From contig CM073324.1 in the NCBI GenBank assembly GCA_037043015.1, positions 2,535,413 to 2,599,412 of the forward strand: a DNA stretch of 64,000 nucleotides, written 5' to 3'. Shown here piece after piece: positions 1 through 64,000 of the stretch. The notes beneath the pieces were generated by a model. The model was not told the DNA's origin. It searched no databases and saw only the letters and a list, made by a program, of their open reading frames with translations. The position numbers and the translations under genes are program-made. Position 1 is the stretch's first letter, and each line of letters opens with the position of its first letter. The DNA comes from Bryum argenteum (Eukaryota; Streptophyta; Bryopsida; Bryales; Bryaceae).

Positions 1-3000
1 CAATTAGAACCTCTTGATGATGAGGTAGAGGACCTCTATCGGTTTGTAGACACGGCGGAGTCCGGACACCGGGATCCCCTAGGGCCAGCGGCTCAGGGTA
101 CCCGGGTGTTCAACCCGGCGGCGGATTATGACCTTTGGACGGATCTTTGCACCATTAGGGCTAATATATCCATAGCCCAACTTATCGGGTAGCCCTCATT
201 GAGGAAAGAGTTCAAAGAAGGGGCGACAATGCCCCGGAGATCTCGGAAGGTGGTAATGGCCGCTAAAATGTACACTAGCCCGTTGGTAGATGACGGTGCC
301 TTCGAGATTGATGTCTCTATTTTGGATAGAATCATCCCGGGCGCCGTTGTTGACAACGGTAGTGGCATCAACGTCATGTCCTCCATCACGATGGCTAAGC
401 TAGGCTTAGATATTACCGGCCCTTCCCCTTACATTGTCAAGGTGGCGGACCAACGTCCAATTACTCCACTTGGCGAAATCGCCAATTGCCACATGGAAGC
501 GGGAGGGGAAGTCTATCCATTGACTTTCCATGTATTGAAGCTTGAGGCTAGTAAGGCCGCTTATCCCATCCTTTTAGGGAGGGATTGGTTGAGAAGGGCC
601 AACGCCGATGAGCGTTGGTCCATCAATCAATCAACGTTACAATTTGGTCCGCCGGGAAACCGATCAATGGTGACCATCGGGTGCCGGGTACCCACCTCCT
701 TAGGAACACTTGGAGAAGTGCCTAAAACCATGCCATCCACCGATGGTGAACACGTGGACCTTATACACCCGCGTTGGTGGGAATCAATCCCATCGATTTA
801 GGCCCGATTAGAAACCTTGGGCCGGGACTTTATGATTGGGAGGATGACGGTGAATTTGCCACATGGCTTCGGAATCATCCCGAGGACCTTGAAACCCCTA
901 TGTTACAATCGGTGAATGTCATCACTACCATGAGAGTTTTGGAAGAACCGGTAAACCTATACCCCGGGGTCACAACCTTGGTTGATGAGGTTGATTATGA
1001 AGTGGTTTACAACCTCGAGATAGACGGAACCCAAAGCCTCGGTTTTGAAGGGCTAATGGAAGAGGAAGAAATCCTCCCTCCTCCCCTTCATTTCCGCAAA
1101 ACCTCCACTAACTTGGAGGTGGGTTCCGATTTACCTATTTACCCCGCGGTGCCAAGTGATTGGTATCACGGCCCCACCAACCCGGTCACGGTCCCAATCA
1201 ACGATTGCGTAGATGTGGACGTGTCTCTAAAAGGCGAAGAGCCTCGCCCCATCAAAATGGGGGCTCAATTATCCCCGGAAGAAATTGAGCGGTTCAAAGG
1301 TCTTGTCCTCGAATTCCGGGATATTTTTGCTTGGTCTTATAAAGACCTCAAGGGCATCCCACCGGAGATTGCCCAACACACAATTCCCCTACTTCCGGGA
1401 TCCATACCGTGGTCAAAACCGCCTCCAACTCGTGGTCAAAACCGAGTTGGAAAAGCTCTTAGAGGCGGGTTTCATTAAACCGGTGGAAATCACGGATTGG
1501 GTGTCCCCTATGGTGCTTGTGAAGAAGAAAAATGGGAAGTTAAGGGTGTGCATCGACTATCGTCGTTTAAACAAAGCCACCCAAAAGGATCACTTTCCCC
1601 TTCCATTTGTGAACCAAATCTTGGATGAGGTGGCGGGGCATGAGCTCTACACCTTCCTAGATGGATACTCGGGATATAACCAAGTATCCATCCATCCCGA
1701 TGATTATCACAAAACCGCTTTCACAACTCCGTGGGGGACGTTCATCTATGTGGTCATGCCCTTCGGGTTGTGCAACGCACCCTCGGCATTCCAAAGAGTC
1801 ATGACGTCCATCTTTTTTGATCTCCTCCATAAGTCTATGTCGGTTTTCATTGACGATTTTAGCACCCAAACAAGTGCATTGGAACATTACGCAATGTTGC
1901 GTGAGTGTTTTGTGCGGTGCCGTCGAAACCGCCTCTCCTTAAATCCCGCCAAGGTGTACCTAGGGGTACAAAAAGGGGTATTGTTGGGCTACGTGGTTTC
2001 CAAGGCCGGCAAGGAACCGGACCCCGAAAAGGTTGAAGTAATTCTCAACCTTGAACCCCAACTTCGGTCAAAGGCGTATAACGTGCTTTCTTGGCCATTT
2101 TGGGTGGTATCGGGACATCATGGCCGATTATGCCACGGCCGCGATACCCTTGACCAACCTCACAAGGAAGGAGGTCAAAGTTGAGTGGACCGGGAGTGTC
2201 AAGAGGGTTTTGATGCCCTCAAGACCAAGTTGACCTCCTATCCATGCCTTGTACCCCCAATTGGGACATCCCATTTCATGTGTATTGTGATGCATCGGCG
2301 GTAGCCGTGGGTTCTACATTGTGTCAACCACACGGACCTAACGGCAAGGACCGCCCCCGTGGCATTTGCTAGCCGCCAATTAACCGCGCGGAAAGGAATT
2401 ATTCCACCACGGAAAGGGAATGTTTGGCCATGGTGTTTAGTGCCAAAAATTTAGGCATTACTTACTCATGAATCCCGTGGTGTTTTTTGTTGATCATTTA
2501 GCATTACGCTACATGGTTAACAAACCCGACCTTAGCGGTCGGGTGGCACGATGGGTTTTGCTCCTAGAGGAGCTAGATTATACCGTGGAATACAAACCCG
2601 CCGCTTGCATCTTCAAGCGGACCACCTCTCACGGTTGTCCGAAGCAATGGGCATGGTTGACATCGAGGATGAACTTCCCGATGCCAACCTTTTCTCCATC
2701 ACGGTGACACCCACGTGGGACACCTATATTGCGGAGTTTTTGAAAGACGCAAAAACTTCCCGATCACCTAGATGCCAATGAGCGGCGCAAGATCCGTGTC
2801 AATAGCCGCCACTATGCTATTATAGCAAACCGGTTGTACCGGCGGGCATTTGGGTCCTACGCCGGTGTGTTAGTGAGCCCGAGGCATCACGCATAATTGT
2901 GGCATGCCACGATGACATGCGCAGCTGGCATTTTTCGGGCCGTCTCACCGCCCCAAAAATCCTTAGAGCCGGGTACTTTTGGCCCACCATGTTCGCCGAC

Positions 3001-3952
3001 GCCCACCGCACGCCACCAAGTGTGACGCATGCCAACGGTTTGCTCGGAATGACCTCCACATGGCGTTCCCTTTAATACCCTCGCTACCCTTGCTTCCTTT
3101 TGAGAAGTGGGGAATAGACTACGTGGCCCGGTGCACCCCACGTCATCACGCCAAATGGCGTACATCATTCTCATGGTCGATTATTTGACCAAATGAGTAG
3201 AGCCAAGGCGGTCAAAGTGGCAAATAAGAAAACCACGGCACTCTTTTTGTTTGAGAATGTTTTTTCTCGTTTTGGGGTGCCACGGGTTTTGGTTAGCGAT
3301 CAAGCACCCATTTCCTCAACGACCTCATTGAGAACTCACCACGACTTACGGGATTGATCACCGTAAAACCACCCCTTACCATCCTCAAACCAACGGCCTA
3401 GCCGAACGATGTAATCAAACCATCGTGAGGATTTTGAGAAGACTATCCGTGACAACAAACGGGATTGGGATACCAAACTCAATGCCCTTTGTGGGCATAT
3501 AGGACCACGTTCAAGGTCACCACAAAGCAAACCCCGTTTGCCCTAGTTTATGGGATAGAGGCGGTTTTACCCATCGAAATCGAGATCCCCTCCTTGCGCA
3601 TAGCAATCGAGGCTAGACTCCCCATTTCGGACTCTATCCACGATCGAGTCCTCATGCTTGAAGGGTTGAGCGAGACCCGGCGCCTTAGCGCTCAACATAT
3701 TGAGACAATGGATCGGCGCCGCAAGTTGGCTTTTGACAAGCTTCATAAGAAGCGGGTTTTAGCTCCAGGAGACTTAGTCATGCTCCAAGATGCCACAAGG
3801 ATGGAATTTCCGGGCAAATTCGATGCCATATGGCTAGGCCCATTTGAAGTACGGGATGTCCGTCCAAACAACACCGTCCAACTCGCGACATTAGATGGTG
3901 CCCTTTTTCCCGCTTGCACAAATGCCGAGCGGTGCAAGTTGTACCACATGTG
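1..3952 (+). pseudogene. Remains of gypsy pol: protease, RT, RNase H, integrase
   Basis: The protease part (about 200-800) has an aspartic-protease-like DNGSGINVMSS motif and a later LLGRDWL block. The RT part (about 1285-2100) has the LxxxxYRRLNKAT region, the MPFGLCNAP block and a FIDDF active-site-like motif. The RNase H part (about 2270-2680) has YCDAS and the DHLAL region. The integrase part (about 2940-3950) has a histidine/cysteine finger ending in CDAC, core remnants, and a C-terminal tail of the GDLVML..GKFDAIWLGPFEV type. These are family-level identifications of a fossil; the region is broken by multiple lesions and is not functional. Confidence 0.85.
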
Positions 3953-4730
3953 ACCGTGCGAGCCCAATGGGAGCATTTGCCTACCAGCTTCGAGACCCTG
4001 AGTCCGTTGCATTTTGGGAAAATGCCCCGCAGATGGCCGACACCTGTGAACCCTCGAGATGGTTCACTTCCGCGGGAAAAACCTTATCGCAAGGTTTTGA
4101 CCAAATATACATATTATGTAGTGATTAAACATGCGTATTACCCATTTAGTCTAAAAACCCAACATATGTTAGTTGGGATTAGAGTGTTTTGGGATTCTTG
4201 TGTATTTGCTTTAGGTCTTGAATAATTGAAGTAGTTAATAATTCATAGTTAGAATTGGGGGTGTTTAGGAGAGTTGGGTAAATTCCAATTTCTCTTATTC
4301 CGTATTCGGTTATCCTAAGTTTTATGTATTTGTGAGGCTTGGTATTTGACCTATTCAAATGCGGTGGTAGTGGATCTCCTTAGAGTCCTATCTTGCTAAT
4401 CTAGACTTGTAGGAGTAGTAATTGGCATGGTTTAGGTTCTAGGGAGTTAGGAGTGTGAAAAGGGGCTAGAAAATTTGGATGGATGGAAACTAACGGATGA
4501 AAAATCATCCTTGCGATGAATGAAGCTTTTAGAGGTTTCCATCACCTATGGCAACGGTTAGAGGAGGGAGTCTAGGTGTGTGTGGAGGAGAGAGGAAAAA
4601 AGTTAGGAAGGAGGTGTAGAGAAAAAATGTTCAATCTAGGTTTAGTTTGGTGATTGATTGTTGTTGGAATGTTGTTGTTGAAGATTTGAGAGATTTGGCG
4701 TGAGTTGTGACAAGGTAGGAGGGCAGCAGT

Positions 4731-5270
4731 TGGAGAGTCGACTTTGAAGGACAAGATCTCACGATTTACAAAGAATTGGGAGGCGTGACTTAGAGATCTG
4801 GAAGCGTCGTCGAGTCTCCTTTCCAACAAGACTAGGCGCGCCCTCATTGAAGCAAGGACGAGGGAGAAATCGTGATTCTACCAAGGAGACCCTACTGGCG
4901 ACGGCAGAGTTGGAGGGCCGACTTTGAAGGACGAGATCTCACGATTTACAAAGAATTGGGAGGCGTGACTTAGAGATCTGGAAGCGTCGTCGAGTCTCCT
5001 TTCCAACAAGACTAGGCGCGCTCTCATTGAAGCAAGGACGAGGGGGAAATCGCGATTCTACCAAGGAAACCCTACTGGCGACGGCAGAGTGGGAGGGCCG
5101 ACTTTGAAGGACAAGATCTCACGATTGACAAAGAATTGGGAGGCGTGCCTTAGAGATCCAGAAGCGTTGTCGAGTCTCCTTTCCAACGAGACCAAGCTCA
5201 CTCTCATTGGAGCAAGGACGAGGGAGAAATCACTATTCTACCAATGAGACCCCTTGGTGACGAGCGCTTT
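4731..5270 (+). repeat. 180-bp tandem repeat, 3 copies
   Basis: The phrase ACTTTGAAGGACAAGATCTC starts at 4741, recurs with one change at 4921 and again exactly at 5101, giving a period of 180 bp. The first two units are nearly identical and the third is more diverged. The array lies inside the putative LTR. A unit of about 180 bp is near nucleosome or satellite length, so LTR-born satellite seeding is possible, but only three copies exist here. Confidence 0.92.
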
Positions 5271-5469
5271 TAAGGAGGGAGATGCTCCTCCTTCCTTGTT
5301 ATATTTTTCCTTGTGTGTTTTCTTTTATGCAATGTAGATTTGTAGTATCTTAGATACTAGACATAACATTATCTTGGAAATGGCAACTTAATTGCCCAAA
5401 AACATGTGTGGTTGCTTTGTTTGATGTGGTGATGATTGTGGTGAGTTCATTGCATGAATGGTGCTCTTT

Positions 5470-5567
5470 TGCTTGATTGAATGAAATTGATTGCTTGATT
5501 GATTGAATGAAATTGATTGCTTGATTGATTGAATGAAATTGATTGCTTGATTGATTGAATGAAATTG
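5470..5567 (+). repeat. 26-bp tandem repeat, about 4 copies
   Basis: The unit begins GCTTGATTGATTGAATG and repeats with a 26-bp period. It is AT-rich and short and lies in the distal part of the putative gypsy LTR. No coding or regulatory role is evident. Confidence 0.85.
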
Positions 5568-5663
5568 GAGTCCGTTGCTTGGAAGGCTACTACTTAGGTT
5601 GCACCCCACCATCTCGACCCAACTTGTGACCTTAAAACCGGGCAACCGGGATTAGGGCTCACA

Positions 5664-8600
5664 GAAGGAGAACTCCGGTTTGCTGTTATTAGGAGCCGCC
5701 GCCTCCATTCTCAGCCATTCCAGTCCGCGCGTTTTGAGAAATCGAGCAGTCTTGAGCGCTCAGCAATCCGCGAGAGTTGAAAAAGCGAAGTTCTGTGAGG
5801 TTAGGGTTTCGGGAAGTAGGGTTTCTACCGAGTCGATCCGGGAAGGCGGGGAGAGAATATTTCCGGCAGCATTGCAGGAGAGTAGAACCGAGCGATGCCG
5901 AAGAGGAGGAAGTCGTCCCATGGCGACCCGGGATGCCGATCCCCTCAAGTCGGTGAGGCCGCAGTGCCCGAGCTCCCACCGCACCAGCGGAGGCGAGGGA
6001 GGACCTCCTCCGGATGGGGTGCGCCGGGCTGTACGATGCCCCGTGGGATTTGGCGGATCAGGCCATCATCGAGGAGACCATCACCCACCGCTTCCCCGAG
6101 ATGTACGTGACGCACCCCCTGAGGGGGAAGACAAATAACTGGGGACCTCGCCATTGGAAGGCGACCTACAAATTCCCGGACTCCCCGATTGGCTACATCA
6201 AGAAGAAGGGCGACGACGGGTTGAGGAACCGGTTCCGTAGGGGGCCGACAGAGAAGGACGGGTTCAAACCGGAAGACTGCAAGGACCCCCGGGTGATGCG
6301 CCTCCTCCGGTTTCTCCTTCCCATACTCAGCCCGGATAAGCCGACCACCTGCACCGTGAAGCTGATGAAGGCCATCCTGGCAAATTACGATGGGCGGATG
6401 CAGGTCGGATGGCATCACATCATCAACGAGGTGGTGCAGCGGGAGGTGGGGAAGATCGGAAATCAGAAGAGGTGCCCCCTGGCCCCCTACCTCTTCCACT
6501 CTATCAACGGCACGGCATCCTCACCGCCAGGAGATCTTCATCGGCACGAGAAGCACGATCTCCCATCCGGGGATCCGCAGGGCCGACCTCTTACGAATCC
6601 GGGGACGAGATGGAGGAAGTCCGGGCCACCGACTGGAGGGGTCACGGAACCGCCCACTCGGCAGACAGAGCGGTGGGACCGGCCCAAGCCGGACCGTGAG
6701 AGCACGGGTGGTGGCGCAAGAAGGAGGAAGCAACCGGGTGAATCCTACCCGAGCTCACCAGACGATGCCCTCCCTGTTCATGCCGAATGCAGAGGAGGAA
6801 GATGAAGAAGAAGAAGAAGAGGTCGTCCCCCTCATCCGGAGGACAAGAGCCCAACAGAGGAGGGCCGAGGAGATAGCCGAGGCAGGTGGAGACCAGTCCG
6901 CAGAGGAGGATGACCAGGACGAAGACGACGAGGAAGAGGAAGAAGAGGAAGCCCCACCTCGACAGGCAAGACCATCCCGAGGGGTGAGGAGGAAGGACAC
7001 GACGGGTTTTGGGAGGAGACGTTCTCCCGTCCGACTCCCTCCCCCGGTAGAACAGGGAGGCCCAGACGAGGAGGTGGCTGCAGCAGGGGCCAATGCGGAG
7101 GTGCCTCCACCCGGAGAGAGACCCCCAGGAGGGAGAGTGCCCAACCTGAAGCGCAAGGCCAAGAAGAGGAAGAGGTCAGTGAGTCCGGTAGTACAACCGA
7201 GGGCCATCGAGGAGGAGCACGACCCAAGTCCGGACCCCGTACTAATGCAGGACCCGGCCCCTACTCCGGTAGAAGAACCGATCCCGGAGAGCCAGCCCAA
7301 GGTGAAGAGAAGGCTGATTATCACGGAGGAGGAAGACACTCCGGAGAGGACCACACTTCCCCGGGCCGGAGTTACCGGAGCAGAGAGCGACCTGACCCGC
7401 CACCCCAAAGATCGATGGCAAATGAGTCGTCCCACAGGGGGGTTGTGACCCCCGGGACGGGAAACACCACCCCAGTGCTCCCCCGTCCCTACTACCGGAT
7501 ACCCAGCGAGGGTATCCTCCACCCCATCCGGTTAGCCATGGAGGAGGTAGATCGGGAGAATGAACAGATTTGTTCACCTCCTCGGGCGCGACTCGAGCGG
7601 GTCTTCCGCACCCCAACGTGGAGAGGTATCCGGAGTTAGCCGAGGAGATGCGGCGAGAGACTGACCCGGCTAAGGAGGGAGAAGGTAGAGAGTGTGTCAA
7701 GGCCCGACCGAAGGAGAATGCATCCTTGGGAGTTGGTGCATATCGGACCCCTCGGACACGGAGGCACATCCGGAGGTGGAAGCCCTCAGGAGGATTGTGC
7801 AGGAGCACGAGGCTGCACTCCGGAGGTTGCAGAACATCGACAGGACGGTGTTGCACTCCATCCTGAAGGTGTTGCAACCGGATGCTGAGGCCCAAACAAA
7901 GGCGGCCTTCTATGATGCCCGGATTGGGATCAGCGAATCTCCCCAATCCCTGGAGTTGCTCAGGAGGCACGCAACCGGTATCAACCAGTGCCTCAAGAGT
8001 TCCGAACCCTCACGGGAAGGTTGCTGGGGGCCCTCCCCCACGTGGAGATGAAGGAAGCCCTTCCGGAAGAGGAGGTGCTCGCACCCCCAGAGGTGCCCAC
8101 GGAGGGGCCGGTGCCCATGGAGATCGAGGAGGTGTCCCTGCCCGTTTCGGAGGAGCAGGGAATCCCGGTTGATGGTGGCGTTCCGGAGGACAGGGAGGAA
8201 GATCGAGATGTAACTCCCCCTCGGGGAGGTGACATCCCGAGTGAAGTAGGGCTACCCGGTCCCTCCGAGGTGGAAGAGGTGGTGGAAGGAGAGGTTAACC
8301 CCTCTCAACAACCGGATGAGAACCCGGTGGACGGTATCACGGGAGAAGGGGCAGGACTCCCCGAGCAGGTTGAGGAGGTAGTACCTCATCCGGAGGCCCA
8401 AGTCAACGAGGTGGGAGATCCGGGCGAACAGGACCAGCAGGATGAACTCGTGGCCCCTCAGGAACAGCAGGAGGAGCCCGTGGTCCCTCAGGAAGAAGTG
8501 GAAGTCCAACCCGTGCCCCCTCCATCGAAGTTGAAGGCACTCCGGGACAGGTGGAAGAGCCGGAGGACACAGTAAAACCCGAGGTTTTACATCGATACTC

Positions 8601-9923
8601 GGGTCGATCAAAGAGGCAGATTCCCCTCCCCGCGAGTGGAAAGGCACTCCCAGGAGGAATACCCCGCCTTGGACCCCTCTCGAGCGCCCACGCCGCCGGA
8701 AGAAGATATTAATTAGTAATTAGTTAGGTTAGAAGTAGTTAGAAATAGTAGATGCCTTTTTGGCCACTCACCCGGGAATCTCGGAGGCCCGGGAATTCCG
8801 GATCTGATAGGGTTTCCGGGAAATCCGGAACCCCCCTGTACTTAGCGAAGGCTCTGCGGAGCACTTCGGGTCTTCTCTTTGATTTCCACAATTGTGAGTA
8901 AAGGTTGAACTTGCGTCCCATAAACTCGTACCCTTGTTGTATTTGTTGTGAGTCTGGGGATTCCGGGGTTGTGTGCATGTAAGTAAAGGTCGGACATTTG
9001 GAGTGGGCACAGAGAGTCCCTTGCTGATTCGGTAGTCGCCATTTTAGCACTCGGTGAAGGAGTGTTGAAGGGGTAGTACGGTCAGGGAGAAGTCCGAGTG
9101 AGAGAACCCGACTAGTCTCGAGAGCGTGTTTAGTCAGTTAGTGAGAATTGCTACATCATCCGGAGTGGGCAGAGACGTCGCAGCTGGCGAGTAAAGCCGC
9201 TCTAACCGTCAACCTCCCGGACGGGATATTCGGTTGAGGGAGCTCCACCCCGGAGGTGTACGCAGCCTTGGTTATTGACAAACCCTTCCCGGATCCGTTA
9301 GTGGGGACTTCACAGGTCTAGTGGTGGGATGCCACTCACTGAACTCCGAGTAGCAAGTAAAAACCCCCCTTCTTGGATTAAGTAAGAGGAGAGAACCGGA
9401 TTGTCAGCTGTGTGACCCACTGTTTGGGATGGAACCCGGAAAGTGGCAGTTGTAATAAGGGACTAACTCCAGGGGGAGTGAGGATAATAGAATGTACAAA
9501 GGTGAAACTCCGGTCACCTGGAACATCCGGTAGAGAGTGAAATTCCGCGCTTTTCCAAACTAATAGGAAGGATCCCTCCGAGGATTTACGGAGGTTAAAC
9601 TAAATCACCCCTGGTTACTAGGTCCTAACCGGATGGGGTACCATTTGAGCTGAAAGGGGAAACCGGATCAGCACCAAATAGGTCACCCTGGGGTTTTTGG
9701 GTCAAGGAAACAAAGAGGTCTAAACCACCGAGCCTGCTGACCCGGTGTACTCAGGTTGGGTTGGTCGTTGTAGCGTCAAACCGGTAGCCAAACCGGTCTT
9801 TATCTTGCTTTCACACTTCACAGAATCTCCGTGGAACGTTACCCGGAAGGTGGACCATTTTGCTAGGTTGTATAAGTAAAATTGGGCTATTTTTTGGTCT
9901 TCTCGGTTTGGTAACTCACGACA
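5664..9923 (+). mobile_element. TG...CA element family, copy A (5'-truncated)
   Basis: This copy matches copy D (42575-47144) almost base for base over long stretches. It lacks the first roughly 365 bp and starts abruptly at GAAGGAGAACTCC. Its 3' terminus, GGTAACTCACGACA, is intact at 9923. Contents are a retrotransposon-gag-like/plant-transposon-protein-like segment (about 5900-6560), a Glu/Pro-rich low-complexity segment, a coiled-coil-like Glu/Arg/Leu-rich segment (about 7500-8060) and a noncoding 3' part. I treat it as an LTR-related fossil because of its TG...CA ends and the 5-bp duplication at copy D. It is broken by several lesions, and its high identity to D suggests it is young. Confidence 0.75.
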
Positions 9924-12900
9924 CCCGTCGTGGACTTTCCTCACCCGAATATCCCATCCGGGGGGTGGTTATGCAGGGTGGCTTTACTCGCCAATCCCAA
10001 CTCCTCTGTCCAGTCCGGTTGGAATCACAACCCCCCTTGGCACTCGCTAAACACCTCCAGGACGCTCGGACACCTCTCACTGGGACCTCTTACTGACGGC
10101 GTTACTCCTCCAGCTATCCCCTCCTCGGATATCTCAGACTCGTAACTACCAGACCAACAAGGGACTTCCTGTACCCACAACCGGTTTTCAATCCTCACTT
10201 TACACAAAATTCCAAGCAAATCACTCACACATGCACAGCAAGGACGCAAGGTTTCAGATGCAAATTGAACCTTTACTCACAGAGGTGGATCGCAGAAAAG
10301 ACCCGAAGGACTCCGCAGAGTCTTCGCTAAATCTGAGAGGGTTCCGGATTTCCCGGAAACCCTATCAGATCCGGAATTCCCGGGCCTCCAAGATTCCCGG
10401 GTGAGTGGCCAAAAGGGCATCTACTATTTCTAGCTACCTCTAACCTAACTAATTTATTAATTAATATCTTCTTCCGGCGGCGCGGGGGGCGGCTCGAGGG
10501 GGTCCGGCGGCGGGGTATTCCTCCCGGGAGTGCCTTTCCACTCGGGGGGGGGAACCTGCCTCTTTGATCGACCCGAGTGTCGATGTAAAACCTCGGGTTT
10601 TACTTTGTCCTCCGGCTCTTCCACCTGTCCCGGAGTGCCTTCAACTTCGATGGGGGGGGCACGGGTTGGGCTTCCACTTCTTCCCGAGGGACCACGGGCT
10701 CCTCTTCTTGTTCCCGAGGGGCCACAGTTCATTCTGCTGGTCCTGTTCGCCCGGATCTCCCACCTCGTTGACTTGGGCCTCCGGATGAGGTACTACCTCC
10801 TCAACCCGCTCGGGAGTCCCGCCTCTTCTCCCCGTGACACCGTCCACCGGATTCTCATCCGGTTGTTGAGGGGTTAACCTCTCCTTCTACCGCCTCTTCC
10901 ACCTCGGAGGGACGGGTAGCCCTACTTCACTGGGATGTCACCTCCCGAGGGGAGTTACATCTCGGTCTTCCTCTCTGTCCTCCGAACGCCACCATCAACT
11001 GGGATCCCCTGCTCTTCCGAAACGGGCAGGGACACTTCCTCGACCTTCATGGGCATGCACCGGCCCCTCCGTGGGCACCTCTGGGGGTGCGAGCACCTCC
11101 TCTTCCGGAAGGGCTTCCTTCATCTCCACGTGGGGGAGGGCCCCCAGCAACCTTCCCGTGAGGGTTCGGAACTCCTTGAGGCACTGGTTGATACTGGTTG
11201 CGTGCCTCCTGAGCAACTCCAGGGATTGGCGAGACTCGCTAATCCCAATCCGGGCATCGTAGAAGGTGGCCTTTGTTTGGGCCTCAGCATCCGGTTGCAG
11301 CACCTTCAGGATGGAGTGCAACACCGTCCTGTCAATATTCTGCAACCTCCGGAGTGCAGCCTCCTGCTCCTGTACGACCCTCCTGAGGGCTTCCACCTTC
11401 GGATGCGCCTCCGTGTCCGAGGGGTCCATTCACATTGGACTCCCTACGGATGCCTTCTCCTTCGGCCGGGCCTTCAAAGACGAGCTCCACCACCTTCTCC
11501 CTCCTTAGCCGGGTGTCTCTCGCCGCATCTCCTCGGCTAACTCCGGATACCTCTCTACGTTGGGGGTCCTGGAAAACCCGCTCGAGTCGCGCCGGGAGGT
11601 GAACAACTGTTCATTCTCCCGATCTACCTCCTCCATGGCTAACCGAATGGGGTGGAGGATACCCTCGTTTGGGTATCCGGTAGTAAGGACGGGGAGCATG
11701 GGGTAGTGTTTCCCGCCCCGGGGTCACAAACTCCCTGTGGGACGACTCGGGCCGCCGCCATCTTTGGGGTGGGGGTGGGTCGCTTCTGCCGCTCCGGTAA
11801 CTCCGGCCCGGGAGGTGTGGTCCTCTCCGGAGTGTCTTCCTCCTCCGTGATAATCAGCCTTCTCTTCACCTTGGGCTGGCTCTCCGGGATCGGTTCTTCT
11901 ACCGGAGTAGGGGCCGGATCCTGTATCGGTGCGGGGTCCGGACTTGGGGCCCGCTCCTCCTCGATGGCCCTCGGCTGAACTACCGGACTCGCTGACCTCT
12001 TCCTCTTCTTGGCCTTGCGGTTGGGTACCCTCCCTCCTGGGGGTCTCTCTCCGGGTGGAGGCACCTCCGCATTGGCCCCCGCTGCAGCCACCTCCTCGTC
12101 TGAGGCTCCCTGCTCTACCGGGGGAGGGAGTCGGACGAGAGAACGTCTCCTCCCAAAGCCCGTCGTGTCCTTCCTCCTCACCCCTCGGGATGGTCTTGCC
12201 TGTCGAGGTGGGGCTTCCTCTTCTTCCTCTTCCTCGTCGTCTTCGTCCCGGTCATCCTCCTCCGCGGATCTGGTCTCCACCCGCCTCGCCTATCTCCTCG
12301 GCCCTCCTCTGTTGGGCTCTTGTCCTCCCGGATGAGAGGGACGACCTCTTCTTCTTCCTCCTCTTCCTCCTCTCGCATTTGGCATGAGCAGGAGGGCATC
12401 GTCTCAGTGAGCCGGGTAGGATTCACCCGGTTACTTCCTTCTTCTTGAGTGGCCACCCGGGAGTCTTGTCTTGGGTCCGCTTGGCTGGTCCCACCACCGC
12501 TCTGGCGTGTCGAGTGGCTGGTTCCGGTGACCCCTCCAGGTCAGTGGCCCGGACTTCCTCCATCTCGCCCCCGGACTCGGAAGAGGTCGGCCCCCTGCGG
12601 ATCCCCGGATGGGAGATCGTGCTTCGTCGTGAAGAGAAGATCTCCCGGTCGGTGAGGATGCCGTGCCGTTGATAGAGTGGAAGAGGTAGGGGCAGGGGCA
12701 CCTCTTCCGATTTCGATCTTCCCCACCTCCCGCCGCACCACCTCGTTGATGATGTGATGCCATCCGACCTGCATCCGCCCATCGTAATTTGCCAGGATGG
12801 CCTTCGCCGCCTTCACGGTGCGGTGGTCGGCTTATCCGGCCGAGTATGGGAAGGAGAAACCGGAGGAGGCGCATCACCCGGGGTCCTGCGGTCTTCGGTT

Positions 12901-13868
12901 TGAACCCGTCCTTCTCTGTCGGCCCCCTGCGGAACCGGTTCCTCAACCCGTCGTCGCCCTTCTTCTTGATGTAGCCAATCGGGGAGTCCGGGAATTTGTA
13001 GGTCGCCTTCCAATGGCGAGGTCCCCAGTTATCTGTCTTCCCCCTCGAAGTGCGTCACGTACATCTCGGGAAGCGGTGGGTGATGGTCTCTCGATGATGG
13101 CACGATCCGCCAAATCCCACGGGGCATCGTACAGCCCGGCGCACCCCATCCGGAGGAGGTCCTCCCTCAGCTCCGCCTGGTGCAGCGGAAGTTCGGGCAC
13201 CTGCGGCTTCACCGACTTGAGGGGGATCGGCATCCCGGGTCGCCATGGGACGACTTCCCTCCTCTTCGGCATTGCTCCGGTTCTACTCTCCTGCAGCTGC
13301 CCGGAAATACTCTCTCCCTGCCTTCCCGGACTGACTCCGGTAGAAACCCTACTTCCCGAAACCCTAACCTCACAGAACTTCGCTTTTTCAACTCTCGCGG
13401 ATTGCTGAGCGCTCAAGATTGCTCGATCTCTCAAAACGCGCGGACTGGAATGGCTGAGAATGGAGGCGGCGGCTCCTAATAACAACAAACCGGAGTTCTC
13501 CTTCCGAGACATCATCACCCCGCACTCGAGACGTACACCGGGAATTACCCCGGTCATCATTGAGCCGCCGGTGGTTCTGTCGGGCGCCCGCGAGTTTTCC
13601 GGCCCTTTCTCCGGGTCGACCGGCGGCCCCGGTCATCAATCCGGTAGGAGAACCGGCCCATCCGGGCATCTCAGGGTATCAGCCGGATATCAATACGGGT
13701 ATCCGGTAGGCTCTAAAATCCCCTAAGGTTAGCCGGAGGGATCCTAACACAAAATTACTACCTACAAACTGGTTTAAGCAGACCGATTTTTATTTCCACT
13801 TGCTAAAATTACCCTTTTACTCCTAATTAATTGCTAAAAACAAAAATATTGGAGAACAGGGTTCGACA
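9924..13868 (-). mobile_element. TG...CA element family, copy B (3'-truncated, reverse)
   Basis: This is the reverse complement of the same family. It starts directly after the CA terminus of copy A, at a point corresponding to about 660 bp inside the element's 3' end. It runs to an intact 5' terminus at 13868 (reverse-strand start TGTCGAACCCTGTTCTCC). Immediately beyond lies gypsy reverse-transcriptase sequence, so B was inserted into that fossil. It carries the same coding-like segments as A and is likewise broken. No target duplication can be tested because its other end is missing. Confidence 0.75.
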
Positions 13869-14380
13869 AAGGGCATCACAAGGAACTCATAAGACCCATA
13901 CCTTGTGCGGCACGCGGTCTTTTCCACATCCGCATCCGCAATGCGGATTTGGTAGTAACCCGACTTTAAGTCTATGCGACTAAAGTACTTAGCTCCCGCC
14001 AATCTATCAAAGAGATCATCAATTCGAGGCAAAGGGTAGTTGTTCTTGATGGTCACCTTATTCAAGGCCCTATAATCAATGCACATCCTAAGTTTGCCAT
14101 CCTTCTTGTCCACAAAGAGGACCGGTGCACCATATGGTGACTTGCTTGGTCTCACATAACCCCTTTCCAACAAGTCGTTTAGTTGCTTCTTTAGCTCCAT
14201 CAACTCTTTTTGGTTTAACCGATAAGGTGCCTTAGAAGGTGGCTCAGCTCCAGGTAGCACCTTGATCTTGTGATCTACTTCTCTTCTTGGGGGTAGCTCT
14301 TTGGGTAACTCATTGGTAAGCACATCCTTGTACTTGGCCAACACCTCTTGAATTTCTTTGGGAAGGAGGGTAGCTAGGGC
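13869..14380 (-). mobile_element. Ty3/gypsy fossil, reverse-transcriptase part, chromovirus-like
   Basis: The reverse strand encodes a typical gypsy RT start: a [18 protein letters not shown]-like segment, [13 protein letters not shown], the [11 protein letters not shown] block and a VMPF motif. Coding stops exactly at the copy B boundary. On the other side, at 14381, it is interrupted by the inverted-repeat segment. Its missing 5' portion is very probably the gag-protease part at 34785-36590, which lies in the same orientation on the far side of that segment. It is a broken fossil. Confidence 0.8.
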
Positions 14381-14412
14381 GTGAGCAGAGAGCAGTGAGC
14401 GGAGAGCGGTGA
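14381..14412 (+). repeat. Left terminal inverted repeat of the 20.4-kb segment
   Basis: Two 14-bp units of the form GTGAGCRGAGAGCR followed by GTGA. It is inverted relative to 34753-34784 and lies directly next to gypsy RT coding sequence. Confidence 0.75.
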
Positions 14413-15033
14413 TTAGAAAAATGACACTGCGGAGAGCATAAATATGACCAAAATTGGAAGATTTTGAGTATATTCTGAGAATATCAAATATAATACCTAT
14501 TACCGTGGATTTTTTATATTTTATATTTGAAACTTTATATGTAATATTTTGCCTATAACCGTGGATGTTTGGACCTGTAACCACGCATATTAAACCCTTC
14601 TACATTTTGATATATCAAACTTAATCTTAAAGTTTCCAATTTATAATTTCCACGTAGCACACTTAATATGACTATAAGGAAATGCGTTTAAAATCGACCA
14701 TGTGCGGGAGAAGTTGGAGGTCGTTTGCAACAATTTTGGCTAATTTCGTTTAAATCATTTCTTCATCAAGTACAAAAACGTATGACTAATTGACAAGGTA
14801 ATTAACAAGTTCATGCAAAAATTGACAACCACACAAACTTGGCATATTTAAATCTACGAGCAAGGAAGCATGCTAATTATAGCTACAAGAATAGTAATAA
14901 ACAAGTGGATTGGCATATATATTATAATATATAAATCATATTATCAAGGATTATAAACTCGTAACACTTACAACAATATATCATCATATGCCTAAATCTG
15001 GCCTATAAGTAATAGTACCAAGAGAAATAGAGC
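14413..15033. other. AT-rich noncoding flank downstream of the transposase gene
   Basis: I see no coding sequence here. A further GCGGAGAGC, resembling part of the terminal unit, occurs at about 14429. The rest is AT-rich and probably contains the transposase gene's 3' untranslated region. Confidence 0.5.
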
Positions 15034-18000
15034 TTAGGTAGTAGCATGTAGTAGAATACCCGACTCTAATGCTAACTTGATCTCATTGAAGCTGAAGGTT
15101 GGTGCGTGAATAAACAGATTCACGTCAGGATCAAGAGCACACACGGTTAAGAGAATGTAGTACAAATGCTTGCACGGTCGAAAATGCTTCCCTTTTCTAC
15201 CGAACTCTGACATTGTAACCTTAAACGCATCGCAGTTGCAATCTGGATAAGAGCTGATCACCACGTTGTAAACGGATTCCGTTGGACTTGGTTTGGACTG
15301 CAAACGAACAACACAGCCAAATCCAGGTTGGGGTATCATAGTCACCTTAAGAATGGTCGCGTTCATCGCTGCTGCAGAACCGATATTCAATTTCATCTTC
15401 GAAGAGGGGACCGTCAAACTCCTTCGAATATTCTTAGACTTCCTCGACTTGGGAAATACATCTGGATTGGGCGGAACTGGGACATTTGAGAAGTTATGAG
15501 GAGGTGGAGGGGCATTGTTGAAAAGACGGTTGGGTGGCAAGGTTTCCTTTTGCGGGAGTTGAAAGCCTGCATTCTCAAGTGCAAGGATCTCAGGAAGAGT
15601 AAGCTTGGTACCAATCTTGACAGGCCAGATATTTGGGATTGGTGGGCGATCAATTGTATTATTCAAAAACGGCTGGATCCACTTGCGGCGAGATCCTTTC
15701 ACACACCTCTCGATATCATCCGGACAGAAAACGAACTGCATGAATTCTGGAGCTGGCGCCTTGTAGTGTTGCCAAACACCAGAGTAGGTTGGTACCGGTG
15801 TGCTCTTCGCGTTTTGGATAAGTCGATTCTCGCATTTCTTCTTCGTCGTCGCGACTGTTGCGCCCAACAAGATTTGCCGAGAAGATCTTTGGAAGTCGGG
15901 CAATATGCCAAACTCTTTCATTGACCTTCGATTCCTGCACGCTTGTTACTCGACGAACATCTCCTGCTACGGCGACGGGTTCGGCAACAACATGCTGAAC
16001 ATCTTCTGGCGTCTCAGCGATTGGAGGTAGGGTACTTGTACGAGCTCTAGAGACCCTCTTCCCCACACGAGGATGAGAGAAATTAACGGTATCTGGTCGA
16101 TGCGTTTCTTCTTCAGCTCCAATCGGGAGATCAACATGACGTTTTTTGGAACCAAATACTTCCTCTCCTTCCAAATGAGCATCCCGGTTGCAAAACACCT
16201 CAGCTCCTGGCATGTCCATGACCGCCTTGTTGAGGCACAAGGGGTCCCCTGTACGATTTGCACGTCGTTGGGCAGCCCTCAAGGCATTCCTAAGACGTAA
16301 TTCTTCGACGCCGGGTCCATTGCCAGCAGTACCTCCAATTTGAAATGGTGGTATCCAACAACTTGCAGAAATGCTCGCACGTAGTCATCCACGGCTGCAA
16401 CGTAGAGATCCCCACCGTTCTTGCCGGATGCTTGCATCCACTTATTGTGGACCGTCTCCGCAAGATTGCATGATGGCATCTCGGCGATTTGTTCTGGCGT
16501 AAAACGTTTCTCCTATAAAAAATTGAGGACAAAGATTTCAGCACATAAAATCATCAGTTGGCATTAACTTCATGAACCAATAAAGAAATAATTGTGACTA
16601 GATATTATGGAAGAGAACCTACCAATTCCATGAAGTTCCCCCACTGCCGATAACGATAATGCCAGAATACAAGCCAGAGGGTCAGGGAACGAATTCCAGA
16701 TTCAGATGCTGCTCCAGCCGATGTCCACCAGGCCTTGATAGCCATGAACCTTGTTTCAGCTTCAGCCATTGAACTTGCATCCTTGTATTGTTTGCACAGA
16801 AGTCTATGTTGATCCTGCAGATCATGAACAATGTACTGTTTGGTGTGTTTTTCCATTGACTGTGTCCAATGGAATAAACATGTTCGTTCACGACCCTCCA
16901 TTGGGATGCTTGGATCTCCGCTGCCATACACAATCCGAATAGCATTCCAGTTGGCTTGTGCACTGTCCGCCATGAAGCCTTGAAATTGAGGATTGGGAAT
17001 CCCGTTTCTGGCCATTACATGGTTAAGATTCTTCTAGAAAAGGATTTGTGCTTCTCGATCCTCGGATTGAAAATCACAACATGCGATGGTCATGACGCGC
17101 TTGTATTTCGAATCATAAACGTAGCAGGCCATTGTGGTCCACTTGGCAATGCGTTTAACATGGTCAAACATGATCCATGCGTCCTCAAGTTTGCTACCAG
17201 GTTGCATCCTGCGGACAAGGTCCACTCCACTACCTGGTCCAACCTCGGACATTTTGAAGATGAACACTTTGTCTCCGTCATCGCCTTGGCCAGGGAACAC
17301 GTTGCGCTGCACGTACGCCCAATTACTAAGTCCTCTGAGCTTTGTGATACCGTCCATGACACCAAACTTACGGAGATATCGAAACGAAGTCACACGGTTC
17401 CTTAAGGCCGGGGAATTGAGCTCTTCTGACTATCAAAGACGGGCTCCAACTCTTGCGGCGTGAGAAGCTTAGGTTGTTCATCCTCATTGCGAAGAAGGTA
17501 GTTGCCAAGCGGCTCTTTGCTAGTCTCGAGAACTATCTTGGAGCATGTTTGCTGTGGTGTACGTTCGACTTGCTCTTGAATAATTTGGTCTATGGTAAAC
17601 TTCACCTCTCTGTCGTCTCCAATCTTAACGGGATGGCGATGTTCTCCCAGAGATGAATGCATGCACGTTCTTGATCATCTCGCGCCGTGAACATAGAATA
17701 TCTTGGCATCACAATTAGAAATGCAAGACGGAGGCTCCTTACAGATCTTGCAGACAATAGTCGATCTTGCTGGTGGACATAATCCAATGAGAAAGGAGTC
17801 CTTGGAGGTTCCTTCAAATTCCACTTCTTTTGTTGCTAAAGCTTTATCCGTCCGCTCCAAGTAATTGCACTTGTCGTTGACGCATTTGAGGTGGCCAACA
17901 CAGTTCGAGGATCCGAAAGACATTCCAAGAGAGTTGCTGATGTTGGTGGTCATGGTTCTCGTCCAGACGTGACCATCATACTGCTTATCCATGCCTTCCA

Positions 18001-18754
18001 TCGAGCGAGCATTTTTGTGAACGGAAGCAGCAGCAGCAGGGGGTAGAATGAAAAGAACATTACCATCAAATTGGGGAGGTAGGAAGTCAACCTTGACAGT
18101 TTGGATTGCATCATAGTTGATCTTCTTCAACATTGTTTTGCTTCCCGACATACTGGCCAGTTTGCGGAGGGAGTCTAGGATGTTTTTGTTGTTTTTGGAA
18201 ATAGAAAGTTGTAGGAAGGGTGATCAGAGAGAATGACGTGAGTCTTGGGAGATAGTAGATGGAGATCTCGATTTGATGGGGAGCTTAGTTGGTCGGAAAA
18301 CTAAGTTTCTCTCATCATCTGATGAGTCTGACAAATCTATAGTGTGGCGAATACCTGGCTCTATTTTGACACGGACTACAGGTTGTGTGGTCATGGTACA
18401 AGTTGAAGACTCACGTGGGGTTAATAGAACTGTAGATGCTTCAATGATCGACGTAGAGGTGCCATAGAGTTTATACTTTCCGGGGAAGGAGATGATACAC
18501 CTCACGGCCATCCTCGTCACTGAAAGCATTGACAACTACAGAGTGTTGGAGCTCATTAGTGATAGGATCAAGGACATCGCGCTCGAGCCACAACGAGGAA
18601 GTTTCATAGCAAAATCGAATAGATAAGCGATCGGGGGAATACGAGAAGACCATCGATTGTGCGGGACATAGAAGGAGGGGCAATCCTAAACCGGCAAAGA
18701 CGAATTTCAATCATCTTTCTTTGTGACGCGCTTTGCTTTGCTAGACTCGGCCAT
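15034..18754 (-). CDS. MULE/KDZ-like DDE transposase with N-terminal zinc domain and C-terminal SWIM finger
   Basis: Read on the reverse strand from ATG at 18754. The N-terminal part contains VRVKIEPG (a sumoylation-type site) and TIDLSDSSDDE (SUMO-interaction-like). A cysteine/histidine zinc domain follows (CVGHLKCVNDKCNYLER ... CKIC ... RACIHLWE), resembling WRKY-GCM1-type fingers of MULE/KDZ transposases. The catalytic core shows WTTMACYVYDS, then FMADSAQANWNAI with a CLFHW motif (C..H after the second Asp). A MPSCNLAETVHNKWMQASG block and a SWIM finger close the protein (CNCDAF at about 15237, CKH at about 15168). At least one intron is clear (16513-16622, GT-AG). Reading frame is lost at several points, including near the start codon, so the gene is probably inactive. 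The MULE versus KDZ assignment is uncertain. Confidence 0.72.
16513..16622 (-). other. Intron of the transposase gene
   Basis: On the reverse strand a GTAGGT donor follows the NFMELV segment and a pyrimidine-rich TTTTTTATAG acceptor precedes the EKRFTPEQIAEMPSCNL segment. The 110-bp length is normal for a plant intron. Confidence 0.7.
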
Positions 18755-19697
18755 TGAACTCAAGACGCAAAAGTTGTGATTAGAGAGAGGTGCGGGAAGA
18801 GGAGGGCGTAGTTTTATAGTGTTGGAGAGTTAGTAATGTAATACGACCTATGCAATCATGCATACCAGCTGTTGCACAACAAGTTGCATATGGAGGAAGT
18901 AGGACATATTGATAATATATAAACATATTGATAATATATTTATTTCTAATTTGGAGTTTTAACTTTTAAAGGAGAAGTTCAGCAGTGACCCCCACGCAAA
19001 CCATATATGAAATATGCAAACAAAGTTTCTTTGAATAGATTGATTCAATTGGAGTTAAACTTCCATTTGGGGTAAAGTATAGGAGAATAATTCAAACCAA
19101 ATGATATAGTTATATATATACCAAACGGGGAAGCAAATCGATGATGGTTTGAAAAGGTGACGGTGGCCGTCTTTGTCAGGTTAGTTCTATATTTGAAATG
19201 GCGTTTAGTTAATAGATTAGCCGATATATATTAGCCAAATTTTATAAGCCTATCATCCAAATTTTACAATCCTAATTATCATTAATTCGGCTATTATCTA
19301 AAATAGTAGCTCTGCAGTTATAGATTAAAAGGAAGGTCTTTAATAGCGCTGTGACGACCTGATAACTGACTGCCGTCATATATTTATTACTTAACAAGTT
19401 GTACGACAGTCAGAAATAGTCATAATTTGAACACTACCAAAATAATGGTTACAATTTTCACGCTACCAAACATAAGGCACAACAAAATAAGCTCTCCTTG
19501 ATTATATCTTAGCGCCGGCAAATTCAGTGTATTATTGGATTGAGTTATCTCTTACGATAAATATCTCGTGATTGAAAAAAGTGTAGATTGATTTGGTATA
19601 TCTATGGAATTATGAAGATTATGCCAGCTGAAGAATATTCATTATCTCAGACCTGACTAAGATATATAGGGTCTGTACACTTCAGTTTTTGGTAGAG
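18755..19697. promoter_or_regulatory. Divergent intergenic region between transposase gene and small forward gene
   Basis: About 940 bp of AT-rich sequence separates the reverse-strand ATG at 18754 from the forward ATG at 19698. The geometry makes a shared bidirectional promoter likely. Several TATATA stretches are present but none can be singled out as a core promoter. No coding sequence is seen. Confidence 0.4.
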
Positions 19698-20294
19698 ATG
19701 ATCACTAGATCGAGAGCAAGAGCAGATAGGGAAGTGAGGAGGACCATTGCAAAACAGAGGCGCAAAGAGAGGATGCAAAGGTTAGAATCAGGAGAGAACG
19801 TCGAGACTCCGTATAATTTGCGGCAAACAATGGGTAGACAAGGGGGTACTTCTTCTAGGGGTACAAGTAGAGGTTCCAAAGGAAATAAGGCGTTTGATGT
19901 CTCGGCGGTTGCTCCCATCGTTCTATTTCCAATTACAGAGGAAGAAACTCGTGTTTACGAAGGGAGAAGTGAGGTGTTGTATATTTTCAATCCCAATGAT
20001 GTTTTTTTAATTGCAATCGTAATGTTATGTTTTATGTAGGATTATTAACACGGTTAAGGCCCATAATCATTCTTTGTATTAACATCTATTCAATCAGAGT
20101 ACTTTGCCGTTTGTAACAAGTTTAGCTTTTGTTTGCATTCAAATCATGTTTACAGGTCAAGTTCTTAGCTAATGATTACTTACCCATTATTGTTGTAGAC
20201 TCGGTAGTAGCAAGGAGCATTTGATTGTGTTGATGAAGGTCTAGACGATTGTGAAAACGACATGGATAATGATCTGCATAATTATGCAGAAGAG
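19698..20294 (+). CDS. Small two-exon gene or 5' exons of a larger gene: basic then acidic protein
   Basis: Exon 1 (19698-19968) encodes a very basic start (MITRSRARADREVRR, then Arg/Lys-rich) and a Gly/Ser stretch, ending in an acidic segment. A GTGAGG donor follows. Exon 2 (20215-20294) begins after a CAAG acceptor and encodes an acidic run including DEGLDDCENDMDNDLHNYAEE, followed by GTATAT. The junction phase is consistent: one leftover base plus two. No stop codon follows within a recognisable third exon. Exon 2 ends in phase 0, as does the start of the exon at 29427, so these may be upstream exons of the ParB/methyltransferase-like gene, separated from it by copy C. I do not recognise a domain; the basic part suggests nucleic-acid binding. 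Confidence 0.45.
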
Positions 20295-23200
20295 GTATAT
20301 ACTTCCAGCCATATGTTAAAGGTTACAATTGCGTATCGTTTGAGTAGTTAACAGTGCATCGTATCGAGAAGATAGGATTTTCACGGGCGAGGGTTTTTAA
20401 TGGTTTCCATAAGACTAGCGGAACCACCCAGTCGGACCTTGAAACAGAATGATCTCTTTCAATTAGATGTTGCTCCCAAAACCCGTCAAATATTCTAATT
20501 ATCTACCCCAACCCCTACCACTACTACTCGACAACACCTTTTCCCTCCACGCCTCCTTGAAGTCTATGTAGCTAGTCTCGGTGCCGAGAACCATATTCTC
20601 CATCTCCGAATGTGGTCTGTACTTTTGGATAGTACCAACACCCTCTCCCTTTACGGTTTGGCAGGACATCCCCTAAGGTGGTACTTATTAGCGTGCTTGC
20701 CTTCTTGCCCCACAACCCTGCCCGGCCAAATAATAATTTGGGGTAACTTTGCCCCCTATTTTTCATTGGTAGATGTCACTCATCATGCCACGAAGGGGTG
20801 CTACAAGAGTAAGATGGGCTCTTAAATCCCATTTCCAAACTACCAATCTCAAAAAAAGTGGTTGAAGGGTAGCTTCGGGTTCCATGGAAGTGGAGCCTCT
20901 TTTCCACTTACACGTTCATTTCCAATGCCCTACTTTCATTATTGGCAAAGGCGCACCTAACCCACCAATCAGTACCAAACAGTCAGTGCTTCTTTTTTCG
21001 TTCGCCTGATTCCCTCTTGGCCAGTAAAAAATCCTTACTTCTAAAATGTGACCCAACCTAGTTTGTTGAAAAAAAAAGTTCGGTTCAGTTTGTTGAAAAA
21101 AAAATACAACGAACAGTACACACCAAACTGATGGAAAGGCCGAAAGGCGCACCTAACCCCAGAAAGTGGAAAAAGTGAGCTCCCTGCATAGCCGACCTCC
21201 GGCACAGCTCTCTCATCGCACTCCCGACTCTCTCTCCCATCGACACTCCCGATTCTCTGAACTCCATTGTCGATTTAGAGTAGCTCTCTACTGCTTCCGA
21301 TTAGAGTCAGCAAATCCTTTTATGCTGCTGTGTCCGCATTAGAAGATTGACCTCATTGCTCTTACGAACTAGAAAATGTGAGGATATACGCAAGGTCTGT
21401 GATCGACATTGCCAACTCATGTAATTGTTCCGATGTTGCAGATAAACGAGATGGAGTTGGAGATCACGCACACTACACTTTCTGCAATGCCTGAGGTGCG
21501 TAATCATCACAAAATTTTGTGGTTCAATTTTAGGGTTTCAAGTTTGAAGTTGTCGTATTCTTCCTTTGCCACTTTGCCTAGAATATCTTTGTCTCGATGC
21601 ACCGAGATACTATCAAGCAGCTTAGAATAAGTATCACCGTTCAGCTCCAATCGGGAGAGTGTATTGAATTCTCGTAGTTTTAAGCTGCAAAGTGTGGCGG
21701 TGGTGATGAGAATGAGGCCGCACAGATAACATCGAACCCTGTGCATCTCGCGGGGACCACCGCGGGATCACATCGATCCGGCTTGTTCAATCTGGCGGAA
21801 TTGTTCAATAGATCCTCATTTGCAAAATTACTTTCAATAACCTCAATCTACTGTGAGCATCTTGCTTTGATGGTGACAGAGCTGTGACAAGTAGGGTGGA
21901 CGGAGGCAGGAAAACTTGGATTACGTTAGATGCACGAGAGCAGATGGGTAGAGCGATGATTGGGAAGTGTGTGTTCATGGATGGTCTTTAGAGATTTCTT
22001 CAGTGCTTCACGGGCAGTGGGGTGGATGATGTGCATGAGTGCTGAAGGCTGGTTGTGTTACGGTTGGTTTTGTTAAGCGCATGAAACAGCTCGCACAAAT
22101 TCAACAAAGAAGAAAGAACAAAGCAGGTGGGAACATGCAACAAAGCAAAATCCGGCGACTCAGCAACAGCAGGTGCAGCAGGATCGGGTGGGGCAAGTGA
22201 ATATGGACGTTTTGAACTCATTCCGTCCGAACGACCTGTTTACGGTGGGATGGAGCCGAGTCCGAGCACGAACAAAGACCGCACTGGCAAGGTATGGTGT
22301 TGAATTACTCGTTAAGCTGCATTTATTTGTTCCTATGGAATATGGCATTCTGGCGAATGTGAATGGCAACCTTGGGGGTTATGAAATGTGCTCGTTATGG
22401 AATGTGCTTGTTCATTTCAAGGGAGCTGCGGAGCCGACTTGAGCCTACGTCCATGTCTTTACCCAGTGTACTAGGTGATCGCAGTGTTGTGTGGTAGGGA
22501 TCGGATACATGCAGGGACCGTGTGGAGTGTGGAGACGTTGCTCTTATGAGATGGCATGGTTCGTGGGTGGGCTCTGGTGTGCATGTTGCCTTGGTTGGGC
22601 GAGTGTTACATTTCGTTGCTCTTGCTTGACCTACCATGCTTCTCTTTGCATGATTTCGTTGCCGTGTTTTCTTGTCGTGATGGTGTGCTGGTTTGGTGTT
22701 AGCTGAATTACGACAGGGAACAGAGTGAGGGAGATGGTCATCGAGGTGTCTACTAGATTCAGAGTGGTGTCGATGTTGCTGTTAATGTTGATGAGTGTGG
22801 GATTGAGTGATGGTGCTGAGTTTCACCGCCCAGAAGCAATCCAGCTGCGAGTCTCCAAACGCCGAGTGGGTGTCAGCTTGTCGACGAATGGGTTCCGTGG
22901 ATTATCTTGTCTCTCGTGCCGAGACACTATCAGCAGTCAACGTTCGGCTCAATCGGGAGAGTGCATTATTTTCGTAGCCTTCAGCTGTGGAGTATTGCAC
23001 ACCGCCCGATCTGAAATTTTACGCTTGAGCAATAGAATCCCGATTGGCGAATTGATAGTTCGGTGAGAGAGTGTAAGCTACGGGAGAATCATGAGTCATT
23101 TATCACTTGCGAGGAAGTGGGCCGCATCGTTATGCGAGCGGGTTAATTCCCAATGCGGGTAATGTATCGAATAGTGACTAGTAAGCTACCTAAAAAGGAG

Positions 23201-23790
23201 CTTGCTCATGTAAATCGGAGGGTCCACCGGGAGAACGGTTACATTCGATAGGTCCCGGACGATCTAGCGATCTCCGCTGCGATGCGGTATGACTTGGCTA
23301 AGTTAACTACGGTCATCGACTTGTCGACGAGTTGTTGCCTAGATATTCTTGTCTCGATGCACCGAGACATGATCAGCAGTGAGTGAGTATCCCGTGCTAA
23401 AGATTGTCCGTCAGGAGGGCGCCAAAGCAAGCGCAGTGGCTAGGGAGGATGAAGTTGTTTAGTTTATCAACGACCTCCATTTTAAAATTGGTGGGCCTGA
23501 CATGGCACCTACAAAGCGCAGATTTCATCCCAACACTCCTGGAATAATCATACTAACCCCATTCCCCTGATCTCTCTCTCTCTTCTCTCTTTCTTAGCCC
23601 TCAATGATCAGCACGTAATGTATAATTTGTGTAAGTAGAGTCTTGTTTTGTGAGATTTTCAGTTTTCTACTATCAGAAGAGTTACTTGTCAATGCAAGTG
23701 GACGTTTTGATGCTTTTAAATGAGTCGATGATTATCTGAGGGCATTTTTGGGTTTGCTGACAACAACTGTAGCTTTGTCAAAATTGAAAG
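20295..23790. other. Noncoding region with dispersed diverged repeats and palindromic motifs
   Basis: There is no convincing coding sequence. A diverged repeat of about 80-100 bp occurs around 21540-21680, 22870-22980 and 23310-23385. Each copy contains TGTCTC..CGAGA followed by a version of TATCAGCAG. A related palindrome lies at 20575-20590. A CT microsatellite is at about 23574-23597. The region may be a very long intron or spacer of the 20.4-kb segment. Confidence 0.5.
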
Positions 23791-26700
23791 TGTCGTGAGT
23801 TACCAGACCGAGAAGACCAAAAACAGCACAATTTTACTTATGCAACCAAGCAAAATGGTTCGCCTTCCGGGTAACGTTCACGGAGATTCTCGTGAAGTGT
23901 GAAGACCAAATGAAATCCGGACCAACAACCTATGGACGCTACAACGACGAGAAAACGTTCTAATCTACCGGATTAGGGAACTCGGGAATTAAGACCAACT
24001 AATAATACTTAAACCCAAAACCCAGGGTGACGGTAGATTTCGATCCGGTTGCCTTCCTTACAACTCGATTAATATTACGGCGGTTAGGGCTGTTTGTGCG
24101 GGGTGATTTAATTTAACCTCCGTGAATCCTCGGAGGGGTTCTTCTGTGAGTTTTCGAGAGAGTACGGAAGGGGCACTCTCCTCCGGTTGATTAGGGTGAT
24201 TTGGAATTTCACCTATACTTATATCTCTCTCTCTTTCTCTCTCTCGGGGTTCCTCCCTTACAACCGCCGCTACCACTTGATAAATTCCCTCAAACGGTAG
24301 GTCACACCGCGGCCGTCCGGTTCTCTCCTTCTTCCCGAGCGACACAACTTGTGATCCGGTCCGCGGTGAGTAGCATCCCACTACTCGGCCCACAAGATCT
24401 CCTACTACGCACCCGGCGGTTAGGCTGGTGTCCGGGATTGGGGGCTACTCCTTCGTGGACTTTCCTCACCCGAATATCCCATCCGGGGGGGGGTGCGGGG
24501 TGGCTTTACTCACCAATCCCGGCTCTCTGCCCGATCCGGTTAGAGTCACGACCTCCCCTCCCTTGGGCACTTGCTACAACTCCTCCGGGACGTTCGGACT
24601 CCTCTCACTAGGACCTCTCTTGCGACGGTGTCACCCTCCGGTTATTCCCCTCTCGGATATCTCGGACTCGTAACTACCGAGACCAACAAGGGACTTCTGT
24701 ATCCACTACCGGTTTCCAAACCTCACCTTGCACAAAAGACCAAGCAAATCACTCGCATGCACACACACTGACAAGGACGCAAAGTTTAGATGCAAAATTG
24801 AGCCTTTACTCGCTCGAGGGGGTGGATCGCGGGGAAAGACCCGAAGGACTCCGCAGAGCCTTCGGTAAATATGAAGGTTCGGATTTCCGGAAACCTTATC
24901 GGATCCGAATTCCCGGGTCTCCGAGATTTCCGGGTGAGTGGCCAAAAGGGCATCTACTATTTCTAGCTACTTCTAACCTAACTAATGACTAACTAATCTT
25001 CTTTCGGCGGCGCGGGCGCTCGAGGGGGGCGACGGCGGGGTATTCCTCCCGAAAGTGCTCGCCAACTCGCGGGGAGGAATCGCCTCCCGATCACCCGGGT
25101 GTAGAAGTAAAACCTCGGGTTTTCTTGTGTCCTCCAGTTCTTCCACTGTCCCGGAGTGCCTTCAACTTTGAGGGAGGGGGCGCGGGATGGACTTCCTCTT
25201 CTTCATGCGGAACCACGGGCTCCTCTCTCTATTCTCTGCGGGGCCACGGGTTCATCTCGATGACCTGTTCACCCGGATCTCCGACCTCGTTGTCTTGGGC
25301 CTCCGGGTGAGCCGCTACTTCCTCGATCCGCTCGGGAAGTCCCGACCCTTCTCTGTGGCACCGTCAACCGGGATCTCATCCGGTTGTTGAGAGGGGTTCA
25401 CCTCTCCTTCCACCACCTGCTCCACCTCGGAGGGACCGGGTAGTCTGTCTCACCCGGGTATCATCTCCCGAGGGGAGTTGTTGCGGCTTGTTCTCCTCCT
25501 GTCCTCCGAACGCCACCATCGATCGGGATCCTCTGCTCCTCCGAAACGGGCGGGGATACTCCTTCCACCTCCATGGGCACCGGCCCCTCCGGCACCTGCG
25601 GGGGTGCGATTACCTCCCCTTCCGGGAGGGCTTCCTGAATCTCCACGTGGGGGAGGGCCCCCAACAACCTACCCGTAAGAGTCCGGAACTCTTTTAGGCA
25701 CTGGTTGATGCCGGTTGCGTGCCTCCTGAGCAGCTCCAGGGATTGGGGTGACTCACTGATCCCAATCCGAGCATCATAGAAGGCCGCCTTCGTTTGAGCC
25801 TCTGCATCCGGTTGCAGCACCTTCAAGATGGAGTGCAGCACCGTCCGATCAATGTTCTGCAACCTCTGGAGTGCAGCCTCCTGCTCCTCCACAACCCTCC
25901 TGAGGGCTTCCACCTCCGGATGTGCCTCCGTGTCCGAGGGGTCCGGTCCACACTGGACTCCCACGGATGCCTTCTCCTTTGGCCGGGCCTTCAGCACCAG
26001 CTCTACCTTCTCCCTCCTCAGCTTGGCCGTTTCCCGCTGCATCTCCTCGGCCAACTCCGGGTACCTCTCCACGTTGGGGGTCTGGAAAACCCGCTCGAGT
26101 CGCGCCAGGGAGGTGAACAATTGTTCATTCTCCCTATCTACCTCTTCCATGGCCAGCCGGATGGGGTGGAGGATACCCTCGCTGGGTATCCGGTAGTAGG
26201 GGCGGGGGAGCACCGGGGTGGTGTTGCCCGTCCCGGGGGTCACATGTCCTCTGTGGGATGACTCCGGAGCTGCCACTGATGCTGGAGTGGCCGGGGCGGG
26301 GTCACTCCTCTGCTCCGGTAGCTCGGTCGGGAGGTATGGCCCTCTCCGGGTGTTCTCTTCCTCTCGCAATGAGCAGCCTCCTCTTCACCTTGGGTGGCTC
26401 TCGGGATCGGCTCTGCTATCGGGCGAGAGCCGGATCTCGCATCGGTGAGGGGTCCGGACTTGGGGCACGCTCCTCCTCGACGGCCCTCTGGTGTGCCACC
26501 GGACTCGCCCGACCTCTTCCTCTTCTTGGCCTTGCGCTTGAGGTTGGGTACTCTCCCTCCCGGGGGCCTCCGGGTGGAGGCACCTCCGCAATAGCCTCTC
26601 GCGCATGACCACCTCCTCATTCGGGACCCTCTGTATCACCGGGGTGGGATTCGGACGGAGAACGTCTTCTCCCAAAGCCGGTCGTATCCTTCCTCCTCAC

Positions 26701-28360
26701 CCCTCGGGATGGTCTTGCCTGTCGAGGTGGGGCTTCCTCTTCCTCCTCTTCCTCGCTCGGCCCTCCTCCTCCGCGGATTGGTCTCCACCCGCCTCGGCTA
26801 TCTCCTCGGCCCTTCACTGCTGGGCTCTTGTCCTCCGGATGAGGGGGACGATCTCTTCTTCTTCTTCCTCTTCCTCCTCTCGCATTCGGCATGAGCAGGG
26901 GAGGGCATTGTCTCGAGAATTCCGGGTGGGGTTCACCCGGCTACTTCTTTCTCCTGGGTGGCCACCCGGGGTGCCATCTTTGGTCCGGCTTGGCCGGGCC
27001 CCACCGCTCTGGCTTTGTCGAGTGGCGAGTTCCGTGACCCCTCCGGTCGGTAGCCCGGACTTGCTCCATCTCCTCCCGGATTCGGAAGAGGTTGGCCCTG
27101 CGGATCTCCGGATGGGAGGTCGTGCTTCTCGTGCGGTAGAATATCTCCCGGTCGGTGAGGATGCCGTGCCGTTGGTAGAGGTGGAAGATGTAGGGGGCGG
27201 TGGGCACCCCTTCGATTCCCAATCTTCATCACCTCCCATTGTACCACCTCGCTCGATGATGTGGTGCCACCCGACCGCATCCGTCCATCGTAATTCCCCA
27301 AAATAGCCTTCATCGCCTTCACGTGTGCGGTGGTCGGCTTGTCGGTGAGTATGGGGAGGAGAAACCGGAGGAGGCGCGTCACCGGGGTCCTTGCGGTCCT
27401 CGGTTTGAACCCGTCTTTCTCCGTTGGCCCCTTGCGGAACCGGTTCCTCAATCCGTCGTCGCCCTTCTTCTTGATGTAGCCGATCGGGAGTCCGGGAATT
27501 TGTAAGTCGCCCTCAATGGCGAGGTCCCGATTATCCGTCTTCCCCTCGAAGTGCGTCACATACATCTCGGGAAGCGGTGGGTGACGGTCTCTCGATGATG
27601 GCCAGTCCGCCCAGTCCCACGGGGCATCGTACGACCCGGCGCACCCCATCCGGAGGAGGCCATCCTCGGCTCCGCTTTGGTGCGGTGGCGGCTCGGCACT
27701 GCGGCTTCACCGACTTGAGGGGAATCGGCATCCCCGATCGCCACGGGGCCACCTCCCTCCTCTTTGGCATTGCTCCCGGTCTCTCGTAGTCGCCGGAACT
27801 ATTCTCTCCCTGCTTTCCCGGACTGATTCCGGTAGAAACCCTACTTCCAGAAACCCTAATCTCTCCAAACTCTGCTTTTCCAACACCCTCGGATCGCTGA
27901 GCTCTCAAACTCGCTCTATCTCTCAAAACGCGCGGACTGGAATGGTTGAGAATGGAGGCGGCGGCTCCTAATAACAACAAACCGGAACTCTCCCTCCGAG
28001 ACATCATCACCCAGCGCTCGAGACGTACACCGGGAAGTACCTCGGTCATCATTGAGCCGCCGGTGATTATGTCGGGCGCCCGCGAGTTTTCCGGCCCTTT
28101 CTCCGGGTCGACCGGCGGCCCCGGTCATCAACCCGGTAGGAGAACCGGCCCATCCGGGCATCTCAGGGTATCAGCCGGGTATCAACCCGGGTATCCGGTA
28201 AGCTTTAGAATCCCCTAAGGTTAGCCGGAAGAATCCTATCACAAAAGTACTATCTACGAACCGGGTTAAGCAGGCCGGTTTTTATTCCTACTTGCTAAAT
28301 CAGCTATTTTACTCCTAATTAATTGCTAAAAACAAAAATATTGGAGAACAGGGTTCGACA
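23791..28360 (-). mobile_element. TG...CA element family, copy C (full-length, reverse)
   Basis: Both termini are present: the 3' end at 23791 (forward-strand TGTCGTGAGTTACC) and the 5' end at 28360 (forward-strand GGGTTCGACA). Its 4570 bp equals the length of copy D. It carries the same coding-like parts and a CT-rich microsatellite. It is more diverged from A, B and D than those are from each other, so it is probably an older copy. It is broken by several lesions. The flanks GAAAG and AGTAG do not form a target duplication. Confidence 0.78.
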
Positions 28361-29155
28361 AGTAGCTATATACATATTGAGTTAGAAGGGTTGCTAGCTA
28401 TACGTTGGACATCGACCTCAGAGTGTATGGGTTGGGGTGTTGCACTTTATCTTTTCTTATTATTGTAGTAGCTGTGTCCATAATTTGTGTCTGTAGCTTT
28501 TGTTGGTGATGAATTTATTGCAGGTTGTACTATCAGCTCTTTGTTGATATATTTCTCTACTGGCCTATGTATCAATGTTGGAATGTTTTGGGATTTTGCT
28601 TTGAAGAAGAGTAATAATGAGTCTTTGCTTGGCCTGTATTACTTACTAGAGATTACTAGGCGTTTTTCTTTTGTAAAGGGTTTAGGATTTAGGGTTTAGG
28701 GTTTGTTGATTTTGACGAAATGCCTGTCTCGGTACCGAGACTCATATCGGATGTCATGGATGCTAGTCTCACGAAATGCCTGTCTCGGTACCGAGACTCA
28801 TATCGGATGTCATGGATGCTAGTCTCACGAAATGCCTGTCTCGGTACCGAGACTCATATCGGATGTCATGGATGCTAGTCTCACGAAATGCCTGTCTCGG
28901 TACCGAGACTCATATTGGGGATGTTGGTTCGGGTCAGCAAATCGTGATGAGGTCGTTTGGGATGCTGGTTCGGTTCAATATATCAACACCTGCTGGTTCG
29001 GTTCAATATGTCAACACCTTCTGATGTCACGGGTGCACACCACGGAATCTTGCTGGAGAGCAGAATTTTGTTGAGATCTAGTTGTAACAAGTTGGAATTA
29101 GTATCACTTGGTTAATCGTTGACAGTCATTGATTGATTTTTCTCATGTGCTACAC
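28361..29155. promoter_or_regulatory. Upstream region of the ParB/methyltransferase-like gene
   Basis: Between copy C and the ATG at 29156. It contains a short TTTAGGG-type tract (about 28679-28703), equivalent to a plant telo-box on the opposite strand, and the 4x56-bp palindrome-bearing array. A short duplicated phrase (TGCTGGTTCGGTTCAATAT, near 28960 and 28990) lies between array and gene. I see no definite TATA box. Confidence 0.4.
28715..28917 (+). repeat. 56-bp tandem repeat, about 3.6 copies, each with a perfect 16-bp palindrome
   Basis: Units start ACGAAATGCCTG at 28715, 28771, 28827 and 28883, an exact 56-bp period. Each contains GTCTCGGTACCGAGAC, which is its own reverse complement over 16 bases. 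The four units are nearly identical, so the array is recent or homogenised. It ends about 240 bp before the gene at 29156. Confidence 0.95.
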
Positions 29156-32100
29156 ATGGACAGTGAGAAAGACTACTATGGTGGAGACGCGGCCTCTTTG
29201 ATCGAGAACCACGTAAGTGTGTAAAGTTCAATATCTCGATGGCAGATTTTAATGTTGGCGGTAGATTTTTGTTTTGGCTAATGATTTTCAATTCTCGTTA
29301 AAAAATGTCGTGTGCATTCTAGTGAGATTAATCTTGTAGATAGTTTGATTGAGTTAATTATTGTGGACTTAGTTATACCTTATACCTTGGTCCTTCATCA
29401 TTTAAATATTGAACTTTGTTTTGTAGGTACAGAGTCTCGCTGCCCAGGATTTACCCGCTAATTCTTCACCAGTAGTGATTGAAGCTTCAAGAGAGAATGC
29501 CATTGATTTAGATTCTGATGAAGGTCAAGATGAGGCTGAAGAGGGGTTTGAAGAAAAAGATGCATTTGACGGAGATGAAGATGACATCAGATCCCGCCAG
29601 AAATTGAATTCTGTGACCACGATCTGTCAACTGAGAGTCCAACCTTTTAGTTCATCGAGGTTCAATATTCCCCTATGTAGGATGTTGGCCATGCCTATAG
29701 TGAGGCCAACACTCTCCACTGATCTTGCTAAATTAGAGCAAGAATTTATCCATGGCTATAGAGAAGGCTCCTCTGTTTTCTATGTGACAATAACAGATGA
29801 AGAAGGCAAAACACATGAGGTTACTCAAGCTCATAAGGCATCCTGGGGTCCCATTTGGAGTGCCAAAAATGAAGAATTCAATTCTTTTCTTCAGTCCGTT
29901 CCGGAGTTGGCTAATTTCAAGAATTTGATGTTCTTTGTATGTGACGGGAACCACAGACGCCAGGCTTGGTTAAATCATATTCAAAGGCTTCACAACAAAG
30001 AAGAAGCTTGGCATTACTCAGTCGATAGCATCCTCCTTGATACAAAAGGAAAAATTGGTGTTGTTATGCAAGTGATGCATAACATTAACAAGTAAGTTTT
30101 ATTTCTTGAGTTGAATTCTTCTCTATGTAAAATACTTTGATTGCACAGTATTATAATATGCTAATGCCCTCTCTTTGATTGATAATTGCAGACATACTGA
30201 AGACTCTCACGTTAAGACCAACCTTGTTCACACCCTATTTAGAGTTCAGAAATACGGTCTCATGCCACTTGAACAGTATCAAGATATATTGACTCCATCG
30301 GAGATCAAGAGGTGCAAGAAATCTCAAAATGCAAAGAAGACGTGGTATACATTGAATCTGCATGTATTCACGAACTTCATCTTCCAGGTATGATCTATAT
30401 GTAAATTGGCGCACTTTCATATATTAGGGATGAGGATGTCTCCTTTGCTGATTTGGGTATATGTTTTCACTAAAAGTACAGGTGACGTTTGATATATTTT
30501 GTATATTGTTGTATGCAATTTGTTTAACATATGATATATTGATATTAACTTAATTAAAATGACAAATAAATGTGTAGAATTATAGCCTTTTGAGTGACAA
30601 AGTCTACTTTTTTTGCAGCACGAACTTGGACTTGCAGCAGATGAGGGTGTTCGACAACTCGTGGAGCAATCAGACGGAAATGTGTCCGCTGCTGAAAAAG
30701 CAGTTGCGATGAAGGTCGCTACTAAAAAGAGAGCCGAGGCACTTCATAAGAAAATGTCAAAACTAGTTGCTGTAGCAAACCCGGAGTTGATGAAGGGATG
30801 GCTTCGAGAGAGGTATGAACTCTATTTCTAAAATCCATTTTTATTCTTCAATTAATACTATGACTCCGTGTGGTTCTAATAAATCGCTCTTTTTTTCTGA
30901 TTGGCGCCACTATAATCTTAACTCGATAACACCAAAACTAAACATAGAGAAGCTGCAGTTGATTGTTACCGCAAAAGCATCTGCCGCTTATAAAATCAAA
31001 TGGTTGGAATATTTTAATTCTTCTGCATCAACACGCGAGGCCCGCAAAGTGCCCCCCAAGCCCACCAACGAGGAGAAACTGGGTGTCTTCCTTGCAAAAG
31101 CGTGCTTTTGGGCCGGAGTGAGTTCGTTATATCAAACTGTGTTGATTTTATCAAATGAGTGAGTTCGTTATATCTGATATTTTGTAATTACAAATAAACA
31201 TTGATTTCCATATAATCAATTCAAGTAACAATACTCCTTCTTTTCCCACAGATATCCGAGGAGGCTTCGATTATCTTTGAAGAAATTGTGCGTCAAGATA
31301 GGTAGTTATCGATTTTGAAAAACCTAGCGAGCCCTTAACTTTGGCCGCATACATCGAGGATTTGTAGGATGAAGTTATGGGACAATGCGTTCCATACTTT
31401 CTTCCGAGCGAGGATGCTTTTAACAAAACTCACGAATTTGTGAGTTTTAATGGAACCGACTTGATTGTGCGAAGAGTACTCTTTCGGTGAGTATTTCTTT
31501 CCAAATTTTATTGTTCTTATATTTCGCTTAGTGATTTAGTTTATCGTGTTTAAAACATTTTGATTGCAAGGTATACATTTATGACCTTATTTTTACTCGC
31601 AGGTATTTCAAGTACGAACTCTTTTCAAAAGGAGCAATAAGCAAGGAAGATCTCCCCATATTTCTATCTCGCATGGCTTGATAGGTCAAATTCAACGTGC
31701 ATGTTCTCAAAGAAATCAACAAATAAGACACGTGGTCAACCTCGCACCTCACGGGAGGTGGATGGTACCTGATTGCGCCCAGTTTCACTCCTTCCTTTGA
31801 AACTGAACTAAGGAAGTCAAGGGATGCAGTTGGAGAATCTGGTGTTGAGATGGTTGATTTACAAGGCATAGAAGACGAGCATGAGAGGGCAAAGGCGCTC
31901 TCGCGACGTCTAGAAGAAGATAGGAAGAAAGCGCTTAAGGTGAAGGAAGCAGAGGAGAAAGCGGCACGAGAAAGAAAACGAGAAACTTTTTAAGTCTGCG
32001 GAGAAGATTAACAAGAGGGGGAAAAAGAAGATGAACCCTCCTCCAGAGCCAGAAGGTAAAAGCCCACCTGGGCATAGTCCCACATACGACTCTGGTTCTC

Positions 32101-33950
32101 ATGCTCCAACTCAATCAAGAGGAACCAAACGTGATTACTCTTATGAGCAGCTAAGCCAAGGAATCCTTGTTTTCACATCAATTGAGGAGGATGATGGCCA
32201 AGTCGGAGAGTGGATACAAAATAGCTCACTAGAGCAAGTCCTTGGTGGCGACACGGGCAACTTTAGCCCTTTATTTGACGATTTGAAGAGCTTCATTTCT
32301 AAGGTACTACTGTGTTTAATTATCTTGTGTTTATAATTGTTGGACATGTCGACCCCTTTTTGATAGAGTTTTTGGCTAATTCCTTAAGATATTTATTAGT
32401 TCTTTACTGCATTGATGTGGTAAGTTTCATTTGAATTCATGTATGTCTCTTTCTGTATATTATAGCTCCAAGTTGATTAAGTTGCGCATACTTTATTGTT
32501 TTTTCTGAGCTTTCACATAACAAAAACATTGTTTATTCATGCGCAGCATTCAAGTGACAAAGCCCGGCGTTATAAGGGATGTGCTGCGAATGTACCCTGC
32601 GTAGACTTGATTCTTGCAGATCTTCCAGAGGGTCTTCCTGTTCCAGGAATTTCGAATCCACCTTCGTCTATCCCTTCCTGGAACATAGAATCTGAGGATT
32701 GGTTACAAACACTCTTTGATTTTGCAGACCATCACCTGCAAGACGATGGAGCAATAATTCTATTTCATCCATTCCGAATGACTACGAAGTCAAAAATACT
32801 TGGATATTGTTCCACGTATGGATTTGTTGTTCGTAAGGAGTGGTGGGGTATGAACCGCCTTCACCTGACGTCCCCAATTAATCAAGCCTTAACGGTATGA
32901 TTAAGTTTGTAAAACTAACTTTCCATTTCACTTGTTGAAATATGCATAATGATTTTTATCTTCTGTTGTAAGTAAACTAATAAACCTGTTTTTGTAATTT
33001 GCAGACCATGAGGTTTGGGATAACCTTAGTTGTAAGGAGCATTCCAGGGGTGTCTGCCTCCAGATTTTGCTTTCAACACATCCCCCGCACTAGACCGTCT
33101 CGGTGTTGATGTGGCACGTGATGACATCCTCGAACTTGGTGTCAAAGGAGGATCAAGCGATGGATGGACCCATGCCATGGCGTGGTCGTCGTGAAAAATC
33201 CGTCGTTCTCTTGCGCAGATGCTCATTGTGGCAACTTCTTCGCTGGAGATATTGTTCTAGACTCGCACTGCGACTACGGGTATGTTCTGATCTCTCTTCC
33301 TGTTTATATAGGTAATTGTTAGCAATTTCATATTAATATATTTCATTGGTGTTTGAAAGCTGAACTTCATTGTTGTTTTTATCTTGCAGGAGCTTCTATT
33401 CATGCGTGCCGCAATGTGAACCGTCACATTGCGGCATTAGAGGCTGATGCGGAAATATTTGATGCCTTGATTGCTCCTCTAATTCGATTTTCTCCTGCTA
33501 TTGAAGGGATATCAAGAGATGTTATATCTGAGGATCCCGATAGCGAAGTCATTGTTGTTCAGAAGATCGTGAAGAAGTCAAGGTTTAGTAAGTGAGTATA
33601 GCTATATTTCTTACTACTAGCGTTATATTTTACTACTAGCGTTATATTTTATGATTTACTTGTGTATGTAGCGGTTTTATGAACATGTTGTCATTTGCAT
33701 TTGCAGAAGCGGTAATTTGAGATACCCTATTCACCGCCCTTTTTTTTGTGACCCTAAGTTCTATCCAAGCCCTCCAAAGTCTTGGGAACTCCTTAAATAC
33801 GCAAAATGACGCGTGACCAATCGATTAGCGGAAGGTGCATATCGTACATTTACACCTAAGAAGTTGATGCTAAGAGGTATTGAATATGTTGATTTAGAAG
33901 CTGTTGAGTCTAAGGATGAAGGCTCTTCAGGGGCAGAGAGTTCGTCCTGA
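29156..33950 (+). CDS. ParB-like domain fused to a DNA-methyltransferase-like domain, 11 exons, degraded
   Basis: Probable exons: 29156-29212, 29427-30091, 30192-30387, 30619-30812, 30948-31117, 31252-31486, 31603-32303, 32547-32893, 33005-33279, 33390-33591, 33707-33950, all with GT-AG borders. The acidic N-terminus includes AIDLDSDEGQDE. Exon 2 holds a ParB/sulfiredoxin-like fold ending in FVCDGNHRRQAW. A charged middle (Lys/Glu-rich, about 31870-32040) follows. Exon 8 has VDLILADLPEG at the place of a methyltransferase DPPY motif, and DDGAIILFHP. Exons 9-10 have VLDSHCDYG and ASIHACRNVNRHIAALEAD, matching the FxGxG SAM-binding motif region. The motif order (IV before I) is that of beta-class amino-methyltransferases. 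ParB-methylase fusions are known from prophages. Frame breaks occur between exons 4 and 5, within exons 6, 7 and 9 and at the exon 9/10 junction, plus in-frame stops, so it is probably a pseudogene. Both catalytic motifs are also atypical. Confidence 0.6.
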
Positions 33951-34752
33951 AGTCTCTTTGGCATCATCTGATTAAGTTATGTCATTTTGATTATATGTTT
34001 TACATACAGTTTTATGTCTTATTGCCTATATGATATTATCTCTTTGTTTTTGATTGTTCGGTGTTCTTTTTGTGCAATGATCTTCATGAATTCTCTCAGA
34101 TAATGTATTCTATTTTAAAATTTGTTCATAAATATAGGGTTCATTTTCTATTCTTTGGTACTAGACATGTGTATTTCAGAATATTCACTCAATGAGCGAT
34201 GAACGTTACATATTTTGTTATAGAAATCTATTCTCAAATCTCAAAGCAGTCACGGTCATTTGATGAGATTTGAAAACTCGTTATGTGTACCCACTTGTCT
34301 AACTTTTCTTATAACAATCACTCCCTTGATTCTCAAAATTCCCCCAAGTGCATGTACCTCGAGACATAGGCATAATTTTTTCCCTAAAATGTTTATTTAT
34401 ATTCAAATTTTACTACCTAAACCAAGGTCATAGGGTATGCTTCACTCAACAATAAATTCCAAAATTTCAGAAAATGTACCTCTCACCGCTTACTAAATAG
34501 CTTTTTCCACAAAGAATGACGTAAACCCTAAATACATAAGAACTGTCATATTCACTTAATAATATTGATTATCTCAGAAGTGGTGAACTAAGACCCTTTT
34601 CCAATACACACGGGAGCAGAATCATCTACCACGGGTTTGGGGTACTTAATACCCTAAAAATAAACAATTAAACATTTTAATACAACCCATTCAGCGGTAA
34701 TAGGGTCTTCATCTTCGATAAAAAAAATTCAAATCGTGCAAAAAATTCACGC
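33951..34752. other. AT-rich noncoding flank
   Basis: This is the 3' flank of the ParB/methyltransferase-like gene up to the right inverted repeat. It is AT-rich and contains nothing I recognise. Confidence 0.5.
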
Positions 34753-34784
34753 TCACTGCTCTACGCTCACCGCTCTCCGCTCAC
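34753..34784 (-). repeat. Right terminal inverted repeat of the 20.4-kb segment
   Basis: On the reverse strand this reads two 14-bp units of the GTGAGCRKAGAGCR type followed by GTGA. It matches 28 of 32 positions of 14381-14412 and directly abuts gypsy protease-region sequence. Confidence 0.75.
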
Positions 34785-36590
34785 ACCCGTGCATTCCCCC
34801 TTTGGGAAGTGGTTGTTGCACCCCCTTCCCCTCATGCCCAAGTTGCTCTTTACGAGCCATCACCACAAATTGATGTTCCAACATTTGGTCTAAAGAGACC
34901 AAGTTTAATTTGCCCCCCGCTATTGAAGGGCCACGAGTTAACTTCAACACTAACTCCTTGCCATCAAGGCGCACCACTAACCGTGCTGGCTTGCGCCTCA
35001 CATCCACTGTGTGCGCCTCAAAGAAGGTATTCCCTAAGATGAGGTCTACCTCATCCATCTCACATAATGTGAAATTCTCAACAAACTCCAATGTCGCACA
35101 CTTCAAGGTCACTTGCAACGCCACTTCCTCCGTCTTGTGCGGTTCGCCCTTTGCAAAACGCACATTGATGGGCTTGCTTGCCTTTTGCAGTGGCAAGCCC
35201 AACTCCCTTGCTAGTTTGGGACTCATGAAGGAGTGCGTTGCCCCTGTATCAACCATATATGAGACATCTTTGTCCTTCACTTGGGCCTCAAGAAACAAGA
35301 GGCCCGGCCTTGGCTTGAGGCTACTTGCCTTGGCCACAAAACCTCCTTCTAGTATGCGGTCTTCAACACAAGCAAGACTTGCAATGGTACTCACCTTCTT
35401 GTCGGGGCACTCCGCAATGAAGTGGCCAATCTTGCCACAACCATGGCACCTCTTGGCCTTGGTGTCATCACCTTTGTCTCCCCCTTTAGATGGCTTTCCC
35501 CCTTGGTGTTCCCTTTTGTTAGAGGCTCCACCATCCACTTGTCCCTTGTGTTTGTTGCCAAAGCCAAACTTCTTGCGCTCTTTGCCTCGAGCCGCATTCC
35601 TATTTGATCCACTTTGTTGAGAGGGGCCACTTGACTTCCTCTCGGGTCCATCAGCCTCAATCCTTTCAACAATCTTGATGATGCCCGCCACATCCTCAGG
35701 AAGTTTTGGGAACTTGAACAAGGCATCCACCACCCACTTTTGAAGCCCACCCAAAAAGATGCACTTCTTAGAGAACTCATCCATCTTGGGTGTGGCATTC
35801 ATTTGGACATTGAAGTCACGCACATAGGCCTTGAGAGACCCAATGTGCCTCATTTGCACCAAGTTCATGCCTTCCCTCAACTCCTGATACTCTGGTGTGA
35901 AGCGTTCACTCAACAAGTCTTTGAAGCCACCCCAAGTCAAGTTTGCCACCAACTCCGGCTCTTGCTCCTTTTTGCTTGTCCACCATTGAAGAGCATGATC
36001 CTTGAGAAATGTCACCGCAATGGAAACCTTGTCCTCCTCATCCGGCTTTTGGACATCATAGTAGTTATCCATCTCAAGAAGGAATTCCTTCACCTTCCTT
36101 GCCTTACCAAGTCCCGAGAAGATGCTTGGCATGTTTACCTTAGCCAACTTTTTGGTGGAAGATGAAGGTCGGGACCCTTGCATCATGAGGTGTTCAATCA
36201 ACCTCTCTTGGCGATCCCTTTCTTCCTTCCCACGCTTGAGCTCTTGATTCACGGAGTCCATGAACTCAAGCATTCTCATTTGGAAAGCCAATTGAGGATC
36301 TTGTCTTTCCACCCCTTGGGAAGACTCTAGGCGTCTCGACCTAGAGCGCTCCTCTTCACCCAAAGGCTCCTCTTGAAGTGACAATTCCATTTGCTCATTG
36401 CCCTCACTAGTGGCAGCTTGCTCATTGGAGTCATGAGAATGAGCCTCACTTGTAGGATCGGGGTCTTTGTTCCCCCTCGTGCGTGGCCGCTTGGAAGGTC
36501 CAGGCTCATCACCCTCAATGGTCTTCTTCTTGCCCATTGCTCCCTCACAACTTTGCACTTGGGTACTAAAAAGCTCGCTCTCGATACCAA
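34785..36590 (-). mobile_element. Ty3/gypsy fossil, gag and protease part, with primer-binding site
   Basis: The reverse strand encodes a retrotransposon gag domain (WWTSKKEQEPELVANLTW, then a Leu/Arg-rich region), a CCHC zinc knuckle (CHGCGKIGHFIAEC) and an aspartic protease (MVDTGATHSF). A putative primer-binding site, reverse-strand TGGTATCGAGAGC at about 36577-36589, resembles the initiator-methionine tRNA site. The long open gag-protease part looks well preserved, but the element as a whole is interrupted by the 20.4-kb segment and later by copy B, and its 3' half is absent. Confidence 0.85.
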
Positions 36591-36591
36591 G

Positions 36592-37937
36592 TGTCGCAAC
36601 CCTTGCTAGCTCACCTTAGCTTACACCAACTCTTTCCCAACTCTAGCAAGTGTCACGAGCGCTAACTCTGCACATCCCCCACATGCACAAAGTTAGCTCC
36701 CCATACCAACCACCAAGCTCACCGCTTGGTTATCAATCCCTCCTACTCATGCACCGGGACTCAACCCCTTCGTAGGTAGCCAATGGTTAGGTGCGGACTT
36801 CCACTTATGTCCAAGGCCCAACTTGGTGGCACTCCCATACCACTCGGCCTAACCGCACTTGGTGGTGTCTCCTCACCACCGCCCATGACCACCATGGTGA
36901 CCCCAAGGCCACCAAGTAATCACAACGCCGGCGGTGAGACACCACCCCACATCGGTAGCACTCATGGTCCTCATTTTGCCTATATGAGTCCCCGTGGTGA
37001 AGCCCCAACACTAGCTCCCCCACCGGGACTCACCTTGTCCTTATGAGCCACCGTGGTGAAGCCCCAACACTAGCTCCACCCACCGTGCCTCATTTTGCAC
37101 TTTGAGTCCCCATGGTGGAGCCCCAACACTAGCTCCACCCATTGGGACTCACCTTGGCTTGGGAGTCCCCATGGTGAGGCCCCAACACTAGCCACACCAC
37201 TGGGACTCCCACCTTGGTCACCACCAAGGCACCATGGGAGTGGGGAGGAGACCAGCCCTCCCCATAGTATACTCTGTGGGATTCGGCAGCCCCCTGGTCC
37301 TAGGTGAAGGGCTGGACCCTCACACCTCTTAGTTTTGGAAGACCACCCAATCTCCCAATGCCTTAGCCGCTGGAAGGCCCGGGAGACTTCCCGAACCTTC
37401 CAGGGCTCGTATCTACCTCGTCCCGCATCCAAACGCGACGAGCGACCACTCTATCGACATCTACTCGTCAAGTAGATGCCGATAGACACCTTACTTGCCT
37501 CATTCCGACAAGTATTGAGGGAGTTATGCCCCTCTGAAGATTCGGGAGTCCCGGGCCAGCTTCCCAGTCCAGCACTGTCCCTGGACAGCACTCCCTTTAG
37601 TCCCACAATCTTCCAACTCCCATAACTTTTAGCTCACACCTCCAAATGAGGTGCTCCTTAGCATCCCGGAATCGTGGCAACATGAGCTTCCATAATCTCA
37701 TGTCCATTCCCTCGTGGCTCCTAGTCTCCGTGGGTGAGAGGCGTCTCCAACGCCCGGGGTCCTCTCCCACACTAGGCCCACTTAGGTTCCCTTCACCTTG
37801 GCACCCCAAGGCCCGGGCGTCACTCCGGTGTCCCCCTTGGGCCCTTGGTGTTGCGGGCACTCCTCAAGGAGAGGTGCGCGACATGCTGCGTTCGACCGCG
37901 AGACCCCTGCTCCTGCTCTAGGTTCTGTGTCACCACA
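36592..37937 (-). repeat. 5' LTR of the reverse-strand gypsy fossil
   Basis: It lies directly behind the primer-binding site. On the reverse strand it starts TGTGGTGACACAG (37937) and ends GGGTTGCGACA (36592), giving TG...CA ends and a length of 1346 bp. It contains an internal array of about 65-bp repeats. The other LTR is absent from the window, so age cannot be estimated from the LTR pair. Confidence 0.65.
36960..37210 (-). repeat. Tandem array of about 65-bp units inside the gypsy LTR
   Basis: The phrases GGTGAAGCCCCAACACTAGC and GAGTCCCCATGGTG recur three to four times with small changes at roughly 60-65-bp spacing. I see no coding role. Confidence 0.7.
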
Positions 37938-40900
37938 ATCTATTGCAATCTATTCGAATCCATAGTTCAAGAACACAAGTCACTAGTTAGCTCAGTAGTT
38001 ACTAATTAGTTTGAGCAAGAAGATACGCAGTTACTAGTAGTTACTTGTCTCCATCGTGTAGTCACTAGTTAGTGAGCATCGAAGTACTTAGCCGATGTTG
38101 GCTCTTCATACTATTTACTGTTTTCACTTCATCTGTCGCTCATGAAATAAACGTTGCCTTTCGTGCTGTATGTGTTGGCTTGTATCTTTTTGGTTCCTAT
38201 TTTACAACAGGTTTTGGGCCGGTTTGCGTAGAGGATAAAGTAATTCCAGATTGGCTTGTCGTAGAGTATCCAAGAATTTTGAGGAAGGAGTAATTCAAGA
38301 GTGCGAAGAGGTCGCGTGAGAATTGACTTTAGTACGAGAGAAGTTGAAGTAGCAATACGCTGAAAGCCTGAAACTATCATGGCTGAGAGTAATGCAAGTT
38401 TAGAGGTCAGAGAGTCGAATACAGTCGAGAAGTACAATGGATCAAACTTCCAGTTATGGAAGATGCATATGACTTTTCTTTTCATATCGCGTGATTTTTT
38501 CTCCATAGTTAATGGATCTAAAAAGAAATGCGATATGGATACAGAGGCTGAGTGTTTGTTGTGGGAGAAGCGTGGTAAAATGGCAATTGTCGCTATTCTA
38601 GGGACTCTTGATTCCTTCCATAAAGAGGAGGTGATAAACTGTGCTACTTCACATGAAATGTGGACACAGCTACAAGCCTACCACGATGAACATTCAGATC
38701 AATGCGTGATACAGCTGCAAGAGAAATATTACACTTGCAAGTTAGGAAAGAATGATTCAATTGCTGTATTCATTAGTTGACTCCAGCGACTCACGAAGCA
38801 ATTGACAGATCTCGGTGAGGAAGTTAGTGAACGGCAGTTGATAAGCATAATAATTTGCGGTTTACCGCCTTCTTTTGAGCCTTTATTATTAGCATGGGAT
38901 AGTGTTCCAATAGGAGATCAAACACTAAGGAACCTCCAATGAGGCTTACTAAGTTCCAAATGAAACTCAAGGATCGTGAAGGCATGGATGAAGTTCAAGC
39001 TGACTAAGCTTTCTTCTCGAAGAGCAGTGCAAAATCAAGTGGTAGCAAAGCATCTCTTACCACAGAGCAGAAAAAAGAGCGGGCTCATCGATTGGCGAAG
39101 ATCAAGCAGAAGTCTCGATGCTACAAATGTGGACGTCGTGGACACTACGGCAAAGAGTGCGAATTAGATAGCGATAGCCTGTCTGACCGATCACCTCCAA
39201 AACGCGATGGAAAAGATAAGTCCAAGACGAAGAGCCATGCTAATATTATAAGTAGTCATGTTTCAGAATCTGATGCCTCTTCAACTTCTTCGAGCAATGC
39301 AATGTGTGTTTCAACCACAAGCAATTCAGAGACTACAAGTAATTCGTGGTTTTTGGACTCGGGGGCAACGGAACACATGACTGATAAGAGAGAATGGTTC
39401 CAGAATTTTGAAACGATCGAAGAGAATTGATGGACAGTTTCTGTGGTTGATGATCGTGAGCATGATGTTCGAGAAATTGGCGAGATCATAGTGCAAGCAC
39501 AGGTGAACGATGAACTGAAGACTATCCACTTGAAGAACGTTCTATATGTTCCACAACTGAAGCGAAACCTTATCTCAGTTAGCCAACTCACGGAGCGAAG
39601 AATTGCTATTGTTCATATACGTGACATCTGCAAATTGATAGGTGCTGATGGTGAAGGAAAATTGCTGATGACTGGACACAAGCGAGATGGTTTATGGTAT
39701 ATAGATATAGCTTCTATCATGCCTGTGAAAAGCTGAGCTAATATGATATCCACCGATTCTAGAGTCGAAGTATCGAGAGCTGATAATACCTTGAAGAAAT
39801 GGCACTGTAGATTGGGACATGCCAATGCTCAGACGATAAAACAAATGGTACGAGATGAAAGAGTTGTGGGATTACCTATCTCAAAGAAGGCTAATCTTGA
39901 TATATGTCGCGGATGTTCACATGGAAAAATACATCGAACGACATTTCCAGTGAACAAAAAGCGGAGCAGAGCATCAAAATCCGGTACATTCTTTCACTCG
40001 GACATTAGCGGACCACTTCAAGTCAAATCAAATGGAGGATCGAAGTATTTTGTGACGTATAAAGATGATCACAGCGGTTACAGGATGGTTTTCTTCCTTC
40101 CAGATAAGAAAGGTGTTTTTGACACTTTCAAGAAGCTATATCACATGACGAAGAATATGACAGGCAACAAGATTCAACGTCTGAGAACAGATAATGGGAG
40201 GGAATATCTATCTGTTGAATTTCAAGACTATCTGAAGAGGAAAGGAATTCGTCATGATCTGATTGTACCTTATTGTCCAGAACAAAACGGTGTTGCTGAG
40301 AGAGACAACCGCACAATCGTTGAGACTGCGAGAACAATGTTATAACACAAAAACCTACCTCTGCAGTTTTGGGGTGAGGCCGTTAATACTGCAGTGTACA
40401 CGTTAAATCGTGTTTCTAGTAGGACACTGGATGGATCTACACCATACGAGAAATGGTTCGGGGAGAGACCTGATATTAGTCATCTCAGGGAGTTTGGAAG
40501 TTTGTGCTATGCACACATACCTAAAGAAAATCGAAAAAAACTTGATAGCAAAGCAAGAGAGTGTATATTTGTTGGATACTGCAACACAACAAAAGGATAT
40601 CGACTCTGGTGTTTAAAGCGAAAGCAAATCATCATCAGCAGAGATGTCATTTTTGATGAAGAGTCACCTATCATTTTTCATGATGATCAAGAAGGATATA
40701 CGGATGTTGATTATTCTATGATCTTTCCGAGTGATGAAGCAACACCGGTTCATACAAATCCAAGTCATGGAGAAGCCGCTATTCAAACAGTGGGAGTTCT
40801 ATCAAACAGTGGGAGTCCAATCGATCAAGTTCCTATGGAATTGCCGATCAGTGATCATGTTGATATCAGGGGGAGAAATGGTGTTGAAGATATTCCTTCT

Positions 40901-42246
40901 CAGCAGGTGCATCATATCAACAGAGGGAGTTCATCTGAGCAAATATTCAATTCTACCGAGAACAATGGTGAGAATGATGTTTTTCGTACAAGATCTATTA
41001 CCAGTTTATATCAAGAAACGAAACCTACATCATCATCATATGTTGTTGTTGCCCGTAAGGCCAAACTTGATCGTGTCCAGGCTTTACCGTACGAACCAAA
41101 GACTTATGCAGAAGCTATAAAGTCAAACGAGAAAGAGGAATGGATGAGTGCGATGATGGAGGAAATCAATGCTCTAACAAAGAATGAGACCTGGACACTT
41201 GAAGTATTACCGGTAGGTCGGAAGACGGTGAAGAATAAGTGGGTTTTTCAAATCAAAGTCAAATCAGATGGAAGTATTGAGCGTTATAAAGCGCGTTTAG
41301 TTGGGAAGGGATTTTCCCAAATACGCGGCATTGATTACAAAGAAACTTTTTCTCCCACGGCAAAACTTGATAGTGTGAGGATTGTTTTATCAATTGCTGG
41401 GGCGGACAATATGGATTTAGTTCAATTTGATATCAAGACAACCTACCTAAATGCTTACATCGATGAAGAGATTTACATGGAAGTACCACACGGCTTTGAA
41501 GAAGAAATTCACAAACGGTTTCCAGGGAGCGAAGGAAAAGTATGCAGAATACGAAAGGGTCTCTATGGATTGAAACAATCAGCTCGTGGTTGGAATGCAA
41601 CTTTTACAGAATTTCTCAAAGCTTACAATCTGTCACAAAGTGTTTCGGATCCATGCGTGTTCTTTTCTGTGAAAGACCCGAAGATCATTCTTGTGCTATG
41701 GGTAGATGATGGCCTTGCGATGTGCAAAGATAAAGGAGTTTTGAACAACATAATCTCTTATTTGAAGACAGCTTTCGAGATTACTATGGGAGACGCAGAT
41801 GTTTATGTGGGTCTTCACATTGAACGGGATCGATCAGGAAGAAGATTGTTCATTGATCAGCAGCGTTATACGGAGACGATTCTCGAGAAGTATGGATTTC
41901 AGGATGTCAATACTGTATCGACTCCGTCTAACTCGAATGTGCATCTTTCGTATCCAAGACCTGAAGATGATATTGTTCGAACTAAATTTCCATACATGGA
42001 AATTGTTGGTACGTTACTTTATCTCGCGACAAACTCATGACCTGACATTGCGCAAGCAGTCTCGACAGTAGCACAGTTTTCAAGCAATTATCGAGAAATT
42101 CATTGTACAGCGGTGAAGAGGATTCTCAAATACTTGAGAGGTACTACTAATTACTACATTTGTTACTCAAGTTATCGAAAGACGAATTGTTTGGTGGCAT
42201 ATGCAGATGCAGATTTTGCCGGGGATATCAACGATCGAAAGAGTAG
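37938..42246 (+). mobile_element. Ty1/copia LTR retrotransposon fossil
   Basis: A partial 5' LTR (37938-38209, ending TTTACAACA) precedes a primer-binding-like GGTTTTGGGCCGG. Coding remains follow in copia order. Gag (about 38379-38940), a CCHC knuckle (CYKCGRRGHYGKEC), a protease (FLDSGATEHM) and a pre-integrase finger (HCRLGHAN..CRGCSHGK) come first. Integrase (DNGREY..QNGVAERDNR), reverse transcriptase (KARLVGKGFSQ, then VLWVDDG) and the start of RNase H (ADADFAGD) follow. The element is cut by the CACTA-type end at 42247, and the 3' remainder and 3' LTR are not seen. It is broken by a handful of lesions but still has long open stretches, suggesting moderate age. Confidence 0.9.
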
Positions 42247-42574
42247 CACTACTAGAATAGTACACTGTGAGCTACGTTTTTTAAACTACGTTCAAGTGGT
42301 TTACTACGTTCTGGGCAACATTGCTACGTCTCAAAAAAACAGCCTCTTCTTAAATCCCAAGTTACTACGTTGCATAATAAACTACGTTATTTCATTGAGA
42401 ACAGTCGTTCCCAGTTTTATGAATTTCTTACTGAAAATTAGTGGAGGAGGGTTTAGAGTAGCAAAAAAGAATCAACTTTTACCACAGCAAGGTTTACACT
42501 GGATTTCAATGTTAAAATTTTACATGGGGCAAGGTAAAATCACATCGGTTAAATCTCATTGTGGCCAGAATTTT
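42247..42574 (+). mobile_element. Left end of a CACTA (En/Spm)-type DNA transposon
   Basis: Starts CACTACTAGAATAG within copia RNase H sequence. CACTACTAGAA is a typical CACTA terminal inverted repeat. About six subterminal CTACGTT-type motifs follow within 150 bp (about 42271-42400), as expected for CACTA transposase-binding regions. Candidate 3-bp target duplication on this side: TAG. The sequence is interrupted by copy D at 42575 and resumes at 47145. The matching right end (…TAGTAGTG) was not found, so it is either lost or beyond the window. Confidence 0.6.
42570..42574. repeat. Target-site duplication ATTTT, left of copy D
   Basis: ATTTT directly precedes the TG of copy D and is repeated exactly at 47145-47149 after its CA. 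Confidence 0.8.
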
Positions 42575-45500
42575 TGTCCAACCCTGTTCTCCAGTATTTT
42601 TGTTTTTAGCAATTAATTAGGAGTAAAATGGTAATTTTAGCAAGTAGAAATAAAAATCGGTCTGCTTAAACCGGTTCGTAGATAGTAATTCTGTGTTAGG
42701 ATCCCTCCGGCTAACCTTAGGGGATTTTAGAGCTTACCGGATACCCGTATTGGTATCCGGTTGATACCCTGAGATACCCGGATGGGCTAGTTCTCCTACT
42801 GGGTGATGACCGGGGCCGCGGTCGACCGGAGAAAGGGCCGGAAAACTTCGCGGCGCGCCGAGCAGAACCACCGGCGACTCAATGATGACCGGGTAATTCC
42901 CGGTGTACGCGTCTCGAGGCCGGGTGATGATGTCTCGGAAGGAGAACTCCGGTTTCTTTGTTATTAGGAGCCGCCGCCTCCATTCTCGGCCATTCCGATC
43001 CCGCGCGTTCGAGAGATCGAGCGGTCTTGTGCGCTCGGCAATCCGCGAGAGTCGGAAAAGCAAAGTCTGTGAGGTTAGGGTTTTGAAGTAGGGTTTCTAC
43101 CGAGTCGATCCGGGAAAGCGGGGAGAGAGTATTCCCGGACATCTACAGAGAGTAGAACCGGAACAATACCAAAGAGGAGGAAGTCGTCCCATGGCGACCC
43201 GGGATGCCGATCCCCTCAAGTCGGTGAAGCCGCAGTGCCCGAGCTCCCACCGCACCGAGGCGGAGGCGAGGAGGACCTCTCCTCCGGATGGGGTGCGCCG
43301 GGTCAGACGATGCCCCGTGGGATTTGGCGGATCAGGCCATCATCGAGGAGACCGTCACCCACCGCTTCCCCGAGATGTACGTGACGCACCCCCTGAGGGG
43401 GAAGACGGATAACTGGGGGCCTCGCCATTGGAGGGCAACCTACAAATTTCCAGACTCCCCGATTGGCTACATCAAGAAGAAGGGAGACGACGGGGAGAGA
43501 ACCGATTCCGCAGGGGGCCAACGGAGAAAGACGGGTTCAAACCGGAAGACTGCAAGGACCCCCGGGTGATGCGCCTCCTCCGGTTTCTCCTCCCCATACT
43601 CAGCCCGGATAAACCAACCACCTGCACCGTGAAGCTGATGAAGGCCATCCTGGCAAATTACGATAGGCGGATGCAGGTCGGGTGGCACCACATCATCAAC
43701 GAGGTGGTGCAGCGGGAGGTGATGAAGATCGGGAATCAGAAGGGGTGTCCACTGGCCCCCTACATCTTCCACCTCTATCAACGGCACGGCATCCTCACCG
43801 ACCGGGAGATCTTTCTCGGCATGAGAAGCACGACCTTCCATCCGGGGATCGCAGGGCCGACCTCTCCGAGTCCGGGGACGAGATGGAGGAAGTCCGGACA
43901 TCGACTGAGGGGTCACCGGAGCCAGCCACTCGGCTGGACCGGGCGGTGGGAACCCGGCCAAAGCGGACCAAAGACAAGACACCGGGTGGCCGCACAAGAA
44001 GAAGGAAGTAACCGGGTGAATCCTACCCGGGCTCATCAGACAATGCCCTCCCTGTTCATGCCGAATGCAGAGGAGGAAGAGGAGGAAGAGGAAGAGGTCG
44101 TCCCTCTCATCCGGAGGACAAGAGCCCAACAGAGAAGGGCCGAGGAGATAGCCGAGGCGGGTGGAAACCAGTCCGCAGAGGAGGACGGCCAGGACGAAGA
44201 CGACGAGGAAGAGGAAGAAGAGGAAGCCCCACCTCGACAGGCAAGACCATCCCGAGGGGTGAGGAGGAAGGACACGACGGGTTTTGGGAGGAGACGTTCT
44301 CCCGTCCGACTTCCTCCCCCGGTAGAACAGGGAGTCCCAGACGAGGAGGTGGCTGCAACCGGGGCCAATGCGGAGGTGCCTCCACCCGGAGAGAGACCCC
44401 CAGGAGGGAGGGTACCCAACCTGAAGCGCAAGGCCAAGAAGAGGAAGAGGTCAGCGAGTCCGGTGGTACAGCCGAGGGCCATTGAGGAGGAGCAGGCCCC
44501 AGGTCCGGACCCCGCACCGATGCAGGACCCGGCTCCTACCCCGGTTGAAGAGCCAATCCCGGAGAGCCACCCAAGGTGAAGAGAAGGTCGCTCATTACTG
44601 AGGAGGAGGACATTCCGGAGAGGACCACACCTCCCCGGCCGGAGTTACGGAGGCAGGAGTGTGACCCCCGCCACCCCAAAGATCGGTGGCGGCCCGGAGT
44701 CGTCCCACAGAGGGGTTGTGACACCCGGAACGGGAAACACCACCCCGGTGCTCCCCCGTCCCTACTACCGGATACCCAGCGAGGGTATCCTCCACCCCAT
44801 CCGGCTAGCCATGGAGGAGGTGGATCGGGAGAATGAACAATTGTTCACCTCCCTGGCGCGACTCGAGCGGGTCTTCCAGACCCCCAACGTGGAGAGGTAT
44901 CCGGAGTTAGCCGAGGAGATGCAGCGAGAGACAGCCCGGCTAAGGAGGGAGAAGGTGGAGCTGGTGCTGAAGGCCCGACCGAAGGAGAAGGCATCCGTGG
45001 GAGTCCAATGCGGACCGGACCCCTCGGACACGGAGGCGCATCCGGAGGTGGAAGCCCTCAGGAGGATCATACAGGAGCAAGAGGCTGCACTCCGGAGGTT
45101 GCAGAATATTGACAGGACGGTGTTGCACTCCATCCTGAATGTGCTGCAACCGGATGCTGAGGCCCAAACAAAGGCCACCTTCTACGATGCCCGGATTGGG
45201 ATTAGCGAGTCTCCCCAATCCCTGGAGTTGCTCAGGAGGCACGCAACAGGTATCAACCAGTGCCTCAAGGAGTTCCGAACCCTCACGGGTAGGTTGCTGG
45301 GGGCCCTCCCCCACGTGGAGATGAAGGAAGCCCTCCCGGAAGAGGAGGTGCTCGCACCCCCAGAGGTGCCCACGGAGGGGCCAGTGCCCATGGAGATCGA
45401 GGAGGTGTCCCTGCCCGTTTCGGAGGAGCAGGGAATCCCAGTTGATGGTGGCGTTCCGGAGAACAGGGAGGAAGATCGAGATGTAACTCCCCCTCGGGGA

Positions 45501-47144
45501 GATGATATCCCGAGTGAAGTAGGGCTACCCGGTCCCTCCGAGGTGAAAGAGGCGTAGAGAGAGAGAGGTTAACCCCTCTCAACAACCGGATGAGGAGCCG
45601 GTGGATGGTACCGCAGGAGAAGAGGCAGGACTCCCCGAGCCGATTGAGGAGGTGGTACCTCACCCGGAGGCCCAAATTAACGAGGCGGGAGATCCGGGCG
45701 AACAGGAAGAGCAGGAGGAACCCGTGGTCCCTCGGAAGAAGCGGAAGTCCAACCCGTCCCCCTCCATCCAAGTTGAAGGCACTCCGGGACGGTGGAAGAG
45801 CCGGAGGACACAAGTAAAACCCGAGGTTTTACATCAACACTGGTCGATCAAAGAGCGATTCCCCTCCCCGCGAGTGGAAAGGTACTCCCGGGAGGAATAC
45901 CCCGCCGCCGGACACCTCGAGCCGCCCCACGCCGCCGGAAGAAGACACCAATTAGTAATTAGTTAGGTTAGAAGTAGCTAGGAATAGTAGATGCCCTTTT
46001 GGCCACTCACCCGGGAATCTCGGAGACCCGGGAATTCGGATCTCGATAGGGTTTCCGGGAAATCCGGGACCCCTCTGTACTTACCGAAGGCTCTGCGGAG
46101 TCCTTCGGGTCTTTCTGCGATCCACCTCTGTGAGTAAAGGTTCAATTTGCATCTGAAACCTTGCGTCCTTGCTGTGTATGTGTGAGTGATTTTTCTTGGT
46201 ATCTTGTGTAAAGTGAGGATTGAAAACCGGTTGTGGGTACAGGAAGTCCCTTGTTGGTCTGGTAGTTACGAGTCTGAGATATCCGAGGAGGGGTAGCCGG
46301 AGGAGTGACGCCGTCAGTAAGAGGTCCAAGTGAGAGAAGTCTGAGCGTCCTGGAGTTGTTTAGCGAGTGCCAAGGGGGGGTGTGACTCCAACCGGGCTGG
46401 ACAGAGGAGTTGGGATGGGCGAGTAAAGCCACCCTGCATAACCACCTCCCGGATGGGATATTCGGGTGAGGAAAGTCCACGACGGGAGTTGTACGTAACC
46501 CCGGATGCCCGCTAACCACCAGTGTGCATCAGTAGAAATATCGTGGGCTGAGTAGTGGGATGCTACTCACTGCAGACTGGATAACAAGTTGTGTCGCCCA
46601 GAGAGAAGGAGAGAACCGGACAGCTGCCGGTGTGACCTACCGTTTAAGCAAATCAACCAAGCGGTAGCGGCAGTCGTAAGGGAGGAACCCTTACAAGTAG
46701 AGAGAGAGAGGGATACGAGTATAGGTGAAACTCCAGTCACCCTAATCAACCGGAGGAGAGTGCCCATTCCGTGCTCTGTTAAAAACTTACAAGGAGAACC
46801 CCTCCGAGGACTTACGGAGGTTAAATTAAATCACCACTCACTAACATGCCCTAACCGGTCAAAATAATAATTGAGTTGAGGAGGGCAACCGGATCAGAAT
46901 CAACCGGTTACCCTGGGGTTTTGGGTTAAGGAACCAGTCAGGTCTAAACTCTCGTGTTCCCTGATCCGGTATACCAGAATGTGTTGGTCGTTGTAGTGTC
47001 AAACCGATGGTCGATCCGGATTTCGTCTTGTCTTCACACTTCACAGAATCTCCGTGGAACGTTACCCGGAAGGTGGATCATTTTACTAAGTTGTAAAGGT
47101 GAATTGGGTTAATTTTGGTCTCCTCGGTTCGGTAACTCACGACA
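42575..47144 (+). mobile_element. TG...CA element family, copy D (full-length, 4570 bp, 5-bp duplication)
   Basis: Starts TGTCCAACCCTG and ends GGTAACTCACGACA, flanked by a perfect ATTTT duplication. Five-bp duplications and TG...CA ends are those of LTR-retroelement integration, yet I see no internal pair of LTRs. The unit may therefore be a very long solo LTR with coding content, or a non-autonomous element of unknown type. Coding-like parts are a retroelement gag-like/plant-transposon-protein-like segment (about 43200-43860), a Glu- and Pro-rich segment, and a coiled-coil-like segment (about 44810-45330). A long noncoding 3' part of about 1.2 kb follows. The element is broken by several lesions. 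It is the best-preserved full-length copy and close in sequence to A, so recent. Confidence 0.8.
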
Positions 47145-47149
47145 ATTTT
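47145..47149. repeat. Target-site duplication ATTTT, right of copy D
   Basis: Exact repeat of 42570-42574. Confidence 0.8.
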
Positions 47150-47274
47150 CTTTCCATGTATAACAGAAATATTCAACACAAACGAATAGTATGGTGACAT
47201 TGCCAATGCCATTATCTCAAATCCTCTATCTAATTCTACCTATAAATTAATACTGGGAAGCAATTAAGCTCAAA

Positions 47275-47618
47275 CATATATGCTTGTTCTGCCATGCCCT
47301 TGTCCGCACTATTTGCATATACAGACGAGGTGTGATCGGGTAATCCACCCTTCACACTGTGCCTTCATCTCCTGAAAACTTAAGTGCTTGGTCATTCTCT
47401 ATGTCATCACCGCCAGTGAACACAATGATCATCATCGGCAAGATCTTCAATTGTGCACCGACAATACCAGTAGCAAAGCATTCACTCCATCTTCAGCAAG
47501 GTCTTCGGACCTCATTACTTCTTTGCGAATTTGCTCAGTTTACGGACTTCGTAGAAAAGCTTGCATATCAACTCATCCTGTCAGCAGTTTATTGCTCTGG
47601 AATAGATAGTATCTCGGC
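47275..47618 (-). pseudogene. AIG1/GIMAP-like GTPase pseudogene, 3' part
   Basis: The reverse strand encodes MMIIVFTGGDDIENDQALKF, which matches the conserved VVFTGGDxLE region of AIG1/GIMAP/Toc-type GTPases. Weaker matches to flanking parts of the same domain lie in other frames: FSTKSVN..NS upstream and DYPITPRLYMQIVRTRAWQNK downstream. Several stops and frame changes make it a pseudogene. Its upstream part lies on the other side of the hAT transposon (61524-61630). The call rests mainly on one motif. Confidence 0.4.
47611..47618. repeat. hAT target-site duplication ATCTCGGC, left
   Basis: Perfect 8-bp match to 61524-61531. Eight bp is the diagnostic duplication length for hAT elements. 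Confidence 0.95.
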
Positions 47619-47638
47619 CAAGGTTGTCATATCGGGCG
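47619..47638 (+). repeat. hAT left terminal inverted repeat
   Basis: CAAGGTTGTCATATCGGGCG; matches the reverse complement of 61504-61523 except at position 14. Confidence 0.93.
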
Positions 47639-47820
47639 TGTTGAGGGAATCGGGCGGACAAAACGGACGTACGAGTTGTCCCGGACGGACGGGCGTGCCC
47701 GCCCACCTTGTTTGAAGGGGGCGTGTAATTTTTTCATGGGTAAGAAACTTTGCAGTAAAAAGCCACGTAGGATGTGACGTGTAAGTCCATCGTGGCGTCA
47801 AGCGGTGAAATCGTACCATG

Positions 47821-47875
47821 GCGAGTGAACTTTTGTTAGGGCGAGTGAACTTTCGAGAGGCGGGTGAACTTTTGG
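47821..47875 (+). repeat. Subterminal GCGAGTGAACTTT repeats, 3 copies at about 20-bp spacing
   Basis: Versions of GCGAGTGAACTTT start at 47821, 47841 and 47860. Regularly spaced subterminal motifs are typical transposase-binding candidates in hAT elements (inference). Confidence 0.6.
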
Positions 47876-47879
47876 GGCG

Positions 47880-48165
47880 GGTTACATTGGTGGCGGGGCG
47901 GGCGGGGGGGGGGGCGGGAGAGGGGGGTAGGGGGGGGGGGGTAGGGGCGGGAGGGGGGTAGGGGGGGGGGGGGGTAGGGCGGGGAGGGGGTAGGGCGGGG
48001 GAGGGGGGGGGGGGAGGGAGGTAGGGGGGGGGAGGGGGTAGGGGGGGGGGGGGGGGGGGGTAAAGGGGGGTAAGGGGGGTTAGAGGGGGTAAAGGGGGGT
48101 AAGGGGGTTAGGGGGGTAAGGGGGTAAGGTGGGTTAGGGGGAGGGGTAAGGGGGAGTAAGGGGGT
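47880..48165. repeat. G-rich homopolymer tract 1
   Basis: Runs of G broken by T, A or C, including a run of more than 20 G near 48040-48060. It lies between the hAT left end and the 3' flank of the transposase gene. The proline-rich open frames on the opposite strand are artefacts of composition. Confidence 0.85.
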
Positions 48166-48224
48166 TGATGCGTTTTCATTTATTTTTTTAAATTTTTCTT
48201 GAATTTTTCTTTCGAGAATTTTTT

Positions 48225-48420
48225 TAAATAGAAATATCGTAGTATTTACAAATTGATTCATGCATAGGTTGAGTGGTATTAGGCAAGGTATGCATATGAG
48301 CGGTTGGAAGAGTGAGGAGGGGTGGGAATAAGTAAATATGTGCACCCAAATCAAAACAATGTAATTAAATATGTCATAGGACTAAGTACACATGCATCGA
48401 ATAAGAGAAATTGCCTTATT
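48225..48420 (-). repeat. 3' flank repeat 1, shared with the kinase cassette
   Basis: This segment aligns with 59040-59200. Shared phrases are GATTCATGCATAGGTTGAGT, AATATGTGCACCCAA, CAAAACAATG and ATGCATCGAATAAGAGAA, in the same order and spacing apart from a small deletion. Both copies lie downstream of a reverse-strand gene and upstream of a G-rich tract, so it is probably a duplicated 3' untranslated region or terminator. Confidence 0.75.
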
Positions 48421-48790
48421 TTTCATACATAAGGCGAATGTAATGTAGTAAAAAGTAGAAAGCATGAATAATAATATGATATAATATAATTCATAGTGAA
48501 TAACGATACAACGTAGATATAAGGAAATTATATATATTCTCACAACACATAATCTGAACTTCTCTATTTTTTTTTTCTTTTTCAATAAACTTATGCACTA
48601 TAATAGACTAATAATAGTGTCTAATAAAGGACTACAATAATGATGAGAAGTTCTAAAATACCCAAATAGATAATATAAGTCCGTTCTACTTATTAAAACG
48701 ATTTGATCGCGCACACTTTTAGTGGATGTACCCTCCATGTTGGGATCTCGGATAAGGTCTTGGAAAACAACGTCATCATCATCGGGCGCC

Positions 48791-51700
48791 TCATCGCACG
48801 CGTGGGTCACCATCATCGTCGTCGCCGTCGTTGTTGCCACGTTCAATATCATTGTCGCCGCCGCTACCACTTGAAGAACAAGTAGACTCATTGCGAAGAA
48901 GGGCTATTTTTTCGCCGTATAGATTTTCATCAAGTCTAATAACCTTGTGTCTCTTTGCTCTGGGACACTCCCCATCCGAATTCACCGGCGGTCCTCTAGG
49001 AACAACAAAAGCTGGTGTTGATGAAGTGCGACCAGGAACATATGTGTCCACGAATGGTTCAATTACCGTGTTTGGGTTCCTCCCCTATTCCTAATGAACA
49101 ACGCCCGCTTGGCCTCGGAAGACAAGACATCGCCAACATTCTCGTCCCCTCCATCTACAAATTGTTCCGCAATGCCTCTAGGCCGTATCCATTTTGTAGT
49201 GGATGTTGAGCCTCCAAACCCTCCGCGGTCTATGTTTCCGCTAGGAGTGTTAGTTCCCCCACGTCCTCTAGCTCCGTTTCTTCCACGTGCTTGGTGGTAT
49301 TGTCCCATTGGATGATGGATAGCTGGCATAGGGATAATAGGAGGCCTCCCACGGGACCCATCAGATTGGGAAGCTCTTCCACTAGCATTTGTTGCTCCTC
49401 CACTAGTATTTGGTGTAGGTGTATTTAGCCCAGAGACTGTTCTGGCGACCGGAATATCCGCGTGCATAGGGTCAACATCATCGGTGAATTCGAATGCATC
49501 GTGAATCCTACTGATATTCGGATCAAGACATTGGGGCGCAACAACGGGTGTAATAGTTCTCCCAATCCCTCCCAATCTTGATGCATTTGGGCTATTTCCC
49601 ACTTCTCGCGGGGCCACATCTTCAAAACGATCCACAATTGTTGTATAGGTATTGGGAGTTCCAATAGTACCAATTGTGCCATCTTCTCCCTCGTTCTTGC
49701 TCATTATCCTCATTGTTTCCGAAAGAGGGGTGGTTGTAGTTAACATCATGAGCGGGTATGGTTTGATTTGCTTCACGATCTAGCCCATGATCGAATCTTC
49801 GTTTTCCGAATCCAACATCGTAATCCGCGCTTGATTGATGCCGACATTAGGGCGATTGTCCGGCGATGGAATGCAACGAGTAGGACTTGTACTCCATGCT
49901 CCAAAGACCCCAACGGATTGGCTCTTGGTCATCGTCCATTGCATCGTCTTCACCGTAATATTCCCTACTCTCCCTAGAAGGTCCGCACCTTCACCCCCAG
50001 AGATCCGGATTTTGTCGGTACTCTCTACCTTCCCAATTGGCTTCCATGTCACTATCGTCCTCTTCTTCTAGGAACTCTCGGTTGGGCTCATCTACCGGAA
50101 CTGGGCCGAGGGCATCTGGGTCTGAATCCTCTGAGTTGGCATTGTCTTCATACCAGCGAAGTGGTTCGGGCCCTGGTCTTTTCTGTAATACACGGCCATT
50201 GGTATAGATATACACTAATGTCTCTCGCTTTTTCGGGCCTAACCGATTTCGGCTCTTATTGTGCACAAATGAGTAAGCACTCCAATTACGCTCACATGAA
50301 CTAGCTGAACATGTGAGAGACAATATGCGTACCGCTATTTTGGAAAGGTACTGATCTCCAATCCTATACCACCATTGATGGGGGAGCATGTTCATTGCAC
50401 GGATGTCGAAGGCAATGTCGGGGCTATATGGCCTGCACCTTCGTCATACTCTTGTAATTCGGATATGACGTCTTCATACTTCACACCCACCACGTCTTTT
50501 AATTTCTGAATTACACGATATAGCGCACGGAGGGCTACGCCATCTTGCTTTAGCGCCGCATTCTCCTTGAGATATGGATTCAAGAGGGGCGTGCGAGAGT
50601 GAAGATCCGTAAAACACATGGCCCTCCTCGCTTTGAATGAATCCTCCAATATTGTTGCAATATCCGGTTGGACGCTAAATGGTGGATCCCGAATGAAGTC
50701 ACATGTTGATGCAATCCTTGTAGTATGAGCCATGCCTTACCCATTGCGGGTTCTCGCCATCAAACACGCGCGTAATGCTTTCAAAACCTCTGCGTCATGT
50801 AAATGAAATTCTTGCATCACGCGCCGAAGGCCCCATCTTCAATGGTGCGCACGATATTGCGCCAGCGGTGGTCGCCGCCCGCTCCCCTCCCATCCCGTCC
50901 CTCAAGGTATTGGTATAGTTCTCAACTCGGGATGGTCTTTCGGTGCCTCTAGGACAGGCTTGAGTTTGACGAGTCGGTCCATCATCAACATATTGCATGC
51001 AAAGCGCGTCTCCCGGCACCAGGATTGAGAGTTTAGGACTCAATTCACGAAATGTTGCCATTGTTGCATGATGGTTCCTAATATAATGGCACAACTTTCT
51101 TGCCCTCTCGATAAGGTCCTTGAAGATGTCGATTTTTGCCCAATCTTCCAATAGGAGATCCAAAGCATGAGCCATGCATCCTTGCGAGAAAATCCATGGA
51201 TACTCCTCGATGATACATTTCATTGCTCCAAGCATGTTTGCGGCGTTATCCGTACACACACCGCAATCACATTCTTAGGTCCCACCTTCTCAATGAATAC
51301 TTTGAGTTTGTTTGCTATATACGTCGCAGATTTTGTCTGCCCAGTGGTGTCAATGCTTCCTAGAAATACATCTCCAGGTGGGCACGTCATCATCACATTC
51401 ATGAGGGGCCTACGATTAACATCGTCCCAACCATCGGTGCATATGGACACCCCATACGCGGATTTTGCAAATCCGATTCTTGACTCAATCTCCTTCTCGA
51501 CTCGCAATCATTTGGGTTCTATGAGATTAGTCCCGAATTGGTGATAAGATGGAGGAACATAGTCAAACCTCGCCTTGGAAGTTGCTAAAACCGCTTCAAT
51601 AAAAAACGGGTTCCCCGCCACGTTGAATGGGATATTTGCGTTATAGAAACAATTTGCCCACTTTTCATCCAATTCTCTTCTCTTCGCGGTGTTCAAAGAT

Positions 51701-52314
51701 TCCTCCATGCTACGTTGGCGCATCGCTACGGACCTCGTAGAATTTGATGCGCCTCGGGTAGCCGACATGGAGTGTGGATTCTCACGCCCTCTACCACGCA
51801 CGCATCCCGGCCTCCTCGTGAGGACTTCCACCCCTCACTCCAACCCCCGTGTTTGTATCAACACCTACATGGCATGAAGAACCACTAGGAATTCCGTTGG
51901 AGGCACCATGTGTAGTAGAATCTCCACCGTACATGTCTTCATCACTCATTCTCGCGGGAACTATGCCCCCACAATTTGCAAACTGCTGCGAACACGATGC
52001 GGTACACAAGGGAACACACACTCTTCTCGGATTTCGGCATGTAGCCTAGGTGCATGAATGCTCGAATTCGTTTGTAGGTGAATGTTGTGTTGCAAAAACA
52101 CAAGTAATGTTCCCATCATCATGAAATTCATACCACGAATTCCACTCTCTTGTTGTCCTCCGTTGGCTTCCCATCGCATTCGAGCCTAAAGGATGAAGGT
52201 TCTAGTGGCCAATTTGGTATATCATGTAAACCCTCTTAATAATTCTTTGCTCTATTCTCTTGCCTCGAACCAATTTTGACATTACCTCATTGTCGCCTAG
52301 CGCCTGGTTGCCAT
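48791..52314 (-). CDS. hAT transposase (BED/DUF659/hAT-dimerisation type), disrupted
   Basis: The ATG at 52314 is chosen because it sits at the same place in a leader shared with the two cargo genes (TATA box 141 bp upstream). A BED-like finger (CFCNTTFTYKRIRAFMHLGY) lies at about 52100. The DUF659/RNase-H-like core has CTDGWDDVNRRPLMN, then CTDNAANMLGA and QGCMAHALDLLLEDW. The C-terminal dimerisation region (CERNWSAYSFVHNKSRNRLG) is at about 50280. An unusually long Gly/Asn/Pro-rich tail follows to about 48791, whose end is uncertain. Reading frame changes several times and a stop follows five codons after the ATG, so this copy is inactive as it stands. Confidence 0.8.
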
Positions 52315-52465
52315 CGTTGTAGAAAAAAATTGAAAACCTCCTCCCAATGTCTTTGAAACGCCCTTCCCAATCCCCAATCCAACCCTCACGAAGAGAAGTG
52401 GATCTTGAGAGCTAGGAGGGGCGGGTTACAAATGAGAAGTTCGCCCCTTATATAGTGGTTGTACT
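52315..52465 (-). promoter_or_regulatory. Core promoter and 5' leader of the hAT transposase gene
   Basis: On the reverse strand a TATA box, CTATATAAG (52447-52455), is followed by a leader containing GCTCTCAAGATCCACTTCTC and a pyrimidine/A-rich stretch that ends at the ATG. The block is nearly identical to 58291-58440, and its TATA-to-ATG spacing matches the kinase cassette. Confidence 0.8.
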
Positions 52466-52502
52466 CCATGGTACATGGATGGGAAGATGGGGATTTCAAT
52501 GG

Positions 52503-52945
52503 GGTAGGGCCGTAGGGGCGGGTTACGGGGCGGGGAAGGGGGGGCGGGAGTAGGGGGGGGGGGGGGCGGGGAAGAGGAAGGGAAGGGGCGGGGGGGGGGA
52601 AGGGGGGAGGGGGGCGGTGTGGGGGGGGCGGTGAGTGGGGGCCGGTGAGGGGGGAGAGGGGGTAGAGGGAGGGATAGGGGGGTAGAAGGAGGGTAGAGGG
52701 AGGGATAAGGGGGTAGGGGGTAGGGGGTAGGGGAAAGGGGGGTAGGGGGATGGATAGGTTATAGGGGGGTAGGGGGAGGGATAGAGGGGGGGTAGAGGGA
52801 GGGATAGGGGGGTAGAGAGGGAGGGATAGGGGGTAGAGGGAGGGATAAGGGGGGTAGAGGGAGGGATAATGGGGGGTAGGGGAGAGGGGAAAGGGGGAAG
52901 GGGGGGGGAAAGGGGGTGGGAGGTGGGAGGTGGGATAGGAGAGGG
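52503..52945. repeat. G-rich homopolymer tract 2, behind the transposase promoter
   Basis: G-rich with recurring GGGATAGGGGGGTAGAGGGA-like units of about 20-30 bp. It lies immediately upstream of the reverse-strand transposase promoter. The strand asymmetry (G on the forward strand) favours G-quadruplexes or R-loops. Confidence 0.85.
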
Positions 52946-53017
52946 AGTAAGGACACGTCTTTGCGTTTTTTAAATGTTGTTTAAATTTTTTAATTTTTTA
53001 AATAAAATGTTATTTGA

Positions 53018-54075
53018 AGAAGAATGAATTAAACATAATACCACCCACCAAGACATTCTTTAGTCCTAATATAAATTGTGATCGTAAAATCAAATATATG
53101 ATTAAACCATTAGGATGATAAATTTATTTGTAATATAGCATTGGGAAGAAGAATGAAATAAACATAATACCACCCACCAAGACACATTCTTTAGTCCTAA
53201 TATAAATTGTGATCGTAAAATCAAATATATGATTAAACCATTAGGATGATAAATTTATTTGTAATATAGCATTGGGAAGAAGAATGAATTAAACATAATA
53301 CCACCCACCAGTACATTCTTTAGTCCTAATATAAATTGTGATCGTAAAATCAAATATATGATTAAACCATTAGGATGATAAATTTATTTGTAATATAGTA
53401 TTGGGAAGAAGAATGAAATAAACATAATACCACCCACCAGTACATTCTTTAGTCCTAATATAAATTGTGATCGTAAAATCAAATATATAATTAAACCATT
53501 AGGATGATAAATTTATTTGTAATATAGAATTGGGAAGAAGAATGAATTAAACATAATACCACCCACCAGTACATTCTTTAGTCCTAATATAAATTGTGAT
53601 CGTAAAATCAAATATATGATTAAACCATTAGGATGATAAATTTATTTGTAATATAGCATTGGGAAGAAGAATGAAATAAACATAATACCACCCACCAGTA
53701 CATTCTTTAGTCCTAATATAAATTGTGATCGTAAAATCAAATATATGATTAAACCATTAGGATGATAAATTTATTTGTAATATAGCATTGGGAAGAAGAA
53801 TGAATTAAACATAATACCACCCACCAGTACATTCTTTAGTCCTAATATAAATTGTGATCGTAAAATCAAATATATGATTAAACCATTAGGATGATAAATT
53901 TATTTGTAATATAGCATTGGGAAGAAGAATGAATTAAACATAATACCACCCACCAGTACATTCTTTAGTCCTAATATAAATTGTGATCGTAAAATCAAAT
54001 ATATGATTAAACCATTAGGATGATAAATTTATTTGTAATATAGCATTGGGAAGAAGAATGAATTTAACATAATAG
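53018..54075 (+). repeat. 129-bp tandem repeat, 8 copies
   Basis: The phrase TTGGGAAGAAGAATGAA recurs at 53141, 53272, 53401, 53530, 53659, 53788, 53917 and 54046, with six successive intervals of exactly 129 bp (the first is 131). Units are AT-rich, more than 95% alike by eye, and have no spacers, so this is a minisatellite and not a CRISPR array. It separates the transposase cassette from the rest of the hAT. Confidence 0.96.
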
Positions 54076-54267
54076 AAGGTGGGATTGAGAAAAATAGCAC
54101 ACATTTTAAGAATATCATTTTTTTTGGGACGTGGTAGCTCGACTTTGAAATAGAGGGGGGAATTGGTTTGTAGTGGGGCAATCTTGAATAAGAGAGGAAA
54201 TACGGAAACTTCATTTCTCTCTTTCCTTGGATCCCCCTTGGCTCCTTCTTCCACCTACGGGTATTTT

Positions 54268-54332
54268 TAAAGTAATGAAGTCCAAACATTCCTCACTAAA
54301 GCCCGGATTTGGACTTTCCGGATATAGTGGGG
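54268..54332. repeat. Hairpin-forming repeat, degenerate copy 1
   Basis: TCCAAACATTCCTCAC ... GGGGATGTTTGACTT form imperfect arms around CCCGGATTTGGACTTTCCGG. This is a diverged version of the hairpins at 54810 and 55418. A C-rich tract follows it. Confidence 0.6.
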
Positions 54333-54371
54333 GATGTTTGACTTTTCTACGATTGTATTGAGTATGCCTTC

Positions 54372-54720
54372 CTTCCTCCTCTTCTTTCCCCTCACCCCCT
54401 CATCCTCACCCCCCGCATCCTCACCCCCCACACCACACCACCCCCTCACCCCACCACCCCCTCACCCCACCCCCTCACCCCACCCCCCCCCTCACCCCAC
54501 CCCCTCACCCCACCCCCTCATCCTCACCCCCTCACACTCACTCCCTCATTCTCCCTTACCATCTCCCGCCCTACCCCCCCACTCCGCCCCTACCCCCATG
54601 GTACCCGCCCTACCCCCCCATGGTACCCGCCCTACCCCCATGGTACCCGCCCTACCCCCCATGGTACCCGCACCTCCCCCGTAATCCGCCCCTCCCCCGT
54701 AACCCGCCCCTCCTCTCTAA
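54372..54720. repeat. C-rich tract 3 with repeated ATGGTACCCGCCCTACCCC units
   Basis: CCCCTCACCCCACC-type repeats followed by several ATGGTACCCGCCCTACCCC units. The proline-rich open frames here are compositional. The strand bias is opposite to tracts 1 and 2. Confidence 0.85.
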
Positions 54721-54728
54721 CCCACCCC

Positions 54729-55345
54729 ACGTAGTTTTTGAAAAAAATTTGCCTTCTCTCTCACCAATCTTGTGTTTTGCAAACAAGCATCATTAATGGG
54801 ATAAACAAATCCAAACATTCCCTCATTAAAGCCGGGATTTGGAGTATCCCGGATATAGTGAGGAATGTTTGGATTTCCAATGATTGGATTGACCATCATT
54901 CCACTCCTCTTCCACTTCCTCCCCTTCTCTCCTCTTCCCTCCCCACTCCTCCCTTTCTTCTTTTCTCCTCCCCCTCACCCGCCCCCTCATCCTCACCCGC
55001 CCCTCATCCTCACCCGCCCCTCATCCTCACCCCCCCACCACACCCCCCCTCACCCCCCCCCCCTCACCCCACCCCACCCCCTCATCCTCACCCCCTCACA
55101 CTCACTCCCTCATTCCCCTTACCATCTCCGTCCTACCCCCTTGGTATCCGCCCCTACCCCCCTTGGTACCCGCCCTACCCCCCCATGGTACCCCCCCTAC
55201 CCCCTTGGTACCCGCCCTACCCCCATGGTACCCGCCCTACCCCCTTGGTACCCGCCCTACCCCCATGGTACCCGCCCTACCCCCATGGTACCCGCACCTC
55301 CCCCCGTAACCCGCCCCTCCTCTCTCACCCACCCCACGTAGTTTT
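54729..55345 (+). repeat. About 0.6-kb duplication, unit 1 (hairpin plus C-rich tract)
   Basis: The sequence from CACGTAGTTTTTGAAAAAAA through CATTCCACTCCTCTTCC and into the C-rich tract recurs at 55336-55655 at a distance of about 607 bp. It contains hairpin copy 2 (about 54810-54874) and more TGGTACCCGCCCTACCCC units. Confidence 0.8.
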
Positions 55346-55655
55346 TTGAAAAAAATTTGCCTTCTCTCTCACCAATCTTGTGTTTTGCAAACAAGCATCA
55401 TTAATGGGATAAACAAATCCAAACATTCCCTCATTAAAGCCGGGATTTGGAGTATCCCGGATATAGTGAGGGAATGTTTGGATTTCCAATGATTGGATTG
55501 ACCATCATTCCACTCCTCTTCCACTTCCTCCCCTTCTCTCCTCTTCCCTCCCCACTCCTCCCTTTCTTCTTTTCTCCTCCCCTCTCCACCCCCCTTACCC
55601 ACCCCCCCCTAACCCTCACCCTCCTCACTTCCCCTCTCCCCCCCCTCACTTTGGA
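55336..55655 (+). repeat. About 0.6-kb duplication, unit 2 (partial) with hairpin copy 3
   Basis: The first roughly 240 bp is nearly identical to unit 1. Hairpin copy 3 (about 55418-55481) has near-perfect arms, CCAAACATTCCCTCA / TGAGGGAATGTTTGG plus CCGGGAT / ATCCCGG, around a short loop. The following C-rich part differs from unit 1. Confidence 0.8.
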
Positions 55656-55943
55656 TTGACATCCGCTATCGGTATGTTTGTTTTTTTATTGTCCTATCAT
55701 GTTTATAAGAAATTTATTAATTATTACAAGATTTAAAATAATTTTTTTCTCCCACTTAACTATTTATCAAGCTAACCATACAATGACACCATGATAATTA
55801 GCATTCACATGATCATATGATTATAAACACATGCATAGAGTGTGCCAACAAGTTTGCAAAAGAAAAGCATATGTATTTCAGTAGTGTTTAACGATATAGA
55901 AAAAGAGAAGTATATCTTGGTTGCTACATTAGAAAATCGACAA
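55656..55943. other. AT-rich 3' flank of the RING gene
   Basis: No coding sequence is visible. It follows the RING gene stop codon on the reverse strand. It is not obviously related to the 3' flank shared by the transposase and kinase cassettes. Confidence 0.45.
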
Positions 55944-58290
55944 TTAGTTCTCGTCCATTGCTGCACTGCTTGGGCCGGCGTCGGCATCATTCGTACCCTC
56001 CGGCAAATCTTCACCCCCGCCCAATCGAAGTCTACGAACTGCTGATCGAGTCCTCCTCGCAGGCCCGTCTTCTTCAAGAATATCCCTCAGGAATTGCGAT
56101 TGTTGCATGGCTCGAAGCATGCGTCCGGTTTGGGGACTATGTTGTTCCATCAGAAAATCAATGCTTCGGTGGTGTAAAAGGTCTGCCCAGTCGGATTCAT
56201 CCGTTGCCCAATTCATCTCGTAATCGCGGTCGGAACGCTCTTCCGACGAATACATCATTCCATCGGACTTCCATTTTAGCCCTTCTGGATGAATCCCAAA
56301 TCGAAACTCCTTGTGCGCTTTGTCCCAATACCCGTTGTAAACCTGGTAGAAGAAGTTTCGCTTGCCATTGGCATTTGAGACATTTGATGGAATTAAATGA
56401 TGGCAGGCCCTCGTAATTGCCTCCGGATCCCTTTCCCAACCGAATTCCAGGGCGGCCAACTGCTTCTCTATAGAAGTTAGAGACAATTTCCAACTCCATA
56501 CCAAGTCTTCTCCCCATTTCCCTTTGTGTTTAGGGGCATTGGTTTCATTATACTCCCAATGCGGTGGCATGTAATCCTCTAATCCAAAAAGATTGTACAA
56601 GCGCTCGTGGAAGGGAGATTTACATAGCGGACATCGTCGTCGAACAACCATGAAGCCAATCAGGCAAATCGGATGAAACACGTGGCGGCAAGTGCCTACG
56701 CAAAATCCTCCTTCAGGTCCAAATGGGTTGCAACACATCGCACAATTTTCACCATCCGTCACTTAACGTTCTTTGGTGTTGGCCACAATTTGGTCGCTTT
56801 CTTGATGTCCATCGTGTTTTCAAAATCCCACTCGTGACGGGCCCGGTCAATTGTTCCATCCGGTTTTTTGGCAATTCGTCGGAAACATCTCATCTACAAT
56901 TGCCCATGATGTCAAACCAAATACCCGCTCTTGGTTATGATCCTTCCATGTCCTATCGATCTTCCTCAACTCCTCGCCTATTTGGTCACCCTTGGCGACG
57001 GATAAAATGCATGTCAACTTCCACTGGTAGTATTGCTCACCATCATCGATTCATTCGACTCTTCAAGACCTCATTATCTCGTCGAACATCTACCAAATCA
57101 ACTTCAAGGGGTGTGTGAGACAAGCCTAATACCTCATTATCTGGTCGAACATCTACCAAATCAACTTCAAGGGGTGTTGCAAAGCGAGCCTAATCCTTCG
57201 TTGAAATCATTATCGAATGCCAAGGAGTCAAGCACACTTCCTATGACCAATCCGTTCGGACTAGTTAATGTACTAGGTCGTGTTTGTGATGTAGAAGCCC
57301 CCTTCCTTTTGCCATGGCCCCCTCAAGCTCCATGATACGTCTTTGCTTGGATGAGATTTCGCCGCTAGCTCTCCGCATGTCCTCTTTTAGCCGTTGATTC
57401 TCTTCCTTCAAGTGTTGATTTTCCGCCATCAATTGTTGAATCGGCCTTCTCTTGTATCAAAATGCTCCATCTCGACAGACAAATCTACCGGTGGAATTTC
57501 ATCAAGCACGCCCCCCACCACAACAACCTCCACTTCTTGGGGTTCAATGTTTCCCCCAATCGCATGAACCATCTCCACATCTACTATGTTGGGAAGTAGC
57601 CGCACCGAATCGGTTGTCTTACTTGGGCCAATGAAGCCATGGGCATAGGCTCTAATGATCGAGCTAGCCTCTTTCGCTTATTCCTTTCCATCGTTTTGCG
57701 TCGAGGTAAAACTATCTCGTGGGAGCCATCGGAGTCGGAATCAAGCGGGAGTCGACATATGGTTATGGGGGTCTATTTCCGTAGGTCCGCTTACCGTGGG
57801 AAACCACCCGGGATCCTCTACCGCCCAAGTTCCAAAGCCGGGAAACCATTTTGTACTCGTGGTGCTCGAGCCTTGCCTTCTAAACCCTTCACAAGAGACC
57901 AATCGAACCTCTTCTTTAAAATGATCTCCACATGAACGCCGCGCACTAAATATAACCCGACCTGGTTCTTGTTTGGTAACTTCGTGGTGTAAAGGAGTTG
58001 GTAAATTTGAAGACATCGGGAAAGGAACTCCGGGTTGGTGCGAAGAGCGCAAATTGGCCTTGTTGCTTCTCAAGTGTAAAACATGGCGTTCAGCCGAAGG
58101 ATTTGTCGATGTGGCACCACTCAATGTATTGCTTTGCATGGTCAAAATCCCATGGGTCGACTACATCTTGACCTACGAATGCCAATTTTAACGGATTATT
58201 TAACACATGAAGACGGGCCCGCTTGCTTTTTCCTTGTCGCACTCGTTCTTTGTCTTTTTCTTCCTTGCGGATCGCACCTGGTGTCGCCAT
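55944..58290 (-). CDS. RING-type zinc finger protein, hAT cargo gene, upstream half disrupted
   Basis: The ATG at 58290 lies 143 bp below a TATA box and opens MATPGAIRKEEKDKERVRQG (basic). The first frame ends at 58090 and coding continues with frame changes through a Ser/Pro-rich middle that includes an in-frame 63-bp tandem duplication (57069-57194). The last 273 codons (56762-55944) are fully open. They hold a RING-like finger (CAMCCNPF..CVGTCRHVFHPICL..RRRCPLCKSPF), then ERLYNLFGLEDYMP, KRNFFYQVYNGYWD and an acidic Ser/Gly tail. RING fingers usually act in E3 ubiquitin ligases, so a ligase role is inferred from the family. The open C-terminal frame lacks its own ATG at its start, supporting one long gene over two. 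It is clearly part of the transposon, not host DNA. Confidence 0.62.
57069..57194 (-). repeat. 63-bp in-frame tandem duplication within the RING gene
   Basis: CCTCATTATCTCGTCGAACA at 57069 recurs with one change at 57132. The 63-bp period preserves frame (21 codons). The duplicated peptide contains a PLEVDLVDVR-type segment. Confidence 0.85.
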
Positions 58291-58440
58291 CGTTGTAGAA
58301 AAAAATTTCGAAAATCTCCTCCAAATGTGCTCAAACGCCCTTCCCCGATCCCCAATCCAACCCTCACAAAGAGAAGTGGATCTTGAGAGCTAGAAAGGGC
58401 GGGTTACAATGGGGGAGTCCGCCTCTTATATAGTGGTTGG
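58291..58440 (-). promoter_or_regulatory. Core promoter and 5' leader of the RING gene
   Basis: The reverse-strand TATA box CTATATAAG (58425-58433) and the leader are nearly identical to 52315-52465. TATA-to-ATG distance is 143 bp. Confidence 0.8.
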
Positions 58441-58960
<520 letters not shown>

Positions 58961-59039
58961 TTTTATTTTATTTTAATTTTTTACTTTTTTTTTCTTTTTG
59001 TTTAATTTTTAAAAAAATATTTTTTTGATTTTCTAAATA

Positions 59040-59205
59040 TTTTTTTTCGTGGTATTTACAAACCGATTCATGCATAGGTTGAGTGGTATTTGGCAAGGTA
59101 TGGAACCAATAAATATGTGCACCCAACTCAAAACAATGCAATTAAATATGTCATACGAAGATGTACAAATGCATCGAATAAGAGAAGTTGTTTGCGTATA
59201 TTATA
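59040..59205 (-). repeat. 3' flank repeat 2, kinase cassette
   Basis: Homologous to 48225-48420 (see there). It lies between G-rich tract 4 and the kinase gene's 3' end. Confidence 0.75.
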
Positions 59206-59308
59206 TGTATGTGCACAATTGGAAGTACATATAGTATTGTAATTATCCATGCAATCCTTCTACATACAATAGGCACACGCTAACTTTGGGGACCGCTAAA
59301 CTAAATAG

Positions 59309-60957
59309 TCAAGTACGGAAACAACACATGGGCATGGTCCAATTAAATGGATACTTTTCCAAGGCCTCTTTAACATCGGACACGGTCAACCTTTTGGACA
59401 CATCCGGGTCTCGGAGGCCTTTAATTTGAACGTGAGGTACTCGTGATTCATGGCGCGGTCTATGCGGTGTGGCAAAAAGTACTTCATATCGTACTCTTCT
59501 TGCCAAATGTGTTGCGCTAACCACCCGGCGGAGAATGCATCGGCTGCCTTGGAATATATGTGTTTGCATTCCATAACCTCAAGGGGATTGTCGAACGCGT
59601 GGACCATACAAAAACCATAATTCCGGTGCCACCCATTTTCGCCATTTGCGTTCTTCATCCAACTTCTCTTGCTTCGCAAATCCATACTTGGATGGCGCTT
59701 GTTCCACCACTCGACTTGAAATCCCCCAATCACAAAGCCCGATGTAAACCGTATCTGGTTTCCAATCATCGAAATGCAATAGAACATTGGTTGGAGTAAT
59801 GTCGTTGTGGAGATAATTGTGTTCATGACACTTTTCCATTAATGACAAGCAACGACAATGCCAAGTCAAGTCGTCGTTTACGGAATGTTACAACCCAACG
59901 TAGTTGTCTATCGGATAACCACGAAGTTTCGCTCTTTTGGAATGTCGTCGTATTCCAAGTGATTTGGGATTTTTTGATTGATATGGATGTCAAAATCTTT
60001 GAAGCTACCTCCGTTCCACCATAGCGAAAATCCATCCATTGTTTTAGGATGCAAGTACGATAGTCTGATGATTCCAGGGTGCTTTATTGGACATCCACCC
60101 GCCTCATTTACGATTGCCATCCGCTTCTCCCTCTCGTTCTTCACGTTCGTCAATTGTTTACGCGCGAATGGAATCCAACTAGGAATATGTTGAAGTTTTG
60201 TAAGCACCACCTTAGTAAACTTCCCATATCCACCTTGGATACGTTGTCCTGGCATAGATACCACGGTAACGGTTGATTCTAGCCACTTGAAAGTTCCACT
60301 GTTGCAATGAGACATAAGAACATCCTCGGCTTTTAATTTCCATCTCTCATTCCTCTTCCCACGAGCTTTCGAAAAGGTTTGACCAAAACTTTTCACTAAA
60401 TCTAGCTTTGGAACTAGTTCGTCATCTTCAATTGTCCATTTGCTCTTGTCTGTCAATTTCTTCCCCGAAATATACGTCCATGCGTCTACGGTGTTGGTAG
60501 TCAATTCTACCACTCTGAGGTCCAACCATGCACCGTGGTCGTAGAAGTTGGTCCAATCACAAAGTTTGTAATTGTTTTCAAAACAACGCTCCAGGTATTG
60601 GTGAAGATCGTGACACAAATTGTGAAATCCTTCCTCATTCGCCCCAAGGTAAGACCTATGCAAATCTGCCATAGTTCGTATTTCATAGAAATGTATACCA
60701 CTCCGTCGAGCAAATTCGAGATACTCCTCGGTTGGCATAAGTGGTGTCTCTTCCTCCTGTAGCAAGATCGAATTGTTCTTTTTTGACCCTTTACTTTTTT
60801 TCTTTTTTCCCTTTCTTTTCCGTGATCCCGATGAAGAAGGGTTTGTAGATTCTGTCTCCTTTGGAATTTCCTCTATTTCTTCACGACGGTCAAGGGGGGT
60901 TTCCAAATCTTGATTTCCATGTCGCATACTCGAACCTTGGCTCCCTTCACCCTCCAT
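59309..60957 (-). CDS. Atypical protein kinase, hAT cargo gene, C-lobe disrupted
   Basis: The ATG at 60957 is preferred over the upstream ATG at 61026 because the TATA-to-ATG distance is then 143 bp, as in the RING cassette. Residues 1-349 are open. A Lys/Arg-rich nuclear-localisation-like patch spans about 46-60. An unknown N-terminal domain spans about 75-235. The kinase N-lobe has glycine loop QGGYGKFTKV (241-250), candidate lysine in FARKQL (267), helix-C glutamate in VNEAGG (about 285) and hinge-like SLWWNGGSFKDF. The C-lobe follows after a frame change and a stop, with catalytic-loop HNYLHNDITPTNVLL (ND in place of RD), CDWGIS in place of DFG, a VAPEL motif and a DPDVSKRLTVSDV segment. 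It is a Ser/Thr-like family; substrates are unknown. About four breaks make this copy nonfunctional. Confidence 0.68.
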
Positions 60958-61110
60958 TTCGAATCTGAGAAAAAAACGGCGAAAAACTCCTCCCTCGTGT
61001 TGAAAAACACCCCACCAAGTGCCCACACTAACTCAATGAAGAAGTAGTGCTTGGCAACTAGTGGAGTGAGGTGAAGAATGAATCAACTTGGCTTTTATAG
61101 GGGAGGGGAG
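60958..61110 (-). promoter_or_regulatory. Core promoter and 5' leader of the kinase gene
   Basis: Reverse-strand TATA box CTATAAAAG (61092-61100). The leader is more diverged than the other two but keeps the GAAAAA/CTCCTCC-like part before the ATG and the 143-bp TATA-to-ATG distance. Confidence 0.7.
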
Positions 61111-61159
61111 TGGAGGCACTTGGAGTGTGGTAAAGGAAAAGAAGGGTGGGCCCAACCCG

Positions 61160-61312
61160 GCCTCCCCCCCCGCCCTGGCCCCCCTCTCCCCCGCCCTGGC
61201 CTCCCCCTCCCCCGCCCTGGCCCCCCCTCCCCCGCCCTGGCCCCCCCTCCCCCGCCCTGGCCCCCCCCTCCCCCGCCCTGGCCCCCCCCTCCCCCGCCCC
61301 TAACCCCTTTCA
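61160..61312. repeat. C-rich tract 5: tandem CCCCCTCCCCCGCCCTGGCC-type units
   Basis: About seven units of roughly 18-22 bp, immediately behind the kinase promoter. Repeated ACGTGGCGCAT units follow (61334-61360). On the reverse strand the tract is G-rich. Confidence 0.88.
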
Positions 61313-61503
61313 CCCGCCCTGTCCTCAGCCTACGTGGCGCATACGTGGCGCATACGTGGCGGCCAAGTGGCTTGGTTTTTACCCAAACCCTTGCCACGTC
61401 CTCGTTTTTTTACCTAAATTAAAGTCAACAGAGGTTTGACCGTATCGGGCGAGCGAGAGCTCTATCGGACGGACAAGGCGGACGGACGGGCGGGCGGGGT
61501 GCC

Positions 61504-61523
61504 CGCCCGGTATGACAACCTTG
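61504..61523 (-). repeat. hAT right terminal inverted repeat
   Basis: Reverse strand reads CAAGGTTGTCATACCGGGCG, matching 47619-47638 with one mismatch. Confidence 0.93.
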
Positions 61524-61531
61524 ATCTCGGC
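61524..61531. repeat. hAT target-site duplication ATCTCGGC, right
   Basis: Exact copy of 47611-47618. Confidence 0.95.
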
Positions 61532-61630
61532 ATCGTTTGTGATCTCAATTATAATCTCCTGCACGTTTGCACTCCCGCTTAATAGCGAATGCGCGTTTTC
61601 ACAATGAGGTCACCTGAAGCGCCCACAAAC
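61524..61630 (-). pseudogene. AIG1/GIMAP-like GTPase pseudogene, upstream exon piece
   Basis: Begins after an AATATAG acceptor-like site on the reverse strand (61631-61632). It encodes VQEIIIEITNDAEI in the frame that leads across the hAT insertion into 47618. Removing the hAT and one duplication copy makes the two pieces contiguous. Identification depends on the downstream piece; further upstream (61803-62060) only a weak NTGR phosphate-binding-like motif is seen. Confidence 0.35.
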
Positions 61631-63149
61631 CTATATTAATGTAAATATAATGTATTAGATTCTAGACTATTCTACCCGATCACAAGAACCTACCCATGGA
61701 GATCAGAAGAGAGCATGCAACAGATGTGTTACACAATGTCATGTTCAGCCCTACTGTACAATCTGATGTCCAGAAACTAGTTTTTCTCAAGGAGTCATCT
61801 TCCTACTCGATGAAGAAACCTTTTCCGAAGACAAGGCTCACCTGCTGTAGCGATTCACCTCCATCTCTGTCCCATACTCCCGTGAAGTCGACTTGTGGCT
61901 GGTCCGATCCCGTGGTGATCAGTGATGGGGCTTTCGGTAACGGCAACGGCCTTCTACCGGTGTTCCTTGACAACGATTTAGATACGGCCTCAGGATTGAC
62001 GCCGTGGTTGCACATAAGCGAGAATTTACCTATGACTGCACAGGGGATATATGCAAGCAATTTTAATAAACTGAAGAAGAATAATCAATTGAGGGCTCCT
62101 TCAAATTATGGTGGAAGGAGGGGGGCTGTCACAAAGCCTGTATCAAAATCCTGCAACTCCTGCGCCTCTGCGAAGGTCGGGGATGTAAGAAACTTCACCA
62201 CACTTTTAAGAGCTCGCGCGAGAAGGCAGAGGTCCATGCCTCACGTACAATGTCCTCAGGAGTATGATCGCAGCAGAACAAATGCTGCACAAAGCCTGCA
62301 ATTGCACCCCCGGACACCTTCAAATCCTCACTGCATTTAAAAAACGAGGTAAGTGTTCAAAAATGGTCTATATATATCTAATTATAACCTAATGCCAAGA
62401 CTCAATCAAACTCCTGATATACAAACCAGGCCCAACCATGCATTCCCTACTATATTACTTCCGCGTAGAAGCCGTCCTTCTCTGTATCGCCCGTTTGGAA
62501 TAGTGCCTTCATCTCCGTAATCGGGTCTCCACCGCTCGTTTATTTGTCTTTGAAGCCTACCGACTTGTTGTTCTTCCCCACCCCGTCAACATGCTACAAA
62601 TAAACAAACAAAACATGTCCTAGATTAGCCTCCACTAGTCCAAAGATGCATAGCAAATCCATCTTCTGATTAAAATGAGACTCCCATGATTCGTAAGGCG
62701 CCGTTGATGGTATTAATCGACAATCAACGAATCGGCAAGAATAAGGATGTTGCCAAGGAAGAAGTTCAATACATTCTCACTATAGAATTTGAACATATAT
62801 GAACTTTTCAGCATGAAAGCGTCCCATCAGGGACTATAAGGTCAACCCGTGTCCCGCCTGCCTCAATTCCAACACGTTAATTCATAGTGCAAAAGTATTG
62901 AACATACATTGGTAACACGCTCGGATTCCCACTGAACTACACATGATCACCATTAGCTGCAGAACTCTCACTTCCCACAACAAAAGCTTTGAAGTAGGCT
63001 AAACTCGAATATTGGAGAAAATTGATTAATGTGATGCATACATAGGGCTTTCAATTACAAAACCATACTCTGAGGGAAGGAAACATATTTTTGGAATCAT
63101 AAAACCTGCAGCTCACCACATGCCCAGCGCTTGCAGCAAACAAATATTT
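61631..63149. other. Region with no gene I can support
   Basis: Possible upstream exons of the AIG1-like pseudogene lie around 61800-62000 on the reverse strand but are too weak to call. From about 62340 to 63149 I see no coding sequence or repeat; part may be the 3' flank of the F-box-like gene. Confidence 0.35.
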
Positions 63150-63638
63150 TCAGTGCTCCCGGGCATAAATTTCAGCCCAAGTAGATCCGAACTGCCCCTC
63201 TAGTAAACTAGCAAACTTATGCAAGCGGGTAGGTGCTATTCTAAAACGCATGCGACCCACTTTGTTGTATTTCTGCATCATAACTTGATCCATAAGATTA
63301 TTGTGATCAACAAACGCACACCAAAACTTTGATACATACCTCATGTTCAGCATGGAATGCACCTGCTCCTTCAAATCACCCTCTCGAATTCGTGGCCAAA
63401 CAAATTCCGCCACGATGTCATTGGGAATACCTGGAATCAGCTGCAAGTCTCGCAGATCATACCCCATATATCCGCGCTTTGGAATGTAGTCTGGTAGATC
63501 ATTGATTTCCTTCTTTAGTTCGTCATACGTTCTCACACGGCTCCCGCCTACAAGTTGATGTTTTGTGCCAAGTCCTAGTCCGGTAAATACCGACGGGAGA
63601 TGTGGCCTTGGATTTGGTACTTCTTGTTTAGGTTCCAT
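63150..63638 (-). CDS. Small F-box-like protein, 162 residues
   Basis: A complete open frame from ATG at 63638 to TGA at 63150. The Pro/Gly-rich N-terminus is followed (about residues 70-120) by IPGIPNDIVAEFVWPRI ... MLNMRYVSKFWCAFVDHNN. This has the L/I-P-x-D-I, W/L-R and V-S-K-x-W pattern of an F-box helix bundle. F-box proteins recruit substrates to SCF ubiquitin ligases; that role is family knowledge, and the protein has no recognisable substrate-binding repeats. A TTTTCTAACAG acceptor-like site about 40 bp upstream suggests an intron in the leader. It has no frame breaks, unlike nearly everything else here, so it may be a live host gene or a gene fragment carried by the CACTA-type element. 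Confidence 0.5.
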   Translation of the reverse strand: MEPKQEVPNPRPHLPSVFTGLGLGTKHQLVGGSRVRTYDELKKEINDLPDYIPKRGYMGYDLRDLQLIPGIPNDIVAEFVWPRIREGDLKEQVHSMLNMRYVSKFWCAFVDHNNLMDQVMMQKYNKVGRMRFRIAPTRLHKFASLLEGQFGSTWAEIYAREH

Positions 63639-64000
63639 ATTTGATCCACCACCTGGAATTGGAATGTCAAGCTGTTAGAAAAGCATCGACCCTAAACTCT
63701 ATAATAGAGGCATCAATTTCATGACAAACGTTCTCATAGAAGAGGTCAGTGCTTGCATACCTTACTTAAACAGAGCCGGAATTCAGTGTTATTCGAGAGC
63801 CACTGGAGCACAGACACAGTACACAGACACAGTACAGACACTGCACATCCAAACACTTTCTTTACACATCAGTTGCAGATTCATTCGCATTATGTCAGCC
63901 TGGAGTTGCTCAAGGCCAATTTGCAGCTGGAAAAATGATTCATTGACAATGCGCAAGCAACATTGCTTGGAGTCATTGTGTCTCCAAAAATTGCATCATG
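63639..64000. other. Upstream region of the F-box-like gene
   Basis: Contains short AGACACAGTACAC repeats at about 63813-63840. No coding sequence or definite promoter element is recognised. Confidence 0.35.

Follow-up and report, generated by a model that had tools for sequence, protein, structure and literature searches.

A large hAT transposon with a predicted protein kinase gene and a RING-H2 gene beside its transposase

Members of the hAT superfamily of DNA transposons, among them Ac, Tam3, hobo, Hermes and Tol2, usually measure 2.5-5 kb and are generally regarded as one-gene elements. Non-transposase genes have been described in other large or plant DNA transposons. VANDAL MULEs encode VANC anti-silencing proteins, which are not transposases and whose targets are tandem repeats (PMC5735166). 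The 14-kb ToxTA, originally called ToxhAT and assigned to hAT, carries non-transposase genes, is flanked by a 2-bp TA duplication, has 74-bp terminal inverted repeats (TIRs), occurs as a single copy and was moved out of hAT by its authors (PMC12506042). Starship elements are large fungal DNA transposons that carry accessory genes and a tyrosine recombinase (PMC12506042).

The element described here resembles the hAT superfamily in its 8-bp duplications, its short TIRs (here starting CARGGTTG), its DUF659 and hAT dimerisation domains, and its short internally deleted copies. It differs from the usual hAT element in size (11 copies measure 12.8-15.6 kb, and a copy from a sister family measures 19.7 kb) and in having three genes, the extra ones being retained in two families. 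It is like VANDAL in that both are DNA transposons of plants, encode a protein other than the transposase and have tandem repeats, here in the noncoding parts, but it belongs to another superfamily, and VANC binds DNA motifs and is neither a kinase nor a RING protein; anti-silencing is demonstrated for VANDAL, whereas here it would be a putative role. ToxTA is similar in size and in its non-transposase genes but differs in its duplication, TIRs and copy number, and Starships are similar in large size and accessory genes but differ in their recombinase and fungal hosts.

The window, by which we mean the whole 64,000-nucleotide stretch of DNA that was analysed, also contains retrotransposon-like frames, plant-like by eye. 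The parts of the element within it are as follows.

47611..47618, no strand: left copy of the target-site duplication, ATCTCGGC
47619..47638, plus strand: left TIR (transposase-side end), CAAGGTTGTCATATCGGGCG at 47619
48709..52177, minus strand: hAT transposase gene, long form, in several frames in this copy
52303..52467, minus strand: transposase-gene promoter-leader, with 86.5% identity to its RING-gene counterpart
53016..54074, no strand: tandem array of a 129-bp unit, 8.2 units
55944..58290, minus strand: RING gene, start codon set by eye, N-terminal part frameshifted
55947..56762, minus strand: open 272-aa portion of the RING gene containing the RING-H2 finger
58277..58445, minus strand: promoter-leader of the RING gene, homologue of the transposase-gene one
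59312..60957, minus strand: protein kinase gene, frameshifted, with the HND..N catalytic loop and DWG legible
61504..61523, minus strand: right TIR (kinase-side end), complement of CAAGGTTGTCATACCGGGCG ending at 61523
61524..61531, no strand: right copy of the target-site duplication, ATCTCGGC

The initial annotation had described a complete hAT transposon with matching 20-bp ends, a perfect 8-bp duplication, and kinase and RING genes beside a transposase. The ends agree at 19 of 20 positions and the duplication is identical on both flanks (8/8). The transposase pieces exceed the curated Pfam cut-offs (Dimer_Tnp_hAT, E 1.7e-9; DUF659, E 5.4e-10), and both other genes lie within the ends, with scores under those cut-offs (Pkinase, E 4.8e-7; RING, E 1.6e-5). 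'Complete' holds for the ends and not for the genes: the kinase, the N-terminal part of the RING gene, which extends past the 272-aa open frame to a start near 58290, and the transposase are each frameshifted into several frames. We read the window element as a multi-gene hAT transposon in a state of decay.

Copy E3 has an open transposase frame of 1164 aa (DUF659, E 2.3e-35), and candidate catalytic DDE residues of an RNase H fold can be picked out by eye. With its 8-bp duplication, short TIRs, dimerisation domain and DUF659, the element belongs to the hAT superfamily. The RING protein consists of a conserved N-terminal domain, additional to the features first described, which we name the WCHI domain, followed by a coiled-coil-like middle, a RING-H2 finger and a C-terminal domain. 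Its finger also scored under the Pfam cut-off in two further copies scanned, and several database relatives bear precomputed RING domains. All eight C3H2C3 ligands are present in the sequence; seven ligand columns are invariant over 17 RING sequences, and in the relative P0020 a Cys replaces the first His. The best profile matches among solved structures were RNF24, RNF38 and Arkadia, and we predict that the protein is a ubiquitin ligase. At least 26 relatives were found in the protein collection, and those from other sources have the entire architecture in common. No relatives of the RING protein or the kinase were found in viral contigs; prokaryote genomes, searched with the RING protein alone, yielded one match; the 4.9-kb contig bearing it is assigned to a cyanobacterial MAG and is, in our view, eukaryotic contamination.

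The third gene is predicted to encode a protein kinase: the ATP-binding Lys, the catalytic Asp and Asn and the metal-binding Asp (K264, D381, N386 and D405) are invariant in five relatives, one relative (P0002) exceeds the Pfam cut-off, and HND and DWG are legible in nine of the 11 family-1 copies. Kinases of the second family described below retain HND in two of three copies, with HNN in the C7 copy. A catalytic-loop stretch of VRK1/VRK2 matches the kinase profile (E ~4e-4), but only ~60 residues align and a single-sequence search gave no match; a VRK/CK1 relation may be followed as a lead, not a membership.

Across the 258.8-Mb genome, the TIR pattern allowing at most one mismatch matched 287 and 292 times, compared with 0 and 0 for the reversed control. 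The full-length set of family 1 comprises the window copy and ten further copies. The initial annotation had asked whether full-length copies with 8-bp duplications repeatedly contain the same three genes in the same order, and they do: all 11 carry the family TIRs (within one mismatch), perfect 8/8 duplications that differ from copy to copy, transposase, RING and kinase genes in constant order, and a 129-bp tandem array of which 3-10 units were matched. For one insertion of 14.9 kb the empty target is known from 21 unbroken copies of the repeat into which it inserted (the joined 300-bp target is intact at 18 sites with 86-98% identity and at three with 78-80%), and the two halves of the split target overlap by the 8-bp duplication. 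What inserts, making 8-bp duplications, is a unit of 13-16 kb that comprises the transposase, kinase and RING genes.

Linkage extends beyond the full-length set. Of the 85 kinase loci among the matches listed, 49 are followed on the same strand by a RING gene and 37 have both RING and transposase genes; kinase and RING are spaced by 3.2-4.5 kb at 40 of the 49 linked loci. Random placement (200 draws, with guessed sizes for contigs C3, C6, C8 and C11) gave a mean of 0.8 loci with RING and a maximum of 3. The tally of kinase matches leaves aside 36 of 122 (34 extra fragments of listed loci and the matches at 35% and 28% identity), and the tallies of other searches leave aside 15 of 144, 5 of 150, 2 of 115 and 2 of 81 matches, the 2 of 81 being fragments. 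Partnerless loci exist, and many copies are decayed. Again among the matches listed, neither partner accompanies 30 of 85 kinase loci, transposase is absent downstream of 29 of 71 RING loci, and 18 of 60 transposase loci have no RING gene, 12 of them no kinase either. Two of these 18 were read. C10:15982241, considered as an accessory-free hAT, is a family-1 fragment in which similarity stops on both sides, with no family TIRs in 9.9 kb. C1:28533553 has lost its RING gene through a clean internal deletion joining element positions 2501 and ~7148 (numbered as in the window copy); the stretch read contained no transposase-side TIR. Copies lacking both accessory genes, which the initial annotation had regarded as the sign of a one-off capture, are thus absent from the 11 full-length copies, and partnerless loci of the kind just listed do occur.

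The genome also harbours a second family, ~50% identical in transposase and 37% in RING, that has the same gene set with the kinase inverted relative to family 1. The one copy of three examined with both ends resolved (19.7 kb) has an 8/8 duplication and TIRs matching at 13 of 14 positions; in the C7 copy a high-copy repeat reaches the kinase and the ends are indistinct. Among the matches listed, 45 of 58 family-2 RING loci have an opposite-strand kinase 1.7-5.5 kb upstream and 22 of 58 have a transposase at most 40 kb downstream. The WCHI domain recurs in this family as separate genes. An accessory-gene hAT class, as initially proposed, is well supported structurally by the 11 copies, the linkage and the second family, with the partnerless loci among the matches listed and the differing gene arrangement of the two families standing against it, and we regard a resident kinase-RING module as very likely. 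Because the same set occurs in two divergent families, we infer that both genes were resident in this hAT lineage before the families split; exchange between the families would be an alternative route to the same set.

Sequence change was also compared among copies. Between two kinase subfamilies dN/dS was 0.195 at a dS of 0.88; a 6-kb stretch read around one member of the pair (L047) showed no family TIR. Median dN/dS among copies was 0.44 for kinase, 0.44 and 0.39 for parts of RING, and 0.50 and 0.67 for parts of transposase, under a pairwise filter that required 70% identity in each match and a local identity of 0.6 and is biased towards low dN. Relative to a null matched to sequence context against mutation bias, with codons carrying more than one change excluded, the replacement-to-silent ratio of changes found in at least two copies was 0.44 for kinase, 0.46 and 0.40 for RING, and 0.33 and 0.51 for transposase, and that of singleton changes was 0.58-0.82. 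The corresponding null draws (of 1000) numbered 4 for the main transposase part, 51 for kinase, 340 and 140 for RING and 106 for the C-terminal part of transposase; the main transposase result alone is strong by itself. Three family-2 RING pairs gave dN/dS of 0.51, 0.58 and 0.87. The dN/dS values that the initial annotation had called for lie below 1. One kinase pair makes a clear case for purifying selection; that from RING is weaker.

The explanation that we consider probable as a whole is a multi-gene hAT transposon whose resident accessory genes, kept by selection as the lineage spread, aid transposition. The RING ligase and the kinase would act in the nucleus (basic stretches are seen by eye) and would modify either the transposase or host targets, be these chromatin or silencing factors, allowing continued transposition, with the tandem arrays and subterminal repeats as putative binding sites. 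That modification of host proteins or of the transposase helps the element to transpose is a reasonably good bet, and a role in counter-silencing in particular is rather doubtful. These data suggest that the transposon brings its own protein-modifying tools. Text searches of the open literature turned up no other hAT with a resident protein-modification module, so that it would be the first of its kind, and it opens a test of a transposon acting on host proteins via phosphorylation and ubiquitination. We offer tentatively the wider picture of a new giant hAT class with a post-translational toolkit (WCHI-RING ligase, kinase and, in one branch, stand-alone WCHI proteins), co-expressed with transposase and disarming silencing or licensing transposition, that may have arisen long ago and spread widely among bryophyte-like plants.

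In 10 of 11 copies the RING and transposase genes have a 170-bp promoter-leader in common, and duplicated promoters of this kind would yield ligase and transposase at the same time. This arrangement, along with the long transposase frames (1164 and 1073 aa) and their C-terminal extension in both families, is also what would be expected if the accessory proteins acted solely on their own transposase, in stability or copy-number control, and not on host silencing. We think this unlikely; the kinase 5' region gave no match to the promoter-leader in the same comparison, which speaks against it. That the element transports these genes as cargo, the way fungal Starships do, to the benefit of the host or of some other trait, is very unlikely: open kinase frames do occur at two near-identical loci, one of which was read without a family TIR being found, but Starship cargo is variable and cargo usually varies between copies, whereas the same set persists in two families here.

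Plant transposons are known for capturing gene fragments, and with decay common among copies a single hAT copy might have acquired its kinase and RING genes from the host and amplified them as passengers. We reject this one-off capture as highly improbable because the set recurs in a family whose transposase is only ~50% identical, because purifying selection acted between two kinase subfamilies, and because RING relatives from other sources have the entire architecture; in addition, among the matches listed, within which host genes of these families were sought, the weakest kinase match (28% identity, C1:26024459) sits in a sister element, and it alone, of this match and the one at 35% (C1:32215332), was assigned to an element. 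A resident module remains our reading over a composite in which kinase and RING arrived from other elements landing in a hAT: nested insertions have precedents here, in 1.6 kb within the kinase of copy E6, 3.6 kb within that of copy B and the repeat abutting that of the C7 copy, but constant gene order in 11 of 11 copies and insertion with a single 8-bp duplication leave a composite origin a negligible probability.

The genome that contains the window (258.8 Mb, 25 contigs) carries many relatives of its hAT element, which we assign to family 1. The window copy comprises:

47619-61523: the element, ending in two 20-bp TIRs identical at 19/20 positions
minus strand, by the right end: kinase coding region
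minus strand, central: RING coding region
minus strand, by the left end: transposase coding region

A perfect 8-bp duplication, ATCTCGGC, flanks the TIRs, bearing out the matching ends and duplication described in the initial annotation. Its picture of a complete transposon with three genes held for the ends, the duplication and the three coding regions, but frameshifts break up each of the three in this copy.

The TIR pattern (≤1 mismatch) occurred 579 times in the genome, compared to zero for a reversed control. DNA searches with the element's ends used the best 40 of 651 and the best 40 of 565 candidates. We sampled 11 copies: the window copy, all nine from these searches with ends 12.8-15.6 kb apart, and E20, picked by its right end, RING and transposase. 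All had TIRs and an 8/8 duplication, with a different octamer in every copy. The initial annotation had proposed an accessory-gene hAT class, to be checked by the recurrence of the same genes in full-length copies; kinase, RING and transposase indeed followed in identical order in 11/11, a count partly dependent on selection because the copies were chosen with RING and transposase matches known and the right-end query takes in the kinase gene's initial 58 bases. Shorter paired copies outside this sample occurred on contigs C6 (5.9 kb), C7 (4.4 kb) and C2 (10.6 kb), and at C4:180641-185891 (5.3 kb). Among the matches listed, 12 head-to-head TIR pairs lay 320-373 bp apart; therefore, short internally deleted (MITE-like) copies exist.

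One family-1 copy, E8, is inserted within a repeat. When joined, the 300 bp that flank it matched 23 places; two of these are the halves of E8's own target site, overlapping by the 8-bp duplication. The other 21 target places are unbroken: three match at 78-80% identity, while the remaining 18 are 86-98% identical and span at least positions 1-299. Because of these unbroken copies and the overlapping halves, we conclude that the 14.9-kb unit was inserted in one step. An unbroken copy of this repeat lies in the window at 33769-34071.

Linkage of the three genes was also evident genome-wide, using the best 142 of 680 RING, 150 of 575 transposase and 116 of 732 kinase matches; the following counts hold among the matches listed. 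At 49 of 85 merged kinase loci, a same-strand RING gene lay within 20 kb downstream (at 3.2-4.5 kb in 40 cases), compared to 0.8 loci on average and at most 3 under random placement. A transposase lay within 25 kb of 43/85 kinase loci; 37 had both partners and 30 neither. Transposase followed 42/71 family-1 RING loci, and RING preceded 42/60 transposase loci. The 18 transposase loci without RING comprised six with a kinase and 12 with neither; of two that were read, one was a fragment without family TIRs and the other an internal deletion.

The same searches revealed a divergent sister, family 2, with ~38% (RING) and ~50% (transposase) identity to family 1. Three copies were read, each with gaps or open ends, including:

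C1:27255963-27275704: family-2 copy, 19,742 bp, read except its middle 10.8 kb

The ends of this copy read CAGGGTTGYCTTAT, its 8/8 duplication reads CTTCCAGC, and matches to kinase, RING, transposase and a 548-aa gene all lie inside the copy. The copy on C7 has a 789-aa RING frame, a 1073-aa transposase frame (DUF659, E 8e-40) and three more genes, each with a domain of the RING protein's N-terminus. Among the matches listed, the kinase lies on the opposite strand 1.7-5.5 kb upstream of RING in 45/58 RING loci, and the 548-aa gene occurs at at least 79 loci, with RING upstream or transposase downstream in 54 and both in 13. The gene set probably descends from a common ancestor of both families. 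Contig C1 (44.1 Mb, 17% of the genome), perhaps a sex chromosome or other repeat-rich chromosome, holds 47/71 family-1 and 43/58 family-2 RING loci among the matches listed. Separately, a contig filed in a cyanobacterial MAG (L048) encodes an 801-aa RING relative at 1879-4829; ~500 bp beyond it lies GACAACCCTG, the complement of CAGGGTTGTC, resembling a family-2 hAT end, and a second element end was absent from that contig.

In the kinase family, represented by five relatives with 42-72% identity, Lys, HND, Asn and DWG are retained, and the family's profile matches VRK kinases in the catalytic loop only. The RING protein (750-930 aa in seven relatives) consists of an N-terminal domain that we call WCHI (motif YIEWCHI), a coiled-coil-like part, a RING-H2 and a C-terminal part without a Pfam match. 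Its best matches among solved structures were RING fingers, e.g. RNF24 and RNF38. A search with the stand-alone WCHI protein returned six relatives of the same kind and one RING protein.

The initial annotation had also proposed dN/dS as a check on kinase and RING. Median values among copies were 0.44 (kinase), 0.44 and 0.39 (two parts of RING), and 0.50 and 0.67 (two parts of the transposase). Where two or more copies have a change in common, we take it to predate the decay of most copies; such shared changes had replacement-to-silent ratios of 0.33-0.51 relative to a context-matched null, compared to 0.58-0.82 for singletons. Of five shared-change tests, one was strong, that for transposase (4 of 1000 null draws); kinase gave 51, the C-terminal part of the transposase 106, and the two parts of RING, with few changes, 340 and 140. 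In family 2, one transposase pair gave 0.39 and three RING pairs 0.51-0.87. The case for selection on RING therefore comes mainly from its relatives, conserved at 38-48% identity. The proposed check came out more clearly for kinase: an open 558-aa frame at L047 942-2618 (C1:4136441-4138117), 73% identical to the family-1 kinase, gave dN 0.17, dS 0.88 and a ratio of 0.195 against E20, the best single case for selection. The L047 stretch is 99% alike to a second locus, C1:2938443, over 1 kb, and no family TIR was present in the 6 kb read; this may be a third subfamily or a kinase gone from the element.

The RING and transposase 5' regions share 170 bp at 86.5% identity, each with a TATATA-like box identified by eye, and the kinase 5' region had no match to this leader in the same comparison. 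Both leaders were present in 10/11 copies; E20 has the transposase leader alone. RING and transposase may therefore be co-expressed. Together, sequence comparisons show insertion as a unit, the presence of the gene set in both families, conservation of catalytic and zinc residues, and a common promoter-leader. The element's proteins would act in the nucleus, and the toolkit could modify host silencing factors or the transposase itself, both targets being equally compatible with the sequences. To our knowledge, the nearest precedent for a transposon gene acting against silencing is VANC of VANDAL elements. One study describes VANC targets as often tandem repeats (PMC5735166). The open papers searched, which leave aside subscription papers and Repbase entries, included none on a hAT carrying both kinase and RING genes; the one large 'hAT' with other genes among them was ToxhAT, since reclassified by its authors (PMC12506042).

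Among other noncoding features, a 129-bp tandem array of 3-10 units precedes the transposase in 11/11 copies, and the hexamer CGGACG occurs 2-3 times in each terminal 250 bp compared to 0-2 occurrences across the central 4 kb. The window copy also contains 192 bases of almost pure G (58524-58715), and G- or C-rich arrays lie at 47895-48141, 52647-52920, 54389-55305 and 61167-61321.
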